A program made the translations under genes and the position numbers. DNA of 64,000 nucleotides, taken from the NCBI GenBank assembly GCA_903847155.1, contig CAINCU010000040.1:25966-89965 (forward strand). The letters are read 5' to 3'. This DNA comes from an uncultured Gallionellaceae bacterium. Lineage in GTDB: Bacteria; Pseudomonadota; Gammaproteobacteria; Burkholderiales; Gallionellaceae. Shown here piece by piece: positions 1-64,000 of this stretch. Positions within the stretch are counted from its first letter, which is position 1, and each line of letters begins with the position of its first letter. Below the pieces are notes generated by a model. That model saw only the letters and a program-made list of their open reading frames with translations, ran no database searches and was not told where the DNA came from.

Positions 1-130
1 GCCTTCCCATGATTTCTCACAGTGGCTTATCGATGTATCCACACTTGCTAACCGTTGCGGGGGCAGCACAGGCTTTTAACCTGTTTCCCGATTATCCTGG
101 CATAACTTCGCCTGGCACCTTGTAGCGAAT
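1..130 (-). promoter_or_regulatory. Cobalamin riboswitch, 3' part cut by window edge
   Basis: Read on the minus strand, this stretch holds the landmark blocks of the cobalamin (B12) riboswitch in the right order: AGGTGCC (near 120-114), GGTTAAAAGCCTG (near 80), the B12-box-like core GCTGCCCCCGCAACGG (near 68-53), GCCACTGTGAG (near 27-17) and GGGAAGGC at the edge. The regulated gene, probably a B12 transporter or B12-dependent enzyme, lies beyond position 1 on the minus strand. Bases 131-326, between the riboswitch and the end of the ABC transporter gene, hold no gene I can support, only a short inverted repeat (GTCCGC at 221-226 with GCGGAC at 237-242). Confidence 0.9.
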
Positions 131-326
131 AAACTATAACCCAAGTTTTGACTTCATATCAAAAAATCCGCAAGTTTTACAGAGCAACAACAAAAGAAAT
201 ATATTCGAAGAATTTACGGGTCCGCCGAGTTCATTCGCGGACTTGATCGCTACTGCCTATGGATTGGCGATTCGGATCAAAGTGAGGCTAACTCTATAAA
301 GCCAGTGTCCACTAGGCTTCAGGCAG

Positions 327-2507
327 TCACAAAGATGCGCCTTGATAGCCCGAAGGCTGCCACTGTTTCGATGGCTCAGTTGCCGCATGCCCTCCGGACT
401 GCTCCAGGTCCCGCACAATCTCCCCTTGCTCCAGCACCACCACCCTCTGTGCCATGGCAATCGTTTCAGGGCGATGGGCAATAACTATGCGCGTGAGATC
501 AAGCTGGGCGATGGCAACATTGACCGCCTGCTCGTTCCATATGTCGAGATGACTGGTCGCTTCGTCGAGCACCAATAGTTTGGGCTCCTTGTAGAGCGCC
601 CGGGCCAGCAAAACACGCTGCTTCTGGCCGCCGGAAAGCCCAGTACCGATATCGCCGATCAGTGTGTTGTAGCCCATTGGCATCGCCGCGATCTCGCGAT
701 CCAGCACCGCCGCGTGAGCACAAGCAGCGATCCGCTCTTGGTCGGGCGCTAGATCGAAGAAGCTGATGTTGTCGGCGATCGATCCCGAGAACAACTGGTC
801 ATCCTGCATCACCGCGCCGGCGATGCGGCGGAAGTTTTCTCGGCCGAGCTGTTCGAGATTGGTTCCGGCAACGCGAATGGAGCCTTCGGTGGGTTCGAGC
901 AAGCCGAGCAGAAGTTTCACCAGCGTCGTCTTACCAGACCCGGAAATGCCCGTGACGGCAATAAATTGCCCGGCGGGGATTTCGAGGTTGCAATTCTTCA
1001 GAACCCACGGCTCGCCATCAGCGTAACGAAAGGAAAGTCCCGTGATCTTGATGTGTGGCTCCACGGTCGCCAGATCGATTTCCGGGAGTGCATCATGCCG
1101 TTCCGGTTCTGTAAGAACGATATCGGCCACGCGCTCGCCATGCAGACGCAGCATACGCAGTTCAAACAACCGATCGATCAGCGACGCCATCCGTTGGCTG
1201 AACTGATCCTTGTAGGCCAGGAAGGCGAACAGCATCCCTACAGAGAACTTGCCGTCGATCACCGCCAGCGCGGCCAGCCAGATCACCACGACGCGTTCAA
1301 GGCCGAAGATCAACGTGTTGGCCATCTGGTACGAAATCGTGATGCGCGCGATGCGCAACTCGGCGTTGAATTGTTCAACCAGGCGATTCGACCACCCAGC
1401 ATGTCGTTCCGGCCCCCTGCCGAACAAGCGGACACTTTGGATGCCGCGTACCGATTCCAGAAAATGGGTTTGTTGCTTGGCGGCATGGACGATCTGTTCC
1501 GAATTGGCGTCCCGCAACGGGCGGAAGATCACCCAGCGCAGTAGGCCATAGAGTATCACCGTGATTATGGCAATGACGCTCAATTTCACGCTGTACAAGA
1601 CCATTAGGACGAAGGTTGCCAGCACCAGCAGGCCATCGATCAATCCCTCCACCAATTGGATGGTCAGGCTGCGCTGGATAGTCTGAATGGACCCAAACCG
1701 AGAGACGATGTCGCCCAAATGCCGTTTTTCGAAGAACGGAAACGGCAAGCGGAGCAAGTGGGCGAAGGCATTGCCCAGCCACTGGAAGTTGAATTGGGTC
1801 GTCAGTACCGTACTCACCCAAGCCCGCGTGATGGTGACGGCCGCTTGTACCAGCACCAGCACCAGAAACCCAAAGCCGAGCACGGTAATCAAATCTCGGT
1901 CGGAGGACACCAATGCCTCGTCGACGATCCACTGCAAATAGAACGGCGCCACCAGCGCGCAGAGTTGCAAAGCGATACCCAGCAGCAGCAATTGCACCAG
2001 TCCGCGGCGCAGCCCCGTCACTTTGCCCATCAATTCGAAAAGCTTGATCTGGCGGGTCTCGCGCTGCGGCCGGAAATCGGTACCGGGGGTGAGTTCCAAG
2101 GCAACGCCGGTGAAGTGCTCCGCCACGTCCTTCATGGCAACCCGGCGTTCGCCGATGGCCGGGTCGTGAATGACCACCCAATTGGCAGTAACCTCATGCA
2201 GGACGACAAAATGGTTCATGTCCCAGTGCAGCACGCAAGGCAGCTTCAAATCGGAAAGGTGCTGCAAATCCAGCTTCAGCGGACGGGCGTGGAGCCCAAG
2301 CGCCTGGGCGACGGCGATCAGTCCCTTGAGCGAGGTGCCTTTCAGCGAAACGGAAAAGCGCTGGCGCATTGCCGGCAGGTCGATCTCGTGACCATGAAAG
2401 CTCGCCACCATTGCGACGCAGGCTAGGCCGCATTCGGCTGCTTCGGTCTGTAGCATCACGGGCATGCGTGGCCCGGTGAAGAACGACAACAGTGGAGAAT
2501 TGCTCAT
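327..2507 (-). CDS. C39-peptidase ABC transporter (double-glycine leader exporter)
   Basis: This 726-residue protein is a bacteriocin/RiPP exporter that removes the leader during transport. The N-terminal C39 domain has Gln20, Cys26 (in AAECGLAC), His99 (in MNHFVVL) and Asp115 (in IHDPAIG), so the protease looks intact. A six-helix ABC membrane domain follows (about 165-440). The nucleotide-binding domain has Walker A GISGSGKTT (near 520), signature LSGGQKQR (near 626) and Walker B LLVLDEAT (near 646). I chose the ATG at 2507 because it overlaps the HlyD stop as ATGA; the longer open frame has no support. It is the last gene of the RiPP cluster. Its natural substrate should be the GG-motif precursor at 6873-7814. 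Confidence 0.93.
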   Translation of the reverse strand: MSNSPLLSFFTGPRMPVMLQTEAAECGLACVAMVASFHGHEIDLPAMRQRFSVSLKGTSLKGLIAVAQALGLHARPLKLDLQHLSDLKLPCVLHWDMNHFVVLHEVTANWVVIHDPAIGERRVAMKDVAEHFTGVALELTPGTDFRPQRETRQIKLFELMGKVTGLRRGLVQLLLLGIALQLCALVAPFYLQWIVDEALVSSDRDLITVLGFGFLVLVLVQAAVTITRAWVSTVLTTQFNFQWLGNAFAHLLRLPFPFFEKRHLGDIVSRFGSIQTIQRSLTIQLVEGLIDGLLVLATFVLMVLYSVKLSVIAIITVILYGLLRWVIFRPLRDANSEQIVHAAKQQTHFLESVRGIQSVRLFGRGPERHAGWSNRLVEQFNAELRIARITISYQMANTLIFGLERVVVIWLAALAVIDGKFSVGMLFAFLAYKDQFSQRMASLIDRLFELRMLRLHGERVADIVLTEPERHDALPEIDLATVEPHIKITGLSFRYADGEPWVLKNCNLEIPAGQFIAVTGISGSGKTTLVKLLLGLLEPTEGSIRVAGTNLEQLGRENFRRIAGAVMQDDQLFSGSIADNISFFDLAPDQERIAACAHAAVLDREIAAMPMGYNTLIGDIGTGLSGGQKQRVLLARALYKEPKLLVLDEATSHLDIWNEQAVNVAIAQLDLTRIVIAHRPETIAMAQRVVVLEQGEIVRDLEQSGGHAATEPSKQWQPSGYQGASL

Positions 2508-3793
2508 AGCTTGCCCGATATACTGAACAGCGGTTCCAGCACCCATTCGTAGAGTTTGCGCTCTTCGAGAAAAATGCTCGCATCCAGGGCCATGCCCGGC
2601 CGCAGGGACTGTTCGATTCCATAAGCCAGGACGCTCGGATGCTCAAGCGTGACGCGCACCCGATACAACGGCTCAACGTTCGTCAAGCCGCCCTGAACGA
2701 GCGAAGAGATTTCGTCGGCGCGTAGCGCCGTGCGCGAAACTTCTCGAATGCGCCCGCTGTGCTGACCGAACTTCTGATAAGGAAACGCTTGGTAGCGGAT
2801 TAATACCGGCAATCCCAGCTTGAGAAAACCGACCGACCGCGAAGGCACATAGAGTTCCGCTTCAAGCGTGGCGCTCTGCGGCACCAGACTGGCGAGCAGT
2901 TGGTTGGCGGCGACGGTCTGCCCAGGTTCGGCGGAAATCGCCGCCACTTGGCCCGGCTGCGGCGCGCGCACAACGATGCGCCGCCTGGCCTCGTTCTCGG
3001 CAAGATCCTGCTCGATGCTGGCGATGTTGCGTTGCAAAGCCAATTCGTCGCGTTTGGCCTGCTTTTGCTGGTCTTGTAGTTCGGCCTGGGCGGTGGCGAG
3101 GTCGCGTTCGACGGCCGCTTTCGCGCGTTCCAGATCGTACACCCGCTGCTGCTGGTCGATGAGATCGGCGGTCTTGTCCTGAAGTTGCGCTATGGAAATG
3201 AAGTTCACGTCGGCGAGTTCCTTGTACCGCTTCAGTGCTTGCTGGGCCAGGTCGACGCGCCGTTCCTGAAGAATGATCTGGCCGGCGATACGGTCGGTCT
3301 CCGTCCCCAGATCCTTGGCTCGGTTCGCTGTGGCGGCGGTGCGCTGTCGTGCTTGCATGGAGGCCAGCCCGCGTTCCGTCTCTAGGTTCTCACGGCGTGA
3401 TTCCAACATGGTGCTGATGGTACCTTCAGTTTCGCCGCGCGTTGCGCTGGTGCGTTCGCTCGACAGCACGAACAGCACATCGCCGGTCACAACGGTTTGT
3501 CCTTCTTCGACGCGTCGCTCGATGATGGTTCCGGCTTGGCCGGAAACTACTCGGGAGATGCCGGTGCTGGGCACGATCATGCCCACCACCTGCGCCTTGC
3601 GGGCGTAGCCAAACAACGTGAAGAAAACGACAATACCAACGGTAATTCCAACGAAGAGGAAGGTCAAAACTGAAAACGAAACCGGGCGTGCCAGCAGAAT
3701 CTCGCCGTGCAGCTTGTGGCGCGCACTGTCGAGTGCTTGCTGGCGGAAAAGGGGAGTTCGGGAGGGAATGTCGGGTGTCGGGTGATCTGGCAT
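2504..3793 (-). CDS. HlyD-family periplasmic adaptor of the RiPP exporter
   Basis: This is a membrane-fusion protein of about 429 residues. It has a short cytosolic tail, one transmembrane helix (about 38-62), a biotinyl-lipoyl-like segment (VSGQAGTIIERRVEEGQTV), a long coiled coil (about 120-260) and a C-terminal beta-barrel part. Such adaptors join inner-membrane C39-ABC exporters to a TolC-type outer-membrane channel; no TolC gene is visible here. The ATG at 3793 is preferred to a TTG seven codons upstream, but neither has a clear Shine-Dalgarno sequence. The stop overlaps the ABC gene start, so the two are translationally coupled. Confidence 0.88.
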   Translation of the reverse strand: MPDHPTPDIPSRTPLFRQQALDSARHKLHGEILLARPVSFSVLTFLFVGITVGIVVFFTLFGYARKAQVVGMIVPSTGISRVVSGQAGTIIERRVEEGQTVVTGDVLFVLSSERTSATRGETEGTISTMLESRRENLETERGLASMQARQRTAATANRAKDLGTETDRIAGQIILQERRVDLAQQALKRYKELADVNFISIAQLQDKTADLIDQQQRVYDLERAKAAVERDLATAQAELQDQQKQAKRDELALQRNIASIEQDLAENEARRRIVVRAPQPGQVAAISAEPGQTVAANQLLASLVPQSATLEAELYVPSRSVGFLKLGLPVLIRYQAFPYQKFGQHSGRIREVSRTALRADEISSLVQGGLTNVEPLYRVRVTLEHPSVLAYGIEQSLRPGMALDASIFLEERKLYEWVLEPLFSISGKL

Positions 3794-3845
3794 GCGGCTA
3801 AACGATACAAACAAAAGATTGTGGCGAAGTCATATTGGCACCTAT

Positions 3846-5276
3846 TTATCGACTTGTCTCATAACAGTGCTGATACTGAGCCGATAGCTGCAAATGACGC
3901 TCTATTGCCACCTTTGCTAACCAATTGGCACCTTCCCCCTGATCTTTTGCCTTATCTAAATCATCTCGAACAAATTTCGATGAAAATCCATTATTGTTTG
4001 CATAGAGAACATCGTCTTGTCTTCTATAGTTGCGGTAAGCCGCGTTCACTAATGAACTGTCATGATATCCCCTGCACCAGGCTATTGCCTCTTTCAACGA
4101 AAGACTAGGTAATATCCATTCGCACGAATTCCAGATATCAATATTCCGCCCAGCAATAATACTATAGTCTTCGTGTTGCGCAAGCGGGGAGGATGCAACA
4201 ACATAATATGGTTCAACCGATATTTGATCGGAGAACATACGTAAGGAATCCAGAAGCCTCTCAATGGAAGCAATGCTATCCCCAGGAAGTCCAATATGGA
4301 TTGTCACCATTAAATACGCCACCGGACCCATTGACTCGCGAAGCCGTGCAACAAGAGCTTGAATATCAAACTGCGTATAACCCAACACGGCGCGACCTTT
4401 TGGCGTTGCTCCGTATAAGCAAACATTTAATGAGCCAATTCTGTGCTCTTTAATGAATGCCCAAAATTCTTTTAAGTGAGCAAGTCTAAGGAAGTCGGAA
4501 TTTAGGTGTAACTCTATTTCGCCATTTGGCGCGACTCTATGCATCATATTTGATAACAGGTGGAATTTCGTCTCCGATATCTTTAGTGAGTCGCTAGTAA
4601 GTGTCAAATTGAATGGTTGCGGTTTTAAGTTTAATTCTCTTTCTAGTTCTTTAATATTAGAAGCCAAATTTGTAGCTTTAATTCTCTTGTACGGCAAGCA
4701 CGTAGTTGGCTCTCTTGAACAATTTATGCAGTGCCCGTGGCACTCAGGCATGTCGATCATCATATTGGCAGAGCGCCATAAGTAGCCATTGGCCGGAACA
4801 TATTTGACAGACTTCCTTCCTCCATAATCGAATTTTGGAGACGAGATGTTAAACACAGTCGCCATTTCCAATAACGAATCATATCCCCGCCTGAATATGG
4901 CCGAGGCTTGATTAAACGCATCGTCTATAAATAACTCATCAGGTAACAACCCCATGATGCAATACTTAATGTTAGGGTACCCCTGTCGCAAACTGGTCAT
5001 TTTGTCGTTAATGATTCGCGCCCACGGGAGTGGGATACCGTCTGGGATATCTCTCCATGCCCCCGCTAGATATATCCCAGCCCATACAGTGCGCCCTCGA
5101 TATTTACGGACCAAATACTCAACAAGAATGCTATCGGGTATTTGTATGAACGTATCATGTATGGCGGCGTCCACTGAAAAATGTTGCAGTGCCGTTTTTG
5201 CGGCATAGACCCCAGGTATCGGCCAGAAACGGGAATCCGGACGTTCAGAGAAAATCTCGATAGAATAAGTGGCCAT
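3846..5276 (-). CDS. Radical SAM enzyme with B12-domain-like N-terminus
   Basis: This protein has about 476 residues. A CX3CX2C cluster motif (Cys179, Cys183, Cys186) sits far from the N-terminus, where B12-dependent radical SAM proteins carry it. Residues 1-175 have alternating strand/helix patterning that recalls a B12-binding domain, but I do not see the DXHXXG base-off motif, so cobalamin use is uncertain. After the cluster come an LPYKRIKATNL segment and a TIM-barrel-like region typical of this superfamily. In proteusin pathways, B12 radical SAM enzymes (PoyB, PoyC) C-methylate the core; a similar role here is inference from context. The gene is AT-rich compared with the exporter genes. 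It starts at the ATG at 5276 without a strong ribosome site, 235 bp after the SPASM gene. Confidence 0.7.
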   Translation of the reverse strand: MATYSIEIFSERPDSRFWPIPGVYAAKTALQHFSVDAAIHDTFIQIPDSILVEYLVRKYRGRTVWAGIYLAGAWRDIPDGIPLPWARIINDKMTSLRQGYPNIKYCIMGLLPDELFIDDAFNQASAIFRRGYDSLLEMATVFNISSPKFDYGGRKSVKYVPANGYLWRSANMMIDMPECHGHCINCSREPTTCLPYKRIKATNLASNIKELERELNLKPQPFNLTLTSDSLKISETKFHLLSNMMHRVAPNGEIELHLNSDFLRLAHLKEFWAFIKEHRIGSLNVCLYGATPKGRAVLGYTQFDIQALVARLRESMGPVAYLMVTIHIGLPGDSIASIERLLDSLRMFSDQISVEPYYVVASSPLAQHEDYSIIAGRNIDIWNSCEWILPSLSLKEAIAWCRGYHDSSLVNAAYRNYRRQDDVLYANNNGFSSKFVRDDLDKAKDQGEGANWLAKVAIERHLQLSAQYQHCYETSR

Positions 5277-5380
5277 TTCAAGTATCCGCAATTAGCGATT
5301 GTCTTTACAGGACTCGACGGTTGTTAAGAGCGTAGCGGGCTAAGCTAAACAAGCATTTTGTCAAGATAGCGACAGCGTCG

Positions 5381-5421
5381 CACTGGCTGCGCGTTTTCCA
5401 CTGATACCCACGGAGCCAGTG
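5381..5421. other. Inverted repeat between two radical SAM genes
   Basis: An 8-bp perfect inverted repeat (CACTGGCT at 5381-5388, AGCCAGTG at 5414-5421) encloses a nearly complementary inner pair (GTTTTCCAC and GTGGGAAAC). A small hairpin, GCGAC-AGC-GTCGC, lies just to the left (5369-5381). The stretch 5277-5511 has no gene. It may act as a transcript-processing or attenuation site inside the operon, or simply be a boundary left by recombination. There is no T-tract, so a normal terminator is unlikely. Confidence 0.4.
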
Positions 5422-5511
5422 GGAAACCCTTTAATGTCGCCCACCTGACACTGTCTCCAGCTCATCCCCATCCGCTTCTTTTCTAAATAGCGTCAGTGTG
5501 AAGCAGCTTCT

Positions 5512-6873
5512 TCAATTTCCCTTCTCCAGATTTTCCCGACAAGACTGAGTCATGCTGGAAAGATCGATATCTCCCATCCAGGAAACAAGCCTAATAGGGA
5601 TTAGGCCGGTAATAAAAAAAACCGCTGCACAAAGGAACGGCAGCCGATAGTAAAACTGAAAAAGACACGCCTTTGAGAATTCGTCGTTCTCCAAATATAA
5701 ACAGCCTCCGCGGCAAAATGCGAGGACAGGGCATTTTATGCAATTGTCACGTGAGCGCCAGTGCCATACTGTATTCAGTACTGGACCAGGAAGGTCGCTT
5801 ACGTGACCAAGCAAATGCCTTCCGACAGGAAGTGTATTTTGGCAGGTAACAATGTTTTGCGTATTCAGATTAACTACGACAGCATCTGGTCTATCCAAGC
5901 CACATTTATGTCCAATACAAACGGCTGGCTTACTGGTTTGAAGCATCGAAAAAAAGTCCTGTATTTCCTCCCCAAACGCGAAGAGGCTCTTCCCGGCAAT
6001 TAGTTCCTCAAAAACGATAGAAAGATCGGCCAAGCTAGGGGCAACAACATTCTGATTTGCCGGCGTCGCGAGCCCCTCCGTTAATAAAACAATATTTATA
6101 TAAGACGTGCTTAATCGTCGAGCTAAATAATGGCGAATATCTACGATGGACAAATTGTCGGACGTCAAAACGCAGTTAAAGCGTAATGATCTCCTGCTCT
6201 CAAGCAATCGGTGAAACAGTTCGTGAACATAATGATTATTGAGTACATCATCAGTTCTATGCCGACCGGGTCCATCATGGCTTATAGTAACGTCAACCCG
6301 ATCATGAGTCAGAATCCAATCCGCGATTTGCTTGTTTATCAAAGACCCGTTTGTAACGGTACCAACTCTGGCCTGGGGATAAATGTCCAAAAGGCTTTCA
6401 GCTAAAGGCTTGAAATCCGACCAATAAACAAATGGCTCGCCCCCCCATAACTCAAATCTAATTTCTTGCGCAGGATTTAGCCATGATCTTAGCCCGGCAA
6501 CAAAGCCAGCGACATTTTCCCGGTTTGCGTTTTTCCTAACCGGAACCATCGATGAAGAAGAGTGATCACGTCCGTCTTGCTGCGCACAGTAACCACATTG
6601 AAAGTTGCATTTCAATCCCAGCTGAATCTTAACTAATTGGAATGGCCCGTGTTTATGGCCCGGACTACTCGGAGTAATAGTAAACTGTCGCTGATGCTCC
6701 CACGGTTGCTGCGTTTTCTGGTATTTTCTACCGACTCGATCAAGTGATAATAAACCGCCCGACGACCACTTCATAATATTCGATTGCACGTCATAATGAA
6801 CGGATTTAATATCGCCTCGAGAATCCACTAAATCAATTACAACCGGATTAGCGGTTTCGGTAGCATTGTCCAT
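5512..6873 (-). CDS. SPASM-domain radical SAM RiPP maturase
   Basis: This radical SAM protein of about 453 residues has the cluster motif CNFQCGYC (Cys89, Cys93, Cys96), followed by the WGGEP motif typical of SPASM enzymes. A Cys-rich C-terminal region (CIGHKCG, then CIKCPVLAFCRGGC and a further Cys) should bind one or two auxiliary Fe-S clusters. The family makes thioether, C-C or oxidative modifications in peptides. A hydrophobic segment after the SPASM region (PFLCAAVFFITGLI) is unusual and might anchor it at the membrane. The ATG at 6873 overlaps the precursor stop as TAATG, so this maturase is translationally coupled to the precursor. Confidence 0.85.
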   Translation of the reverse strand: MDNATETANPVVIDLVDSRGDIKSVHYDVQSNIMKWSSGGLLSLDRVGRKYQKTQQPWEHQRQFTITPSSPGHKHGPFQLVKIQLGLKCNFQCGYCAQQDGRDHSSSSMVPVRKNANRENVAGFVAGLRSWLNPAQEIRFELWGGEPFVYWSDFKPLAESLLDIYPQARVGTVTNGSLINKQIADWILTHDRVDVTISHDGPGRHRTDDVLNNHYVHELFHRLLESRRSLRFNCVLTSDNLSIVDIRHYLARRLSTSYINIVLLTEGLATPANQNVVAPSLADLSIVFEELIAGKSLFAFGEEIQDFFSMLQTSKPAVCIGHKCGLDRPDAVVVNLNTQNIVTCQNTLPVGRHLLGHVSDLPGPVLNTVWHWRSRDNCIKCPVLAFCRGGCLYLENDEFSKACLFQFYYRLPFLCAAVFFITGLIPIRLVSWMGDIDLSSMTQSCRENLEKGN

Positions 6874-7814
6874 TAGCCGGAAAGCTCCGCTACGGACATT
6901 TTCCCACAAAGATCAGCGCCATCAACGCTAACACCACTCTCGACGACATAGCTGTTTGCAATAAAACTTTGGTTGCCGTCCAACAAAAAACTATGCAGTG
7001 TTTCAGGTTCCGACACAACCCTGTAAGTCAATGAAGAGACGGTACCTATCCCATCAGCCAGATAAATCTTATCCCCTAATTCCATCTGACGGAATTGCCT
7101 GTCTTCCAATCCAAATTCCGGATTCAATTTGCGCTTCCAGGTTCGATAGGCACGATATCCCTCCAAATCCACTGCAAGCCACAGTCCATCTTCGCAAAGG
7201 AATAGCTGCTCCCATGTGCACTCAATTTGTGAGTTCAATTGGTAGATCTTGTCCCCCGGCTGAACAACACAAGTAACTAGTTCCGACACCCGATTACTAC
7301 CGCCGAGTGCTGCTAATTCGGTTCCCACGGGAATTAGTTCGATCGGGACGATTGCTCCATCAGCACGCTTTACTCTGGTATGCTTGGGGAAGCAGCAAAA
7401 GCCTCCGCCTGAACCAGCAACTAAAACTAGCACACCAGCGGCCACGACGACGACGACACCCGCCACTACTGCAGAATAAACGGTCACGGCAGCCGCAGCA
7501 TTAACGGAAGCCAAAACATTAATGTTAATCGTCAGGGTACCACCCCCGCCGGCAACCTGTTCAAGCGTATCGTCGTCTAGTGGAATCTCAATCAAATTAG
7601 AGGCTCCATCCCTGCAGAATGTAACCCCTGGATTATTTTCTTCTTGTAGCGCTCTTGCTAAATTGGCCTGAACGCTGTCCTCACTTAACTGTGCACCACA
7701 CTCTCTGTTTGCAAAGTCAACTAAGCCTGCCACACTAAAATTCGACTTCAATGAGTCTATGAAAGCCTGTTCCTTACCCACTGGAATAACAAAATCATCG
7801 ATATCATGTTTCAT
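6873..7814 (-). CDS. RiPP precursor: leader, GG motif, hydrophobic core, Hint-like domain
   Basis: This 313-residue protein has four parts. Residues 1-85 look like a Nif11-type helical leader. LDDDTLEQVAGG (79-90) matches the double-glycine cleavage site used by C39 peptidases. Residues 91-139 are almost only Thr, Ile, Asn, Val, Ala and Gly, with TININV and a Val/Ala-rich run, much like a proteusin core. From Cys140-Cys141 on, CFPKHTRVKRADG and PIELIPVGTELAAL match the start of a Hint (intein/hedgehog) domain, which ends near residue 291 with FIANSYVVES. The usual block-B His seems replaced by Gln (TWEQ), and the final His-Asn by Glu-Ser, so self-cleavage may be altered or lost. The gene has a good ribosome site (AAGGA) and lies between an epimerase and a maturase. 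The core assignment is inference. Confidence 0.72.
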   Translation of the reverse strand: MKHDIDDFVIPVGKEQAFIDSLKSNFSVAGLVDFANRECGAQLSEDSVQANLARALQEENNPGVTFCRDGASNLIEIPLDDDTLEQVAGGGGTLTININVLASVNAAAAVTVYSAVVAGVVVVVAAGVLVLVAGSGGGFCCFPKHTRVKRADGAIVPIELIPVGTELAALGGSNRVSELVTCVVQPGDKIYQLNSQIECTWEQLFLCEDGLWLAVDLEGYRAYRTWKRKLNPEFGLEDRQFRQMELGDKIYLADGIGTVSSLTYRVVSEPETLHSFLLDGNQSFIANSYVVESGVSVDGADLCGKMSVAELSG

Positions 7815-7860
7815 AAAATTTTCCTTCTACATGTTGAACGAATTAGTAATGTAATCTACC

Positions 7861-9312
7861 TCACAATGCATACCCAATAAACCCCCTGTGCCATAACGAG
7901 TCGATTAATCCTATAACCTTAAAAGCGTTTTCCTCGGTGGAACGTAGTTTTTGAACAATCTCAACCGGAGTATGGCCCCCTTCACTGAGCAATTGAATCA
8001 GGCGCCTTGCCTGTGTAAAGTCGGCCCTTGCATTCCGACTCACCAAGTAAAACTTACCGTTCTCCTCGACGCAAGAAAGACCCTGATCCAATCTAATCGG
8101 AACCGCTGGATTTATTGTTATCGGCATATGCTTGGCAACAATATCCAACATTACTTGACCGAGATCAGTGTGATTTTTATATCCCATTTCCGCGTGGATA
8201 ACAAAACCATCTTTCCATTTCACGGAAGGTTGACATGGACTAATTAGTTGTACAGTTTTGGTCACAATATTGACCAAAAAGCCGGTTACACAAGCAATAG
8301 TTGCCGCCTGAAGATTCTGCTGACGCTTTTTGCTGTGGGAGGGCGCCGAGACTGCATCCGAGAATGCTTTTCCAGCCGCTGATTTGAATTCCTGACTTGC
8401 TCCAGAATTTTGCAACACCAATTCCACGCCCAATAGCTCTTCATCTGTAAAAGTATTGTGAATTTGCTTAAGCTGTGAGTTGCTCAATACGGAAAACCTA
8501 GTGGGAAAATCGCGGTTGATGCTAGCTAGACTCAGCACCTCCTTAGTGAGGCTAACGTTCCTAAGAGGTATAGCCGTTGTCGTCTGAGGGACTACCCCAG
8601 TGATTTCACGGTATATTCTCAAAAAGTCGATATATTCCGGATTGTCAAGTGGATCTGTCGCCCAATATAGGAAGCCGCTGCTCATACCGGTGCCGACCAC
8701 AGATTTTGCAGTATGAAGCAAAGACCGCCATTCAGCCTCTCCTCCACCTTTTAGTGAGAAATGGCCTCGAAATTTCTTGGCGGAAACTCCGCAAAACCAG
8801 CAACCTACGGAGCAACCATCGGAAAGTTCAAATGCTATTGGCGTATGAACTATTCCTAGGCTGGATAATCCCAACTCGAATTTAGTCCGCTGGATATTGC
8901 GTTGCCGCCAAGAGTCGAAGTTTTCATTAATGCCCGAAGAGCCGCCGGCTGCAACCAATTGTTTTCGGAACACATTGGCAGTAGAAACATATTTCATCCA
9001 TAGATATGCAAGCGGCCACTTTTCCGATATGAAGCCATCGTCGGTAAATGGGGTTAGCAGAGATGGATTGAATACTGGTTCAAGGCATTTATACGTAGAG
9101 ACATCGACATCCTGATCATTGTCGCGGCTGTGATCGGCGATCCCTTTATCGACCTTAAGCCTAAACTCCGGATCCCCCTGATATCTCTCAATAAACCGCT
9201 TGGCCTTGGCAAATAAACCTCGGTTACGGTCATCCAAAGAACGCATAAAGTGAGCGTACTCTCTGTCGGTTGCGCTGTGTTCTAACTGTTCTGTTGAATT
9301 GTGATTTTGCAA
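7861..9312 (-). CDS. PoyD-like radical SAM peptide epimerase
   Basis: This 483-residue protein has the motif ELSDGCSVGCWFCG (Cys167, Cys171, Cys174), which I recognise as the signature of RiPP-maturation amino acid epimerases related to PoyD and OspD. These enzymes turn L- into D-residues along a leader-guided peptide. They need a C-terminal Cys as hydrogen donor; Cys341 and Cys360 are the candidates here. The last 80 residues (LSEGGHTPVEIVQKL and onward) look like a small winged-helix or recognition element. The start is a TTG with a well-placed GAGGA site. It lies directly upstream of the hydrophobic precursor, the natural substrate. Confidence 0.82.
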   Translation of the reverse strand: MQNHNSTEQLEHSATDREYAHFMRSLDDRNRGLFAKAKRFIERYQGDPEFRLKVDKGIADHSRDNDQDVDVSTYKCLEPVFNPSLLTPFTDDGFISEKWPLAYLWMKYVSTANVFRKQLVAAGGSSGINENFDSWRQRNIQRTKFELGLSSLGIVHTPIAFELSDGCSVGCWFCGVSAKKFRGHFSLKGGGEAEWRSLLHTAKSVVGTGMSSGFLYWATDPLDNPEYIDFLRIYREITGVVPQTTTAIPLRNVSLTKEVLSLASINRDFPTRFSVLSNSQLKQIHNTFTDEELLGVELVLQNSGASQEFKSAAGKAFSDAVSAPSHSKKRQQNLQAATIACVTGFLVNIVTKTVQLISPCQPSVKWKDGFVIHAEMGYKNHTDLGQVMLDIVAKHMPITINPAVPIRLDQGLSCVEENGKFYLVSRNARADFTQARRLIQLLSEGGHTPVEIVQKLRSTEENAFKVIGLIDSLWHRGFIGYAL

Positions 9313-9360
9313 AATCGATCCTCAGGCCGCTGCGGGAAAATAAATGCCTCAGCAATACAT

Positions 9361-9855
9361 TTACTGGTCGTTTGAGGAATTCTCGCACCCTAAGAAAGGG
9401 GCCTCCCTCTTAAGTGACGACACCTTGAGAGTGAGTGCGGAACAGAATTCAGTCTGATTTTTTGGGGAAATCATTATTGTTTTGGAGTATCCCTGAATGT
9501 CATATGCTATTCGGAGTCTATCAAGAGACAACGCTGGCGATGCAGACATATCTCGAGTTTTTTCCATTCGGATTATCGTTTGAAACGGAATCTGCCATTT
9601 AAATATCCCAAACCGTACTATCAAATTATGATCATCTAACGAATACTTTGTATTTATGACTGGTAGCCACATCAAAACAGCCGCTATCGTCGCCATGGTG
9701 AAAGTGAACACGAAATACCTAGAAATGTTATGGAGATGGAATAGGGAAAATTCACTCTCACCTCGCACAAAAGGCATAACCATGGCGATGGAAGCCACAA
9801 CGAATACTAGAATGAGCCAGAGATCGACTTTGGAGTGAAATTCAATGGGCTGCAT
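9361..9855 (-). CDS. PH-domain (bPH-type) membrane protein
   Basis: This 164-residue protein has two transmembrane helices (about 12-30 and 47-68), followed by a soluble region (YSLDDHNLIVRFGIFKWQIPF, then a Ser/Leu-rich segment and SYSKTIMISPK-like strands) that fits bacterial PH domains. Proteins of this type often accompany bacteriocin and RiPP clusters and may give self-protection, but no function is shown. It starts at an ATG with an AAGGA site. It is the first gene of the leftward RiPP operon, 48 bp before the epimerase. Confidence 0.6.
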   Translation of the reverse strand: MQPIEFHSKVDLWLILVFVVASIAMVMPFVRGESEFSLFHLHNISRYFVFTFTMATIAAVLMWLPVINTKYSLDDHNLIVRFGIFKWQIPFQTIIRMEKTRDMSASPALSLDRLRIAYDIQGYSKTIMISPKNQTEFCSALTLKVSSLKREAPFLGCENSSNDQ

Positions 9856-10562
9856 ATTTTTTCCTTGAAAACACGGCAGGCTTGCGCTCGCCTATAACGT
9901 TAGGCAGGCACACTACCTGAGAACACTCACTAGAACAACTTAAATAATGGCCTATATCTTTTTCTCAATTTAGGTTGTACATGACTCCGAAAGTGGCACT
10001 GCCCTAAGACTTTAAAAGGGTCTATATCTTTTGTTGATCCTGAGAAAAGTATATGGAATCCCATTTCCTATAGACGAGGCAATGCGAAATTCCTGTGAAA
10101 TTTTTACTCAACTTGACTGGAGGCCTGTTCTTGGCGACTGAAACCCGGTGGCCTGTCATCAGAAATTTTTTCGAATGGGTATATTTTGGCCGACAATTAG
10201 CGGATTGCCCTCGCAATTTCGACTGGCAGCAATGTGGAGGGGTGCGGACATTGATTTTCCCAATTCGAAGGTCTGCAGATGGCACGGAAGAGTCATTGCA
10301 CCATGCAAACTGCTTGCCGAAAAGCGGACCTCCATGGTCAGTTCAGTCCAGCATTGTATGACCGTCCGGTCAGGCCGAAAAGGAGGCCGACGGCAAATTT
10401 CCTCTACCGGCAGCTTCACAATCAGTAAGCCGCCATTGTCCATGAAAAAAATCATCCGGCAGATGTCGATAGCGCCACCTGCAAGTGGCGGATTTACGGT
10501 GGAATACACAAATATTCGCAATGGGGCTTTACAAACCCTATATGTGGGGTATGATAAGCCCC
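9856..10562. other. Non-coding junction between RiPP cluster and TumE/TumA
   Basis: About 700 bp without a gene I can support. It should hold the leftward promoter of the RiPP operon and the rightward promoter of tumE. Several short open frames on both strands (for example 10159-10572 on minus) lack ribosome sites and family resemblance and look like degraded DNA. A hairpin CGCCAC-CTGCAA-GTGGCG lies at 10473-10490. This may mark a recombination scar where the cargo joined the conjugative element, but I see no insertion-sequence ends. Confidence 0.4.
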
Positions 10563-10832
10563 ATGAGAGCAACTCTTATCTATCGCAAGCAGTTCTATCA
10601 CAAACAAGGGCATGTTGAAGCTGTAGTGTGGGTTGTTCCCTCCCCCATTAGACCTTCTGTGCATGGATTTAAGTATCGTTTGGTTTATATCGTAAATGGA
10701 ATTCGTGTGGTCGGTTACGACAACGAACGCGGCAAGGGTGATCACAAGCATTTGGGTGAGATAGAAGTTCCGTATGTATGGGTTGATGTCCCTACTTTGC
10801 TGGCAGACTTTATGAATGACGTGGGGGAATAA
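10563..10832 (+). CDS. tumE: TumE-family toxin (DUF6516)
   Basis: This 89-residue protein has the hallmarks of the TumE/DUF6516 family: VVWVVPSPIRPSVHGFKYRLVYI, then VVGYDNERGKGDHKH. The GYDNERGKGDHKH block is the family's most conserved segment. Family members act as toxins of type II toxin-antitoxin pairs. The ATG at 10563 fits the family length; a longer frame upstream is not needed. The stop overlaps the antitoxin start as TAATG. Such pairs stabilise mobile elements, which agrees with its place next to the tra genes. Confidence 0.85.
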   Translation: MRATLIYRKQFYHKQGHVEAVVWVVPSPIRPSVHGFKYRLVYIVNGIRVVGYDNERGKGDHKHLGEIEVPYVWVDVPTLLADFMNDVGE

Positions 10833-11200
10833 TGACTACTCTGACAATTACCGTTGGCGAATCTCTGGCTGAAGGCTTGCGTGACCTCGCAAACACGATG
10901 CAGGCAGCATCGGAGGGTCGAGAAGTCTCGCCCAAATTTGGGCTTGGCTTTGAGAACATGGCGCAAATGGGTGAGGTGTTTAGCCCTAAGCGTTGGGAAT
11001 TGGTCGAGGTGCTAAAAAAGACTGGCCCACAAAGTATTTATGCCTTGGCAAAGCGGCTTGATAGGCACTATCGCAATGTGCACCAAGACGTGACCAAGCT
11101 TTCTGAGTGGATGGTGATTGAAAAAGATGAGTCGGGGAAGGTGTTTGTGCCGTGGGATAAGATAGATGTACAGTGGCCGCTAGAGCGGTTGGCAGCTTGA
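10832..11200 (+). CDS. tumA: TumA-type antitoxin, winged-helix DNA-binding
   Basis: This 122-residue protein has a C-terminal winged-helix region (ALAKRLDRHYRNVHQDVTKLSEWMVIEKDESG) of the MarR-like, HVO_A0114-like family that accompanies TumE toxins. The N-terminus (TLTITVGESLAEGLRDLA) may contact the toxin. It is translationally coupled to tumE, toxin first. By analogy with similar pairs it probably represses its own promoter. Confidence 0.83.
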   Translation: MTTLTITVGESLAEGLRDLANTMQAASEGREVSPKFGLGFENMAQMGEVFSPKRWELVEVLKKTGPQSIYALAKRLDRHYRNVHQDVTKLSEWMVIEKDESGKVFVPWDKIDVQWPLERLAA

Positions 11201-11217
11201 GTTCGGGAGGTAATGGA

Positions 11218-11874
11218 ATGGATATATTACTTTTGGTGGTCTTTGCCATCGGTGCAATCGCAATGCTTGCCTGGTGTTTCCGGCAAGTGCGCAAGGCCTA
11301 TCGTTACCTGTTCATGCCGAGAGCGGACGACTACCTGATGAATGTGAGCCGGATTGACTGGACTACCTACAAGGAAGAACTCACCCCATGGCGCGACCTG
11401 CCGAAGTACAAGGGTGTGACTGGCTGGTTCGGTCTGCCGGGCTATCGTGACGTGATGGTACCGAACAAGCACAACTACGCATCGGTGGCGTATATGGACA
11501 CTCCGGTTAAGCAGTTTGTTTATGACGTAATGGCGTACTGGAAGGAAAACAATTTGCGCAATGGTGGCGATGCCAAATTTTTTTGGATTGCTATTGTCTT
11601 AATTGGCGTGGCATACATTATTAAGCCACCTCTTGTCTGGTTGGTTGCGTTCTTCTTGTTGTGGCTTGTTTTATGGATGGGACCAACAGGTCAAAGAGCC
11701 GCACGACGGAGCGCAGAACGCTTCAGACACTTCAAACCTGACGATTGGCGCAAGGTCTATCGTCAAGTGGCCGAATCAAAGGAGCGCGAAGACGAAATAG
11801 TAAGTGCTCTACGAAGAGGCGGCGGGGTTGGTAGAGTTGGTGTTGGACGATTTGGTGCTGGTCTTTTCAAGTAG
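11218..11874 (+). CDS. Uncharacterised membrane protein of the mobile element
   Basis: I do not recognise this 218-residue protein. It has one transmembrane helix at the N-terminus, a soluble part (about 25-115), two adjacent hydrophobic segments (about 120-165) and a basic, Arg/Gly-rich tail. A GGGAGG site 5-8 bp upstream supports the ATG at 11218. It follows tumA closely and converges on traG, with a shared bidirectional terminator. Its position suggests a role in the element, perhaps entry exclusion or pilus function, but nothing proves this. Confidence 0.6.
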   Translation: MDILLLVVFAIGAIAMLAWCFRQVRKAYRYLFMPRADDYLMNVSRIDWTTYKEELTPWRDLPKYKGVTGWFGLPGYRDVMVPNKHNYASVAYMDTPVKQFVYDVMAYWKENNLRNGGDAKFFWIAIVLIGVAYIIKPPLVWLVAFFLLWLVLWMGPTGQRAARRSAERFRHFKPDDWRKVYRQVAESKEREDEIVSALRRGGGVGRVGVGRFGAGLFK

Positions 11875-11890
11875 GCGGGTAGCGTGTGAA

Positions 11891-11924
11891 AAAAAGGGGC
11901 GACACGATAGTGTCGCCCCTTTTT
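11891..11924. terminator. Bidirectional intrinsic terminator between convergent genes
   Basis: A perfect 15-bp inverted repeat (AAAAAGGGGCGACAC at 11891-11905 and its complement at 11910-11924) with a GATA loop gives a GC-rich stem flanked by A and T runs on both sides. It can end transcription of the rightward gene at 11218-11874 and of the leftward tra operon at traG. The traG stop codon overlaps its right end. Confidence 0.9.
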
Positions 11925-14900
11925 CACTTCTTGGTGATTTTTTCCACCGCCTGATTACCAATGTTTTTAGCTTCACTTGCCACATCAGACGCGATATTGA
12001 GCACGTCGTCGTTGGTCTTTTTAATCGCTTGACCAGCGGCTTGAGCGTCGGCCTTAATTTGCTGTGGTGCGTTTTCCAAGTGCGATATAACTCCATCGTC
12101 GCCCGTGATCAGATTTCTTGTCGCTGCACCCGCCCCAATAGCTCCCGCACCTTTACCAATCTCCTCTGTTGTTTGCGTCACCCCGACTTCGGCCTTCGCT
12201 GCCGCACGTGAGGCAGCAAGGGATGCTGCTTCTTTTCTTGCTTCTATTTGGGCTGCTGTATCGGAAACCTGTGTAGCACCGGTTTCGGCTACTTTTTCGA
12301 CTGAGTTAGCAGCTATGCGCTCTTCTGTTTTTGCCGCTACTTTGAGTGCGGTCGCTTCTGCCGCATCACCTGCGGCTTTGCCAGCTTTTGTCGCAAGACC
12401 AACCCCCTCCGTGGCGACCTTACCGCCCGCCCCTCCAATAACCAAAGAACCACCCTCTAATGCAGCGCCAACAATATTTCTGGTTAGCGATCCGTGATTC
12501 TCATCGGCTGTTTGTTGGGCTACACTTCCTAACGGAACCCCTGCCCTGTCCAGCAACTTGGTAGAGTCTGAGCCTAGCGCTGCTGGAACGGCATTCGTTG
12601 CAGCTCTAAGCGCATTACTTCCATGGGTTGGGTCGGTGTTTTGCGTGACAGACTGTTTGAGCGGATCGCCTTCAGCCTTGACCTCGCTTTGCCCGTCGTG
12701 AATCTGCTTACCAGCATTGTCGAGCGCACTATTCACCTGCGGTGTTACGTTATCGACCGGCTTGGTATTGGGGTTCACACCAGCCTTGTTCTGCGCCGCC
12801 GTTACGTCACTATCATTCTGGTTCTTGAATGCTGCCTGCTGCTCTCCTGCCGTTGGAATCCCATCAACATCCTTCGCGTGCTGCGCTCCCACGGTGTTGG
12901 TCGGTGCAGGTATGTTCTTCTCAATCTCCGGCGCCAGTCTTTCATCGCTGAACCTTTGCGCGTACTTGCCAATATCATCAGGGTGCAAGAGAGACATTTG
13001 CGACACTTCGTTCGCTGTGAAATTCTTTCCGGTTGTCGGGTTTTGTTGTTGTTCCATCCAACCCATAAATTCATTGTTGTGGTTGGTGTCGAAGGCTGCT
13101 CCCATTTCTCTTGTGCGGGTTGCTGCCTCTTGATAGCTATTAGACCTTTCAAAATTGGCGGCGGCAGACTCCACATGCGACTCGCTTTTTTGCAGGTTGC
13201 TCACAATCCCCTGCGCCGCCTTCACTGTAGCAGCATCGCCTTTCGTGAAGTCTTTGTTTTTGGATGCTGTGTCGATTTTCTGGACGGCTGCTTTGAATTC
13301 CTTGTTCTGCGCCAACTCGTGTGCCAATTTCTGGTCTTGTGAAGTTGTTGAGCTGCTTGATCCTTCGATTCCAGTCCCTGCTTTCGCCTCTGCACCTCCA
13401 ACGAGTGGCACCTGAATTCCACCTTTCACCTCGGCACTCGCATATGCCATTACTTTCGCTGCTTGGTCTTGTTTTAATCCGTGGCTTGCGGCAAATTTAT
13501 CTCCAACGGCGGTCATCTCGCTGAAGCCTTGAACCACTTGTGCCGCGCTGGTTGTGGAGGCTCCAGTGGATGCCTTTGTGTCTTTGGCGTGTGTTCTGTC
13601 GAACGTTTTGAACTCATCCCGCGCGGCAGTAATATTGCTCGCTGCGCTGACGGTTTCTGCCATCCCTGCCCGTTCCGCTGATGTAGCAGCACTTTGAAGT
13701 GAACCGGCAGTCCGGCCACTCAGTTTTGCATTTGCTCCAATCTGCTGGAATGCGGCGCTATTGTTTATCACCTCACCATTCGCCCCATAGAAGTGGCCTA
13801 CATTGTCAGCGCCAGTCATTGAGTGCCCGCCCTGAGAAAGCGAGGTCTTTGTGTTCATCTGTCCCATGCTCAGATTGCTCGCCGACTGACTACCTAATGA
13901 AGCACTTCCCATCGAGAATGAGCCTGTTGCCATGCCTGATGCCACTTTCTCGGCTTCACGCGATGGGCTTACCATACCGCCTATCGCTTGAGCGCCAACA
14001 TCGCCACCCTTTACGATGGCCGCCGCGATTGCGGGAATGGCGGTGGCCGCGATCATGCCTGCAATTCCCTCATCCCGCAGATAGGCATTATTCACAAAGC
14101 TGTACTGGGACATGGACAACCCAAGCCCGTTGGTCATGGCCGCAAATTCCTGCGCGTGCATCGTCATAATCAAGTGCATGACGGCATACAGCGGTGGCCA
14201 CAACTGCACCCACAGCAAACTCATCACGTATGCCTTGATTACCAAGCCGCCTTTATGTCCGGCCATAAGCACCAGCAGCATGATGATTGGGAAGATCGCG
14301 TACTGCACCAACTCCACGATGTTTTTGACCTTCGGCATGGTGCTTTCAGCCAGCGACGCCATCATCTTGTAACTTTCACTGGTGGAACGGATCGCCTGCG
14401 CTTGTCCAAGGTTGGCCGCTGCCCCTGCCGAATCTCCGAGCTGAGCGGGTAGCATGTATTGCGCATCGATCATGAAATTACTCATGGCCGTCTGTTTCGT
14501 TATCGACATCGCGTCCGTGGAAATGCCAAGCATGTAGTTCGTGGATGTCTGGATTGCACTTTGTATGGCTGTGTTGGCGGCAGCGGTCGGCAACCCCGGA
14601 TAAAGCCTTCGGCCAAGTGCGTTCATCTGTTTGGTGTTCACGTAATCAATCTGCATGCCCAGCATGGAATAGGCCACGTCGCAGTTATATGTATCAGCCG
14701 CTGGAGCGGCGCCAGGCACGGCGGCAAGCGTTACAAGCAGGCCGGGGTTAGTTTTGCCGGAAAGATATGTCCAGATGTCGTTTGATTTAGCCATGTCGCT
14801 GGCCACGATGTAGCCGGTGGAATATTCTGGAACAACGCATTCACGGTAGAACTCCAAAAGATTGCTGTTGAGGATGGAGTTATCGAACTTCGTGTGCAGG

Positions 14901-15337
14901 ATCTCCTGCTGAACGCGGTGACCAAATAGCGTGCCATTGGTGCGAAACTGAATATCGTTCGGGAGAGAAAACACGGTCTCGAAGGTGTTGGTGAGCCAAT
15001 CGCCAACGTGGCTGACGGAATGCGCAAATGCGGCGAGGCCAAGGGGGACGTTCGCTACGGTGACGGGCGCGGTACTGCCAGTCCGGTCGATCAGCACGAC
15101 GTTCGTTTTCGGCACCAACAGCATGCCATTGAACACGGCGAACATGACGACCCATCGCCCGAAGTCGGGAAGCTGGCTGAATCCGGCGAGTACCGCCATC
15201 GCCATCGACAGAATGCCCACAAGAGCAAGGGACTGCAATAAACCAAGATAATCCGGGCTTCCAACGACTGCCGCAACCGCGTTGAATACCAATTGCAACT
15301 CAGCAATATTCCAGTAGGAATAAATATCAAATTCCAT
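11924..15337 (-). CDS. traG: TraG, F-type mating-pair stabilisation protein
   Basis: This 1137-residue protein has the N-terminal membrane region of F-type TraG (opening EFDIYSYWNIAELQ; helices near 35-60, 350-400 and 420-450) and a long Ala/Ser/Gln-rich C-terminal part with helical repeats. TraG is needed for pilus assembly and mating-pair stabilisation and also acts in entry exclusion. The ATG at 15337 is preferred over an adjacent GTG because GGAGG lies five bases before it. It is the last gene of the leftward transfer operon, 29 bp after traH, and ends in a strong terminator. Confidence 0.92.
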   Translation of the reverse strand: MEFDIYSYWNIAELQLVFNAVAAVVGSPDYLGLLQSLALVGILSMAMAVLAGFSQLPDFGRWVVMFAVFNGMLLVPKTNVVLIDRTGSTAPVTVANVPLGLAAFAHSVSHVGDWLTNTFETVFSLPNDIQFRTNGTLFGHRVQQEILHTKFDNSILNSNLLEFYRECVVPEYSTGYIVASDMAKSNDIWTYLSGKTNPGLLVTLAAVPGAAPAADTYNCDVAYSMLGMQIDYVNTKQMNALGRRLYPGLPTAAANTAIQSAIQTSTNYMLGISTDAMSITKQTAMSNFMIDAQYMLPAQLGDSAGAAANLGQAQAIRSTSESYKMMASLAESTMPKVKNIVELVQYAIFPIIMLLVLMAGHKGGLVIKAYVMSLLWVQLWPPLYAVMHLIMTMHAQEFAAMTNGLGLSMSQYSFVNNAYLRDEGIAGMIAATAIPAIAAAIVKGGDVGAQAIGGMVSPSREAEKVASGMATGSFSMGSASLGSQSASNLSMGQMNTKTSLSQGGHSMTGADNVGHFYGANGEVINNSAAFQQIGANAKLSGRTAGSLQSAATSAERAGMAETVSAASNITAARDEFKTFDRTHAKDTKASTGASTTSAAQVVQGFSEMTAVGDKFAASHGLKQDQAAKVMAYASAEVKGGIQVPLVGGAEAKAGTGIEGSSSSTTSQDQKLAHELAQNKEFKAAVQKIDTASKNKDFTKGDAATVKAAQGIVSNLQKSESHVESAAANFERSNSYQEAATRTREMGAAFDTNHNNEFMGWMEQQQNPTTGKNFTANEVSQMSLLHPDDIGKYAQRFSDERLAPEIEKNIPAPTNTVGAQHAKDVDGIPTAGEQQAAFKNQNDSDVTAAQNKAGVNPNTKPVDNVTPQVNSALDNAGKQIHDGQSEVKAEGDPLKQSVTQNTDPTHGSNALRAATNAVPAALGSDSTKLLDRAGVPLGSVAQQTADENHGSLTRNIVGAALEGGSLVIGGAGGKVATEGVGLATKAGKAAGDAAEATALKVAAKTEERIAANSVEKVAETGATQVSDTAAQIEARKEAASLAASRAAAKAEVGVTQTTEEIGKGAGAIGAGAATRNLITGDDGVISHLENAPQQIKADAQAAGQAIKKTNDDVLNIASDVASEAKNIGNQAVEKITKK

Positions 15338-15365
15338 CACGTCCTCCGCTGCACAACAGCAACTC

Positions 15366-16778
15366 TTAGTTCATTACCGACATCGAGGTAAATGCCTGCG
15401 CCGGGATACCTGCCACCATAGCTTGGTGTAGCGACTGTAATTGACGCTCCAGCTCTACAGCGCTTTGGAGCTTTCCGTTCTCGGCGATGCGCTGCGAGTA
15501 CAGTTCTGCCTTCAGGGTGGCAAGGTTGTCTTTCAGTTCTTTCAGGGCTTGCTGTGCATCCGGTGCGGCAGGTTCGATTTTGCCGCTACTGATCGTCTGA
15601 TTCGCCGTGTAGAGCAGGTTATTGACATAGGAGTAGGCAATATCGACCGCGATGAATCTTTTATATTTGCTGACAAGATCCGGCTGCGTGGTCGCAGAGA
15701 GAGAAATCATTTTCCAGACCGGGACGGACGAAATATCCACCACATGGAAATCATTGGTGTTTTGCGACGTGCGCGAATTCACAGCGTTGACCATGTTGTC
15801 AATCTTGGCTGATACCGCAGTCATGAATGTTTGGGCGCTTATGACCGATGCGGTTGGAGACAGACAATCAATCGGCTCATCACACGTCCAAATACGAAAT
15901 GTCTCTGTCGCACCATCGTTATAACCGATGAAATCCTCTACTCGTATGCCGGTTGGTTCCTTGTAATGCCAGGCTCCAGTCTTGCCTCCATTCGGATCGG
16001 TCGCCGCGTCGCCAGTCGGGTCCGCAATGATGATGGTGCCCGTCATGCTCATGATAAGTTCCTTATCCTGAACGTCGAGACCGGAAGTGTTCTTTAACGC
16101 CTGCCACACGACGTTGCCGGGCTGATAGAAATTTTTCTTAGAGGGGTCGGCAGCGATAGCGGCGGCTTGAGCATCGCGTTGTGCTTTGGCATCAGCCCTG
16201 GCGCTGTTCCAAGAGCTATATGAATCCGGCGCAAGGTTTCCCAACGTGCCAGTCACGTGCGAATAGGCATCCTTCGCTCTTTGCGAAGTGTCGGCTCCCA
16301 TCGCAAAGGTAATGCCCTGCGCGGCTTCGCAGGAGTTGATATTGGCGTTGTTGATTTTGCTGGCCTCATCCTGCAAATACTCGAACAGGCTACCCATCTC
16401 CGGCATCGAGGATTTGATCGCCAGCAGGAAGGCATAGCTCAGGGATGTGCCAATGTTCTGGAACATCGCAGTGATGGTGGATTTGTTGATGAACGAGAAT
16501 GAGCCAGCAGTTAAATCAATCCCGCCACAACCGATATTCAATGATGGCGCTGTGGCTGACATGAGCTGGTAGTTTTTTACAGGATTCCGAACATAGAATC
16601 CGCCACCGGAATATCCGTTCATCGTCTGCGTTTTATAGGACGATGGCGGCGTGGCGTTGCTGAATCCGCCCATGCTGTTGAACCAGTCCGACATGCCGGT
16701 TCCAACGTCGGCGCTGACCGGTGCAGAAACTAGAAGGGCTGCTGATAATGCCAGAACAAGTGGTTTATTAACGCGCAT
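15366..16778 (-). CDS. traH: TraH, F-type pilus assembly protein
   Basis: This 470-residue protein has a signal peptide (cleavage likely after SAPVSA, near residue 23) and the TraH pattern: an N-terminal Gly/Ser-rich segment (GGFSNATPPSSYKTQ), the CGGIDLTAGSFSF block and a coiled-coil C-terminus. TraH acts in the periplasm with TraF and TraW in pilus extension. The ATG has a GGGAG site. It fits the family's usual length and order (traH before traG). Confidence 0.92.
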   Translation of the reverse strand: MRVNKPLVLALSAALLVSAPVSADVGTGMSDWFNSMGGFSNATPPSSYKTQTMNGYSGGGFYVRNPVKNYQLMSATAPSLNIGCGGIDLTAGSFSFINKSTITAMFQNIGTSLSYAFLLAIKSSMPEMGSLFEYLQDEASKINNANINSCEAAQGITFAMGADTSQRAKDAYSHVTGTLGNLAPDSYSSWNSARADAKAQRDAQAAAIAADPSKKNFYQPGNVVWQALKNTSGLDVQDKELIMSMTGTIIIADPTGDAATDPNGGKTGAWHYKEPTGIRVEDFIGYNDGATETFRIWTCDEPIDCLSPTASVISAQTFMTAVSAKIDNMVNAVNSRTSQNTNDFHVVDISSVPVWKMISLSATTQPDLVSKYKRFIAVDIAYSYVNNLLYTANQTISSGKIEPAAPDAQQALKELKDNLATLKAELYSQRIAENGKLQSAVELERQLQSLHQAMVAGIPAQAFTSMSVMN

Positions 16779-16792
16779 GGTTATTACTCCCT

Positions 16793-17095
16793 TTAATCTT
16801 TGTATCCGAGCAGCGCTGTCTTTGCTAACTGCACTGTATTGCCAATTCCAGCATCACCAGTTGCTACGGCAATTTCATTAAGCGACTTAATCAAGTCGGC
16901 AGGAGACCACCAGATGCTTCGATGAGCCATATCCCACCAAAACCAAACTGCCGGTAATTTCTCATCTGCTATTTCCCAAACAAGCGCACCATTCGATGAT
17001 TGACGTGCCCACGCCTCTACAGCGTCTTCCACCGCCTTGAGTAGCGGATGGAGTGCTTTTTCGCGTGCATCTTGTAGCTTCTGTTCAACCTTCAT
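16793..17095 (-). CDS. Hypothetical protein in the tra operon
   Basis: This is a 100-residue protein of unknown function with a charged helical N-terminus (KVEQKLQDAREKALHPLLKAVEDAVEAWARQ) and a Trp-rich middle (PAVWFWWDMAHRSIWW). It has no signal peptide or membrane helix. The ATG at 17095 has a GGAAAGG site; the longer open frame overlaps the next gene and is not supported. It lies between traH and another small gene in the same orientation. Confidence 0.6.
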   Translation of the reverse strand: MKVEQKLQDAREKALHPLLKAVEDAVEAWARQSSNGALVWEIADEKLPAVWFWWDMAHRSIWWSPADLIKSLNEIAVATGDAGIGNTVQLAKTALLGYKD

Positions 17096-17114
17096 TGATA
17101 TGCCTTTCCATTTT

Positions 17115-17354
17115 TCAATCGTACAGAGGCGCATTCTTGCGAGCCTTGCAATACTCGGCGGCATGATCCATTCCAGAATAATAGGCATCAGCTTCTGGAG
17201 TCCCTAAATCAAACGGAAACGCTATTTGATCTGCCCCTTCAATCAATCGCCGCAGCTTTTGTTCAAAGCCTGAGCGGTAAGCGGTGCTTCGTGGTGTAGT
17301 ACCGACACGAAACCGATCCTTCATCGCCTCATCAACTGTGAATGCACACGCCAT
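17115..17354 (-). CDS. Hypothetical small protein in the tra operon
   Basis: This is a 79-residue soluble protein of unknown function (MACAFTVDEAMKDRFRVGTT...). It has no recognised motif. The ATG at 17354 starts 10 bp after the traF stop. The longer frame would overlap traF and is unlikely. Its position between traF and the other small gene suggests that it is expressed with the transfer operon. Confidence 0.55.
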   Translation of the reverse strand: MACAFTVDEAMKDRFRVGTTPRSTAYRSGFEQKLRRLIEGADQIAFPFDLGTPEADAYYSGMDHAAEYCKARKNAPLYD

Positions 17355-17364
17355 AATTTGCTTT

Positions 17365-18189
17365 TCAGAGATCACCGGGCTTGGTTTGTGTGAGCACATA
17401 GATTCGCTCAACAAAGTCTTGCAACGAAAGTACGCCAGAACCGAGAACAATCATCTTGTGCGTCTTGACGTTGCCAAGCACGAAGAGCGGAACTGCATCA
17501 ACGCCGAGCTGGGTGGCCAGCCCGTTATCGTTGACGGAGGGAGGCAAGCCTTCAATCGTAGAACCATCCATACTGACGGGCAGGATCGTCATATCGTACT
17601 GACGGGTAAGCCATTGCAGCGTCGGAACCATATGCTTGCAGTAAGGGCAGTCGCCGCGATAGAAAAAGAATATTCCCCACTCTTTCGCCAGCGCAACCAT
17701 CGTTTCGTTTTCGTCCGCATTGCGCTGGCGGTCTTTCACTCTGATCGCGGAGTTGTTCATCGGATTCTTCAACTCGAAATTCAGCTCGGCGTTCTGCCAC
17801 AGCACGCGCCTCCAAATATCCGTAACGTAAGCGGCGCGCTCTATCTCGACTTTGTTTGCCTCCATGAATGTCTTGACGGTTTCTTCAGTGGGATGCACCA
17901 CCATCAGAGCGCGCGCTTCATCGAGATTTTTGCGTATTTTCTCCAGCTCCTTAACGGCACGTTCGCCCTCGGTTTTGCCTGTCGTCGTAGTGGCGTCTTT
18001 CTTTTTAGGCTCATCGGCTGGTTCTTCTTGATGCTCACAATACCAACTGAATTTGTTCTCATCATCGCCACACTTCCACTCCGACGAATATCCCAGGCTG
18101 GACGGGTAATCTCGCCCCTCCACCGCAAACGAAGAAACCGTTGGCAGCATGGCCAGCGTGATAAGCAAAAAACGCACAGCCGCTATCAT
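17365..18189 (-). CDS. traF: TraF, thioredoxin-like pilus assembly protein
   Basis: This 274-residue protein has a signal peptide (MIAAVRFLLITLAMLPTVSSFA) and a C-terminal thioredoxin-like domain with a CPYC motif (RGDCPYCKHM), as in many F-type TraF proteins. TraF works in the periplasm in pilus assembly with TraH and TraW. The ATG at 18189 gives the proper signal peptide, 4 bp after the trbI stop; the longer open frame runs through trbI. The element also encodes a DsbC-like protein, so disulfide handling in the pilus machine is well provided for. Confidence 0.87.
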   Translation of the reverse strand: MIAAVRFLLITLAMLPTVSSFAVEGRDYPSSLGYSSEWKCGDDENKFSWYCEHQEEPADEPKKKDATTTTGKTEGERAVKELEKIRKNLDEARALMVVHPTEETVKTFMEANKVEIERAAYVTDIWRRVLWQNAELNFELKNPMNNSAIRVKDRQRNADENETMVALAKEWGIFFFYRGDCPYCKHMVPTLQWLTRQYDMTILPVSMDGSTIEGLPPSVNDNGLATQLGVDAVPLFVLGNVKTHKMIVLGSGVLSLQDFVERIYVLTQTKPGDL

Positions 18190-18193
18190 GAAA

Positions 18194-18559
18194 TTACTTG
18201 GCGCTCGCAATAAGTTCAGTGACTCGCTGCGTGTAGTCGCGCGTGCCTCCTGCCGGTGCATCCTTGATGATCGCCACTGAATTGATGATGGTGCATTTGC
18301 ACTCTTCGGAGACTTGTGTGAGCGCCATATCAAGACGCTTACCGAAACGCGATGCCTGATCAATAATCGCCGCTTGCGCCGCTTTGTCCATGCCGGGCTT
18401 CAACTGCGCTGCGAGGGTTTTTTGTTGAGCTGTGACGATGCCGATAATGTCGACCTTTACTACAGGTGCGGACGGATGGAGATGCTGCCATCCAGCAATG
18501 ACTGCAATGGCGATCGTCGCCGATAAGGTGCCGGTGATGACATGAGCTATATTTGACAT
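18194..18559 (-). CDS. trbI: TrbI, F-type transfer protein
   Basis: This 121-residue protein has one N-terminal membrane helix (ITGTLSATIAIAVIAGW), then a soluble part with VKVDIIGIVTAQQKTLAAQ, FGKRLDMALTQVSE and a late VAIIKDAPAGGTRDYT block, which fits F-type TrbI, a protein that influences pilus retraction. In F-like systems trbI comes after traC and before traW. Here traW and traU are missing and traF follows directly. Confidence 0.75.
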   Translation of the reverse strand: MSNIAHVITGTLSATIAIAVIAGWQHLHPSAPVVKVDIIGIVTAQQKTLAAQLKPGMDKAAQAAIIDQASRFGKRLDMALTQVSEECKCTIINSVAIIKDAPAGGTRDYTQRVTELIASAK

Positions 18560-18573
18560 TGTTGTTTCCCTGA

Positions 18574-18771
18574 TTAAGCGACGATGCGAACCTGCAAGCC
18601 CGCATGAGAGTCAAAAAACACCACCTCTTCGCAATAGCAAAACGAGCAGACAAAGACCTTGTAGCCTGCAACTTTGAGTTCGGCTGCAATGTCCTTTGCT
18701 CTTTTTCCTTCGGTCGTGCAGCGCTCGATGATGCGCTGGACGATTTTGCGTTTCATGCTGATAGCTGTCAT
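18574..18771 (-). CDS. Hypothetical small Cys-rich protein
   Basis: This is a 65-residue protein with a basic helical N-terminus (TAISMKRKIVQRIIERC) and a cluster CSFCYC that could bind a metal. It has no known family to me. The ATG at 18771 has an AGGAG site, which supports it as a real gene. It lies between traC and trbI. Confidence 0.5.
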   Translation of the reverse strand: MTAISMKRKIVQRIIERCTTEGKRAKDIAAELKVAGYKVFVCSFCYCEEVVFFDSHAGLQVRIVA

Positions 18772-18813
18772 GGCATTGCTCCTTAGAATGTTGGTTGATA
18801 TTGGCATCACGTA

Positions 18814-21399
18814 CTACCAAATGGCTCGTTTACGCCTGTCCTCACGACCTGTTTTGCGTCTATCGTTTTTGATCTTGTCGTTTAGCAGCGCCTCGATAGC
18901 TTGCTCGGTTGTCATGCCGTATTCATTGCGCTTCGCCTTGATTTTCTCGAAGTCTTCCGCCAGTGTTGAGAACAGCATCATGGAGAACGGATCGAGGATC
19001 AGCCGCCCAATGCCAGAACCCATCGGGCAGTGCACATAAATCTCGGAGAAGAAGCCGCCGTCTGTGGTGATGGAAGACAGTTGCCGTTTCATCCATTCGT
19101 CGATGGTCAGCTTTCCTTCCTTGCCAAGCCGGTCGATGTTCTCCGGCTTCTGGCGCAACAAGAAAAGCCAGTCGGCGTTGTTGATTGCCGCCTTGGATGA
19201 TTCGGTTTTGTAGTAGTCCTCGATGGACTGGGTAATTGTGCCAAAAGCACCGCCGTATTTGCGGGCCCGCCGATACCCGGCCTCAATGAACTGACCGCTA
19301 CTACCGCTGCCCATTAAATCCCAGGCTTCGTCAATGATGACAATCTTGCGACGCGAGCGATCCAAGTACATTTCTTGCGTGATGCGGTACATGATGATCT
19401 GCATCACTACGGCCTGCAGGTCCTTCTTGTTTTTCAGCTCTTCCAACTCCAGCACGATGAAGTCTTTGGTGAACTCGATATTTGCGCGCCCCTCAAAATA
19501 GCTCGCATACACGCCATACTTGGTGAATGGTTCAAGCGCTACCGCCATTTGCGACAGTTCCTGTTCCCGCTCTGCCTTCTCGTTAATTTTTCCGGTTGCT
19601 AGAAGATCATAGATGTCCGTGATCGTGGCTTCTTGTTGCTTCACTTCCCAAACCTGCTTGATGGCAGATGACAGCGCTGAATAACAAAAGTTATTGAGCG
19701 GTTCGCGCGGACTGGCCATCTCCGCAATCAGCGGCAACAACATTTCCATTTCTTTGTTGATATCCTCGACCATCGAGAACGGATTGAGGCAGATTGTGCT
19801 TTCCCGCTCATCCGCGAATTCGATAAATTCGCCATCCATGAGTTCGCACAAATTTTTGTATGAGCGCCCAACGTCGATAATCCATACTTTGGAATTTGCG
19901 GCGCGATAGCGATAGGCTAGCTCGTTGACGAACACCGATTTGCCGGAGCCGGACAACGCAGCAACCGCAAAATTATAGTTTCCGGCCTTGTTATCAAACA
20001 GGTCGAATCCCAATGGCTCTCCGCGCCGTCCGAAAAGATTGATGAGTTTGTGTTTCGTGCCCTTCCACTCACCGATCAATGGCGATGTCATCACCGCGTT
20101 GTCGAGCGTCTTGGTGTACGAGCGCCCGAACGCTTTCAGGTCTTCCTGCAGGGGTCTCCCCAACGTCATTGGTAGTGCTGCGGCGAATGCCTGATGTTGA
20201 AGATAATAATCGTGCGACAAATCGAAGCCTCTGGAGCGCCAGATCGACCTAGCTGCATGCTCGGCGCGCGAAGCATCTGCTTTGGGGGACAGCAGAATTA
20301 GTTGGTGATAAAGACGCAACGTTCCTTTACCCTCTTCAAACGAATTTACCACTGCTTCCCAGTCGCGCTTCTTGTCCTGCAATTCCGGCTGGAACCGCGC
20401 CATGACCGACGCTGCACTTTGTGTTGCGCGCGCAGATTTGAGCTGTGCGTAAGTACGCGCCGATTCAAAGTCCTGCACCACCGCACCCATCGTAATCAGG
20501 AACGGGCAGGGATAGGCTAAAGCGGCTTGGTACTGATCGCCGATCAAGCTACCCATGTGTCCCAATCGGCTGTATTTCGGATAGTTCTTTACTGAAAACA
20601 TCTGCATCACGGTTTCAGTTCCACCGTTCTTGCAAAACCGGATTCCGTCATCGCTGACGCAGGAAGCTACCTCAAAGTTGGAAAGTTGTTCGCGGATCAT
20701 TCTGTCCGGGTCGTAACTTTTGGATAGCTCGCGCCTTTTTTCCGGGGTAAAAACGCGCTCGTGATCGAAAAAATCTCCTACGAAGTCGAGCAGGTGGTCA
20801 GGTGTCCAGTCGATGCCGCCCAGGTAGGCTGAGCGCAACGTTGCGTGTACGCTTTCGCGCGTCCTGATCGCTGCCTCAACATCGTTTTCCTCGGATGGGG
20901 ACAAGGGTAGTGTGATGGATAAGACGCTCCTGAAATTACGTAGCAAATACACTCTGTTGGCAAATAGAGATTTGCCTGTTCCACCCAGATAGAACTCTCT
21001 CCGGCGCGCAGCGATCCCGGCCAGCTCGCTTCGTTGCACCATACTCATCTGCATGTCCAGCATGGGACTGATGTCGGGCGACGCGTACAAGGTGATTTGG
21101 ATGCCAGTGTTTGGTGGGCATGAATCGAAGAGACCGGACAGGATTTTTTCCATTTCATCCGTTGCGCCAGTTTGCGGATCAAACTCGATTGCAAACGCGA
21201 GGGAAAATTGTTCTTTCTTGCCAAAGCCGCCCTGATCCACAATAAACAGTCGTTCGTTTTCTTTCCAGCCAACGTAGGGTAGCAATCCAGTCAGTCTGGG
21301 CAGGCTGGCGAATTGTTCTATCAGGTGGCGAGGAATCTCATCTGCACGACCGAATCGCTCGTGGAAAAAAATGCTCTTGAGAGTTTTGAGAAACGACAC
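18814..21399 (-). CDS. traC: TraC, VirB4-type ATPase of the transfer system
   Basis: This 861-residue protein is the pilus-assembly ATPase (VirB4/TraC family). It has an N-terminal family domain, Walker A ALSGSGKSVFVNE (near 485) and Walker B KIVIIDEAWDLM (near 690), followed by RRARKYGGAFGTITQS. It sits at the inner membrane and powers pilin movement. The start is a GTG. It follows traV by one base, so the two are probably coupled. Confidence 0.94.
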   Translation of the reverse strand: MSFLKTLKSIFFHERFGRADEIPRHLIEQFASLPRLTGLLPYVGWKENERLFIVDQGGFGKKEQFSLAFAIEFDPQTGATDEMEKILSGLFDSCPPNTGIQITLYASPDISPMLDMQMSMVQRSELAGIAARRREFYLGGTGKSLFANRVYLLRNFRSVLSITLPLSPSEENDVEAAIRTRESVHATLRSAYLGGIDWTPDHLLDFVGDFFDHERVFTPEKRRELSKSYDPDRMIREQLSNFEVASCVSDDGIRFCKNGGTETVMQMFSVKNYPKYSRLGHMGSLIGDQYQAALAYPCPFLITMGAVVQDFESARTYAQLKSARATQSAASVMARFQPELQDKKRDWEAVVNSFEEGKGTLRLYHQLILLSPKADASRAEHAARSIWRSRGFDLSHDYYLQHQAFAAALPMTLGRPLQEDLKAFGRSYTKTLDNAVMTSPLIGEWKGTKHKLINLFGRRGEPLGFDLFDNKAGNYNFAVAALSGSGKSVFVNELAYRYRAANSKVWIIDVGRSYKNLCELMDGEFIEFADERESTICLNPFSMVEDINKEMEMLLPLIAEMASPREPLNNFCYSALSSAIKQVWEVKQQEATITDIYDLLATGKINEKAEREQELSQMAVALEPFTKYGVYASYFEGRANIEFTKDFIVLELEELKNKKDLQAVVMQIIMYRITQEMYLDRSRRKIVIIDEAWDLMGSGSSGQFIEAGYRRARKYGGAFGTITQSIEDYYKTESSKAAINNADWLFLLRQKPENIDRLGKEGKLTIDEWMKRQLSSITTDGGFFSEIYVHCPMGSGIGRLILDPFSMMLFSTLAEDFEKIKAKRNEYGMTTEQAIEALLNDKIKNDRRKTGREDRRKRAIW

Positions 21400-21400
21400 G

Positions 21401-21931
21401 TTATTTCACCGCGTCAGGTTGCTGTGTTTGAACATTGGGTATTTGATATGGCAACTGACCCGTTTGTTGTGGACGCACTTGCAGCGGCGCTTGCGCGTCC
21501 GCCCCTTTCTTGGCTAGAGGGGCAAGCACGCGATACTTTGCTGAAATGATCTGTTTGGTATGTTCGATTTGCCAGTGCCCTTCGTCGGCCACTACGTACA
21601 GGTAGGCCTGATCGTGCAGCACCTTTCTGCTGTCTTCCCATGGCGCTACCCAAATACGCAATTCCACAGGCTGACTCAAAACAGGCACGCCTGTTTTAAT
21701 AGGCTCGCCCACTATGGCTTGTTCTTTTTCAGCGTTCTCCTGACTGAAGGTTGCGTGCGTCTTTGCCGGAGCGCCGGGCAGATTATCCTGAAGGGCGTTA
21801 GCGTAAACGCCGGAGAGAGAAGAACACCCCACCCCTTCTGGAGCCTTGCACTTGAAAGTGCTTTCACTATCGACCCCGGCGCATCCCGCTGCAGCGGCAC
21901 AGAGTAAAGTTACAAATACTGTGGTGCGCAT
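21401..21931 (-). CDS. traV: TraV, outer-membrane lipoprotein of the transfer channel
   Basis: This 176-residue protein has a lipoprotein signal (TLLCAAAAGC with the lipid-carrying Cys) and the Cys pair in FKCKAPEGVGCSSLSGVY that is typical of TraV. TraV anchors the core complex (TraK-TraB) to the outer membrane. The ATG at 21931 overlaps the dsbC stop (TGATG), which supports it over a longer frame. Confidence 0.9.
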   Translation of the reverse strand: MRTTVFVTLLCAAAAGCAGVDSESTFKCKAPEGVGCSSLSGVYANALQDNLPGAPAKTHATFSQENAEKEQAIVGEPIKTGVPVLSQPVELRIWVAPWEDSRKVLHDQAYLYVVADEGHWQIEHTKQIISAKYRVLAPLAKKGADAQAPLQVRPQQTGQLPYQIPNVQTQQPDAVK

Positions 21932-22659
21932 CAGTTTGTCCCCTTGTGAGTTATCCATTGCTCGATTTGCTCAATTGGCTCTATCCCTGGTTTTACCTGT
22001 CCGTCAGCCAAAATCATCGTGGGCGTGCCGTTGATGCCTAGCTTGTGTCCAAGCTGCACGTTGCGTTCTATCGGGTTGTCGCAATCCTTCTTGTTGGTGG
22101 GCTGCTTGTTGTTCAGCATGAAGTCGTGCCACGCGATTTGAGGATCTGGTGAACACCAGATGGCTTTTGCTTTCATGGGTGCAGCCGGATGACCATCCAG
22201 CGGGAACAGGAACGTGTAAATCGTTACGTTGTTCAGCTTGGTCAGCTCCTTTTCCAGTCCTTTGCAATAAGGGCACTCAGGGTCGGAGAACACGACAAGC
22301 ACGCGCTCCCCATTACCGTGCACCGTCTTGATTGCATCCTTGAGCGGTAAATCGGCAAACTTCACCACGTTGAGTTCATCAAGTCTCGCCTGTGTAATGT
22401 CTTCCCGCGACTGCATGTCAAATACATGCCCGAACAAGAAGTACCTTCCCTCGCGGTCGGTGTAGCCAATATTCTTGCCCATATCCACTTCGTACAGCCC
22501 CTTGAACGCAGACAGGCGCACGCGGTCGATTTGCGTTGACGGATAGAGTGAGTTCAATATCTTCGCTATCTCTTTTGTGTCTCCCTCATCTGTGCCAGCG
22601 TAGGCGCTAATTGAAGCAGCAGAAAAACACAAAGCCAGTAAACCGGTTCTAAGTTTCAT
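21931..22659 (-). CDS. dsbC: DsbC-like periplasmic disulfide isomerase
   Basis: This 242-residue protein has a signal peptide (SAASISAYA near residue 21), a DsbC dimerisation-like N-domain and a thioredoxin domain with CPYC (DPECPYCKGL) and the cis-Pro segment NGTPTMIL. Conjugative elements often carry such a gene to fold Cys-rich TraV, TraH and related proteins. It lies between traB and traV, the usual place in SXT- and IncC-like systems. Confidence 0.92.
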   Translation of the reverse strand: MKLRTGLLALCFSAASISAYAGTDEGDTKEIAKILNSLYPSTQIDRVRLSAFKGLYEVDMGKNIGYTDREGRYFLFGHVFDMQSREDITQARLDELNVVKFADLPLKDAIKTVHGNGERVLVVFSDPECPYCKGLEKELTKLNNVTIYTFLFPLDGHPAAPMKAKAIWCSPDPQIAWHDFMLNNKQPTNKKDCDNPIERNVQLGHKLGINGTPTMILADGQVKPGIEPIEQIEQWITHKGTN

Positions 22660-22673
22660 TATTTGACTCCCCG

Positions 22674-23891
22674 TTATTTTTGCGATGCGTATGGATCAAG
22701 CGGCAAACCCATGATTTCCCGCCCGCGCTTCCATATATCGCTGTATGTTCCACCCGCTTCATCACCACCGTTTGTTTGAAGCGAAAAACCTTTGGTAAAC
22801 ACGACCTCGACCGTGCGGCCTGCATTGACCTCGACCACTGGGTAAAGCTTGTCTGCAAGCGTGATGTAATACTGGCTTAGTCGGTCAAGAGCTTTACCTA
22901 CGCCGCCGCCGACTGCGTTCTGGAGTTGCTGTCCGTTCGTTACAGTAGCGGTAGTCCCAAGCGGACTAATTGACTGTGTGGTTGCATTGGCTTGGAAAGC
23001 CTGTCCGATGCCGGAACCGATGCCCGCCAGCAAGGCGTTGGCCAGTACCCTGCCCTGCATGTCAATCAGTTTTCCTTTGAGTCCTGCCATACCATCTTCA
23101 CCGACTAGATAGCCTTTTACGTTGACATCGACTGACTGCCCATTCTTGAGGATGCAGGAAATATTTTCGAGCCGCGCGATCGCTCGTTCAGAAGAAATAT
23201 CGCCGTAGCTGGATGCCAGCAGAAAGCATTCCTTCACTTCAAACCGGTATCGGTTAGGAAGGAATGCGTTGTCCTGTGCGCGCATCAGGATTGGATATGG
23301 ATTGGATTGCGCCTGCCCCCCGGTGGGAGCTTCAACACCACCGAGTAACACTACGCGCACAAACGATCCGGCTGGCACATAGCCGCTGTCTGTCTCGCCG
23401 TCTTTGTGAGAAATGGCTGGTGCGCTTTGGCTCACCTCAAACGACGCAATCCCCGGCTCTTTGGGTTCTGGAGCTGGCTCCGCCACCGGTGGTGGAGCTA
23501 CTGGCTCAGGCACTGGGCGAGCAGTAGATGGTAGCGGGGGCAATGACGGAAGCGCTGTTTCTGCCGCTGACTTGGTGGCCGACACGGCGGAATTCGCCGA
23601 CATATCGGCCATTTGGTCTTTCAAACCCTTGATGACATCGCCCATCTCTTTCATCTGCGCGCTCGACTGAGCCATCCACACCTCTTTCGGATCGACGGCA
23701 GACCCTGGCGTTGCCACATTGGTGGATTGAGCTTCCGCCGCTGGTTGCGGCAGTGCGGCAGGTGCTTGGCTTTCTGTTAGCGACACGCTTGCCAATACCA
23801 ACCCCATGACAACCACGAACACCCCGCCGAGCAGGATGTACTGGCGAGTTTTGGGGGTTGTATTTGCCAGCTTTTCGGAGATGTAACCCAT
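22674..23891 (-). CDS. traB: TraB, core-complex protein (VirB10-like)
   Basis: This 405-residue protein has one inner-membrane helix (about 19-40), a Pro-rich linker and the VirB10-type beta-barrel region (GSFVRVVLLGGVEAPTGG, then LKGKLIDMQGRVLANALLAGIGSGIGQAF). It spans the periplasm as the scaffold of the secretion channel with TraK and TraV. The ATG overlaps the traK stop as TAATG. Confidence 0.92.
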   Translation of the reverse strand: MGYISEKLANTTPKTRQYILLGGVFVVVMGLVLASVSLTESQAPAALPQPAAEAQSTNVATPGSAVDPKEVWMAQSSAQMKEMGDVIKGLKDQMADMSANSAVSATKSAAETALPSLPPLPSTARPVPEPVAPPPVAEPAPEPKEPGIASFEVSQSAPAISHKDGETDSGYVPAGSFVRVVLLGGVEAPTGGQAQSNPYPILMRAQDNAFLPNRYRFEVKECFLLASSYGDISSERAIARLENISCILKNGQSVDVNVKGYLVGEDGMAGLKGKLIDMQGRVLANALLAGIGSGIGQAFQANATTQSISPLGTTATVTNGQQLQNAVGGGVGKALDRLSQYYITLADKLYPVVEVNAGRTVEVVFTKGFSLQTNGGDEAGGTYSDIWKRGREIMGLPLDPYASQK

Positions 23892-24562
23892 TATTGTTCA
23901 ACCTCGCTGACAATGTAGATATGCGTAGATTGACCGGGTTCTAAAACTGGATTTTCAATCGATACAGACTGCACGCCCTTGCGGTAAAACTCTGGCTCGG
24001 CCATCACGATCTGTTTATCTGATGTGTTAGTCAGCAGGTATGTATCACCGCGAATCCCGCGCAAATCAACCACGCGTTCGAGCTTGAACTTCGTGCCTCT
24101 CCACAGCGGGACGATTTCCTCTTTTGCATCCCCCTCGCCCGAGTACATCGCCATGACGGTGTTTATGATGTCATCGTTGCGCGGCTCATTTTTTTGGCTT
24201 AGTGCCGGATTGTTTACACCTCTGCCTTGAATGACGATAGATTCGGATGGGATATCTTCCACCTTTAGTAGCACCTTGTAGTGCTGACCATCTTCATCAG
24301 TCACGAACACGCTAAACATCGGCTTGTCTGTGCTCGGTTTAATCCATGCCGCCCCAGTATCCGGCTCAGGTGATACCGTGAACAATCCTTCTGCGCCAAA
24401 GATGCGCTTTATCTTGCGCCCATTTACGGTGATCAGATTCGGCTCGTGACGGGACACAACGGCGCTAACCGTTTCAGTAGGGGAATTTTGAACCAGTGTC
24501 TGCGCGCCAAAACACTGAAAACTACTTGCCCACAGCGCCAGTACCAAAAATATCTTTGTCAT
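23891..24562 (-). CDS. traK: TraK, core-complex secretin-like protein (VirB9-like)
   Basis: This 223-residue protein has a signal peptide (IFLVLALWASSFQCFGA) and TraK features: an early VNGRKIKRIFGAEG segment and a C-terminal region rich in beta strands. It forms the outer-membrane core complex with TraV and TraB. The ATG at 24562 has a well-placed AAGGA site, so it overlaps the end of traE by 41 bp. Confidence 0.9.
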   Translation of the reverse strand: MTKIFLVLALWASSFQCFGAQTLVQNSPTETVSAVVSRHEPNLITVNGRKIKRIFGAEGLFTVSPEPDTGAAWIKPSTDKPMFSVFVTDEDGQHYKVLLKVEDIPSESIVIQGRGVNNPALSQKNEPRNDDIINTVMAMYSGEGDAKEEIVPLWRGTKFKLERVVDLRGIRGDTYLLTNTSDKQIVMAEPEFYRKGVQSVSIENPVLEPGQSTHIYIVSEVEQ

Positions 24563-25049
24563 TTGTTTCCTTGAACTCATCCACAAAAAGTCTTCCGTTA
24601 AGGTTCTTGAAGGCGATTACATAAATCACTTGTCTTGATGGAAGCCGCTTGTCCTGCACAAAAGTGTCGAGTTGGCCTGCCAGTGCCACCCTCATTGCTT
24701 TTTCGTCGGTGCTCATTGTTTGAATCGTAAACATCGTCGAGGTGCTGTTCTTTGCGATGTAGTTCAAACGCTGGTCCATATCCGCGCTAAGTGCGCCCAG
24801 CTTGTCCGGTGAGGCGTAGCGCAAGAAAAGCTCTTTCTGAAAATTTCCCGTTGATTGCGTGACGTTCAGAACAAGGCCTGCGTACCAGTAGGCCATTTGC
24901 TCCAGATAACTGCGCGACACGGAATTCCCGGATACCCAGAAACTTTTCTCGATGGTCGGAGGAACGACCACAGTTCTTTCCAGCCCCAAAGTGCGAAACA
25001 AAAGCATGCCTTCCATCACAACCAAAATCAGGAGTCCACCAACCACCAA
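24522..25049 (-). CDS. traE: TraE, interrupted by an in-frame amber codon near its 5' end
   Basis: As listed, this 175-residue TraE (VirB8-like) starts from a TTG at 25049 and includes the single membrane helix (VVGGLLILVVMEGM), then the periplasmic VirB8-like domain. The frame really extends upstream: a GTG at 25112 would give MTPEKFNSTLSNKSREITF, but TAG at 25055-25053 then stops it two codons before the TTG. The upstream part looks like the normal cytosolic tail of TraE, so a nonsense change (probably CAG to TAG) seems likely. The gene may use the TTG restart, need suppression, or be inactive. The TTG has no clear ribosome site. Confidence 0.7.
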   Translation of the reverse strand: MVVGGLLILVVMEGMLLFRTLGLERTVVVPPTIEKSFWVSGNSVSRSYLEQMAYWYAGLVLNVTQSTGNFQKELFLRYASPDKLGALSADMDQRLNYIAKNSTSTMFTIQTMSTDEKAMRVALAGQLDTFVQDKRLPSRQVIYVIAFKNLNGRLFVDEFKETNDKDIFGTGAVGK

Positions 25050-25119
25050 TCGCTAGAAAGTGATTTCTCTTGATTTGTTGCTGAGAGTTGAATTAAATTT
25101 TTCAGGAGTCACGGCGCAC

Positions 25120-25413
25120 CTATCCTAGAAAATATCGCTTATGGGATTCGGGGGTGAATCGCGTTTTGATGGCTATGGAGCTTGGCAGCCACCAGTACAT
25201 GGCATGGACGGCGAATCGTGGATGCTTGCCCGCCTTGAATTTGCCATACTGATATGCGGCAACAACTCCGCCAACAATCCCGCTTATCATCATCCCTGCC
25301 GTCACCCCGAATCCCATAATGAGTACGGCAGCGATAAATTGATCTGCATCCCACAGAAAGAATTTCTCCTGCAAGTCCAGTGTGCGCGGAATGTAGCCAT
25401 GCTCCATCGCCAT
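25120..25413 (-). CDS. traL: TraL, F-type pilus assembly membrane protein
   Basis: This 97-residue protein has the TraL pattern: IPRTLDLQEKFFLWDADQF, then hydrophobic segments (VLIMGFGVTAGMM, ISGIVGGVVAAY) and a basic tail. It is a small inner-membrane component at the base of the pilus machine. Length and place before traE match F-type systems. Confidence 0.9.
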   Translation of the reverse strand: MAMEHGYIPRTLDLQEKFFLWDADQFIAAVLIMGFGVTAGMMISGIVGGVVAAYQYGKFKAGKHPRFAVHAMYWWLPSSIAIKTRFTPESHKRYFLG

Positions 25414-25415
25414 TG

Positions 25416-25616
25416 TTATGCGCCCTCGCTCTTGGGTGGCTTGTTGTCAGCGAACGCCTTGATGATCCATGCGATTCCAAAGCCGGTTGCAATTCCTGCG
25501 ATATTTGCAGTCAGCTCATTCGAATTGGTCATGGTTGATCCCGGCATTAGCAGACCCAACGCGATGAATATGCCTGCAATGACAAGGTTGACAATAAAGG
25601 GTTTTGATTTGTTCAT
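25416..25616 (-). CDS. Small membrane protein between traA and traL
   Basis: This is a 66-residue protein with two hydrophobic segments (FIVNLVIAGIFIALGLLM and LTANIAGIATGFGIAWII). I do not recognise a family. The ATG at 25616 has a GGAG-like site upstream, and the gene ends 3 bp before traL. It could be a pilin-associated or inner-membrane accessory protein. Confidence 0.55.
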   Translation of the reverse strand: MNKSKPFIVNLVIAGIFIALGLLMPGSTMTNSNELTANIAGIATGFGIAWIIKAFADNKPPKSEGA

Positions 25617-25683
25617 GCCTACATCTCCGTGTTTATGGTTGACCCGCGATACAAGCATTTGTCACGGGGCAACCATAGGATGG

Positions 25684-25974
25684 TTAAATTGTTGCTGACA
25701 ACACACCGGTGACGATGGTTGGGCTGTACTGCAAAAAGATCGCAAAGCCGACTCCTGCGAGAATGGGAATGGGATTGATCTTTCCCAGAGATACCAACCC
25801 GCCTAGTAGCACTGCGCCGAGTGAGACAGAACGACCTCCGTAGCCAGTCACCACACCATTCAACCATGTGTAAAATCCCTGGAATTCCGTTCCAGTTGTT
25901 CCTGCCAACGCTAGCGATGGCAGGAACAACACTGCCAGCAAAGCAAGAGTGCGCAATTTCAACTTCTTCTTCAT
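25684..25974 (-). CDS. traA: TraA-like F-type pilin precursor
   Basis: This 96-residue protein has a leader (MKKKLKLRTLALLAVLFLP and a likely cut after SLALA), then a short mature pilin with two hydrophobic helices (SVSLGAVLLGGLVSLG and PIPILAGVGFAIFLQY) joined by a basic Lys loop, as in F-type pilins. It starts with an AAGGAAATATGAA site. Being the first pilin-type gene before traL-E-K-B fits the standard order. Confidence 0.82.
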   Translation of the reverse strand: MKKKLKLRTLALLAVLFLPSLALAGTTGTEFQGFYTWLNGVVTGYGGRSVSLGAVLLGGLVSLGKINPIPILAGVGFAIFLQYSPTIVTGVLSATI

Positions 25975-26056
25975 TTCATATTTCCTTCAATAAATTGTTA
26001 ATGGGGCTGCTAAAGATTAGCTTCATCAAATTTGTGTCCACCTCCCTCTATAAAAG

Positions 26057-26668
26057 TTACTCACGTGCAACGATTGAAACCCTTCGCTTTTCTTCGAGCA
26101 GAGCATCCGTTTTGTCGTAGGGAGCTTGTCGGCAACATTCTTCCTTTGTAGTTATGGAGAGTTCGATGTTGACTCCGTTATCCCTGAGCCAGTCAGCAAC
26201 AAAACTCGCACGCTTCAGCGCCAATTTGCTGTTGAAATGTTGAGTGCCAATATCGTCAGTCTGGCCAACCAGTTCTATGGTCTTGATGACGTGGTTTGTC
26301 GCGAGCAGATCAACAAAGCGCCGTAGATCTTTTTGTCCCTCTTTGGTTGGTGTGCTAACGCCAAACTCAAAACGGATCTGTGTCTCGATTGGGTCGCTTT
26401 TCTTGATTTCAGTACGTGGCTGAACAACTGGCGTGGGTGGTGTTGCGGTGGTGGGCACTTTCATCTGCGTTAGTACGAGTTGTGGTATTGGGGTGGAATC
26501 GTCCATTTCTTTTGGTGTGAGAACAGGGCAGTTCTCGCGGCAAACTCTGTACTTTCCATCCAGCATTCCAATGCTGGACTGAACTACGTTCTGATTGTGA
26601 TTTGCACAACTTGGTAGCAATCCCAGAAGCGGCAACATGGCCGCGATGATGGCGTGATTCTTAGTCAA
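26057..26668 (-). CDS. OmpA-like lipoprotein in the transfer operon
   Basis: This 203-residue protein has a lipobox (LLGLLPSC), a Pro/Thr-rich linker and a C-terminal OmpA-like peptidoglycan-binding domain (IRFEFGVSTPTKEGQKDLRRF, VGQTDDIGTQHFNSKLALKRA). The TTG at 26668 is the likely start: AGGGG lies 7 bp upstream and it overlaps the transglycosylase stop. Together with the transglycosylase it may fix the transfer channel in the cell wall. OmpA-type lipoproteins are not part of the classic F system. Confidence 0.75.
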   Translation of the reverse strand: MTKNHAIIAAMLPLLGLLPSCANHNQNVVQSSIGMLDGKYRVCRENCPVLTPKEMDDSTPIPQLVLTQMKVPTTATPPTPVVQPRTEIKKSDPIETQIRFEFGVSTPTKEGQKDLRRFVDLLATNHVIKTIELVGQTDDIGTQHFNSKLALKRASFVADWLRDNGVNIELSITTKEECCRQAPYDKTDALLEEKRRVSIVARE

Positions 26669-27125
26669 CTTTATGCCCCTGATTTTGTGTTTCTGCTCGC
26701 AATGCGATCGCCACTTTTTGCGAATACGCAGCCCCCTTTGAAGGTGAATTGGCGTTGTATTTGCCAACCGCCTTCCATCCGTATCCCATGTGGTAAATGT
26801 TGGTTGCCAATATCCACGCGCCCACATTGGTGTTGGTGCATGGGTTCATCAATTGGGCTTTAGTAATGCCGTACTGCGCGAGAGTCGGCAGCCAGCCGGT
26901 ATTGACTTGCATGTGACCGAGATCAATTGTCCCGTCTTTGTTTTTGTGCATAGCTGCGGGATTGCCACCGGATTCGACTTTGGAGATTGCGCGTAAAAGC
27001 GTTTCAGGAACGCGATAGCGCGATGACGCTTGAGAAAAGCAAAATCCATCATCCGCAAACGCTTGTTGTGAGCACAGCGCAGCGCTGGCCACAATCATAA
27101 AAACGAGAGGATTGATGCGCATCAT
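26661..27125 (-). CDS. Lytic transglycosylase (VirB1-like)
   Basis: This 154-residue protein has a signal peptide (IVASAALCSQQAFA) and an SLT domain: catalytic Glu in AISKVESGG, then GHMQVNTGW and a Tyr-rich IYHMGYGWKAVGKYN. It opens the peptidoglycan locally for pilus assembly. The ATG at 27125 overlaps the stop of the FlhC-like gene (ATGATG). Confidence 0.9.
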   Translation of the reverse strand: MMRINPLVFMIVASAALCSQQAFADDGFCFSQASSRYRVPETLLRAISKVESGGNPAAMHKNKDGTIDLGHMQVNTGWLPTLAQYGITKAQLMNPCTNTNVGAWILATNIYHMGYGWKAVGKYNANSPSKGAAYSQKVAIALRAETQNQGHKVD

Positions 27126-27628
27126 TGAGCAACCTCGATCATCTTGGTGTCGCTCATTCCGCAATAAGGGCAGTTGTTATTTTTCTTTGATATTTGGGTA
27201 CCAAAAATAAATCCCGCCTTGCAATTCTTGCACTGATGCCAAAACACTAGACCTGCTTTGATATCCCTGATGGCGTACCATGCCGCATTGATGTCTAGGT
27301 CAATTTCCCCCGCGTCATCTACCAACAATTTCGACGCTTCCCAAGCAATCACAAACGCCTCGACGGGTGTCTTGTGTTCTTTTTCTGCCCAAAGATACAT
27401 GGAGACCGCTGTCGATAACGCGACGAGAGATTGCCCAGCTCTGACGAACGCAATGGTGTCGAAGGGCAACCTGCCGAGCTGGGGAGTATCTTTCCCATGC
27501 ACCGAACTCCACAGATCACGCAGCACCTCTTTCGACACACCGGTGATAGCCCGGACAAGAGCAATGCGCATCCCGTCCCTTATCAGGGCGGCGGCATAAA
27601 GTTGAGTGTTGATGATCTGCGCGTTCAT
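27122..27628 (-). CDS. FlhC-like transcriptional activator (compare SetC/AcaC)
   Basis: This 168-residue protein resembles FlhC: a helical body (LYAAALIRDGMRIALVRAITGVSKEVLRDL... LPFD) and a C-terminal zinc site with CKNC and CPYC. On SXT/R391 elements and IncC plasmids, FlhC homologues (SetC, AcaC) work with FlhD homologues to switch on transfer genes. Here it lies right after the FlhD-like gene (ATGA overlap) and before the tra genes, so that role is likely but inferred. Confidence 0.8.
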   Translation of the reverse strand: MNAQIINTQLYAAALIRDGMRIALVRAITGVSKEVLRDLWSSVHGKDTPQLGRLPFDTIAFVRAGQSLVALSTAVSMYLWAEKEHKTPVEAFVIAWEASKLLVDDAGEIDLDINAAWYAIRDIKAGLVFWHQCKNCKAGFIFGTQISKKNNNCPYCGMSDTKMIEVAQ

Positions 27629-27936
27629 CGGCTCAAAGGGTGTGTCGATAACACGTTTGCTATGTATGCTTTTCGCAGCGCGCCAGAAGGGAGTTCTTTC
27701 ACGCGCTCGATTGCAACATCATCAAAATTCATCTGAAAACACGGCGCCACCATGTCTTCGGCCAGCCGATCAATCTCTTCAAGCGTCATACCCTCCACAA
27801 TTCTGATTAGCGCCTTGGGAGCGCAGGATGTAAGCAAGGGATAATTGGTCGCAGCCATTTGCTGAACGAGTAAAAGGTATCGCCTGTTCAACGTTTCGAT
27901 GTTTTTTTGCATGGTGCTTTGCATTGCTGATTTCAC
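27625..27936 (-). CDS. FlhD-like transcriptional co-activator (compare SetD/AcaD)
   Basis: This protein of about 103 residues resembles FlhD: NRRYLLLVQQMAATNYP, then MTLEEIDRLAEDMVAPCFQMNFDD. FlhD binds FlhC to form the active heterocomplex. The GTG at 27936 overlaps the replication gene stop; ATG codons at 27924 or 27912 are possible alternative starts. The pair FlhD-FlhC inside a conjugative element is the pattern of the SXT/IncC master activators. Confidence 0.75.
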   Translation of the reverse strand: MKSAMQSTMQKNIETLNRRYLLLVQQMAATNYPLLTSCAPKALIRIVEGMTLEEIDRLAEDMVAPCFQMNFDDVAIERVKELPSGALRKAYIANVLSTHPLSR

Positions 27937-28973
27937 TTGGCCACCCCCGCTGTTATGCGTTCTACCGGGCCTCGTAAATGTGGTGGAAGTTTGCTTAGAG
28001 CTTCAGCACCTGATGGAACGGACAGCTTGAATGCAGCAATTTGCTCTGCATCATGCTGCGCTTGCGCTTCACTCGCTCTGCGCTGCTGCGTCACAATCAA
28101 CCCTCGCTCAGGTATGAATGTGCCGGCCAAGGCACGTTCGGCCATTCCCCGCAAAAATCCGACTGGGTTGTTGATCGTGCGATGCATGCGCGCTCCCGCC
28201 AACTCATCAACGAGCGCCTGCCAGAACGTTTCGTTTACACCGCTACTCACCAATACCGCCTGAATGGAATCACGCTCAGCTTGAGGGGTTTGATTTGAAA
28301 AAATTAAGTCATTCACCACCACAGGGTTTAAGGAGGAGGAGCTTGTGGTGGTGGTGTTACTGATACAACTACCATTACCGCCGCCCCCATGGGGAGGGGC
28401 ATCAAAAGCCCCTTCGATGGGGCATGGATGGGGCATGGATGGGGTATCTAAACCCTGTGGTTGTCGCGTTTCTGAATTTACTGATGGGGCATCAGATGGT
28501 GTACCGGAGGGGGATATGATGCCCCTTTGATGGGGCATCAATGGGGCATCGGTGGGGTATGGATACCCCATAGCATGGGTATTTATTCCGAACGCTTCAA
28601 GGCTTTTACCGAAATCCACAAGCCATTCACGGGGGATGGCCGCACATTGTTTTTTGACGTGGGAGGACAACTTTGATGAGGGGTTAAATGCCCCTGATGA
28701 TGAATTATGCTTCCACCACAATTTCACCCACACCCAGCCGTCGTCATTGAACTCGATCAGACTTTTTGCCTTGAGCCGTTCAACAACGACCAGCAGTTGA
28801 TCTTTTGTCCAGCCCATCTCGGCTGCCGCAATCATCCAGACAACCTGATAGCAGCCGATAATGTTGGATGATGGCGAGGTTAGAAAGTAGAGAAGAGTTG
28901 CTTTGTCCTCTTGGCTGAGGCCAGAAATGTCGGGATCGCGCCAGAAATGATCGCTGATGGTGCGTTGCCTCAT
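27933..28973 (-). CDS. Phage-O-like replication initiator with internal repeats
   Basis: This 346-residue protein has an N-terminal winged-helix region (FWRDPDISGLSQEDKATLLYFLTSPSSN) like phage replication organisers, a middle linker rich in Pro/His/Met (DAPLMPHQRG, DTPSMPHPCP) and a C-terminal helical region (ERDSIQAVLVSSGVNETFWQALVDELAG) that may recruit a helicase loader. The linker is encoded by an array of GATGGGGCAT repeats, as in lambda gene O, whose iterons form the origin. That this protein replicates the excised element is inference. Confidence 0.65.
   Translation of the reverse strand: MRQRTISDHFWRDPDISGLSQEDKATLLYFLTSPSSNIIGCYQVVWMIAAAEMGWTKDQLLVVVERLKAKSLIEFNDDGWVWVKLWWKHNSSSGAFNPSSKLSSHVKKQCAAIPREWLVDFGKSLEAFGINTHAMGYPYPTDAPLMPHQRGIISPSGTPSDAPSVNSETRQPQGLDTPSMPHPCPIEGAFDAPPHGGGGNGSCISNTTTTSSSSLNPVVVNDLIFSNQTPQAERDSIQAVLVSSGVNETFWQALVDELAGARMHRTINNPVGFLRGMAERALAGTFIPERGLIVTQQRRASEAQAQHDAEQIAAFKLSVPSGAEALSKLPPHLRGPVERITAGVAK
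28416..28560. repeat. Iteron-like array inside the replication gene
   Basis: At least six copies of GATGGGGCAT or close variants lie here: 28416-28425, 28427-28436, 28438-28447 (GATGGGGTAT), 28483-28492, 28529-28538 and 28540-28549 (AATGGGGCAT), with another TGGGGTAT at 28553-28560 and an inverted GATGCCCC near 28518. The first three are spaced exactly 11 bp, about one helix turn. The array lies in the variable linker of the gene and could be the origin of replication. Confidence 0.65.
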
Positions 28974-29185
28974 CTATAGCCCCTCGCTATAGTGGCAATT
29001 CTTGAATCAATGCAGCAGACGCTCATTGGAGCGTGAGCGACTTTGAAAAGGGGAACGCGCAGCATTGTTGCTGTCCGGGGCACCCATACCCCTCGCAACA
29101 ACTCAGGCAACGTGTGAAGGAGACACCTGAGCAAACAACCGTCACCTGATTTGCGCGCGTTCGATTTGAATTTTAAACCACTCAT
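28970..29185 (-). CDS. Hypothetical small protein between cro-like and replication genes
   Basis: This is a 71-residue basic protein (MSGLKFKSNARKSGDGCLLRCL...) of unknown function. A strong AAGGGGAAAGC site precedes the ATG at 29185, and its stop overlaps the replication gene start as ATGA. These two facts support a real, coupled gene. It might be a phage-type CII-like or a purely structural leader gene. Confidence 0.5.
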   Translation of the reverse strand: MSGLKFKSNARKSGDGCLLRCLLHTLPELLRGVWVPRTATMLRVPLFKVAHAPMSVCCIDSRIATIARGYR

Positions 29186-29205
29186 GCTTTCCCCTTGCGC
29201 AGTGG

Positions 29206-29445
29206 TTATGATTTTTTTGATTTTTCAGATTCAACCAAAAGCTCAGGCCAGATAAGATGCCAATCGTCTGGGCGTAGGTCTTTACGTGTTACTTGCCCGT
29301 TCGTGGCAATCTCGATGGCAACACAGCGCGCTGTCGAAACTGGTCGAGTATTGTTTAACCATTGAGAAAGCATTCCCGGGCTAACGCCAACCGCAGATGC
29401 AAGCTCTGCACGCGAATTTTTCTCAAAATATTCGGATAGGTTCAT
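29206..29445 (-). CDS. Cro-like (YdaS-type) HTH regulator
   Basis: This 79-residue protein has a helix-turn-helix in SRAELASAVGVSPGMLSQWLNNTRPV, typical of YdaS/Cro-like regulators with short N-terminal HTH. It is the first gene of the leftward replication-and-transfer operon and is divergent from the CI-like gene. Two 15-bp palindromes lie in the space between them. Confidence 0.78.
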   Translation of the reverse strand: MNLSEYFEKNSRAELASAVGVSPGMLSQWLNNTRPVSTARCVAIEIATNGQVTRKDLRPDDWHLIWPELLVESEKSKKS

Positions 29446-29453
29446 ACTGCAAG

Positions 29454-29493
29454 AATAGCAAAGCTATTTACTTAATGCAATAGCTATGCTATT
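29454..29493. promoter_or_regulatory. Paired operators between cro-like and cI-like genes
   Basis: Two 15-bp palindromes with the pattern AATAGCNNNGCTATT lie at 29454-29468 (middle AAA) and 29479-29493 (middle TAT). Their starts are 25 bp apart. They sit between the divergent cro- and cI-like genes, where repressor sites are expected. The same motif recurs upstream of the alpA-integrase genes. Confidence 0.85.
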
Positions 29494-29528
29494 TGATGAG
29501 CAGGGACACATGCCACATAGTGTTTTCT

Positions 29529-29957
29529 ATGCTGATAAACAAACTAGACCAATGGCAAATTGATGATGCTGCTAGACTAAAGCAGATATTCGAACGGTCT
29601 GAATATACTCAAGAAGCCTTTGGAATTGAGTACGGCATCGGCAATCAAGCTATGGTAGGTCAGTATCTAAACGCTAAGCGTCCTTTGAATCTAGCAGCAG
29701 CAGGTAAATTTGCCCAAGGATTGAAAGTAACCATAGATGAGATAAGCCCAACCCTAGCATCTCAGATTCGCGCTCTAAACTCTTTGATAACACATGAAAC
29801 CGGCTACACACCAGTAAGCAAGAAAGGTGAAATAGCCGCCAGGATCGTTGACGCAATGTCCACAGAAGCTCAGCAGGACAAGGCCATTAAAATCGTTACT
29901 ACGCTCGCTGAACCAGAAGGCAACGGGCACGACAAGCCAAAACGAGCCACGCAGTAA
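29529..29957 (+). CDS. CI-like repressor, HTH protein
   Basis: This 142-residue protein has an N-terminal HTH (RSEYTQEAFGIEYGIGNQAMVGQYLNAKRPL) and a short C-terminal part without the S24 peptidase domain, so it is not expected to self-cleave by RecA. It probably binds the 15-bp palindromes and holds the element silent. I chose the ATG at 29529; an ATG at 29496, just after the second operator, would add 11 residues and give a leaderless start. Confidence 0.72.
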   Translation: MLINKLDQWQIDDAARLKQIFERSEYTQEAFGIEYGIGNQAMVGQYLNAKRPLNLAAAGKFAQGLKVTIDEISPTLASQIRALNSLITHETGYTPVSKKGEIAARIVDAMSTEAQQDKAIKIVTTLAEPEGNGHDKPKRATQ

Positions 29958-30105
29958 CGTATCCCACATTCAAATCCAACTCTGTTTTGATTTTGAAGTA
30001 GAAAAATCACCAACTGCGGAATTATTTGCTTTTGAGCAAAATTCGCAGAACAAATCTGCCACACCACACCAACCCAAAAAAATTACTTAGCCTTTTTGCG
30101 CATTT

Positions 30106-30145
30106 ACTAGCATTGCTATTGTTTTATATAAATAGCTTTGCTATT
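30106..30145. promoter_or_regulatory. Paired operators upstream of alpA-integrase
   Basis: Two more copies of the 15-bp palindrome lie at 30106-30120 (ACTAGCATTGCTATT, one mismatch) and 30131-30145 (AATAGCTTTGCTATT). They are 25 bp apart, the same spacing as the pair at 29454-29493. The AT-rich promoter-like TTTTATATAAATAG overlaps the second site, so binding should block transcription of alpA and the integrase. Confidence 0.82.
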
Positions 30146-30176
30146 CTTTCCGAAGCGTTGTCACAACAGTTCAATA

Positions 30177-30527
30177 ATGCGCACTCTCGATCTCAATGAA
30201 GCCGCCCAATTCCTTCACCTACATCCGCACACGCTGGAGGAGAAGGCGCGCACCGGAGAGGTGCCTGGAGCTAAGCCAGGCAAGCGCTGGGTGTTCATCG
30301 ACATTGACCTTGTTGAATGGCTTCGAGCACAATACCCCGGCAACGATAAGGATAAAGAAGAATGTCACTCTACAAGCGCGGCGAGGTCTATTGGTGCAAA
30401 TGGGAGATCAGCGGCAAAAGAATTAGGGAAACGACTGGCACGACCGACCGCCAAGCCGCACAAGAATACCACGACCGCCGCCGTGCTGAAATTTGGCGGG
30501 AAGACAAGCTCGGCGACACCCGCGTAG
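30177..30527 (+). CDS. AlpA/excisionase-like HTH protein, overlaps integrase gene
   Basis: This 116-residue protein has a MerR/AlpA-like DNA-binding domain in its first 60 residues (LDLNEAAQFLHLHPHTLEEKARTGEVPGAKPGKRWVFI). Such proteins act as excision factors or regulators of integrases. The C-terminal half is Ala/Lys-rich and overlaps the integrase gene by 166 bp in another frame. It is therefore possible that only the N-terminal part matters. The ATG at 30177 follows the operator pair. Confidence 0.75.
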   Translation: MRTLDLNEAAQFLHLHPHTLEEKARTGEVPGAKPGKRWVFIDIDLVEWLRAQYPGNDKDKEECHSTSAARSIGANGRSAAKELGKRLARPTAKPHKNTTTAAVLKFGGKTSSATPA

Positions 30528-31507
30528 CCACTTGGGACGAATCCGCCCTGCAATGGGTGGATGAACATGCCGTCCATAAAACCAGCTTTGAGACCGACCG
30601 CGTGCGCCTCATCTGGCTCACCGAACGACTCACCGGAAAACCAATCACCGCCATCACCACCGACGTGCTGCTGTCCATCCGCAAAGAGCTGTTGATCACT
30701 CGTGCTCCGGCCACCGCCAACCGCTTCCTCGCGATCATATCCGCCGTGCTGAACTACGCGCACGCCAAAAGCCAACTTGCTGCTGTACCGAAAATACCCT
30801 ACCTACCCGAACCAAAAGACCGCTTCCGCTGGATAACCCGTAGCGAGGCCAAGGCGCTTATAGCCGAACTTCCAGACCATCTGGCTGCCATGACCCGCTT
30901 CGCGCTGGCCACAGGCCTGCGCAGAGCCAATGTCACTGGCCTGACATGGCATAACGTGGACGCTGATCGAAAAGTCGCGTGGATATGGCCAGACGAAGCC
31001 AAGGCAGGCAAGCCTATCCCGGTTCCGCTCAACGAAGACGCACTAACCGTACTCAAGGAACGCTACAACCATACCGACAAGGACGGAAAGAGCTTGCGCG
31101 ATGTGCGCTACGTCTTCACCTTCCGCAAAAAGCCGGTGACCAGAACAACCACGAAAGCATGGGATGCTGCGCTGGAACGCGCAGGCATCGAGGCCGGACT
31201 TACCTTCCACGACCTGCGCCACACCTGGGCAAGCTGGCACGTCATGGCGGGCACACCACTGGAAGTATTGAGGCAATTGGGAGGATGGGCTGATATGACG
31301 ATGGTACTGCGCTACGCCCACCTGTCACCCGGTTACGTGGCAGGCTATGCCAGTAATGCATCACTCGACGATACTAGCGACCACAATTCCGGCCACAGTG
31401 TTTCGGATGTTAGTGAGAACTATCAAGGAGACAACGGGAATTTGGGGTGGCTGAACGGGCTCGAACCGTCGACAACTGGAATCACAATCCAGGGCTCTAC
31501 CAACTGA
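30362..31507 (+). CDS. int: Tyrosine-type integrase of the element
   Basis: This 381-residue protein is a phage-type recombinase. An N-terminal arm-binding part (KRGEVYWCKWEISGKRI) is followed by a core-binding domain and a catalytic domain with Arg in ATGLRRANVTGLTW, HDLRHTWASW (His, Arg), then GGWADMTMVLRYAHLSP holding the Tyr nucleophile. The C-terminal 21 codons run into the tRNA-His gene. The neighbours (operators, alpA, tRNA-His) fit an element that uses the tRNA 3' end as its attachment site. Confidence 0.93.
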   Translation: MSLYKRGEVYWCKWEISGKRIRETTGTTDRQAAQEYHDRRRAEIWREDKLGDTRVATWDESALQWVDEHAVHKTSFETDRVRLIWLTERLTGKPITAITTDVLLSIRKELLITRAPATANRFLAIISAVLNYAHAKSQLAAVPKIPYLPEPKDRFRWITRSEAKALIAELPDHLAAMTRFALATGLRRANVTGLTWHNVDADRKVAWIWPDEAKAGKPIPVPLNEDALTVLKERYNHTDKDGKSLRDVRYVFTFRKKPVTRTTTKAWDAALERAGIEAGLTFHDLRHTWASWHVMAGTPLEVLRQLGGWADMTMVLRYAHLSPGYVAGYASNASLDDTSDHNSGHSVSDVSENYQGDNGNLGWLNGLEPSTTGITIQGSTN

Positions 31508-31519
31508 GCTACAGCCACC
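31443..31519 (-). tRNA. tRNA-His (GTG anticodon)
   Basis: Read on minus, the sequence starts GGTGGCTGTAGCTCAG, has the anticodon loop TTGTGAT (GTG), the T-loop GGTTCGAGCC and ends with encoded CCA; it closely matches bacterial tRNA-His including the extra 5' G. The 3' end (near 31443) faces the conjugative element and is its likely attachment site. The integrase frame runs 65 bp into it. Confidence 0.95.
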
Positions 31520-31539
31520 GTTGAACGGTTAAAGTCTAC

Positions 31540-31616
31540 TGGTGTGCCCGACTGGAATCGAACCAGCAACCCCCAGCTTAGAAGGCTGGTGCTCTATCCG
31601 GTTGAGCTACGGGCAC
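31540..31616 (-). tRNA. tRNA-Arg (TCT anticodon)
   Basis: On minus the 77-nt sequence folds as a tRNA with a 5' GTGCCCG acceptor, the anticodon stem-loop CCAGCCTTCTAAGCTGG (TCT anticodon), T-loop GGTTCGATTCC and encoded CCA. It lies 20 bp upstream of tRNA-His in the same orientation and is probably in the same transcript. Confidence 0.95.
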
Positions 31617-31656
31617 AATTCATCGGCAACCAACATGACTTCGTATTACTTGAACC

Positions 31657-31733
31657 TGGTCGGGGTGGAGAGATTCGAACTCCCGACATCCTGGTCCCAA
31701 ACCAGGCGCGCTACCAGGCTACGCTACACCCCG
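31657..31733 (-). tRNA. tRNA-Pro (TGG anticodon)
   Basis: On minus the sequence starts CGGGGTGTAGCGTAGCC, has the anticodon stem-loop CTGGTTTGGGACCAG (TGG), T-loop AGTTCGAATC and encoded CCA. It is the first of three tRNAs in the leftward group Pro-Arg-His and lies downstream of pgsA. Confidence 0.95.
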
Positions 31734-31767
31734 AGAGCGCGGCATTATACAGACCGAGCGACAAAAA

Positions 31768-32352
31768 TCAATTTTGATTGCGAGATTTTTCCAATATCTG
31801 CGGCATGGCCAGCATCAGGTAGTAAACCATCGACCATAATGTGAGTATCGCGGCCAGATAAATCAGCAAAGTTCCCACCCATTGCGTTGAAATTCCAAAC
31901 AGCGGCTCTTGAAATAACAGAAATTGAATGGCCAGCATCTGGAACACGGTTTTTACTTTGCCTATCATCGAAACGGCCACGCTCTTGCTGTTGCCTAACT
32001 GCGCCATCCATTCGCGCAAAGCCGAGATGGTCAACTCGCGTCCGATGATGATGAAGGCGATGACCGCATTCACGTATTCGAGTTTAATCAGCATCACCAG
32101 CGCCGCCACCACCATCAGCTTGTCGGCTACCGGATCGAGGAACGCGCCGAAAGCGGAACCTTGATTCAGCATACGCGCCAGATATCCATCCAGCCAATCG
32201 GTGATGGAGGCGAACCAGAATATCGCGAAACTCAGCATGTGCTTGTGATGCAGACTCAAAGTTTCATCCGACACATAGAACACCGCGATGAACACCGGGA
32301 TCAACAGGATACGGAGCCATGTCAGCAGATTTGGAATAGTGAGCGGCATCAT
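31768..32352 (-). CDS. pgsA: CDP-diacylglycerol-glycerol-3-phosphate 3-phosphatidyltransferase
   Basis: This membrane enzyme of about 194 residues makes phosphatidylglycerophosphate, the step toward phosphatidylglycerol. The CDP-alcohol phosphotransferase motif is complete (DWLDGYLARMLNQGSAFG with AFLDPVADK). Several membrane helices follow. The start (two ATG codons in a row at 32352 and 32349) overlaps the uvrC stop as TAATG, so the two are translationally coupled, as in many proteobacteria. Confidence 0.95.
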   Translation of the reverse strand: MMPLTIPNLLTWLRILLIPVFIAVFYVSDETLSLHHKHMLSFAIFWFASITDWLDGYLARMLNQGSAFGAFLDPVADKLMVVAALVMLIKLEYVNAVIAFIIIGRELTISALREWMAQLGNSKSVAVSMIGKVKTVFQMLAIQFLLFQEPLFGISTQWVGTLLIYLAAILTLWSMVYYLMLAMPQILEKSRNQN

Positions 32353-34238
32353 TAATGTAAGTGTTGGTGAATTTTTTCTGCGAGTGATGGGCTGATTCCC
32401 TCCACCCGCGACAGTTCTTCTACGCTGGCTTGTTGCACACCTTTCAACCCGCCAAAGTGAGTCAGCAAATTGCGTCGGCGTTTCTCGCCCACCCCTTCGA
32501 TGTCCTCCAGCGATGAGGTGGTGCGCGCTTTGCCACGCTTGGCTCGGTGGCCGCTGATGGCGAAACGATGCGCTTCATCGCGTACTTGCTGGATCAAATG
32601 CAGGGCTGGATTATCCGGCGGCAATTGTAACGATTTTTCTACACCGGGTCGTAACAATTGCTCCATGCCCGGCTTGCGCTCCACGCCTTTAGCCACGCCG
32701 ACCAGCGCGATGTCGGACAGCCCGAATTCAGTCATCACCTCCACCGCCATACCCAACTGTCCCGCGCCGCCATCGATCAAAATCAGGTCGGGGCGCTTGC
32801 CTTCGCCTTGCTGCAATTTTTGATAGCGCCGCTGCAAAGCCTGTTTCATCGCAGCATAGTCGTCGCCGGGGGTAATGCCGCTGATGTTGTAACGGCGATA
32901 TTCCTGCGGACGGATCGCCAGGTCGTCGTACACCACACAAGATGCGACAGTCGCCTCGCCCATGGTGTGGCTGATGTCAAAGCATTCGATGCGCTTCAAA
33001 TCGGGCAACGACAAAATATTGCGCAATGCATCCAAACGCAAGGTCTGCCCCGCTTGCAAGCCGGCCTGCTGGCGTAACGCCAGCAACGCGTTGGCCTGCG
33101 CCCGTTCCAGCCACTGCCGCCGCTCGCCGGTCACCGCATGGCGTATCTGCACCTTGTGTCCGGCCTGCTCGCTCAGAAGCTGCTCCAGCGCCTCGTCGGT
33201 CACCTCGATACTGGTGATGATGAACGGCGGCACGCTGTTTTCCAAATAATGCTGCGCCAAAAATGCCTCCAGCACTTCGTTGCTATCCTGCCCCTGCACG
33301 TTGGATGGAAAGAACTGTTTGTCACCCAGATGCCGCCCGCCGCGCACCACTGCCAGATTCAGGCACAGAGCGCCTTCCGACTCGACCACCGCCACGATGT
33401 CGGTATCGGTATCGCGTCCGCTCTCCACGAATTGTTTCTGCTGCACCGTGTGCAACGCCTGCAACTGGTCGCGCAACGCGGCGGCGTGCTCATACTGCAT
33501 GGCTTCCGCTGCCTGCTCCATCGCCGTGCGCAAGCGCTTCTCCACTTCATCGAATTTGCCTTGCAACAACAGCGCGGCGTTGCGCACATCGGTGGCGTAA
33601 TCCACCGGGCTGACAATGCCGACACAAGGCGCGCTGCAACGATGGATCTGGTACAGCAGGCAAGGCCGCGTGCGGTTGTTGAACACGCCCTCCTCGCAGG
33701 TGCGCAGGCGGAACACCTTCTGCAACAAGTTGATGCTTTCCTTCGCCGCCTGCGCGTTCGGATAAGGGCCGAAGTATTGATTGCGCTTGTCGGTCGCGCC
33801 GCGATAGTAAGTCAGACGCGGCGACGAGCTGCCGGTGAGCACGATGTAGGGATAGGACTTGTCGTCGCGGAACAGAATGTTGTAACGCGGCTTGAGCGAC
33901 TTGATGAGATTGTTCTCCAGCAGCAACGCTTCCGCTTCCGAGCGCGTCACCGTCACCTCGATGCGCGCGATGTGCGACACCATCAGGCGAATGCGCGGCG
34001 ACAGATTGCTCTGCTGGAAGTAAGACCCGACGCGCTTCTTGAGCTGGTTGGCCTTGCCCACATACAACACCTGCCCCGCCTCGTCCAGCATGCGATACAC
34101 GCCCGGCTGCAAAGGCAGCGAGGCGACAAATTCGGGAATGGAAAATTCGCTTAACGAACGTTCGCTTCCACTCCCTCCGGTGGTGGGTTGTGCTGGGGGA
34201 ACTACTTTAGAATTGGTGTTGTTCAAGGATGGAATCAA
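32352..34238 (-). CDS. uvrC: UvrC, excinuclease subunit C
   Basis: This 628-residue protein is the nucleotide-excision-repair nuclease. It has the GIY-YIG domain (GVYRMLDEAGQVLYVGKANQLKKR), a UVR motif region, the RNase H-like nuclease domain (RIECFDISHTMG, VASCVVYDD, LILIDGGAGQLGMA) and C-terminal helix-hairpin-helix repeats. The TTG at 34238 overlaps the glycosylase gene by 32 bp; no better start is obvious, so the exact N-terminus is unsure. Confidence 0.95.
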   Translation of the reverse strand: MIPSLNNTNSKVVPPAQPTTGGSGSERSLSEFSIPEFVASLPLQPGVYRMLDEAGQVLYVGKANQLKKRVGSYFQQSNLSPRIRLMVSHIARIEVTVTRSEAEALLLENNLIKSLKPRYNILFRDDKSYPYIVLTGSSSPRLTYYRGATDKRNQYFGPYPNAQAAKESINLLQKVFRLRTCEEGVFNNRTRPCLLYQIHRCSAPCVGIVSPVDYATDVRNAALLLQGKFDEVEKRLRTAMEQAAEAMQYEHAAALRDQLQALHTVQQKQFVESGRDTDTDIVAVVESEGALCLNLAVVRGGRHLGDKQFFPSNVQGQDSNEVLEAFLAQHYLENSVPPFIITSIEVTDEALEQLLSEQAGHKVQIRHAVTGERRQWLERAQANALLALRQQAGLQAGQTLRLDALRNILSLPDLKRIECFDISHTMGEATVASCVVYDDLAIRPQEYRRYNISGITPGDDYAAMKQALQRRYQKLQQGEGKRPDLILIDGGAGQLGMAVEVMTEFGLSDIALVGVAKGVERKPGMEQLLRPGVEKSLQLPPDNPALHLIQQVRDEAHRFAISGHRAKRGKARTTSSLEDIEGVGEKRRRNLLTHFGGLKGVQQASVEELSRVEGISPSLAEKIHQHLH

Positions 34239-34851
34239 AGACCTGATGGAACATTGCCTCAGTCAAACGTTTGGTCTGGGTATTGTAGCGACTGCAATGG
34301 TAGCTGTCATAAAGCGCCAAACCATTCGGCAACTCGTGCCGTGCGTTGTGCGCAAATTTAAAATCCTTCACCTTCAACCCGCAAGCACGCAACACTGCCC
34401 CATGCGCAATGAGTCCCAATGCCATGACTGCTGCGCCTTGCGGCACTGCTGCCAACTCCTGCACCAGATACCCATTGCACTGCTTAATCTCGGCAGGCTC
34501 CGGCTTGTTCTGCGGCGGCAGACAGCGCACCGCGTTGGTGATGCGACAACCTTTGAGTGACAACAAGGCATTGGCCTGCTTGTTGGCATCCAGCGGCGCA
34601 CTGGCAGTCGCCAGCCCGAACTTGTGCAACGACGAATACAACAGATCGCCGGCATAGTCGCCCGTGAAAGGCCGTCCAGTGCGGTTCGCGCCGTGCATCC
34701 CCGGCGCGAGACCGACGATCAGCAATGGCGTGCCCGCCTCACCGAATGATGGTACGGGCTTGGCGAAATAATCCGGCTGCGCCGCGCGCACCTCATCCAG
34801 AAAAGAAGCGAGACGCGGACAGAGTCGGCAATCGGTAGAAAATTTTTTCAT
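34207..34851 (-). CDS. Uracil-DNA glycosylase, family 5 (UDGb), Fe-S type
   Basis: This 214-residue protein matches the family 5 UDG: CRLCPRL near the N-terminus, VGLAPGMHGANRTGRPFTGDYAGDLLY (substrate pocket), ITNAVRCLPPQNKPEPAE and a C-terminal YHCSRYNTQT. Several Cys should bind a [4Fe-4S] cluster. It removes uracil and other deaminated bases from DNA. The ATG at 34851 gives the family-typical MKKF start. It lies next to uvrC, so the two repair genes share an operon. Confidence 0.88.
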   Translation of the reverse strand: MKKFSTDCRLCPRLASFLDEVRAAQPDYFAKPVPSFGEAGTPLLIVGLAPGMHGANRTGRPFTGDYAGDLLYSSLHKFGLATASAPLDANKQANALLSLKGCRITNAVRCLPPQNKPEPAEIKQCNGYLVQELAAVPQGAAVMALGLIAHGAVLRACGLKVKDFKFAHNARHELPNGLALYDSYHCSRYNTQTKRLTEAMFHQVFDSILEQHQF

Positions 34852-34917
34852 CACAAAATGGACATAATGCGTAGGGTCGAATATAACATTGATGGAGTGT
34901 AATCCCCATGGCACAAC

Positions 34918-35003
34918 TGCCCGGCAACGCCCGTCAATAGGCAATCTACGCAATTAGATTGATGGAGATGCCCGTGTTTATTGGCTTCCAATCAAGGTGC
35001 TAT
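34918..35003. repeat. Dispersed 86-bp repeat, copy 1
   Basis: This intergenic stretch matches a second copy at 43701-43786 in the same orientation. Shared blocks include CAACGCCCGTCAATAGGC, ATCTAC, GATGGAGAT, CCGTGTTTATTG and CAAGGTG. On minus both copies keep an open frame that reads NKHG(H/Y)LH ... LLTGVAGQ. Here it lies upstream of the uracil-DNA glycosylase gene and just downstream of the pnp terminator. Confidence 0.75.
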
Positions 35004-35018
35004 TCTGAATATGTGCAA

Positions 35019-35046
35019 TAAAAAAGCCCCGCACTCGGCGGGGCTT
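35019..35046 (-). terminator. Intrinsic terminator after pnp
   Basis: On minus this reads AGCCCCGCC-GAGT-GCGGGGCT followed by TTTTTATT. The stem is GC-rich and the T-run is clear. It lies 20 bp after the pnp stop codon and ends the rpsO-pnp transcript. Confidence 0.9.
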
Positions 35047-35066
35047 GATTGACTTCAGTTGCTTGA

Positions 35067-37181
35067 TTACTCAGCCGCAGGTGCGGCAGCCTCACCCTGT
35101 GGCACCAATGCCTTCATGCTCAGACGCATGCGGCCTTTGTCGTCCAGTTCCAGCACCTTGACCTTGACCACTTGGCCTTCTTTCAAGTGATCTGCCACGT
35201 TGGCGATGCGTTCATGCGAGATTTGCGAGATGTGCAGCAGACCATCTTTGCCCGGCAGAATGTTGATCAGCGCGCCGAAGTCCAGCAGCTTGACTACCGG
35301 GCCTTCATACACTTTACCAACTTCAACTTCGGCCACGATGTCGAGGATGCGTTTCTTAGCCTGTTCACCAGCTTCGCCGCTCACGCAGGAGATGGTGATG
35401 TTGCCTTCGTCGTCGATGTCGATAGTGGTGCCGGTTTCTTCAGTCAGCGCGCGAATCACTGCGCCGCCTTTGCCGATCACGTCACGGATTTTCTCGGGGT
35501 TGATCTTCATCTTGAGCATGCGCGGCGCGAAGTCGGAAACTTCGGGACGCACAGCAGGCATTGCCTCCTTCATGATGCCGAGGATGTGCATGCGGCCTTC
35601 TTTGGCTTGGCTCAAAGCGACTTGCATGATTTCCTTGGTGATACCGTTGATCTTGATGTCCATTTGCAACGCGGTGATGCCTGTGTCAGAACCGGCCACC
35701 TTGAAGTCCATGTCGCCCAAGTGATCTTCGTCACCGAGGATGTCGGTCAGCACGGCGAAACGGCCACCGTCCTTGATCAGACCCATGGCGATACCTGCCA
35801 CGTGTGTCTTCACTGGTACACCGGCATCCATCATCGACAAACAGCCTCCGCACACCGATGCCATGGAACTGGAGCCGTTGGATTCGGTGATTTCGGACAC
35901 CACGCGAATGGCGTAACCGCATTCTTCTTCGCTAGGCAGCACGGCTACCAGCGCGCGCTTGGCTAGACGACCGTGGCCGATCTCGCGGCGCTTGGGTGTG
36001 CCGACGCGTCCGGTTTCACCGGTGGCATACGGAGGGAAGTTGTAGTGCAGCATGAAACGATCGATGTACTCACCTTCCAGCGCATCAATTTTTTGCGCAT
36101 CGCGCATGGAACCCAGTGTCGCCACCACAATCGCTTGTGTTTCGCCGCGCGTGAACAGCACCGAGCCATGGGCTCGCGGCAATACGCCGGTACGGATGGT
36201 GATCGGACGCACGGTGCGGGTGTCGCGTCCGTCGATACGCGGTTCGCCGCTCAGGATTTGGCCACGCACGATCTTGGCTTCCAGTGCGCTGAACAATTCG
36301 CCGATTTCATTCTTGGATGCGTTCTCGAATTCAGGTGTCGCCAGCGCTGCGGAAACTTTGGTGCGAATCGCTTCCACTTGATGGGTACGCGCTTGTTTTT
36401 CACGCACCGCATATGCGGCCTTCAAGTCGCTTTCGGCCAGCGCGCCAATCTTGGCAATCAACGCTTCATTCTTGGCGGCAGGTGTCCAATCCCAATCGTC
36501 TTGACCTACTTCATTCGCCATCTCGATGATGGCGTTAATCACTACTTGCATTTGCTCGTGACCGAACACCACCGCGCCCAGCATGATTTCTTCCGACAGT
36601 TGTTGCGCTTCAGATTCCACCATCAAAACTGCTTTTGATGTACCGCCAACCACTAGATTCATCTGTGACTCAACCAGTTCATCCTTGGTCGGGTTCAGCA
36701 AATATTGACCATTAAGGTAACCCACGCGCGCCGCGCCGATAGGACCGTCGAACGGGATACCTGAAATGGCCAAGGCAGCAGAAGCGCCGATCATGGAAAC
36801 AATGTCGGCATCGATTTGCGGATCGGATGACATCACGGTCGCCACGATCTGCACTTCGTTGTAGAAACTTTCCGGGAACAGCGGACGCAGCGGACGGTCG
36901 ATCAGACGCGAGGTCAAAATCTCTTTTTCACTGGGGCGGCCTTCACGCTTGAAGAAGCTGCCGGGAATCTTGCCAGCAGCATAAGTGCGCTCTTGATAAT
37001 CCACAGTCAGAGGGAAAAAATCCTGATCGGGTTTGGCATCTTTGCGTCCCACCACGGTGACCAGCACCACGGTATCGTCCAGACTGACCATAACTGCACC
37101 GCTGGATTGACGTGCGATTTCGCCCGTTTCCAGTGTCAATTGATGTTTGCCGTAGCTCAGTGTTTTTTTATAGTGACTCAA
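35067..37181 (-). CDS. pnp: Polynucleotide phosphorylase
   Basis: This 704-residue protein is the 3'-5' phosphorolytic exoribonuclease of the degradosome. It has two RNase PH domains ([20 protein letters not shown], and later [15 protein letters not shown]), a KH domain ([15 protein letters not shown]) and an S1 domain ([18 protein letters not shown]). The TTG at 37181 has a GGAGAG site and gives the family start [10 protein letters not shown]; the longer frame has no support. It follows rpsO, the classic arrangement. Confidence 0.95.
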
Positions 37182-37246
37182 GATAGCGCTCTCCAATGTG
37201 TGTGCGTGACAGAGTTGCCAGCATGGTGAAATGACATGCAAAACGA

Positions 37247-37270
37247 AGCGGGTCGCATCCGCGACCCGCT
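37247..37270 (-). other. Hairpin between rpsO and pnp
   Basis: A 10-bp perfect stem (AGCGGGTCGC at 37247-37256, GCGACCCGCT at 37261-37270) with a 4-nt loop lies in the rpsO-pnp gap. The following T-run is weak (TTCGTTTTG), so it may be a leaky terminator or the RNase III/PNPase-controlled leader known in the E. coli rpsO-pnp transcript. Confidence 0.7.
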
Positions 37271-37283
37271 TATTCAAACCTTG

Positions 37284-37553
37284 TTACTTGCGCAGTTCCA
37301 GACGCTGGATCAAATCTTTGTAAGCGACTTCGTTCTTGCTCTTCAGATAGTCCAGCAGCTTGCGGCGGCGACTCACCAGGCGCAACAGACCACGACGCGA
37401 GTGGTGATCCTTGTTATGTTCTTTGAAATGATCGGTCAGGTAGTTGATACGTGCCGTCATCAGGGCTACTTGTACTTCCGGGGAGCCGGTATCGCCCTGG
37501 GCTCGCTGATAGTCGGCCACGATTTGCGATTTTTGTGCGGCGGTAATAGACAT
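37284..37553 (-). CDS. rpsO: Ribosomal protein S15 (uS15)
   Basis: This 89-residue protein matches uS15 along its whole length: [51 protein letters not shown]. It binds 16S rRNA in the small subunit. It has the standard length. It lies between truB and pnp. Confidence 0.98.
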
Positions 37554-37609
37554 TGACTTCTCTCTCCAATTAAAAAGTGCAGCATTCTACCCTTTATTGG
37601 GGGGTAGGC

Positions 37610-38566
37610 TCAAGCTGTATTAGCCGCAGTTGAATTAGCCACTGCAGCAGCTTTGGCAACGCTGGACAACAATCGGCTGGGAACCAGCCTGCCACCGCAC
37701 AAATCGCCAAGACCGATGAAGCAGCCGTCCGCATATAACCGGCGTTTACCGTCAGGATATGGATCGGTCAGCCCCAGCCGCTGCCCTTGCGCAAGACGGC
37801 TAGCCTGCACGGCATCCAACTCCAGACGCGGCAAGTTCTGCACCAAGCGATCCAGCGGCAGCAAACAGGCATCGCGCTGTGCCGCATCCATCGTCTCCAG
37901 TTGCGGCAGGGTATAAGCATCGTCCAGACTGAATTCGCCGATTCCTGTGCGCCGTAGCGCGATCAGATGCCCGCCGCAGCCCAACACCTCGCTGATGTCT
38001 TCCGCCAAGGTACGCACATAAGTGCCCTTGCTGCACAGCACGCTGAATTCCAGTTCGTCGCCTTGCAGTCGTTCCAACTTTAACTCGTGAATGACCACCG
38101 TGCGCAGTTCGCGCTCCACCGTCTCACCCTTGCGGATATATTCGTACAGCGGTTTGCCTTGATGTTTGATGGCGCTGTGCATGGGCGGCAGTTGCTGGCT
38201 TTCGCCCATGAATTTCTGCAACACCGCCAGCACTTGCGCTTCATTCACAGCTACCGGGCGTGTCTCGGTCACCTCGCCTTCGGCATCACCAGTGGTCGTG
38301 CGTTGTCCCAGACGGATCGTCGCGCGATAACGTTTGTCGGCATCCAGCAAGGCAATGGTGAATTTGGTGGCTTCGCCGAAACAGACCGGCAATAAGCCGG
38401 TAGCCAACGGATCGAGCGTGCCGGTATGCCCAGCTTTTTCAGCATAGAATAGACGGCGGACTTTTTGCAGCGCGGTGTTGGAACTGAGTTCCAGCGGTTT
38501 ATCGAACAGCAGTACGCCATCCAGCGCTCTTGTGACGCGTTTGAATTGCTCAGTCTTTTTTGTCAC
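37610..38566 (-). CDS. truB: tRNA pseudouridine-55 synthase
   Basis: This protein of about 318 residues has the TruB motifs [31 protein letters not shown] (catalytic Asp) and the later [17 protein letters not shown]. It makes pseudouridine at position 55 of tRNAs. I chose the GTG at 38566; a TTG two codons upstream is also possible, and both overlap the end of rbfA. It sits in the usual rbfA-truB-rpsO order. Confidence 0.94.
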
Positions 38567-38906
38567 TCGCAACCGCTTGATCGATCAACTGGGAAAGATG
38601 CGCGCCACGTTCGACCGAAGCGTCATAGAGGAAATGCAATTGCGGCGTGATGCGCAGCTTCATGGCATGCGCCAACTGGCTGCGCAAAAATCCGGCGGCG
38701 CGCTCTAAACCTTGCAATAGCTCGGGACTATTGCCGTCCAGCGAGGTGTAGAACACTTTGGCATGGGAGTGGTCGTTGGTGACTTCCACGCCGGTCAGCG
38801 TGACTTTGCGCACACGCGGATCTTTCACCTCCAAGCGAATCAGTTGTGCCAATTCGCGCTGGATTTGTTCGGCGATGCGATCGGTGCGTGCGTAGTCTTT
38901 TGCCAT
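38550..38906 (-). CDS. rbfA: Ribosome-binding factor A
   Basis: This 118-residue protein matches Rbf[24 protein letters not shown], then [19 protein letters not shown]. It helps mature the 30S subunit and the 5' end of 16S rRNA. The ATG overlaps the infB stop as TAATG. Confidence 0.95.
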
Positions 38907-41563
38907 TAAAGCGCCCGTGCCACTTCGACGATCTCGAACACTTCGAGGAAATCACCGACTTGCAGATCGTTGTAACCTTTCAAGGACAAACCGCATTCGA
39001 AGTTGGATTTGACTTCCTTCGCATCATCCTTGAAGCGCTTCAGCGAATCCAGTTCGCCGCTGTGGATCACCACGTTGTTGCGCAACACACGCACGCTGGA
39101 ACTGCGTTTGATCACACCCTCAGTGACATAACATCCGGCAATCGTGCCCACCTTGGAGATATGGAACACCTGACGGATCTCGACCATACCAATGATGCTT
39201 TCCTTCTTCTCGGGTGCCAGCATGCCGGACAATGCCGCTTTGATCTCGTCCACCATCGCGTAGATGATGTTGTAGTAACGGATGTCCACGCCCGACGATT
39301 CCGCCAGACGGCGCGCCGTCGCATCGGCACGCGAGTTGAAGCCGATGATGATCGCCTTGGAAGCCAGTGCCAGATTGACATCGGACTCGGTGATTGCGCC
39401 CACCGCGCTATGGATGAGATTAACCTTGACCTCGGACGTGGAAAGTTTCTGCAACGAGCTGGCGATAGCTTCGAGCGACCCCTGCACGTCGGCTTTGACT
39501 ATCAGCGAGAGTGTGCGCACTTCGCCCTCACCCATCTGCTCAAACATATTCTCCAGCTTGGCGGCTTGTTGCTTGGCCAGCTTCACGTCGCGGAACTTGC
39601 CTTGGCGGAACAGCGCGATTTCGCGCGCCTTCTTCTCGTCGGCCAACACCAGGAAATCGGCACCGGCTATCGGCACTTCGGACAAACCCTGAATCTCCAC
39701 CGGAATGGAAGGACCGGCTTCATGGATGGCCTTGCCGTTCTCATCCAGCATGGCGCGCACACGACCCGACACGGAGCCGACCAGAATCGCGTCGCCGCGT
39801 TTCAGCGTGCCGGATTGCACCAGCAAAGTCGCCACAGCGCCCTTGCCCTTGTCCAGACGCGCTTCGATTACCACACCCTTGGCGCTGGTGTTCTTCGGTG
39901 CTTTCAGCTCCAGCACTTCGGCCTGCAGCAAGATACCTTCCAGCAAAGCATCTATGCCCAGTCCAGTCTTGGCGGACACTTCAACAAACATCGCGTCGCC
40001 GCCCCAATCTTCCGGCACCACACCTTCTGCAACCAACTCTTGACGCACGCGCTCGGAATTGGCATCCGGTTTATCAATCTTGGTGACCGCTACCACAATG
40101 GGCACACCCGCCGCTCTGGCATGGTGAATCGCCTCTTTGGTCTGCGGCATCACACCGTCATCTGCTGCTACCACCAGAATCACAATATCGGTGGCTTTCG
40201 CACCACGTGCGCGCATCGCCGTGAACGCTTCGTGACCCGGCGTATCGAGGAAAGTAATCATGCCTCGCGGGGTATTCACGTGATATGCACCGATGTGCTG
40301 CGTGATTCCGCCCGCTTCGCCTGAAGCCACGCGAGTACGGCGGATGTAATCCAGCAAGGAAGTCTTACCGTGGTCAACGTGACCCATCACGGTTACCACA
40401 GGAGCACGCGATTCAAATACCACATCGGCATGATCGACCGCTTCCATCAGGAATGCATCGGGATCGTCAGGCTTGGCCGGAACCGCCTTGTGTCCCAACT
40501 CTTCCACCAGAATCATCGCGGTTTCCTGATCCAGTACCTGATTGATGGTAACCATGGAGCCCATCTTCATCAGTGTCTTGATGATTTCTACAGCCTTGAT
40601 AGACATCTTCTGCGCCAATTCAGCAACCGAGATGGTTTCAGGAACCATTACTTCCTGCACAATAGGTTCGGTCGGCAACGAGAAGGCATGCGCCGCTTCC
40701 GGCTTGCTGTGTTTGTCATGACGCGGTGTGCGAATCGCACTGCCGCCGGGACGTCCTCCCAATCCGGCACGGGTATCTGTGCTGCGTGAAGGTGGGCGCT
40801 TCTTGTGACCTTTCTCATCCCAAGGACTGTCCTTGACTGCGGCAGGCTTCTCAACCTTCTTGGCGGGACGAGCAACCTTGTCGCCCGGCTTGAGAGTTGG
40901 CTTATGCAAAGTTCCGTCTGCTGGTACGCCCGCAACAGGGGCGGCGGGGGCGACAGGCATGGCAGAAGCAGTTGGCGCAACAACGGCAGGCTTTGCCTCG
41001 GCAACGACGGGTTCCGGCACAGGTGCGGCCACCACTTCGGCGACAGCGGTTTTGCGTTTATTGCGCTCTTGTTTGGCTTGTGCATCTGCCGCTTGGCGTG
41101 CTGCAAGTTCGCCTTGCAGGCGCGCTTCTTCCGCACGTGACTTTTGTTCTTGCTCGTCCAGACCTCTCTTGGGCTTGATCGGTGGCACCACCTCTTCAAC
41201 AACAGGTGCTGGCGCTGGTGTGGGTTTTGGAGCAGGCGCCGGCGCTGGCATAGGTACTTCTTCGGTCAGAGCCACTGCGGGTGCAACAGTACGCTTCTTG
41301 CGCACTTCGACCTGTATGGTGCGCGACTTGCCAAAGCTATCGGCCTTCTTGATTGCCGTCGTTTCGCGGCGCACCAGCGTAATCTTGTTCTTGCCGCCGC
41401 CGTGCGCGCTGCGCAGATGTTCCAGCAGTTGCGTCTTGTCTTGTTCCGAAATGGAATCGGTATCTTTCTGCTTGGATACTCCAGCCGATTTCAACTGCTC
41501 CAACAGCAGCTCGACCGGAAGTCCCAGCTCACCCGCAAATTGCGCGACGTTCAATTTTCCCAT
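38906..41563 (-). CDS. infB: Translation initiation factor IF-2
   Basis: This 885-residue protein has the N-terminal IF2 domain ([20 protein letters not shown]), a long Ala/Pro/Glu/Lys-rich linker, and the G-domain with [20 protein letters not shown] and TKIDKP. It brings initiator tRNA to the ribosome. It starts at an ATG with an AAGGGG site. An internal start could give a shorter form, as in E. coli. Confidence 0.97.
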
Positions 41564-41621
41564 TGCAACCCCTTAACCAATGCCAGACTACGGATAACCT
41601 TTACTGCTTGTGCGCACTGGA

Positions 41622-43097
41622 TCAAACGAACCAGGGAGCGCGTGCCGTCATAATCAACTGATTGGCACGCTCGTCATCCATTCCAGTCATTTCTACCAGT
41701 TCGTCACCATCCAGATCAGCCAACTGTTCTTGCGTGCCGACACCTTTACCTGCCAGGGTACGCGCCGTTTCTTCGTCCATGCCTTCGATCTTCAACAGAT
41801 CTTCGATGTTATGTTCGACCTGCTCTTCGTTGACAATGGCTGCGGTCAATAATGCATTACGAGCACGGCTGCGCAGTTCTTCCACTGTCGCCTCATCGAA
41901 AGATTCAATGGCCTGCATTTCTTCCAGCGGCACATACGCTACTTCTTCCAGCGTATTGAAACCTTCCTGCACCAGAATGTCGGCAACTTCCTCGTCCACA
42001 TCCAACTTGGCCACAAACAGATCACGAATCTTCGAGAATTCCTGTTCGTTCTTTTCGGCGGCTTGCTCCACCGTCATCAGGTTGATCTCCCAGCCGCTCA
42101 ACTCGGTCGCCAGACGCACGTTCTGGCCGCCGCGTCCGATGGCTTGCGCCAAATTCTCTTCCTCAATCACCACATCCATGCTGTGCTTGTCTTCATCCAC
42201 CATGATGCTGCTGACTTCAGCCGGAGCCAAGGCGTTGATGACATAGGTGGCTGCATCATCCGACCACAAAATGATGTCCACGCGTTCACCTGCCAATTCG
42301 TTGGTCACGGCCTGCACGCGCGAACCGCGCATACCGACGCAAGTGCCAATCGGGTCAAGACGCTGGTCATGGCTGCGCACCGCGATCTTGGCGCGCGAAC
42401 CGGGATCGCGTGCCGCGCTGACGATCTCCAATAAGCCTTCTTCGATTTCCGGCACTTCCAGTTCAAACAGCTTGGCCAGGAATTGTGAAGTGATACGCGA
42501 CAGAATGATCTGCGGGCCACGCACCGTGCGATCCACTCGCAACAGGTAGGCACGCACACGGTCGCCGACACGAAGGTTTTCTTTCGGGATCATCTGGTCG
42601 CGCGGCAGCAGCGCTTCGATCTTGCCGAACTCGACGATGGCATTGCCACGCTCGATACGCTTGATCGTGCCGGACACCAGATGCTCGTTGCGATCCATGA
42701 AGTCGGCCAAAATCTGTTCGCGTTCTGCATCGCGTATCTTCTGGAAGATGACCTGCTTCGCCGCTTGTGCGCCGATACGTCCGAAGTCGATGTTCTCCAG
42801 CGGCTCCTCGATGAACTCTTCCAACTGGATATGCGGATCGCGTTTCTGTGCTTCCTCCAGCTTGATGTGTAACTCGGGCGTTTCAAAGGTTTCGTCGTCC
42901 ATCACCTGCCAGCAGCGGAACGATGTGTACTCGCCGGTTTGACGATCGATGCTCACGCGCACATCTGCCTCTTCGTCCGGGAAACGTTTCTTGGTGGCCG
43001 AGGCCAAAGCCGATTCCAGCGCACCAAATACGATCTCCTTATCCACGTTCTTCTCACGCGCCAAGGCATCTACCAACAACAGAACTTCACGACTCAT
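41622..43097 (-). CDS. nusA: Transcription termination/antitermination protein NusA
   Basis: This 491-residue protein has the N-terminal RNA-polymerase-binding domain ([27 protein letters not shown]), S1 ([19 protein letters not shown]), two KH domains ([13 protein letters not shown], and [22 protein letters not shown]) and two C-terminal acidic helix-hairpin-helix repeats. The ATG at 43097 has a GGAG site. It lies between rimP and infB as usual. Confidence 0.97.
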
Positions 43098-43112
43098 CGC
43101 TATCTCCAGCAA

Positions 43113-43538
43113 CTAGAACACCGGCACCAAACGCGCCTTATCAATATTTGACAACTCGATTGCAACCAAGCTGCCCTCCACATCCAACTGCAAAATTCCA
43201 TCCTGCAATTCGCCGATGATGCCGACGAAGTTTTTGCGCGTTGCCATCGGCATGCGCAACTTGATCTGCGCCTTGTGCCCGGCGAAGCGCACGAAATCGG
43301 CTTCCTTCTTCAGCACACGGTCCAGCCCCGGCGAAGACACTTCGAGGCGCTCATAGTCCACCCCTTCCACTGTGAATAGACGCAGCAACTGGTTGCTCAC
43401 CCGTTCGCAATCTTCCACCGTGATGCCTTCCGGTTTGTCCATGAACACGCGCATCAGCCCGCGCCCGGACAATTCCAGATCGACCAGCTCGTAACCCATA
43501 CCGGCCAGTGTCGTCTCTACCAGCTTCACCACATCCAT
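43113..43538 (-). CDS. rimP: Ribosome maturation factor RimP
   Basis: This 141-residue protein matches Rim[36 protein letters not shown], then [22 protein letters not shown]. It is needed for 30S assembly. The ATG at 43538 gives the normal length; upstream residues of the longer frame do not fit the family. It is the first gene of the rimP-nusA-infB operon. Confidence 0.95.
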
Positions 43539-43700
43539 ATTCGTACCCACAAATAAAAAACGGGCTCGAAGCCCATCTGAAAACGGCGCGGATTGTACCA
43601 AAAGGATGCACTAATGGAAACAGGTATTTAACCTTGGATTGCCTATTTGCCGTGGAGCAAGGCTTGCAGAAGCACTCAAACGAAAAATTTCAAGACCACC

Positions 43701-43786
43701 TGCCCCGCAACGCCCGTCAATAGGCGATCTACATCATGCACACGATGGAGATAGCCGTGTTTATTGACTTGCGGGCAAGGTGATAG
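43701..43786. repeat. Dispersed 86-bp repeat, copy 2
   Basis: This is the second copy of the repeat seen at 34918-35003. It can fold: CCCGCAA (43704-43710) and GTCAATA (43716-43722) pair with TATTGAC (43762-43768) and TTGCGGG (43769-43775), leaving a 5-nt bulge. On minus it reads VNKHGYLHRVHDVDRLLTGV, then AGQVVLKFFV and a stop. It lies upstream of rimP and after the mtnA stop. Copy 1 folds less well. Confidence 0.75.
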
Positions 43787-43825
43787 TTTGATTTTAGAGA
43801 AATTCAGACTTCCACACTGCAACCG

Positions 43826-44866
43826 TCACTTCCCCATCAGCTTGCGGATGCTTTGCACATCCGGCTTCAACACCACACCGCGCTCGGTGATCAACCCTGT
43901 CACCAGTTCCGCAGGCGTCACATCGAAGGCCGGGTTGCGAATCGTCACGCCCTCTGCCGCCCAATGATAGTCGCGAAAACCTTTCACCTCCTCCACCGAA
44001 CGCTCCTCGATGGGAATGTCCGCGCCGGTGGCGATGTTCATGTCGATGGTGGAGATCGGGCACGCCACATAGAACGGGATATTGTGCCACTGCGCCAGCA
44101 CCGCCACCATGTAAGTGCCGATCTTGTTCGCCACGTCGCCGTTGGCCGCCACGCGATCCGTGCCCACCACCACCGCATCCACCTCGCCGCGCGCCATCAT
44201 GTGGCCCGCCATATTGTCGGTGATCAGCGTCACCGGGATGTTCTCCTGCACCATCTCCCACGCCGTCAGCCGCGCGCCTTGCAGGAAAGGCCGCGTCTCG
44301 TCAGCGATCACCGAAATCTTCTTGCCTGCTTCAACAGCAGAACGGATCACCCCCAGCGCCGTGCCCCAACCCGCCGTCGCCAGCGCCCCCGCATTGCAAT
44401 GCGTCAACACCCGCGCCCCGTCTTTCAGCAACGCCGCACCGTTCGCCCCCATCGCCTTGTTGATGCGAATATCCTCCGCCAGAACCTCATGCGCCTCGGC
44501 CAGCAAACGTTGCGCGATCTGCTGCGGCGTTTGCGTCGCCACACCTTCCAAAACCGTGCGCATGCGCTGCAACGCCCAGAACAGATTCACCGCCGTCGGA
44601 CGGCTTTGCAGCAGCACGGAGATGCCCGCTTCCATACCCGCCTTGAAATCAGCCGCAGACTTGTCCTGCAAACGCAACGCCTCCAGCGCCACCCCATAAG
44701 CCGCCGCCACGCCAATGGCCGGCGCACCGCGTACCACCATGCTGCGAATGCCCTCCGCCACCGCAGCGGCCGAGTCGTAGCTCACATATTCAAAAGCGGC
44801 GGGAAGAATGCGCTGGTCTATCATCTCCAGCTTATTATTGATCCAGCGCAGGGTTTCGATTTTCAT
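43826..44866 (-). CDS. mtnA: Methylthioribose-1-phosphate isomerase
   Basis: This 346-residue protein matches MtnA: SMVVRGAPAIGVAAAYG, the catalytic Cys in LTHCNAGALATAGWGTALGV and the catalytic Asp in GTDRVAANGDVANKIGTY. It turns 5-methylthioribose-1-phosphate into 5-methylthioribulose-1-phosphate in methylthioadenosine salvage. It is the last gene of the leftward cluster mtnP-aldolase-apt-hypothetical-mtnA. Confidence 0.95.
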   Translation of the reverse strand: MKIETLRWINNKLEMIDQRILPAAFEYVSYDSAAAVAEGIRSMVVRGAPAIGVAAAYGVALEALRLQDKSAADFKAGMEAGISVLLQSRPTAVNLFWALQRMRTVLEGVATQTPQQIAQRLLAEAHEVLAEDIRINKAMGANGAALLKDGARVLTHCNAGALATAGWGTALGVIRSAVEAGKKISVIADETRPFLQGARLTAWEMVQENIPVTLITDNMAGHMMARGEVDAVVVGTDRVAANGDVANKIGTYMVAVLAQWHNIPFYVACPISTIDMNIATGADIPIEERSVEEVKGFRDYHWAAEGVTIRNPAFDVTPAELVTGLITERGVVLKPDVQSIRKLMGK

Positions 44867-44890
44867 TGTTACATCCTAAATTTAGTAATT

Positions 44891-45238
44891 CTACTTTTCG
44901 CCATTATTCTTGTCAGAAGGAGGGCTATGAAATCTCTTTCCCGCCATAATTTTGTTTCTACCTTTTTTCTTCCTAGCCACCGTGGGTTGCAATGCCGACT
45001 TAATACTAGGAATTGGCAAAAGCATTTTGTTCGCCAATTTCAATCTATCCTCTAGTCCAAATTCGCTTAGCAGTTTTTCACAAATCACTACATATTCATC
45101 ATCCGATAGAACCTGTGCAGCAAGCCTTGAATTTATGTCGCCAATATTCTCAATTACTAACTGCATAGACTTGCTTTTACTTGGTCGATAGAAAACTTGA
45201 AGAATTGAGCTTCCTCCATTGTAGTTTCCTTTACCCAT
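44891..45238 (-). CDS. Hypothetical protein between apt and mtnA
   Basis: This is a 115-residue basic protein of unknown function, with a helical middle (IENIGDINSRLAAQVLSDDEYVVICEKLLSEFGLEDRLKLANKML) and a Lys/Arg-rich tail. The ATG overlaps the apt stop (TGATG), which supports expression as part of the cluster. It is AT-richer than its neighbours and may be a recent insertion. Confidence 0.55.
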   Translation of the reverse strand: MGKGNYNGGSSILQVFYRPSKSKSMQLVIENIGDINSRLAAQVLSDDEYVVICEKLLSEFGLEDRLKLANKMLLPIPSIKSALQPTVARKKKGRNKIMAGKRFHSPPSDKNNGEK

Positions 45239-45765
45239 CAATCCCCCTCAAACTCGCACAACGCAAACACCTTCTGCCCGTGCTTCTCCAGCCTTGCGCG
45301 TCCACCGATATCCGGCAGGTCGATGATGAAGCAGCATTCGATGATGTTGCCGCCCATCTTCTCGATTAGGATGCAGGCAGCTTCTGCTGTGCCGCCGGTG
45401 GCGATGAGGTCGTCCACCAGCAATACCCTTTCGCCTTTCTCGATAGCATCAGTGTGGATCTCGATGCGGTCGGTGCCGTATTCGAGTGCGTAGTCGTGAC
45501 CGATGGTGGCGGCGGGCAGTTTGCCTTTTTTGCGGATGGGCACGAAGCCTTTGCCCAACGCGTAGGCCAGCGGCGCGCCGATGATGAAGCCACGCGATTC
45601 GATGCCGGCGATCTTGTCGATCTTCACGTCTTTGTAGCGGCGTACCAGTTCATCCACCGTGATGCGCAGACCGACCGGGTCTTTGAGCAAGGTGGTGATG
45701 TCGCGGAACTGGATGCCTTGTTTGGGGTAATGGGGAACGGTGCGGATTCTGGATTTGATGGGCAT
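45238..45765 (-). CDS. apt: Adenine phosphoribosyltransferase
   Basis: This 175-residue enzyme has the phosphoribosyltransferase signature VLLVDDLIATGGTAEAA and the early IPHYPKQGIQFRDITTLL-like segment typical of Apt. It salvages the adenine released by MtnP to AMP, which explains its place in the cluster. The ATG at 45765 has an AGGAAA site; the longer frame would overlap the aldolase. Confidence 0.95.
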   Translation of the reverse strand: MPIKSRIRTVPHYPKQGIQFRDITTLLKDPVGLRITVDELVRRYKDVKIDKIAGIESRGFIIGAPLAYALGKGFVPIRKKGKLPAATIGHDYALEYGTDRIEIHTDAIEKGERVLLVDDLIATGGTAEAACILIEKMGGNIIECCFIIDLPDIGGRARLEKHGQKVFALCEFEGD

Positions 45766-45773
45766 GATTTTTC

Positions 45774-46412
45774 CTAAGTACGTTTTTTGTATTCGACAAA
45801 CTTCTGTTTCACTTCGTGCATCTGTTGCGGTGTCAGTATCTGCGGCTCGCCAGCTTGCAGCGTGCGCCAATAGATTTCACAGACGAACTCGACTTCCACC
45901 GCGACGGCCAGTGCATCAGCCAAGTCCGTGCCCAACGCGATCATGCCGTGGTTGCCCAGCAAGCAGGCTTTGCGCTCGCGCAGCGCTTCCAGCGCATGGT
46001 CGGACAGTGTCTGTTCGCCGAACACGCTGTATGGTGTGCAGCGGATGGTATCACCGCCCGCCAGTGCGATCATGTAATGCACGGGCGGTACATCCTTGCG
46101 CAAGCAGGCGATGGTGGTGGCGTAGACGGCATGGGTGTGAATGACTGCGCCGATCTCGGGACGCGCGGCGAAAATATCGCGGTGAAAGCGCCATTCGCTG
46201 GAAGGTTTGCCGCCTTGCAGTACGTTGCCGCCCAAGTCCATATGCACCATGCTCGCCGGTGTCATCTCGGATACGGGCAAGGCAGATGGCGTGATGAGCA
46301 TACCATCGCCGTTACGCACCGAAGCATTGCCTGAAGAGCCGCGATTGAGGCTGAGTTCGATCAGTTGGCGCGAGGTGTCCAGCAATTGTTGGCGCGATGC
46401 TTGTTCGCTCAT
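45774..46412 (-). CDS. Class II aldolase (fuculose-phosphate aldolase family)
   Basis: This 212-residue protein belongs to the class II aldolase/adducin family: RGSSGNASVRNGDGMLITPSAL, a zinc site HTHAVYAT and a later LLGNHGMIALG. Located with mtnP and mtnA, it is likely to split 5-methylthioribulose-1-phosphate into dihydroxyacetone phosphate and 2-methylthioacetaldehyde, as Ald2 does in the DHAP shunt. MtnB (dehydratase) is a relative, but no later mtn genes (mtnC, mtnD) are nearby, which favours the shunt. Confidence 0.8.
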   Translation of the reverse strand: MSEQASRQQLLDTSRQLIELSLNRGSSGNASVRNGDGMLITPSALPVSEMTPASMVHMDLGGNVLQGGKPSSEWRFHRDIFAARPEIGAVIHTHAVYATTIACLRKDVPPVHYMIALAGGDTIRCTPYSVFGEQTLSDHALEALRERKACLLGNHGMIALGTDLADALAVAVEVEFVCEIYWRTLQAGEPQILTPQQMHEVKQKFVEYKKRT

Positions 46413-46413
46413 T

Positions 46414-47289
46414 TCAGCCTTTCAACATGCGTCCGGCGATTGCTTGCAACTTCTTCTTCATTTCTTCGTCGCGCGCTTCGGGAGCGGTTATGAGCGCAAA
46501 TTGCAGTGCGCTACGGCAGCCGCATGCGCAGGCTTGTGCGTCCGCGCCGATGCGCGGTACGGCATGTTTCACCAAGGTCTTGGCCTTGTCGGCGTTGGCC
46601 AGCAACACTTTGATGATTTGATCCACCGTCACGTCGTCATGGTTCGGATGCCAGCAGTCATAGTCAGTGACCATGGCCACGGTGGCGTAACACAGTTCGG
46701 CTTCGCGCGCGAGCTTGGCTTCAGGCATATTGGTCATGCCGATCACGTCGCAGCCCCAGCTGCGGTATAGCTCTGATTCGGCCAGGCTGGAAAACTGCGG
46801 CCCTTCCATCACCAGATAAGTGCCGCCACGCATCGCGGCAATGCCGGCTTCCCAGGCTGCCGCTTCAATGTGGTCGCCCAGACGTTTGCACACCGGATGC
46901 GCCATCGACACATGCGCCACGAGGCCGCTGCCGAAGAAGGATTTATTACGGGCGAAGGTGCGGTCTATGAACTGGTCGACGATGACGAAGGTGCCGGGTG
47001 TCAGGTGTTCGCGCAAAGAGCCGACCGCGCTGACCGAAATGACGTCGCTGACCCCGACGCGCTTGAGTGCGTCGATGTTGGCGCGGAAGTTGATCTCGGA
47101 CGGTGGAATCTTGTGCCCACGCCCGTGGCGCGGCAGAAATACCAGCTTCACGCCGTTAAGTTCACCGAACAGCAATTCGTCCGACGGCTCACCGAAAGAC
47201 GATTCGACCTTTTCCCAGTGTTTATTCTCCAAACCGGCGATGTCATACACCCCGCTACCGCCGATAATGCCGATGCTTGCCTGCCTCAT
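46414..47289 (-). CDS. mtnP: S-methyl-5'-thioadenosine phosphorylase
   Basis: This protein of about 291 residues matches MtnP: IGIIGGSGVYDIAG, VFLPRHGRGHKIPPSEINFRAN, MEGPQFSSLAES and MTNMPEAKLAREAE. It splits methylthioadenosine into adenine and methylthioribose-1-phosphate; Apt and MtnA then use the products. The ATG at 47289 has GGGGAAG just upstream; another ATG at 47301 would add four residues. Confidence 0.95.
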   Translation of the reverse strand: MRQASIGIIGGSGVYDIAGLENKHWEKVESSFGEPSDELLFGELNGVKLVFLPRHGRGHKIPPSEINFRANIDALKRVGVSDVISVSAVGSLREHLTPGTFVIVDQFIDRTFARNKSFFGSGLVAHVSMAHPVCKRLGDHIEAAAWEAGIAAMRGGTYLVMEGPQFSSLAESELYRSWGCDVIGMTNMPEAKLAREAELCYATVAMVTDYDCWHPNHDDVTVDQIIKVLLANADKAKTLVKHAVPRIGADAQACACGCRSALQFALITAPEARDEEMKKKLQAIAGRMLKG

Positions 47290-47439
47290 GCTCTTCCCCA
47301 TGAACGTTTAGGGCACAGATTGAAACAGGAAACCCTGTTCTGCTCAAGGCCGAAAATGCTTCTGTGTGCGTTTTATCACAGACATCACCCTCTAATTCCG
47401 TATTATGAAAACCCCAAAACTCATTATTCGGAGATTGAA

Positions 47440-47634
47440 ATGAAATGCAATGAAGGCGGTATTGATCGTGGTCTGCGTATTATCGTTGGTCTGGCATTGA
47501 TCGGCCTGACCTTGGCGGGAACCATCGGCGTGTGGGGCTGGATTGGTGTAGTGCCAGTGCTGACCGGCGTCTTCGGCTTTTGCCCGGCTTACACTTTGCT
47601 CGGCATGAACACTTGCTCAACGGATAAAAAATAA
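47440..47634 (+). CDS. DUF2892-type small membrane protein
   Basis: This 64-residue protein has two membrane helices (IIVGLALIGLTLAGTIG and GVVPVLTGVFGFCPAYTLLG) and the Asn-Cys-rich ends typical of DUF2892 proteins (MKCNEGGIDRGLR; CPAYTLLGMNTC). The three Cys might bind metal or sulfur. It starts the rightward run before copA and ends in a terminator, so it is a separate transcript. Its role is unknown. Confidence 0.85.
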   Translation: MKCNEGGIDRGLRIIVGLALIGLTLAGTIGVWGWIGVVPVLTGVFGFCPAYTLLGMNTCSTDKK

Positions 47635-47660
47635 TCCTTACGTTTCATCCGCAGTTCCTG

Positions 47661-47699
47661 CGCCCGATAGACAAGCAATGCTATCGGGCGTATCTTTTA
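47661..47699 (+). terminator. Intrinsic terminator after the DUF2892 gene
   Basis: A 10-bp perfect stem (CGCCCGATAG at 47661-47670, CTATCGGGCG at 47681-47690) with a 10-nt loop is followed by TATCTTTTA. It separates the small gene from copA. Confidence 0.8.
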
Positions 47700-47727
47700 G
47701 CACGTTCATTCCACGATTCATTCACTC

Positions 47728-49899
47728 ATGTCAAACGCTGAAAATCACTGCGAACTCCAGATCGTCGGTATGCGCTGCGCTTCCTGCTCTTCGCGCCTGG
47801 AAAAATCCCTGAACCAGTTGCACGATGTCAATGCGGTGGTCAATCTAGCCACCGAAAAAGCCAGTGTCACTTTCGACCCCTCGCTGACCAATGTTGACGC
47901 GCTGATCAAGGCAGTGCAGGACACCGGTTTCGATGCCCATGTTGCGCGCGACTTCGCTGCGGAAAAGCTGGATAGAGCCAATCAGTTCCGCAAAGAAAAG
48001 ATGGTGTTTTATATCTCGCTGGCGCTCATCGCGCCGCTACTGCTGAAGATGGTCTTGATGATATTTGATATTCATTTGCCGATTCCCACTTGGATTCAAT
48101 GGCTGCTGGCAACGCCGGTACAGTTCTGGGCGGGTGCGCGTTTTTATCGTGGCGCATGGGGCAGCGTGAAGCACGGCAGTGGCAACATGGATTTGCTGGT
48201 GGCGTTGGGAACCAGTGCTGCCTATTTCATGAGTTGCGCCATCGTACTGTTCAACCTGCATCAGCCGGTTTATTTTGAAGCGGGTGCCACGCTCATCACG
48301 CTGGTGCTGCTCGGCAAACTGTTGGAAGCCGGTGCCAAAAACAGGGCCACCTCGGCCTTGGAAGCGCTGTTCAATCTGCAACCGAAGATCGCCCATGTGG
48401 AACGTGACGGCGTGGTAATCGACGTGCCGGTCGGTCAATTCCGCCCCGACGATATTTTCGTGGTGCGTCCGGGCGAGAGCGTACCGGTGGATGGCGTGGT
48501 GCTGGAAGGTTCGTCCAGCCTTGATGAAAGCATGTTGACTGGTGAGAGTTTGCCGCAAGCCAAGGAAACGGATGACAAGGTGTATGCCGCCACCATGAAC
48601 CAGCATGGCGTTATCAAATGCCGCGCTATTGCGGTAGGTAGTCGCACCCAGTTGGCGGCAGTGATTCGTTTGGTTGAACAGGCACAAGGCTCGAAAGCCG
48701 CCATCCAGAAAATGGCAGACAAAATCTCCGGTGTCTTCGTCCCCGTCGTGCTGGTGCTGGCAACCCTTACCTTCGCTTACTGGTTTGCAGTTGAAGGCAA
48801 CTTCTCGCATGCACTCATCAACGCGGTGTCGGTGCTGGTCATCGCCTGCCCTTGCGCGCTGGGTTTGGCTACGCCGATCACCATCGTGGTCGCCAGCGGC
48901 TTGGCAGCAAACAACGGTATCTTGGTAAAAGATGCCGCGTCGCTGGAACGCGCGCACAAATTGTCAGTGCTGGTGCTGGACAAGACTGGTACGCTGACCG
49001 AAGGCAAACCGACGGTCACCGAGTTGATACCGAGTGTTGGCAACGATAACGCCAGCCTGCTGCGCATTGCGGCTAGTCTGGGACAACATTCCACTCATCC
49101 GCTGTCCGCCGCTTTGCTCGATTACGCGCAGCCTTTAGTTCCCCAACCTGTCAGTGATTTCGTCGAAACGCCCGGCAAAGGTTTGCGCGCCACACTGGAT
49201 GGAAAGTCTTACGTGATGGGTTCACCCGCCTTCCTGTCCGCTCAGGGCGTTGTGCTGGATGAGCCGTCGATACTTGCACTGCAACAACAAGGCAAAAGCA
49301 TCATCGCGGTGGCGCACAATAACGAGCCGCTCGGTTATATCGCATTTGCCGATCAACTGCGTCCGACCAGCGTTGCCGCCGTGGCACGCTTGCGCGAGAT
49401 GGGCATCCGCATTGTAATGTTGAGCGGAGACAACGATGCCACGGCGCGCGCCATCGCGCAGCAAGCCGGCATAGCCGAGTACCTCGCCGAGGTGTTGCCG
49501 CAGGATAAGGCGCACCACGTCAACTCATATAAAGCCGAGCAGCATATCGTCGGCATGGTCGGCGACGGCATCAACGATGCGCCCGCACTGGCCGCCGCCG
49601 ATGTCAGTTTTGCCATGAAGAGCGGCAGTGACATCGCCATCGAAGCGGCGGACATCACACTGATGCGCAGCGACCTCAACAGCGTGGCGGATGCCATCGA
49701 CCTGTCGCGGGTAACACTCGCCAAGATCCGCCAAAACCTGTTTTTCGCTTTCGCCTACAACGTGCTGGGCATCCCGCTGGCGGCGATGGGTTTGCTTAAC
49801 CCCGTAATTGCGGGAGGCGCTATGGCGATGAGCTCATTGTCGGTAGTCAGTAACGCGCTGCTGCTCAAAAAATGGCGTCCCGGGTACTCGAAAAAATGA
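47728..49899 (+). CDS. copA: Copper-exporting P1B-type ATPase
   Basis: This 723-residue protein has one N-terminal heavy-metal domain ([15 protein letters not shown]), the transport motif [13 protein letters not shown] in a membrane helix, [13 protein letters not shown] (phosphorylated Asp), a HP pair in QHSTHPLS and [10 protein letters not shown]. The CPC motif fits Cu(I) or Ag(I) export. It follows the DUF2892 gene. Confidence 0.95.
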
Positions 49900-49966
49900 A
49901 CTGAATTTATAAGATAGAATCCAATAGAAGTCCAATATTGGCAATATTTATCCAAGGAGCTTGAAC

Positions 49967-50422
49967 ATGAACACCAAACTGATTCTTTCCCTGTCTGCTG
50001 CCCTGTTGCTTGGCGCTTGTGCCAGCGGCGAATCCGGCGATGTCTATACACGCAATCAAGTGCGCCAGGTGCAAACCTTCAAGGTCGGCGTAATTGAAAG
50101 CATCCACAAGGTACGCATCGAAGGCACCAAGAGCCAGATCGGTACGGCTGCTGGTACTGTAATAGGTGGTATCGCAGGAAGTTCAGCAAATGGCAAAGCT
50201 GGCGATATTGGGCGTGTAGTGGGTGCGGTTGTGGGTGGAATGGTCGGCGCCGCTGGCGAGGAAGCTTACACGCGCGAGAATGGCTTGGAAATCTCCCTCA
50301 AGATGGAAGATGGCAGTCACATCTCGGTGGTTCAGGCCGCGTCGATTAATGACGAAGCCTTCAACGTCGGCGATAAAGTGCGCGTCATCGAAAGCGACGG
50401 TGTGACTCGCGTCACTCATTGA
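49967..50422 (+). CDS. Glycine-zipper outer-membrane lipoprotein (SlyB/Pcp-like)
   Basis: This 151-residue protein has a lipobox (SAALLLGAC), then a glycine-zipper segment (GTAAGTVIGGIAGSSANGKAG and GAVVGGMVGAAGEEA) and a beta-rich C-terminus ending in VRVIESDGVTRVTH. It matches SlyB/Pcp lipoproteins, which sit in the outer membrane and protect the envelope under stress. The ATG at 49967 has an AAGGAGC site. Confidence 0.9.
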   Translation: MNTKLILSLSAALLLGACASGESGDVYTRNQVRQVQTFKVGVIESIHKVRIEGTKSQIGTAAGTVIGGIAGSSANGKAGDIGRVVGAVVGGMVGAAGEEAYTRENGLEISLKMEDGSHISVVQAASINDEAFNVGDKVRVIESDGVTRVTH

Positions 50423-50440
50423 TCCTTCCTCTCGACAAAA

Positions 50441-50470
50441 TAAAAAGCGGTGGCAAACCACCGCTTTTTA
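50441..50470. terminator. Bidirectional terminator between slyB-like gene and coiled-coil gene
   Basis: A perfect stem (AAAAAGCGGTGG with CCACCGCTTTTT) and a CAAA loop is flanked by A and T runs on both strands. It ends the rightward lipoprotein gene and also the leftward coiled-coil gene whose stop lies at 50496. Confidence 0.9.
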
Positions 50471-50495
50471 TTTCCAGCATCGCCTGCCACACAAG

Positions 50496-53282
50496 TCATT
50501 CAGCCAGTGCGTTCAGCGTGATACTTTGCGGTTGGCTCAACTCGGTCGAGAGCTTCATGCTGATCATCTCCTGCGCTTCCTGCGCAGGTGCTGATATCTT
50601 CATGGCAGGCGCTACATAGTTTTCGCTGGTAGCACGGGAAGCGGTTGATATATTTTGCGGGATTACAAACCAAAGGATTGTTGAAAATACCAGCGAGGCC
50701 GCCAATGCTGCCTGAGATAATTTCCTGATCTGGCTGCTGCGGTGCAATCTACCAAGCAGCTTTTCGGTTTCGTACAATGCTGAGGTTCTTTCCAGCTCTG
50801 TCTGCATCACTTCGTTTTGCTTTGTGTCCAATGCTGCACGTGATAAGGCAACTTGTTTCAGTTTTTCCTGCAATGCACAGCTTTCCTCTGCTGCTTTTCG
50901 CGCGAAGTGCTCGGACAAATTTCGTTGGCGGCTCAATTCCGTTTCCTGCATTTCTGCTTTGATACGCGCTTCGGCTTCTTCAGCGACGATACGTTCATAC
51001 TCCAGCCGCTCTTGTTGCAACGCATCGATACGTGCTGCAACCGCTTCATTCTGTTGCAGCAACCTGCTCCGGGAAGATTCTTTCAGTTCACGCTCACGCG
51101 CCAAGAGTTCGGATTGTTTCTTGGCGATTGAAGCATTTTGTTGCTCCAATTCTAGTTGCGTTGATTCTTCTTGTTTCATTTGTGCAGCAACGCGCTTGGC
51201 CTCTTCTGCAGCCGCGATACGCTGACGTGCCGCGATTGTCGCCCGCGCTTCCGCTTTCAAAGCTTCTTCTTCTGCTAGGCTGGCTTTACGCAAAGTTTCA
51301 ATCCTCATCTTGTCCATATTCATGGCACGCAGTTCTATTGCCTCCTTGCTTCTTGCAGCTTCAATCAATGCCTGCGCTTGCGCCAGCTTTGCAACAGCGA
51401 TCTCATGCGCCCTCATTTCAAGCACGATGCGTTCATTGTCTGCTTCGATTGCACGCAACTCGGCATCCATGCGTAAATTGACAGCCTCGATTGCCTGTTG
51501 CTCTACTGCTGCATGGTTGCTCGCCGTTTCGGCAGCCTTCTGCTCGGCAATAATCCGTTGTTGCACAATCAATTGCTCGGCTTTTTCAGCTGCAAGCTTT
51601 TCTTCTTCGGCTTGGCAGGCAAGAATATTCATTTGCAGCCTGAGCTCTGATGCTTCCAATTGTGCATTGACGGCATCCAATTTTTGCTGAAGCTCTTGAG
51701 CAGACAATTGCTCATTGATTGCCTGTAGTTGCTCTGCTTCGAATAATAATTGTTCCGATTCCGCATTTTCCAGAGCAAGCTGCTTGGTGTATTCCGCCAT
51801 ATCACGCCGCTGTATAGCACTGGCGGCAGCTTCTTGTTCGGCAGCTAGTTGTTGTTCGAGTGCACGTGAAGCTTGCGACTCGGCTTCTGCACGTTGCTGT
51901 GATTGATTCAACAATTCCTGCTTAGCCAATAGTATGGCTTCCGTTGCGCGTTTGGCTTTGTTCTCAGTAGCCAGCAATTCGCGCGCCACTATCTCGGCTT
52001 GGGCCTGTAGTACATTGTTTTTTTCCAGCTCTTTAGCGGCCAGTTTCTCATTGACAGCCTGTCGCTGCTCTGCCTCGAATAATAGCTGTTCCGATTTTGC
52101 ATTTTCCAGAGCCATCTGTTTGGCGTATTCTGCCATTTTGAGTCGCTGTGTAGCGCTGGCAATAGCTTCTTGTTCGGCTGCAAGTTGTTGTTCGAGCGCA
52201 CGCGCAACAAGCAACTCGGCCTCAGCGCGTTGCTGTGCCTGAATCACCAACTCCTTCTCAGCTATAAGCCTGGCTTCAGCTGCACGCTTGGTTTGATTCT
52301 CGGCAACCAACAGTTCGCGCGCCACGATTTCTGCTTTAGCCATCAACGCATTATTTTCTTCACGCTCTTTCGCGGCAAGTTGCTCGGTCTGCGTGCGCTC
52401 TTCCCACAGTTTCAGTTCTTCCTGCCCTGCTTGTAATGTTCTTTCCGCAACGAGACGATGTTTCTGCTCCTGCTCGGCAACTTGTCGTGCAACATCTGCC
52501 GCCTTCATTTCTGCCGCGACGCGCGCAGCCACTTCTTCTTGAGCTTGCTGTTCGATGCGAGCACGCTGTTCAAAATTTGCAACCAGCTTGCGTTCCTCTT
52601 CTACTCGCGCCATGGCGGAACGCTCGACCTCAAGTTCAGCAATAATTCGAGCCTGAATCTCTGCCAATTCCATCGAGTCACTGCGTGCACGTGCATTCAT
52701 TGCCTCTTGTGCGGATGCCTCCGCAAATATTTTGGCATTAACCAATGCTACTACTTCTTGCTCCTTCTGAAGTTTGTGCTGAACAGCACTGGCTAGCAAC
52801 TCTTCCAAACGCATTTTCTCATGCGCTGCAATAGTAGCGGCGTGCTCTGCCTCCGCACGGCTTTGCAACTCAACTAGCATACTTTGCTCGGCCACTTGCC
52901 TCTGATCAATCTCGAGTTGCACCAGCTTTTCCGCTTGTAGTCTTTCCTGCACAGTTTGGGTGAGCAGCTCTGCTGCCTTTAACTTTTCCTGTTCCACCGC
53001 GGCCAGCTCAAGTTCCATTTCAAGCCTGATGCGAACTTCATCGACGAGTTTTTTTTCTGCCAGATTCCTGATTTCGATCTGACCAGCAAGCTCTTCTTCG
53101 AGTTGCGCCTTGTCATGTGCAATAGCACGTGCTTGCGCTTCAGTTCGGGTACGAGCCTGCGTAGCCAGTTGCGCATCTATCTCCGCCTCGATACGTGCCC
53201 GCGATTCCATAATAGCTGCGGACTCGACAGGATTTTCATTATCACATGAAGCAACTAAACGAATTTTCGGGAGCGCTGACAT
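50496..53282 (-). CDS. Very long coiled-coil protein with one C-terminal membrane helix
   Basis: This 928-residue protein is almost wholly Glu/Ala/Gln/Arg/Lys heptad helix (residues about 25-860), with no enzyme motif. Near the C-terminus a single hydrophobic helix (SQAALAASLVFSTILWFVI) is followed by about 50 residues, so the coiled coil is probably cytosolic and tail-anchored. A 112-residue unit is repeated in tandem (DNA 51684-52355). I know no function; it may be a cytoskeletal or cell-pole spacer. TolA-like low-complexity composition makes sequence matches unreliable. Confidence 0.75.
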   Translation of the reverse strand: MSALPKIRLVASCDNENPVESAAIMESRARIEAEIDAQLATQARTRTEAQARAIAHDKAQLEEELAGQIEIRNLAEKKLVDEVRIRLEMELELAAVEQEKLKAAELLTQTVQERLQAEKLVQLEIDQRQVAEQSMLVELQSRAEAEHAATIAAHEKMRLEELLASAVQHKLQKEQEVVALVNAKIFAEASAQEAMNARARSDSMELAEIQARIIAELEVERSAMARVEEERKLVANFEQRARIEQQAQEEVAARVAAEMKAADVARQVAEQEQKHRLVAERTLQAGQEELKLWEERTQTEQLAAKEREENNALMAKAEIVARELLVAENQTKRAAEARLIAEKELVIQAQQRAEAELLVARALEQQLAAEQEAIASATQRLKMAEYAKQMALENAKSEQLLFEAEQRQAVNEKLAAKELEKNNVLQAQAEIVARELLATENKAKRATEAILLAKQELLNQSQQRAEAESQASRALEQQLAAEQEAAASAIQRRDMAEYTKQLALENAESEQLLFEAEQLQAINEQLSAQELQQKLDAVNAQLEASELRLQMNILACQAEEEKLAAEKAEQLIVQQRIIAEQKAAETASNHAAVEQQAIEAVNLRMDAELRAIEADNERIVLEMRAHEIAVAKLAQAQALIEAARSKEAIELRAMNMDKMRIETLRKASLAEEEALKAEARATIAARQRIAAAEEAKRVAAQMKQEESTQLELEQQNASIAKKQSELLARERELKESSRSRLLQQNEAVAARIDALQQERLEYERIVAEEAEARIKAEMQETELSRQRNLSEHFARKAAEESCALQEKLKQVALSRAALDTKQNEVMQTELERTSALYETEKLLGRLHRSSQIRKLSQAALAASLVFSTILWFVIPQNISTASRATSENYVAPAMKISAPAQEAQEMISMKLSTELSQPQSITLNALAE
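51684..52355 (-). repeat. 336-bp tandem duplication in the coiled-coil gene
   Basis: Two adjacent units of 336 bp (52020-52355 and 51684-52019) code for 112 residues each. Shared landmarks are AEIVARELL, RALEQQLAAEQEA and SEQLLFEAEQ, all at an offset of 112 residues. The units have diverged, more so at the ends, so this is an old duplication, not an assembly error. Confidence 0.9.
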
Positions 53283-53602
53283 ATTTCACCTCGGATCAAA
53301 CAGAGATGCCTAAAATTGGCACGAGGCTAAATTAACAGTTGGGAGCGTTCGACATACGCCGAATAGGGGCAGAAAAACAGGTTATTCCGTAAAAATGCTA
53401 TTGCCAAACCTGCAAATCCAGCATTCAAGAGCGTAGTAAACCTAGTAGCAGGAGTTAAATCTAAAGCAGCAGTCTTGCGTTTAGTCGCGCCCTTCAAGTG
53501 CTGGCAGATCACATTGCGCGATCATATCCACACCCTCGACGTCATACTTTGAGCCAGCTTGAGTAAGTAAAAATCTTATCCGCCCACCCAAATTGTTGCC
53601 GT
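53283..53602. other. Intergenic stretch upstream of the coiled-coil gene
   Basis: This 320-bp stretch lies between the coiled-coil gene start and the guaA stop. I see no gene with a ribosome site and no clear terminator for guaA. It should contain the leftward promoter of the coiled-coil gene. Confidence 0.5.
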
Positions 53603-55189
53603 TTATTCCCACTCGATAGTCGCGGGCGGTTTGCCGGAGATGTCATACACCACGCGGTTGATGCCGCGCACTTCGTTGATGATGCGGTTAGAAACCTTGC
53701 CCAGCAGTTCATACGGCAGATGCGCCCAGTGCGCTGTCATGAAATCCTGCGTCTGCACTGCGCGCAACGCCACCACCCATTCGTACGTGCGTCCATCACC
53801 CATCACGCCCACCGACTTCACAGGCAGAAACACCGTGAAGGCTTGGCTGGTAAGGTCATACCAGCTCTTGCCGCTGGCATCTTTAGTGTTGCGCAACTCT
53901 TCAATAAAAATAGCATCCGCACGGCGCAGCAACTCGGCATATTCGCTCTTCACTTCGCCCAGAATGCGCACGCCCAAACCGGGGCCGGGAAAGGGATGGC
54001 GATACACCATATCTGCAGGCAAGCCCAGAGCCACACCCAGTTCGCGCACTTCATCCTTAAAAAGTTCCCGCAGCGGCTCCAGTAATTTGAGGTGCATGGA
54101 TTCCGGCAAACCACCGACATTGTGGTGTGACTTGATGGCATGCGCCTTCTTGGTCTTGGCACCGGCGGATTCGATGACATCCGGATAGATGGTGCCTTGC
54201 GCCAACCATTTTGCATGCTTCAGTTTGGCCGATTCGCGCTGGAACACTTCAACGAATTCGCGTCCGATCACTTTGCGTTTTTGCTCCGGGTCGGTCACGC
54301 CCGCGAGATGTTTCATGAATTCGCCGCTGGCATCCACCTGAATGACCTTCATCTGCAAATTATTGCCGAAGGTCTCCATCACCTGCGCGCCTTCGTTCAG
54401 ACGCAGCAGACCGTTGTCCACGAACACGCAGGTCAGCTTGTCGCCGATGGCGCGATGGATCAGCGCCGCCGCCACGGAAGAATCCACGCCGCCCGACAAA
54501 CCCAGAATCACTTCTTCATCGCCAACTTGTGCACGTATTTTTTCCACTGCTTCAGAAATGTAATCCGGCATGTTCCAATCCTGCCCGCAACCACAGATGT
54601 CATGTGCAAAACGACCAATGATGGCCTTGCCTTGGTAGGTATGGGTAACTTCCGGGTGAAATTGAACCGCGTAGTAACGGCGAGTTTCATCTGCCATTGC
54701 CGCAAACGGTGTAGCTTCGTTGGAGGCAATCGCCGTAAAACCCGGTGGTAATGCGGTCACTTTGTCACCGTGGCTCATCCACACATCGAGCAAACCTTGG
54801 CCTTGCGCATTGGTTCTGTCCTGCACACCTTCAAACAGTTTGGAATGTCCCTGCGCATGAATTTCGGCGTAGCCGAACTCGCGCACCTTGCCGCTCTCGA
54901 CCTTGCCGCCCAATTGCGCCGCCATGGTCTGCATGCCGTAGCAAATGCCCAGCACCGGCACGCCGAGATCAAACACCACCTGCGGCGCTTTCGGCGTCTC
55001 TTCTTCATAAACCGAATTCGGTCCACCGGAAAGAATAATGCCGGAAGGATCGAACGCGCGAATATCCGCTTCAGTCATGTCCCACGGATGCAGTTCGCAA
55101 TAGACGTGCGTCTCGCGCACACGACGTGCGATGAGCTGGGTGTATTGGGAACCGAAGTCGAGGATGAGAATTTTTTTATGCATAGTCAT
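53603..55189 (-). CDS. guaA: GMP synthase (glutamine-hydrolysing)
   Basis: This protein of about 528 residues makes GMP from XMP. The N-terminal glutaminase has [10 protein letters not shown] (Cys nucleophile) and [10 protein letters not shown] (His, Glu). The ATP-pyrophosphatase domain has [12 protein letters not shown], and the C-terminal dimerisation domain ends in KPPATIEWE. Two ATG starts (55189 and 55183) are possible. It follows guaB by 84 bp, the common guaBA operon. Confidence 0.97.
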
Positions 55190-55273
55190 TGAGGAGTTAG
55201 GAGTGTAGATCGAGAATCGAGAGGCGAAGATCAGGACTGGTTTTTCACAATCCTGAATCCGCTATCCTCAATC

Positions 55274-56734
55274 CTAGTCAGTATGGTAATTCGGCGCTTC
55301 TTTGGTGATCTGCACGTCGTGCACGTGCGACTCGCGAATACCGGCAGAAGTGATTTCAACGAATTCTGCTTTGGCATGCACGGTGGCAATATCCGGGCAA
55401 CCGAGGTAACCCATGCTGGCGCGCAAGCCGCCGAGCAGTTGATGGATCACTGCCAGTACGCTGCCTTTGTATGGCACGCGACCTTCCACGCCTTCCGGCA
55501 CCAGCTTGTCCTTATTGCCTTCGTTTTCCTGGAAATAGCGGTCGCTGGAGCCTTGCTGCATTGCGCCCAAGCTGCCCATGCCGCGATAGGATTTGTAGGA
55601 GCGGCCTTGATACAACTCGATGTCACCCGGTGCTTCCTCGGTTCCCGCAAACAGACCGCCCAGCATCACGGTATGCGCACCGGCGGCGATGGCCTTGGAA
55701 ATATCGCCGGAGAAACGTACACCACCATCGGCGATCAACGGTACATCAGTGCCTGCCAACGCATCTGCCACATTCTGAATGGCCGTGATTTGCGGCACAC
55801 CAACTCCGGCGACCATACGTGTAGTGCAGATGGAACCGGGGCCAATGCCGACTTTGACCGCATCCGCGCCGTGATCGACCAGCGCCTTGGCAGCGGAGGC
55901 TGTGGCGATATTTCCGCCAATCACATCAACCTTGGGGAAATTCTTCTTGACCCATTGCACGCGACTCAGCACGCCTTGGGAATGACCGTGCGCGGTATCG
56001 ACCACTAGCACATCAACGCCAGCCTCAACCAACAACGCCACACGCTCTTCCGTGCCTTCACCCACACCAACTGCGGCACCGACGCGCAAACGTCCCAATT
56101 CATCCTTGCAAGCCAAGGGGTGCTCGCTGGATTTCAGAATATCTTTAACAGTAATGAGTCCGCACAACTCGAATGCATCATTCACCACCAGCACGCGTTC
56201 GATGCGGTGCTTGTGCATCAAATTGCGCGCCTCGTCACGACTGGCGCTCTCTTTGACGACAATAAGCCGCTCGCGCGGCGTCATGATATTGGTGATGGAC
56301 TGATCGAGATTGCTTTCGAAGCGTAGATCGCGGTTGGTCACGATACCAACGACTTGCTTGCCTTGCACTACGGGCAAACCGGAAATTTTGTGCTGACGAG
56401 TCAGATTAAGTACATCGCGCACGGTCATATTCGGCGCAATAGTAATGGGATCCTTTACCACGCCGCTTTCGAAGCGCTTGACCTTGGCAACTTGCGATGC
56501 CTGCTCTTTGGCAGTCATGTTCTTGTGCACAATGCCGATACCGCCTTCTTGTGCCAAGGCAATCGCCAAATGCGCCTCAGTGACGGTATCCATCGCTGCG
56601 GACAGCAGCGGGATATTCAGAGTGATATTTCGTGAGAGTTGCGTGCGCAGACTAACATCGCGCGGTAGTACATTGGAATGTGCCGGAAGCAGTAGCACAT
56701 CGTCGAAGGTAAGAGCTTTTTGAATGATACGCAT
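55274..56734 (-). CDS. guaB: IMP dehydrogenase
   Basis: This 486-residue protein turns IMP into XMP. It has [15 protein letters not shown] at the start, a CBS pair (about 95-205), the loop [17 protein letters not shown] with the catalytic Cys, and the flap near [10 protein letters not shown]. The ATG at 56734 has an AGGAAGG site. Its product feeds GuaA. Confidence 0.97.
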
Positions 56735-56759
56735 GGGAACCTTCCTCTGCAAAGCGCGC

Positions 56760-56765
56760 ATTATA
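56760..56765 (-). promoter_or_regulatory. Candidate -10 box of guaB
   Basis: On minus a perfect TATAAT lies 26 bases before the guaB start codon. No strong -35 box stands out 17-18 bp upstream (best GGTGAA), so this is only a candidate promoter. Confidence 0.4.
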
Positions 56766-56817
56766 TCAAAACTTGCGCCTCATTCACCTATGCTTCTATA
56801 TCAGTTCAAACCTCACC

Positions 56818-57480
56818 CTAATGTTTATTTCCCATCACATAAATAATGTGCTCAAAAAACAAATCACACCAGCTTTGGTCGCTACCCCTGAGAGATTGCA
56901 GCAGCTTGTTGACCTCCCCGATAGGCCAGTTCGGGTTAAAATTCGCCAGCATATCGAGCGAATAGAACGGCAACATATTTTGTATCTTCTCACTGCGCTT
57001 ATTGATCTGCGCCAACATCAGCGCCAAATCCTTGTCTGAATCAATCTCGGCGGTCAAATCACCATACGGCTTGGGATGTTGTCTTGTGTATTCGATAAAA
57101 TTGCTCAGCACATAGAAAAATTCACCTTGGTTATTCTGTGTCACATCATCACCCAGCATGTAGGGGAAAACCGACAATTCCAGCCAATAATAATTCAACT
57201 TTGGATTGCGCCACTTACTTACACCGACATACCCTTTCCGTAGTTGCGCACGCTGCACACAATCGTCAAGGATCAACTTGTCGGAAGCGCGTGACACCAA
57301 ATCAGAATCTTTCAAAATAGCAGGTTTAACCAAAAAGAAATCCGGAAACTCCTCAAACAATTTTCCGGTCGTCATGTGCGAACGAAAATATGTACGGAAC
57401 AGTTTAATTACTGGCTCCTGATTACCATCTACTTGCAAGAAATCTGGCTTGCTATTCGCCTGCACCTTTTCCTGTGACAT
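56818..57480 (-). CDS. Uncharacterised conserved-looking cytosolic protein
   Basis: This is a 220-residue protein of unknown function. It has no signal or membrane helix. It is rich in aromatic and charged residues (FRTYFRSHMTTGKLFEEFPDFF, WRNPKLNYYWLELSVFPYML). The ATG at 57480 follows a run of nine G (57482-57490 on minus) that could act as a ribosome site. It lies between guaB and a DUF4124 gene. Confidence 0.6.
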   Translation of the reverse strand: MSQEKVQANSKPDFLQVDGNQEPVIKLFRTYFRSHMTTGKLFEEFPDFFLVKPAILKDSDLVSRASDKLILDDCVQRAQLRKGYVGVSKWRNPKLNYYWLELSVFPYMLGDDVTQNNQGEFFYVLSNFIEYTRQHPKPYGDLTAEIDSDKDLALMLAQINKRSEKIQNMLPFYSLDMLANFNPNWPIGEVNKLLQSLRGSDQSWCDLFFEHIIYVMGNKH

Positions 57481-57619
57481 TCCCCCCCCCATTGGACTAC
57501 TTATTCAACAGCCGACCAGAACCTGATACCTTGCTGACGCGGCCAAAACTTGCTTAATGATAAATTGACGTGCAATAAAATAATAGGTAGTTTCAACAAA
57601 TATTTATAAAGGGCATCCC

Positions 57620-58075
57620 ATGAAGATTAAATTTACAGTATTTGCACTGGCTTTATTCAGCCTGACAGCTCATGCCGGACTCAACAAATGGGTGGATGAA
57701 GACGGAAAAGTTCACTATTCCGATACGCCGCCGCCTGAAAACGTCAAAACTGAGCAAGTCAAAAACTTCAACGGAAAAGGATCGGAATCAGCCCCCGCCA
57801 CTTTTTCCCCAAAAAGCTATGCAGAACGCGAGACAGAACTAAAGAAAGCCAAGCTAGCGAAAGAAGAAGCGGCGGCAAAGAAAGCTCAGCAGGATACCGC
57901 AACAGCAGCAAAAAAGCAGAGTTGCTTGGCTGCACAACAAAACTTACGCTCCCTGCAAGAAAGCTCGCGCATTGTTACCTATGATGAAAAAGGTGAGAAA
58001 ACTTACTTGGACGACGCGGCACGCGAACAGCGCATGAACGAGACACAAAAAATTATCAGCTCCAATTGTAATTAA
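57620..58075 (+). CDS. DUF4124-domain periplasmic protein
   Basis: This 151-residue protein has a signal peptide (VFALALFSLTAHA), then the DUF4124 segment (LNKWVDEDGKVHYSDTPPPENVK) common in beta- and gammaproteobacteria. The rest is Ala/Lys-rich helix with one Cys pair. Its function is unknown. Its stop overlaps the convergent smc stop by 4 bp. Confidence 0.85.
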   Translation: MKIKFTVFALALFSLTAHAGLNKWVDEDGKVHYSDTPPPENVKTEQVKNFNGKGSESAPATFSPKSYAERETELKKAKLAKEEAAAKKAQQDTATAAKKQSCLAAQQNLRSLQESSRIVTYDEKGEKTYLDDAAREQRMNETQKIISSNCN

Positions 58076-61000
58076 ACAATGGCGGCGGCAACTTGGCCGC
58101 CGCTGTCTTCGCGCAGCCGCAAAGCTTCCTCAATATCGACTGACACCACTTTCGAGACACCGCGCTCCTGCATGGTCACACCGATCAGTTGCTGCGCCAT
58201 TTCCATGGTGATCTTGTTGTGGCTGATGTAAACAAACTGCGTCTTGTCTGACATTTTCTGAATCAACTTGCACAACCGCTCGGTATTGGTATCGTCCAGC
58301 GGTGCATCCACCTCGTCTAACACGCAGAACGGCGCAGGGTTAAGCTGAAACAATGAAAACACCAGTGCGATGGCAGTGAGCGCCTTTTCGCCACCGGACA
58401 GCAGATGAATGGAAGCATTCTTTTTACCAGGCGGATGCGCCATCACCTGCACCCCGCTATCAAGAATTTCTTCGCCCGTCAGAACCAGACGCGCATCGCC
58501 GCCGCCGAACAACACCGGGAATAATTCGGACAGATGGCGGTTCACTTCGTCATAAGTCGCCATCAGCAGATCGCGCGATTCCTTGTCGATGCGGTGGATC
58601 GCATCTTCCAACGTCTCGATCGCCTCATTCAAATCTTTCGCCTGCGCATCCAGATAAGACTTGCGTTCCTGCGCCACTTGCAACTCTTCCAGCGCCGCCA
58701 GATTCACTGCGCCCAGCGCAATGATCTCATTGGCCAGTCGCGTCAACTCGTTCTGCAAACCGCCCGCTTTGGCTCCTTCAATCAATGGCAGCAAAGGCGC
58801 TTCATCCACGCCAGCCAGTTGCTCCGCCCATTGCTCGTAATACAGCCGCGCCTCCTGTTCCTTCAGCGTGATCTCGTTCACCTTTTCACGCAGCGGATGC
58901 AACTTCTGTTCGCAAGCCATGCGCTCCTGTTCCATCCTGTTCAAGTTCAGGGTGGCGTGCTCCAGCGTGTTACGCGCTTCCGCCAATACCTGTTCATATG
59001 CTTGGCGTTGTTGCAATACATCCTGCAATTTCAGTTGCGCATCGCCATCGTTCAGCTTGCCTTGTTCAGCACGGCTGTGTGCTAACGCCTCTTCCTGTTG
59101 AGCCAGTGTCGCGATGTTGTGTTTTACGTTTTGCTCAAGGTCGGCAATCTTGTCTTCACAAGTCTTGGCAAAGAAACGTGCTTCCTGCAATTCATGCTGC
59201 GACCTTTGCGCACGTTCGCGCACCTCGCGCAACGAGGCTTCGCGCACACTTGCCTGTTGTCTCGCATGGTCGCTCTCGACTTGTTGCATGGACAATTGCT
59301 CTCGCTGTATCTCAGTGCGCTCGGCAACTTCATGCAATTGACGATGCTCGTTATTCACCCGCTCCGCTAGTTCTTCCAACTCTTGCGCGATTTGCATACT
59401 GCGCTCTTGGCTGCGCTCATTGGCTTGCGTCAGTTTCAATATCTGCAACTGAATCTGATGCTGGCGTTGCTGTGACTCGGAATTGCCACTACGCAACGGA
59501 GCAATACGACTATCTATGTTGTGGTAACCCTCTTCCGATTGTGCCACTTTCAACTTACCCTGCTCCAGCATATCGGCGCGTAGCTGCAGCTCTTGCTGCA
59601 ACTGTTCAATCTCGCGCTGCCTTGCCAGGATGCCGTGAACCTGACTATCCGGAGCATGAAACAACACGCTGTGCGCGCCAACCAAATGGCCTTGCGGGGT
59701 CACCAACCAAGCACCCGCCGACAAGCTGCCACGCAGCCGTAATGCCTCATCCAGATGCGCCACGGCATACACGCCAGCCAGCCAATCATCCACCACCGCA
59801 GCAGCCTGCACATCATGGCTGTTTACATAGTTCGCCAGCGGCACGAGTCCGCTGATGTTGGCCACAACAGCACTGCGCGAACCATCCGCCGCATACACTG
59901 CTAATTTCCCCGGCGGCACATCGCCCCAACTTGCGGCATCTTCCAATCGCAGCAACGCCAGTGCATTGATGCGCTCGCGCAACACCGCTTCCAGCGCGTC
60001 TTCCCAGCCCTGTTCGATGCGTATGGATTGCCACAGACGCGGCGCACCATCCAGTTGATGGCGCACCAGCCACGCCTTTAGATTTTTGTCGGTATCGAGT
60101 TGTGCCTGCAATTGCTTCAGTGCGGTGAGACGCGCCTCAGTCTGCCCCAACTGCCGCTCCAGCTCCTGAGCCGCATTGCGAGCCTCGCGCCGCGCCGCAT
60201 CGGCCTGCGGCAATTGCTCCTGCAATTGCACCAGCATCTGCTGCTGCTCTTCATGCTGCATCTGCAACTCAACCAATTGCTGCTGCGCGTACTCTAGACC
60301 TTCGACATCCGGTCGCGGTAAATTGTCGCGCTCCAACATCAGCCGCGAACGACGGCTGTCCAATTGTTGCACGTTGCCCTGAATGTGCCCGCGCTGAGTC
60401 TCCGCCAACTGCAGTTGCTGCTGGATCAATAATTGTTCGCGTTGCACTGAATTGTATTTTTCCTGCGCCACGCGCGTCGCCTCTTCGGCCTGCGGCAATT
60501 GCTCCGCCTCCGTTTCAGCACGTTCCTCACACACCGCCATGCGCACGGCTGCATCCTGCTGTTGCAGCTGCCAATGCGTCTGCAGCGTGCCCAGCCCTTG
60601 CAACTGCGCTTTCTGCTGAGCAATCTGGCGTTCGCCGTTTTGTATCTGTTGCGCCAACCGATTGCGCTGTTCGGTCAGGAAGGTGATCTGCTGTTCCAGT
60701 CGCGCCACTTCGGCATTGCTCGCATACAAATCACCCTGCTTGGCATGCAGCGCATCAGCCAAAGTGAAATGTTCGCTGCGCGCACCTTCCAGCTTGCTTT
60801 CCACTTCGCGCAGCTTGGCGATTTCGCCCTCAAGTTCGTTTTTGGTCTTTTCGACTTGCTGCGCAAAGCGCATGCGGCGCGTCTCGGCTTCCTGTTTGTT
60901 CACCAGCCACAGCATTTTTTGCGTGGTGTCGCGTCTGCCTTCCAACTCACGGTAGGTTTTGGCCACCTCGGCCTGCTCCGCCAGATGCACCAACTGCTTA

Positions 61001-61605
61001 TCCAGTTCTTGCAGAATATCGGAAACGCGCAACAAATTATCGCGGGTATCGCCCAAGCGCGATTCGGTCTCACGGCGACGGTCGCGATATTTTGATACAC
61101 CTGCCGCTTCTTCGAGGAATACGCGCAACTCTTCAGGTTTCGCCTCAATGATGCGCGAGATCATGCCCTGTTCGATGATGGCGTAGGCGCGTGCACCGAC
61201 ACCCGTGCCGAGGAAAATATCGGTGATATCCTTGCGCCGCACGTTCTGGTTATTGATGTAGTAATTGGAATCGCCATCGCGTTGCAGCACCCGTTTGATG
61301 GAGATCTCGGCGTAGCTCGCCCACTGTCCGCCGACCTTGCCCAGCGTGTTGTCGAACACCAGTTCCACGCTGGCGCGCGACACTGGCTTGCGATTGCCAG
61401 AGCCGTTGAAGATCACGTCCTGCATGGATTCGCCGCGCAAAGCCGAAGCGCGCGACTCGCCCAGCACCCAGCGCAATGCGTCGATCACATTGGATTTGCC
61501 GCAGCCGTTGGGGCCAACGATGCCCACCAGCTGCCCCGGCAGCGAGATATGCGTGGGATCAACGAAGGACTTGAAACCGGCTAACTTGATATGTGCAAGG
61601 CGCAA
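58072..61605 (-). CDS. smc: Chromosome segregation protein SMC
   Basis: This 1177-residue protein is a condensin ATPase. The N-terminus has GIVGPNGCGKSNVIDALRWVLGE; two long coiled coils flank a hinge (about 500-660); the C-terminal head has LLSGGEKALTAIAL and FCVLDEVDAPLDD. The start is a TTG (61605) giving the family-typical LRLAHIKLAGFKSFVDPT. It is divergent from queF with only 60 bp between. Confidence 0.96.
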   Translation of the reverse strand: MRLAHIKLAGFKSFVDPTHISLPGQLVGIVGPNGCGKSNVIDALRWVLGESRASALRGESMQDVIFNGSGNRKPVSRASVELVFDNTLGKVGGQWASYAEISIKRVLQRDGDSNYYINNQNVRRKDITDIFLGTGVGARAYAIIEQGMISRIIEAKPEELRVFLEEAAGVSKYRDRRRETESRLGDTRDNLLRVSDILQELDKQLVHLAEQAEVAKTYRELEGRRDTTQKMLWLVNKQEAETRRMRFAQQVEKTKNELEGEIAKLREVESKLEGARSEHFTLADALHAKQGDLYASNAEVARLEQQITFLTEQRNRLAQQIQNGERQIAQQKAQLQGLGTLQTHWQLQQQDAAVRMAVCEERAETEAEQLPQAEEATRVAQEKYNSVQREQLLIQQQLQLAETQRGHIQGNVQQLDSRRSRLMLERDNLPRPDVEGLEYAQQQLVELQMQHEEQQQMLVQLQEQLPQADAARREARNAAQELERQLGQTEARLTALKQLQAQLDTDKNLKAWLVRHQLDGAPRLWQSIRIEQGWEDALEAVLRERINALALLRLEDAASWGDVPPGKLAVYAADGSRSAVVANISGLVPLANYVNSHDVQAAAVVDDWLAGVYAVAHLDEALRLRGSLSAGAWLVTPQGHLVGAHSVLFHAPDSQVHGILARQREIEQLQQELQLRADMLEQGKLKVAQSEEGYHNIDSRIAPLRSGNSESQQRQHQIQLQILKLTQANERSQERSMQIAQELEELAERVNNEHRQLHEVAERTEIQREQLSMQQVESDHARQQASVREASLREVRERAQRSQHELQEARFFAKTCEDKIADLEQNVKHNIATLAQQEEALAHSRAEQGKLNDGDAQLKLQDVLQQRQAYEQVLAEARNTLEHATLNLNRMEQERMACEQKLHPLREKVNEITLKEQEARLYYEQWAEQLAGVDEAPLLPLIEGAKAGGLQNELTRLANEIIALGAVNLAALEELQVAQERKSYLDAQAKDLNEAIETLEDAIHRIDKESRDLLMATYDEVNRHLSELFPVLFGGGDARLVLTGEEILDSGVQVMAHPPGKKNASIHLLSGGEKALTAIALVFSLFQLNPAPFCVLDEVDAPLDDTNTERLCKLIQKMSDKTQFVYISHNKITMEMAQQLIGVTMQERGVSKVVSVDIEEALRLREDSGGQVAAAIV

Positions 61606-61665
61606 TTTGATTCAGGCTGACGATATAATGCGCCGCATTCTAACCCAAGCACGAACCCCCACCAA

Positions 61666-62085
61666 ATGACCACGCAACCGAGCAAGACGCTGGAGACCTT
61701 CGCCAATCCGCAACCCAAGCGCGATTACCACATCCACATGGAGATACCCGAATTCACCTGCCTGTGCCCAAAAACCGGCCAGCCGGATTTTGCTACCTTG
61801 ATTCTGGATTACATTGCCGACGAGAAGTGCGTGGAATTGAAGAGTTTGAAGCTGTACATCTGGGGATTTCGCAATGAAGGGCATTTCCACGAAGACGTGA
61901 CCAACCGCGTGCTGGACAACCTGGTCGCCGCCACCCAACCGCGCTTCATGCGCCTCACCGCCAAGTTCTTCGTGCGCGGCGGCATCTTCACCAACGTAGT
62001 GGCCGAGCACCGCAAACCCGGTTGGCAATCCGCACCGCTGGTCGACCTGACACAGTTCGCTACGCAATCCAATACGCGCGGCTAA
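61666..62085 (+). CDS. queF: NADPH-dependent 7-cyano-7-deazaguanine reductase (QueF)
   Basis: This 139-residue unimodular QueF reduces preQ0 to preQ1 in queuosine biosynthesis. The catalytic Cys lies in [14 protein letters not shown]; the QueF motif ECKSLK is seen as [21 protein letters not shown] perfect TATAAT at 61624-61629 lies 37 bp before the ATG. Confidence 0.95.
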
Positions 62086-62481
62086 CAACAGGCAGTTGCA
62101 CCAAATCCATCTCACATCATGCTGATGGCTTTTGAGGTTGAAAAGTGAATTTCCGCTAACCGAAGCCGTCAATGACGACCGGCTACTTTCCGGCATGCAA
62201 TTCAGATGATTGAAATTCGGCTTCCGACCCAAACCGGCCCTTCAAATTTCTCCACACCGGACATTCAAATTCTGCGCAACACTGCAAATTATTTTGATGA
62301 AATAACTGACCGCTTCACCTTCAACTGCGGTCGCTCAAAACCAATGTTTTGTTGTCGATCGAAGGACGGCTGCTAACCCAATGCAATCTGTTACGACCGA
62401 CCGCTATCGGGCAAAGAATGTGCAATAAGTTGACAAGCGTCGTTGTATTACCTTCCGTTATAGATGCAACTCTCAAGCTTT
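62086..62481. other. Gene-free stretch right of queF
   Basis: These 396 bp have no gene I can support. Several short frames show degraded-looking composition (for example a 67-codon frame at 62349-62552 overlapping the GGDEF gene). It may be a remnant of an old insertion. No clear terminator for queF is visible. Confidence 0.4.
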
Positions 62482-63936
62482 CTAATCATAAAAACGAATC
62501 AAATTGCGCCCTGCCACTTTGGCTTGATACATCGCCAAATCAGCCAATTTGATAACGTCGCTAGATTCATGATGGGAAAATAGCGCCACGCCGATGCTCG
62601 AAAAGCAATGATGTTCAATAGTGGTTTGTGCCTTGCCTTTTTCCTGAATTGAAAGCAGGTAGGGTTCGGCCAAAAGGGTGCGAATCTTTTCCGCAACAGT
62701 GCCAGCTTGAGTCTTGGCTTTGGCCTTATTCGTACCTAGTTCACCGAGTAGCACTACAAACTCATCACCACCGAAACGAGCCACAGTGTCTATCTCTCGT
62801 ATAAATCTTTTTAGTCGGCTCGCCACTTCAATCAAAAGTAAGTCACCCACATCATGTCCATGCAAATCATTTAGCGGTTTGAAGTTATCCAAATCAAGGA
62901 ACATTACTGCGCCATATTGACCACTACGTTTGCTGGTAGCCATCGCCAGTTTCAAACGCTCTATTAGAAGGCGACGATTGGGCAGTTGCGTCAGGGCGTC
63001 ATAAAAGGCCAACTTGCGATCACTATCTGACAGGTATAATTTTTGTGCAGTAATGTAGGTTAAGGAAATCAACGCCACGATATTCATGATTACGGTGAGG
63101 GCTAGAGCAAACCTCATGTCATAAATTCCCATGACTGCACCTTTATAGCTCAGCCACCCAAATACAAACGGAATAAGTACTGATGCAGGCAACAAAATGG
63201 TTGTTACGGATATTGAACTGGGCGAGTTGTTGCTGACAAAAACGTGCATGAAGCCTTTTTGAGGATAGATGAACAACACGCTTATGGAAATTAGCAGTAA
63301 AGAAAATGCGGTATTGACTGCCATAGGTATGTAATGCGCTATGCCTGATAATTCCTGAATATCTAACATGTTACCAACAAGCGCCAGTAATGCTGGTAGC
63401 AAGGCAGCCAACGCCAGCAGCTGAGCGTTTAGAATAGAGGAATCTGATCGTCGACGTATGAATTGCATAGCCCAGCCAAGCACAAAAAGACAAGCAGATG
63501 CATTGGGCGACATTCCGTTGTGTTGATTCAACACTGAGTTGAGATTAGCGCTGAATAGTTGTTGGTCAATAGCGAATGACGAACCGAAAATGAGGTCGCT
63601 AAGCTTCATTGCGCTGATGACGATCACAATGATGATGGCCAGTTGTCCAGCTTTGTTTAATACAACATGGTCGTTTTTGGTGTTTAAACGGATTGCTTCA
63701 AATGCTAGAAGAATCAGGCAAACTGCGGTGGTCGGATTCATGGCAACACTAGAAGCCATGCCACGTTTGAGGAATTCAATATCTAAAGCCCAACCAACAA
63801 GCGACAACACGGCCACGACTAATGGAAGCGTTGGAGGAATAAACGTCGCTTTAAATAAAGGTTCATCTGACAATTGCGTGGGTAAAAGATAATCTATCGT
63901 CTCTAAGCTGGTTAGGAGACGAGCGATGGAAAGCAA
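62482..63936 (-). CDS. Membrane-bound GGDEF diguanylate cyclase, 5' end unsure
   Basis: The C-terminal GGDEF domain has an intact active site (RFGGDEFVVLLGELG) and should make cyclic di-GMP. About eight membrane helices occupy residues 20-300. No good ATG exists near the 5' end; the open frame continues to a TTG at 63936 and overlaps the antisense start of an ISL3 transposase (63926). The true start may be a TTG/GTG around 63800-63880, or the 5' end may have been cut off by the insertion sequence. Confidence 0.75.
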   Translation of the reverse strand: MLSIARLLTSLETIDYLLPTQLSDEPLFKATFIPPTLPLVVAVLSLVGWALDIEFLKRGMASSVAMNPTTAVCLILLAFEAIRLNTKNDHVVLNKAGQLAIIIVIVISAMKLSDLIFGSSFAIDQQLFSANLNSVLNQHNGMSPNASACLFVLGWAMQFIRRRSDSSILNAQLLALAALLPALLALVGNMLDIQELSGIAHYIPMAVNTAFSLLLISISVLFIYPQKGFMHVFVSNNSPSSISVTTILLPASVLIPFVFGWLSYKGAVMGIYDMRFALALTVIMNIVALISLTYITAQKLYLSDSDRKLAFYDALTQLPNRRLLIERLKLAMATSKRSGQYGAVMFLDLDNFKPLNDLHGHDVGDLLLIEVASRLKRFIREIDTVARFGGDEFVVLLGELGTNKAKAKTQAGTVAEKIRTLLAEPYLLSIQEKGKAQTTIEHHCFSSIGVALFSHHESSDVIKLADLAMYQAKVAGRNLIRFYD

Positions 63937-64000
63937 AGAACTGTATCGGCACTTGCTGGGTATAAACGAACCGTGGACGGTAGAGCGTGTTGAACTGGAC
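63926..64000 (+). CDS. ISL3-family transposase, 5' end only
   Basis: The first 25 codons (MESKELYRHLLGINEPWTVE and onward) match the N-terminus of ISL3-family transposases. A GGAG site lies 9 bp before the ATG. The rest is beyond the window. The left inverted repeat was not found, so the exact element border is unknown. Confidence 0.8.
   Translation, partial: MESKELYRHLLGINEPWTVERVELD

Follow-up and report, generated by a model that had tools for sequence, protein, structure and literature searches.

The systems closest to the locus described here are, on the peptide side, polytheonamide, with its core of 48 residues, and the other proteusins and, on the protein-processing side, the Hint domains of BIL and hedgehog proteins. 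For the proteusin MprE7, the available part of one report describes a leader of three helices, strands and a fourth helix, with an LXXXXL motif at -12 to -7 (PMC10858898). B-type BIL domains are presented, in the passages of PMC7765530 used here, as keeping the remaining intein motifs without the C-terminal one and yet as cleaving on their N-terminal side, with atypical C-terminal cleavage as well. In hedgehog proteins, the first acyl shift alone is used (passages of PMC7765530 and PMC7664689). The block-B histidine is described in the same passages as highly conserved, its mutation giving an inactive precursor or inhibited cleavage, and Tko CDC21-1 as active without it (PMC7765530).

In the window, the whole 64,000-nucleotide stretch of DNA analysed here, we found a likely RiPP precursor that continues past its core into a predicted Hint domain. 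It belongs to a run of genes on the minus strand, listed below from the first gene onwards together with the parts of the precursor:

9361..9855, minus strand: PH-domain membrane protein (PF06713, 1.2e-21), first gene of the run
7861..9312, minus strand: PoyD-family radical SAM peptide epimerase (TIGR04517, 2.5e-116, 389 bits against a cut-off of 325)
6873..7814, minus strand: precursor of 313 aa with leader, core and predicted Hint domain (open reading frame; four full-length relatives of like layout)
7545..7814, minus strand: leader, residues 1-90, ending in Leu(-7), Val(-4) and Gly-Gly
7395..7544, minus strand: core, residues 91-140 (50 aa), with an Asn-x-Asn part, a Val/Ala-rich hydrophobic part and GGGFC
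7392..7397, minus strand: Cys140-Cys141, where cleavage is predicted (11 of 11 members have both Cys)
6936..7394, minus strand: Hint domain, residues 141-293, from the predicted fold and the relatives' Pfam matches
7206..7217, minus strand: T200-W-E-Q203 at the block-B position, replacing TxxH (T, E and Q in 11 of 11)
6936..6941, minus strand: E292-S293, replacing His-Asn (Glu in 11 of 11, Ser in 10 of 11)
5512..6873, minus strand: radical SAM enzyme with a SPASM-like C-terminus (PF04055, 8.1e-5; TIGR04085, 4.3e-5; both below their cut-offs)
3846..5291, minus strand: third radical SAM enzyme, with CxxxCxxC (PF04055, 0.017; no named family)
2504..3814, minus strand: HlyD-type membrane fusion protein (PF13437, 1.2e-15; TIGR01843, 1.1e-33, below cut-off)
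327..2546, minus strand: ABC exporter with a C39 double-glycine peptidase domain (PF03412, 3.7e-36; TIGR03796, 5.8e-147, below cut-off)

The first-pass annotation of this DNA had read a leader, a double glycine, a 50-residue core and a C-terminal Hint-like domain in one 313-residue protein, and both the open reading frame, present with an ATG start, and the alignment with relatives confirm this layout. Its epimerase beside the precursor proved to be of PoyD type, with no second PoyD match in the genome, and the two more radical SAM genes that it mentioned do adjoin. An AGAAGGA stretch resembling a ribosome-binding site sits 5' of the precursor ATG, and the stop codon of the precursor overlaps the start of the following radical SAM gene as TAATG. 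The product of the latter faintly resembles PapB-type maturases (4e-11, well short of the curated cut-off); the third radical SAM enzyme might be a new type of maturase. To judge from the gene order, a PoyD-family gene directly beside the precursor is what would be expected of a polytheonamide-like epimerised RiPP. Since SunI is the sublancin immunity protein, the PH-domain gene could possibly encode an immunity protein; a SunI-like PH model matched its product only at 0.16.

G+C content is 44-48% for the precursor, the epimerase and the two radical SAM genes, against 54% over 30-64 kb, and 58% in the stretch 1-3846 with the HlyD and exporter genes. Downstream of the exporter lie a cobalamin riboswitch and a gene that we read as a BtuB-like receptor, and no further gene of the precursor set was recognised beyond the exporter on the continuing contig. 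The PHROGs models gave weak or unnamed matches only. A TraG_N protein and other genes that we read as conjugation genes occupy parts of the window (within 11924-28000 and 30362-31507), and the end of an integrase-like gene overlaps a tRNA-His (31443-31518); this putative conjugative element adjoins the RiPP cluster. Repeats at its tRNA-His end, which could tell whether the RiPP genes are its cargo or not, were sought and not found.

The leader of the window protein was compared with those of four full-length relatives. By alignment, the conserved double glycine falls at residues 89-90, within a GGGG run at 89-92. C39 peptidases follow a cleavage rule for the residues before the double glycine, and Leu(-7) and Val/Ile(-4), present ahead of GG or GA in all five leaders, fit C39 cleavage. 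The only residues common to the five are M1, L22, F26, L56, E76, D81, L84 and G89. The double-glycine site of the window leader is weakly similar to the ComC (0.19) and Bacteriocin_IIc (0.35) models, and the chance-level matches include an EntV bacteriocin model (0.4, in one member). In Pfam and NCBIfam, scanned at E up to 10 with filters that drop most matches above about 0.1, none of the five matched a leader family, the proteusin (NHLP) type included; a proteusin leader is thus not found by sequence. The Nif11 leader named in the first-pass annotation also failed, as PF07862 matched none of the five at E up to 10. As a control, precursors from five other PoyD loci were scanned with the same model: four matched (best 7.1e-13), and that of L012 reached no better than 0.17. 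Aligned with hhalign against the Nif11-type leaders of those four (L012 was scanned separately), the leaders of the family gave a probability of 5.9%, and on these results together a Nif11 leader was rejected. In the structure prediction, the window leader has helices at residues 15-24, 28-38 and 45-58, strands at 65-69 and 72-76 and a last helix at 82-88; this order resembles that of the MprE7 leader, at low confidence (pLDDT 42-70 for the block). Leu79 and Leu84 stand at -12 and -7, and the LXXXXL pattern occurs in two of the five leaders.

The five cores together contain ten Asn-x-Asn motifs, against a mean of 3.7 when whole cores are shuffled (ten or more in 10 of 10,000 shufflings). When shuffling is confined to the Asn-rich parts, the mean rises to 5.8 and ten are reached in 296 of 10,000; because of this, and because the five cores are homologous, an alternation of Asn beyond composition is only modestly supported.

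The relatives were retrieved by a search with residues 138-313, which gave P0002 and P0003, and then by a profile of the three sequences, which gave at least eight more (E 1.3e-69 to 3.9e-56), so that the family counts at least 11 members including the window protein. Searching with the whole precursor gave only itself among the matches listed, low-complexity words of the core having probably filled the candidates. P0002-P0005 are full-length, each with a leader, GG or GA, an Asn-rich and hydrophobic core and a Hint domain. Therefore, the layout is not a product of chance, and the precursors with a Nif11 leader and a Hint domain for which the first-pass annotation advised a search do exist as far as leader, core and Hint are concerned, but without the Nif11 leader. 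Pairwise identities among these five proteins are 52-64% in the Hint part, 20-55% in the leaders and 27-57% in the cores. Together with P0006 (210 aa, on a 1524-base contig, its leader missing), they form group A, in which the order is leader, Asn-x-Asn stretch, hydrophobic stretch and Hint, followed by a short and variable C-terminal tail.

Group B consists of P0007-P0011 (320-330 aa), which have a twin-arginine-like N-terminus (TIGR01409 above cut-off in three of the five), a conserved stretch containing WGLGF and then alternating Asn-Cys or Cys-rich runs. The Asn-Cys repeats stand directly ahead of the Hint domain, e.g. NCNCNCNCNC in P0007. The junctions read GGYCC, GGFCC, SGFCC or CGFCC, and the same Hint domain follows, then a CF[D/N]LS tail. 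Apart from TAT and Hint models, nothing of note was matched in Pfam and NCBIfam; these proteins may themselves be modified or metal-binding. In the Hint tree, the 11 members form one clade (98/97) apart from five outgroup Hint domains, and group B groups with the window protein and P0006 (95/92), a placement to be read with the long outgroup branches, the uncertain root and the treekit warning of false joins in mind. This placement suggests that the Hint module changed partner at least once.

In searches of 100, 398, 369, 367 and 389 genomes (overlapping draws), the window's own genome was the sole one with a member of the family; the set of 367, drawn from another class of the phylum and without this genome, yielded none. 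No members were found in scans of genome and viral contigs or by tblastn in plasmids and phages, where one weakly matching region was read. Among the other matches, the five that were read (L019, L029 and L033-L035) are proteins of 215-682 aa with Hint domains of the ordinary kind. By our reading, L029 (253-2301) encodes a 682-aa protein with two Hint domains; the first, which begins with Cys-Cys-Phe and has a His-Asn end, resembles a canonical BIL, and the second lacks His-Asn.

That residues 140-291 should match Hint folds was a check named beforehand, and the predicted model does so: the best 50 of 180 Foldseek matches in the PDB (E up to 10) are all inteins, BIL, hedgehog or Vint domains, with a best E of 3.1e-10. 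This model is the second, built from 11 sequences; the first, from three sequences, had a mean pLDDT of only 42.9, yet it already matched Hint folds. At the profile level, the window protein itself matches only Hom_end_hint (Pfam, E 0.12), while PF01079 matches P0003 (E 2.8e-5) and P0004 (E 1e-5), all below the curated cut-off of Pfam, which no member reaches (best 25.7 bits, P0004, against 29.7). Cys141 falls at the place of the intein Cys1 in the model, so that the predicted domain has both the fold and the first residue (Cys or Ser) that define the Hint superfamily.

Twelve residues are invariant in the 11 members (Cys140, Cys141, Thr146, Cys182, Glu198, Thr200, Glu202, Gln203, Ser275, Phe276, Asn287 and Glu292). 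Cys199 and Ser293 are each kept in ten, with Ser in P0004 and Gly in P0005, respectively. The F-block positions are occupied by Ser275 and by residue 282, which is Lys or Arg in ten members and Gln in the window protein. A further stretch, about 217-243, is conserved (G219, Y220, Y223, R224, F234, G235, L236, D238 and Q243 in 11/11); some seven of its residues, about 218-224, have no counterpart in four aligned outgroup Hint domains. The outgroup domains, from other genomes, have TxxH in 5/5 and a His-Asn end in 3/5. After the Hint end, the residue is Gly, Glu, Gln, Lys or Arg in ten members and Ser only in P0004; 20 residues follow it in the window protein and two in P0004, after Glu-Ser. As P0004 ends there, nothing need follow the Hint domain.

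These residues exclude several known classes. A class 1 intein, which needs a terminal Asn (or Gln/Asp) and a nucleophile after it, is contradicted by the end of the domain (Ser in 10/11, Gly in 1/11, with a following Ser in 1/11), and an A-type BIL domain by Glu-Ser (10/11) or Glu-Gly (1/11) in place of the C-terminal His-Asn. A B-type BIL domain by motifs, with all intein motifs but the C-terminal one, is also rejected, the block-B His being Gln in 11/11. According to the alignment, then, the family has retained Cys1 but neither the block-B His nor the His-Asn end. Loss of the C-terminal chemistry with retention of the N-terminal nucleophile is the pattern expected of a domain that cuts only on its N-terminal side. 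The suggestion that the Hint domain cuts or ligates the core therefore divides: a cut or a thioester is possible given Cys1 in 11/11, and ligation of the intein type is excluded by the Glu-Ser end, with Gln in block B, where a His assists the first step, also against it. Cyclisation of the core, its attachment to another molecule and a membrane-spanning helix of alternating D/L residues, proposed there as well, would be putative features of the product.

Our preferred reading, which we hold at about one chance in two, is that of a RiPP precursor with a self-cleaving Hint domain, in which Cys141 would attack the peptide bond after Cys140 and form a thioester, freeing the leader-core part. Cleavage on the N-terminal side in this way seems most likely because Cys1 is kept and because B-type BIL and hedgehog domains provide the background for it. 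With the Hint domain still in place as a cap, the PoyD enzyme would epimerise residues of the Asn/Val-rich core, which one or both other radical SAM enzymes would modify further. The thioester would be resolved by water or another nucleophile, so that the Hint domain lets go, and the C39 exporter would cleave behind Gly90, taking off the leader. Capped by the Hint domain, a membrane-active core may do the producer no harm before it is released. In favour of this proposal, the epimerase, the C39 exporter and the HlyD protein are all encoded in one run of genes, and conservation is higher in the Hint part than in leader and core. Against it, B-type BIL domains keep the other intein motifs and these Hint domains do not; with Gln for the block-B His in 11/11 and the F-block replaced, the domain may act slowly, only under certain conditions or no longer at all. 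The absence of a GG leader from five of the 11 members indicates that the function of the Hint domain need not be tied to C39 export, and the CF[D/N]LS tail kept in those five suggests that their C-terminus may matter too.

If the activity were gone altogether, the domain could serve as a folded follower that docks the modifying enzymes or solubilises the hydrophobic core, with another protease or the exporter handling the Hint part. The replacement of the block-B His, F-block and His-Asn residues speaks for this, and the conserved stretch at about 217-243, with its portion at about 218-224 that the four aligned outgroup domains lack, could be a docking surface. However, a retired domain should have lost Cys1, and Cys140, Cys141 and Thr200 are kept in 11/11; we regard this explanation as possible but doubtful. 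Alternatively, the thioester could pass the core to a chosen nucleophile rather than to water, namely its own N-terminus, giving a ring, the thiol of Cys140, or an envelope molecule. Hedgehog proteins transfer to cholesterol in this manner, but no acceptor-binding domain follows the Hint domain here, given the short tails noted above, and no cyclase or lipid gene was recognised in the run of genes, which makes such a transfer unlikely. A broader form, in which the module (Cys-Cys, TxEQ, Glu-Ser) passes an epimerised, membrane-spanning peptide thioester to an acceptor and also serves TAT-exported Asn-Cys precursors, is quite unlikely in our view. Finally, the predicted intein fold raises splicing of the core to the C-terminal tail, which is contradicted by the residue content at the Hint end: there is no Asn in any member, Ser follows only in P0004, and the group A tail is short and variable. 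We consider splicing very improbable.

The link between the family and an epimerase is known from the window locus alone. PoyD was found in three of 369 genomes of the class, the window's included, and 46 of the 49 plasmid records with a PoyD match belong to Rhizobium, Sinorhizobium or Mesorhizobium. In the three plasmid regions that were read (L012-L014), PoyD has a short precursor-like gene ahead of it, once near nifHDK. Five PoyD loci, from three of the 49 plasmid records and both other PoyD genomes of the class, provided precursors for comparison. They are 86-129 aa long (for L016, counting from an ATG inside a frame of 147 aa), and none has a Hint domain.

In the literature, where the larger result sets were covered in part, we found no natural RiPP precursor ending in a Hint domain, and nothing joining a proteusin with a Hint domain or PoyD with an intein; the one listed paper with both proteusins and inteins in its text deals with them in a classification and as man-made intein tags. 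The novelty would thus lie in a natural precursor with a Hint domain after its core, precursors fused to their own enzyme being already known from borosins and burpitides. A Hint domain that cuts would give the pathway a traceless release of its own at the C-terminus, and a defined thioester at the end of a D/L peptide would offer a way to make pore-forming peptides or attach them. A Hint domain that has kept Cys1 but neither of the two catalytic His residues nor the terminal Asn is also a clear case on which the minimum for the first intein step could be examined directly. The TAT-type group B points to another kind of precursor, with Asn-Cys repeats, and, should transfer to an acceptor be true, the module would amount to a generally usable, portable tool for finishing the C-terminus of exported RiPPs.

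Compared with known systems, the window protein resembles polytheonamide and the proteusins in its PoyD-family epimerase, long leader and Val-rich core of about 50 residues with Asn-x-Asn; unlike proteusins, it has no NHLP leader by profile and continues past its core. The order of the polar Asn part and the hydrophobic part in polytheonamide also differs from that of the window core, where the Asn part comes first. With MprE7, as far as the available part of the report goes, it shares Leu79 and Leu84 at -12 and -7 as an LXXXXL motif (PMC10858898). The Nif11-leader precursors beside PoyD (on rhizobial plasmids and in two other genomes) also have a leader and a short core, with a V-rich core end in several, but the window protein carries a Hint domain. 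Like borosins and fused burpitides, it holds core and enzyme in one chain (PMC11253845); in the fusions covered by the available text that enzyme is a methyltransferase or a copper cyclase that modifies the core, whereas the Hint domain would cut the core free. An intein fold fused for peptide release also recalls the man-made bacteriocin-intein self-cleaving expression tags; those described in the accessible part of that source are engineered fusions of unmodified bacteriocins, in contrast to the natural precursor of the window (PMC6070625). Among Hint domains, the best structural matches are the BIL domains of T. thermophila (BIL2, 6y75) and C. thermocellum (2lwy), with which the family shares the Hint fold, the Cys1 register and, mostly, the lack of a splicing nucleophile after the domain. 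It differs from them in TxEQ for TxxH, in Glu-Ser for His-Asn, in a conserved stretch of its own and in the RiPP core that lies ahead of the domain.
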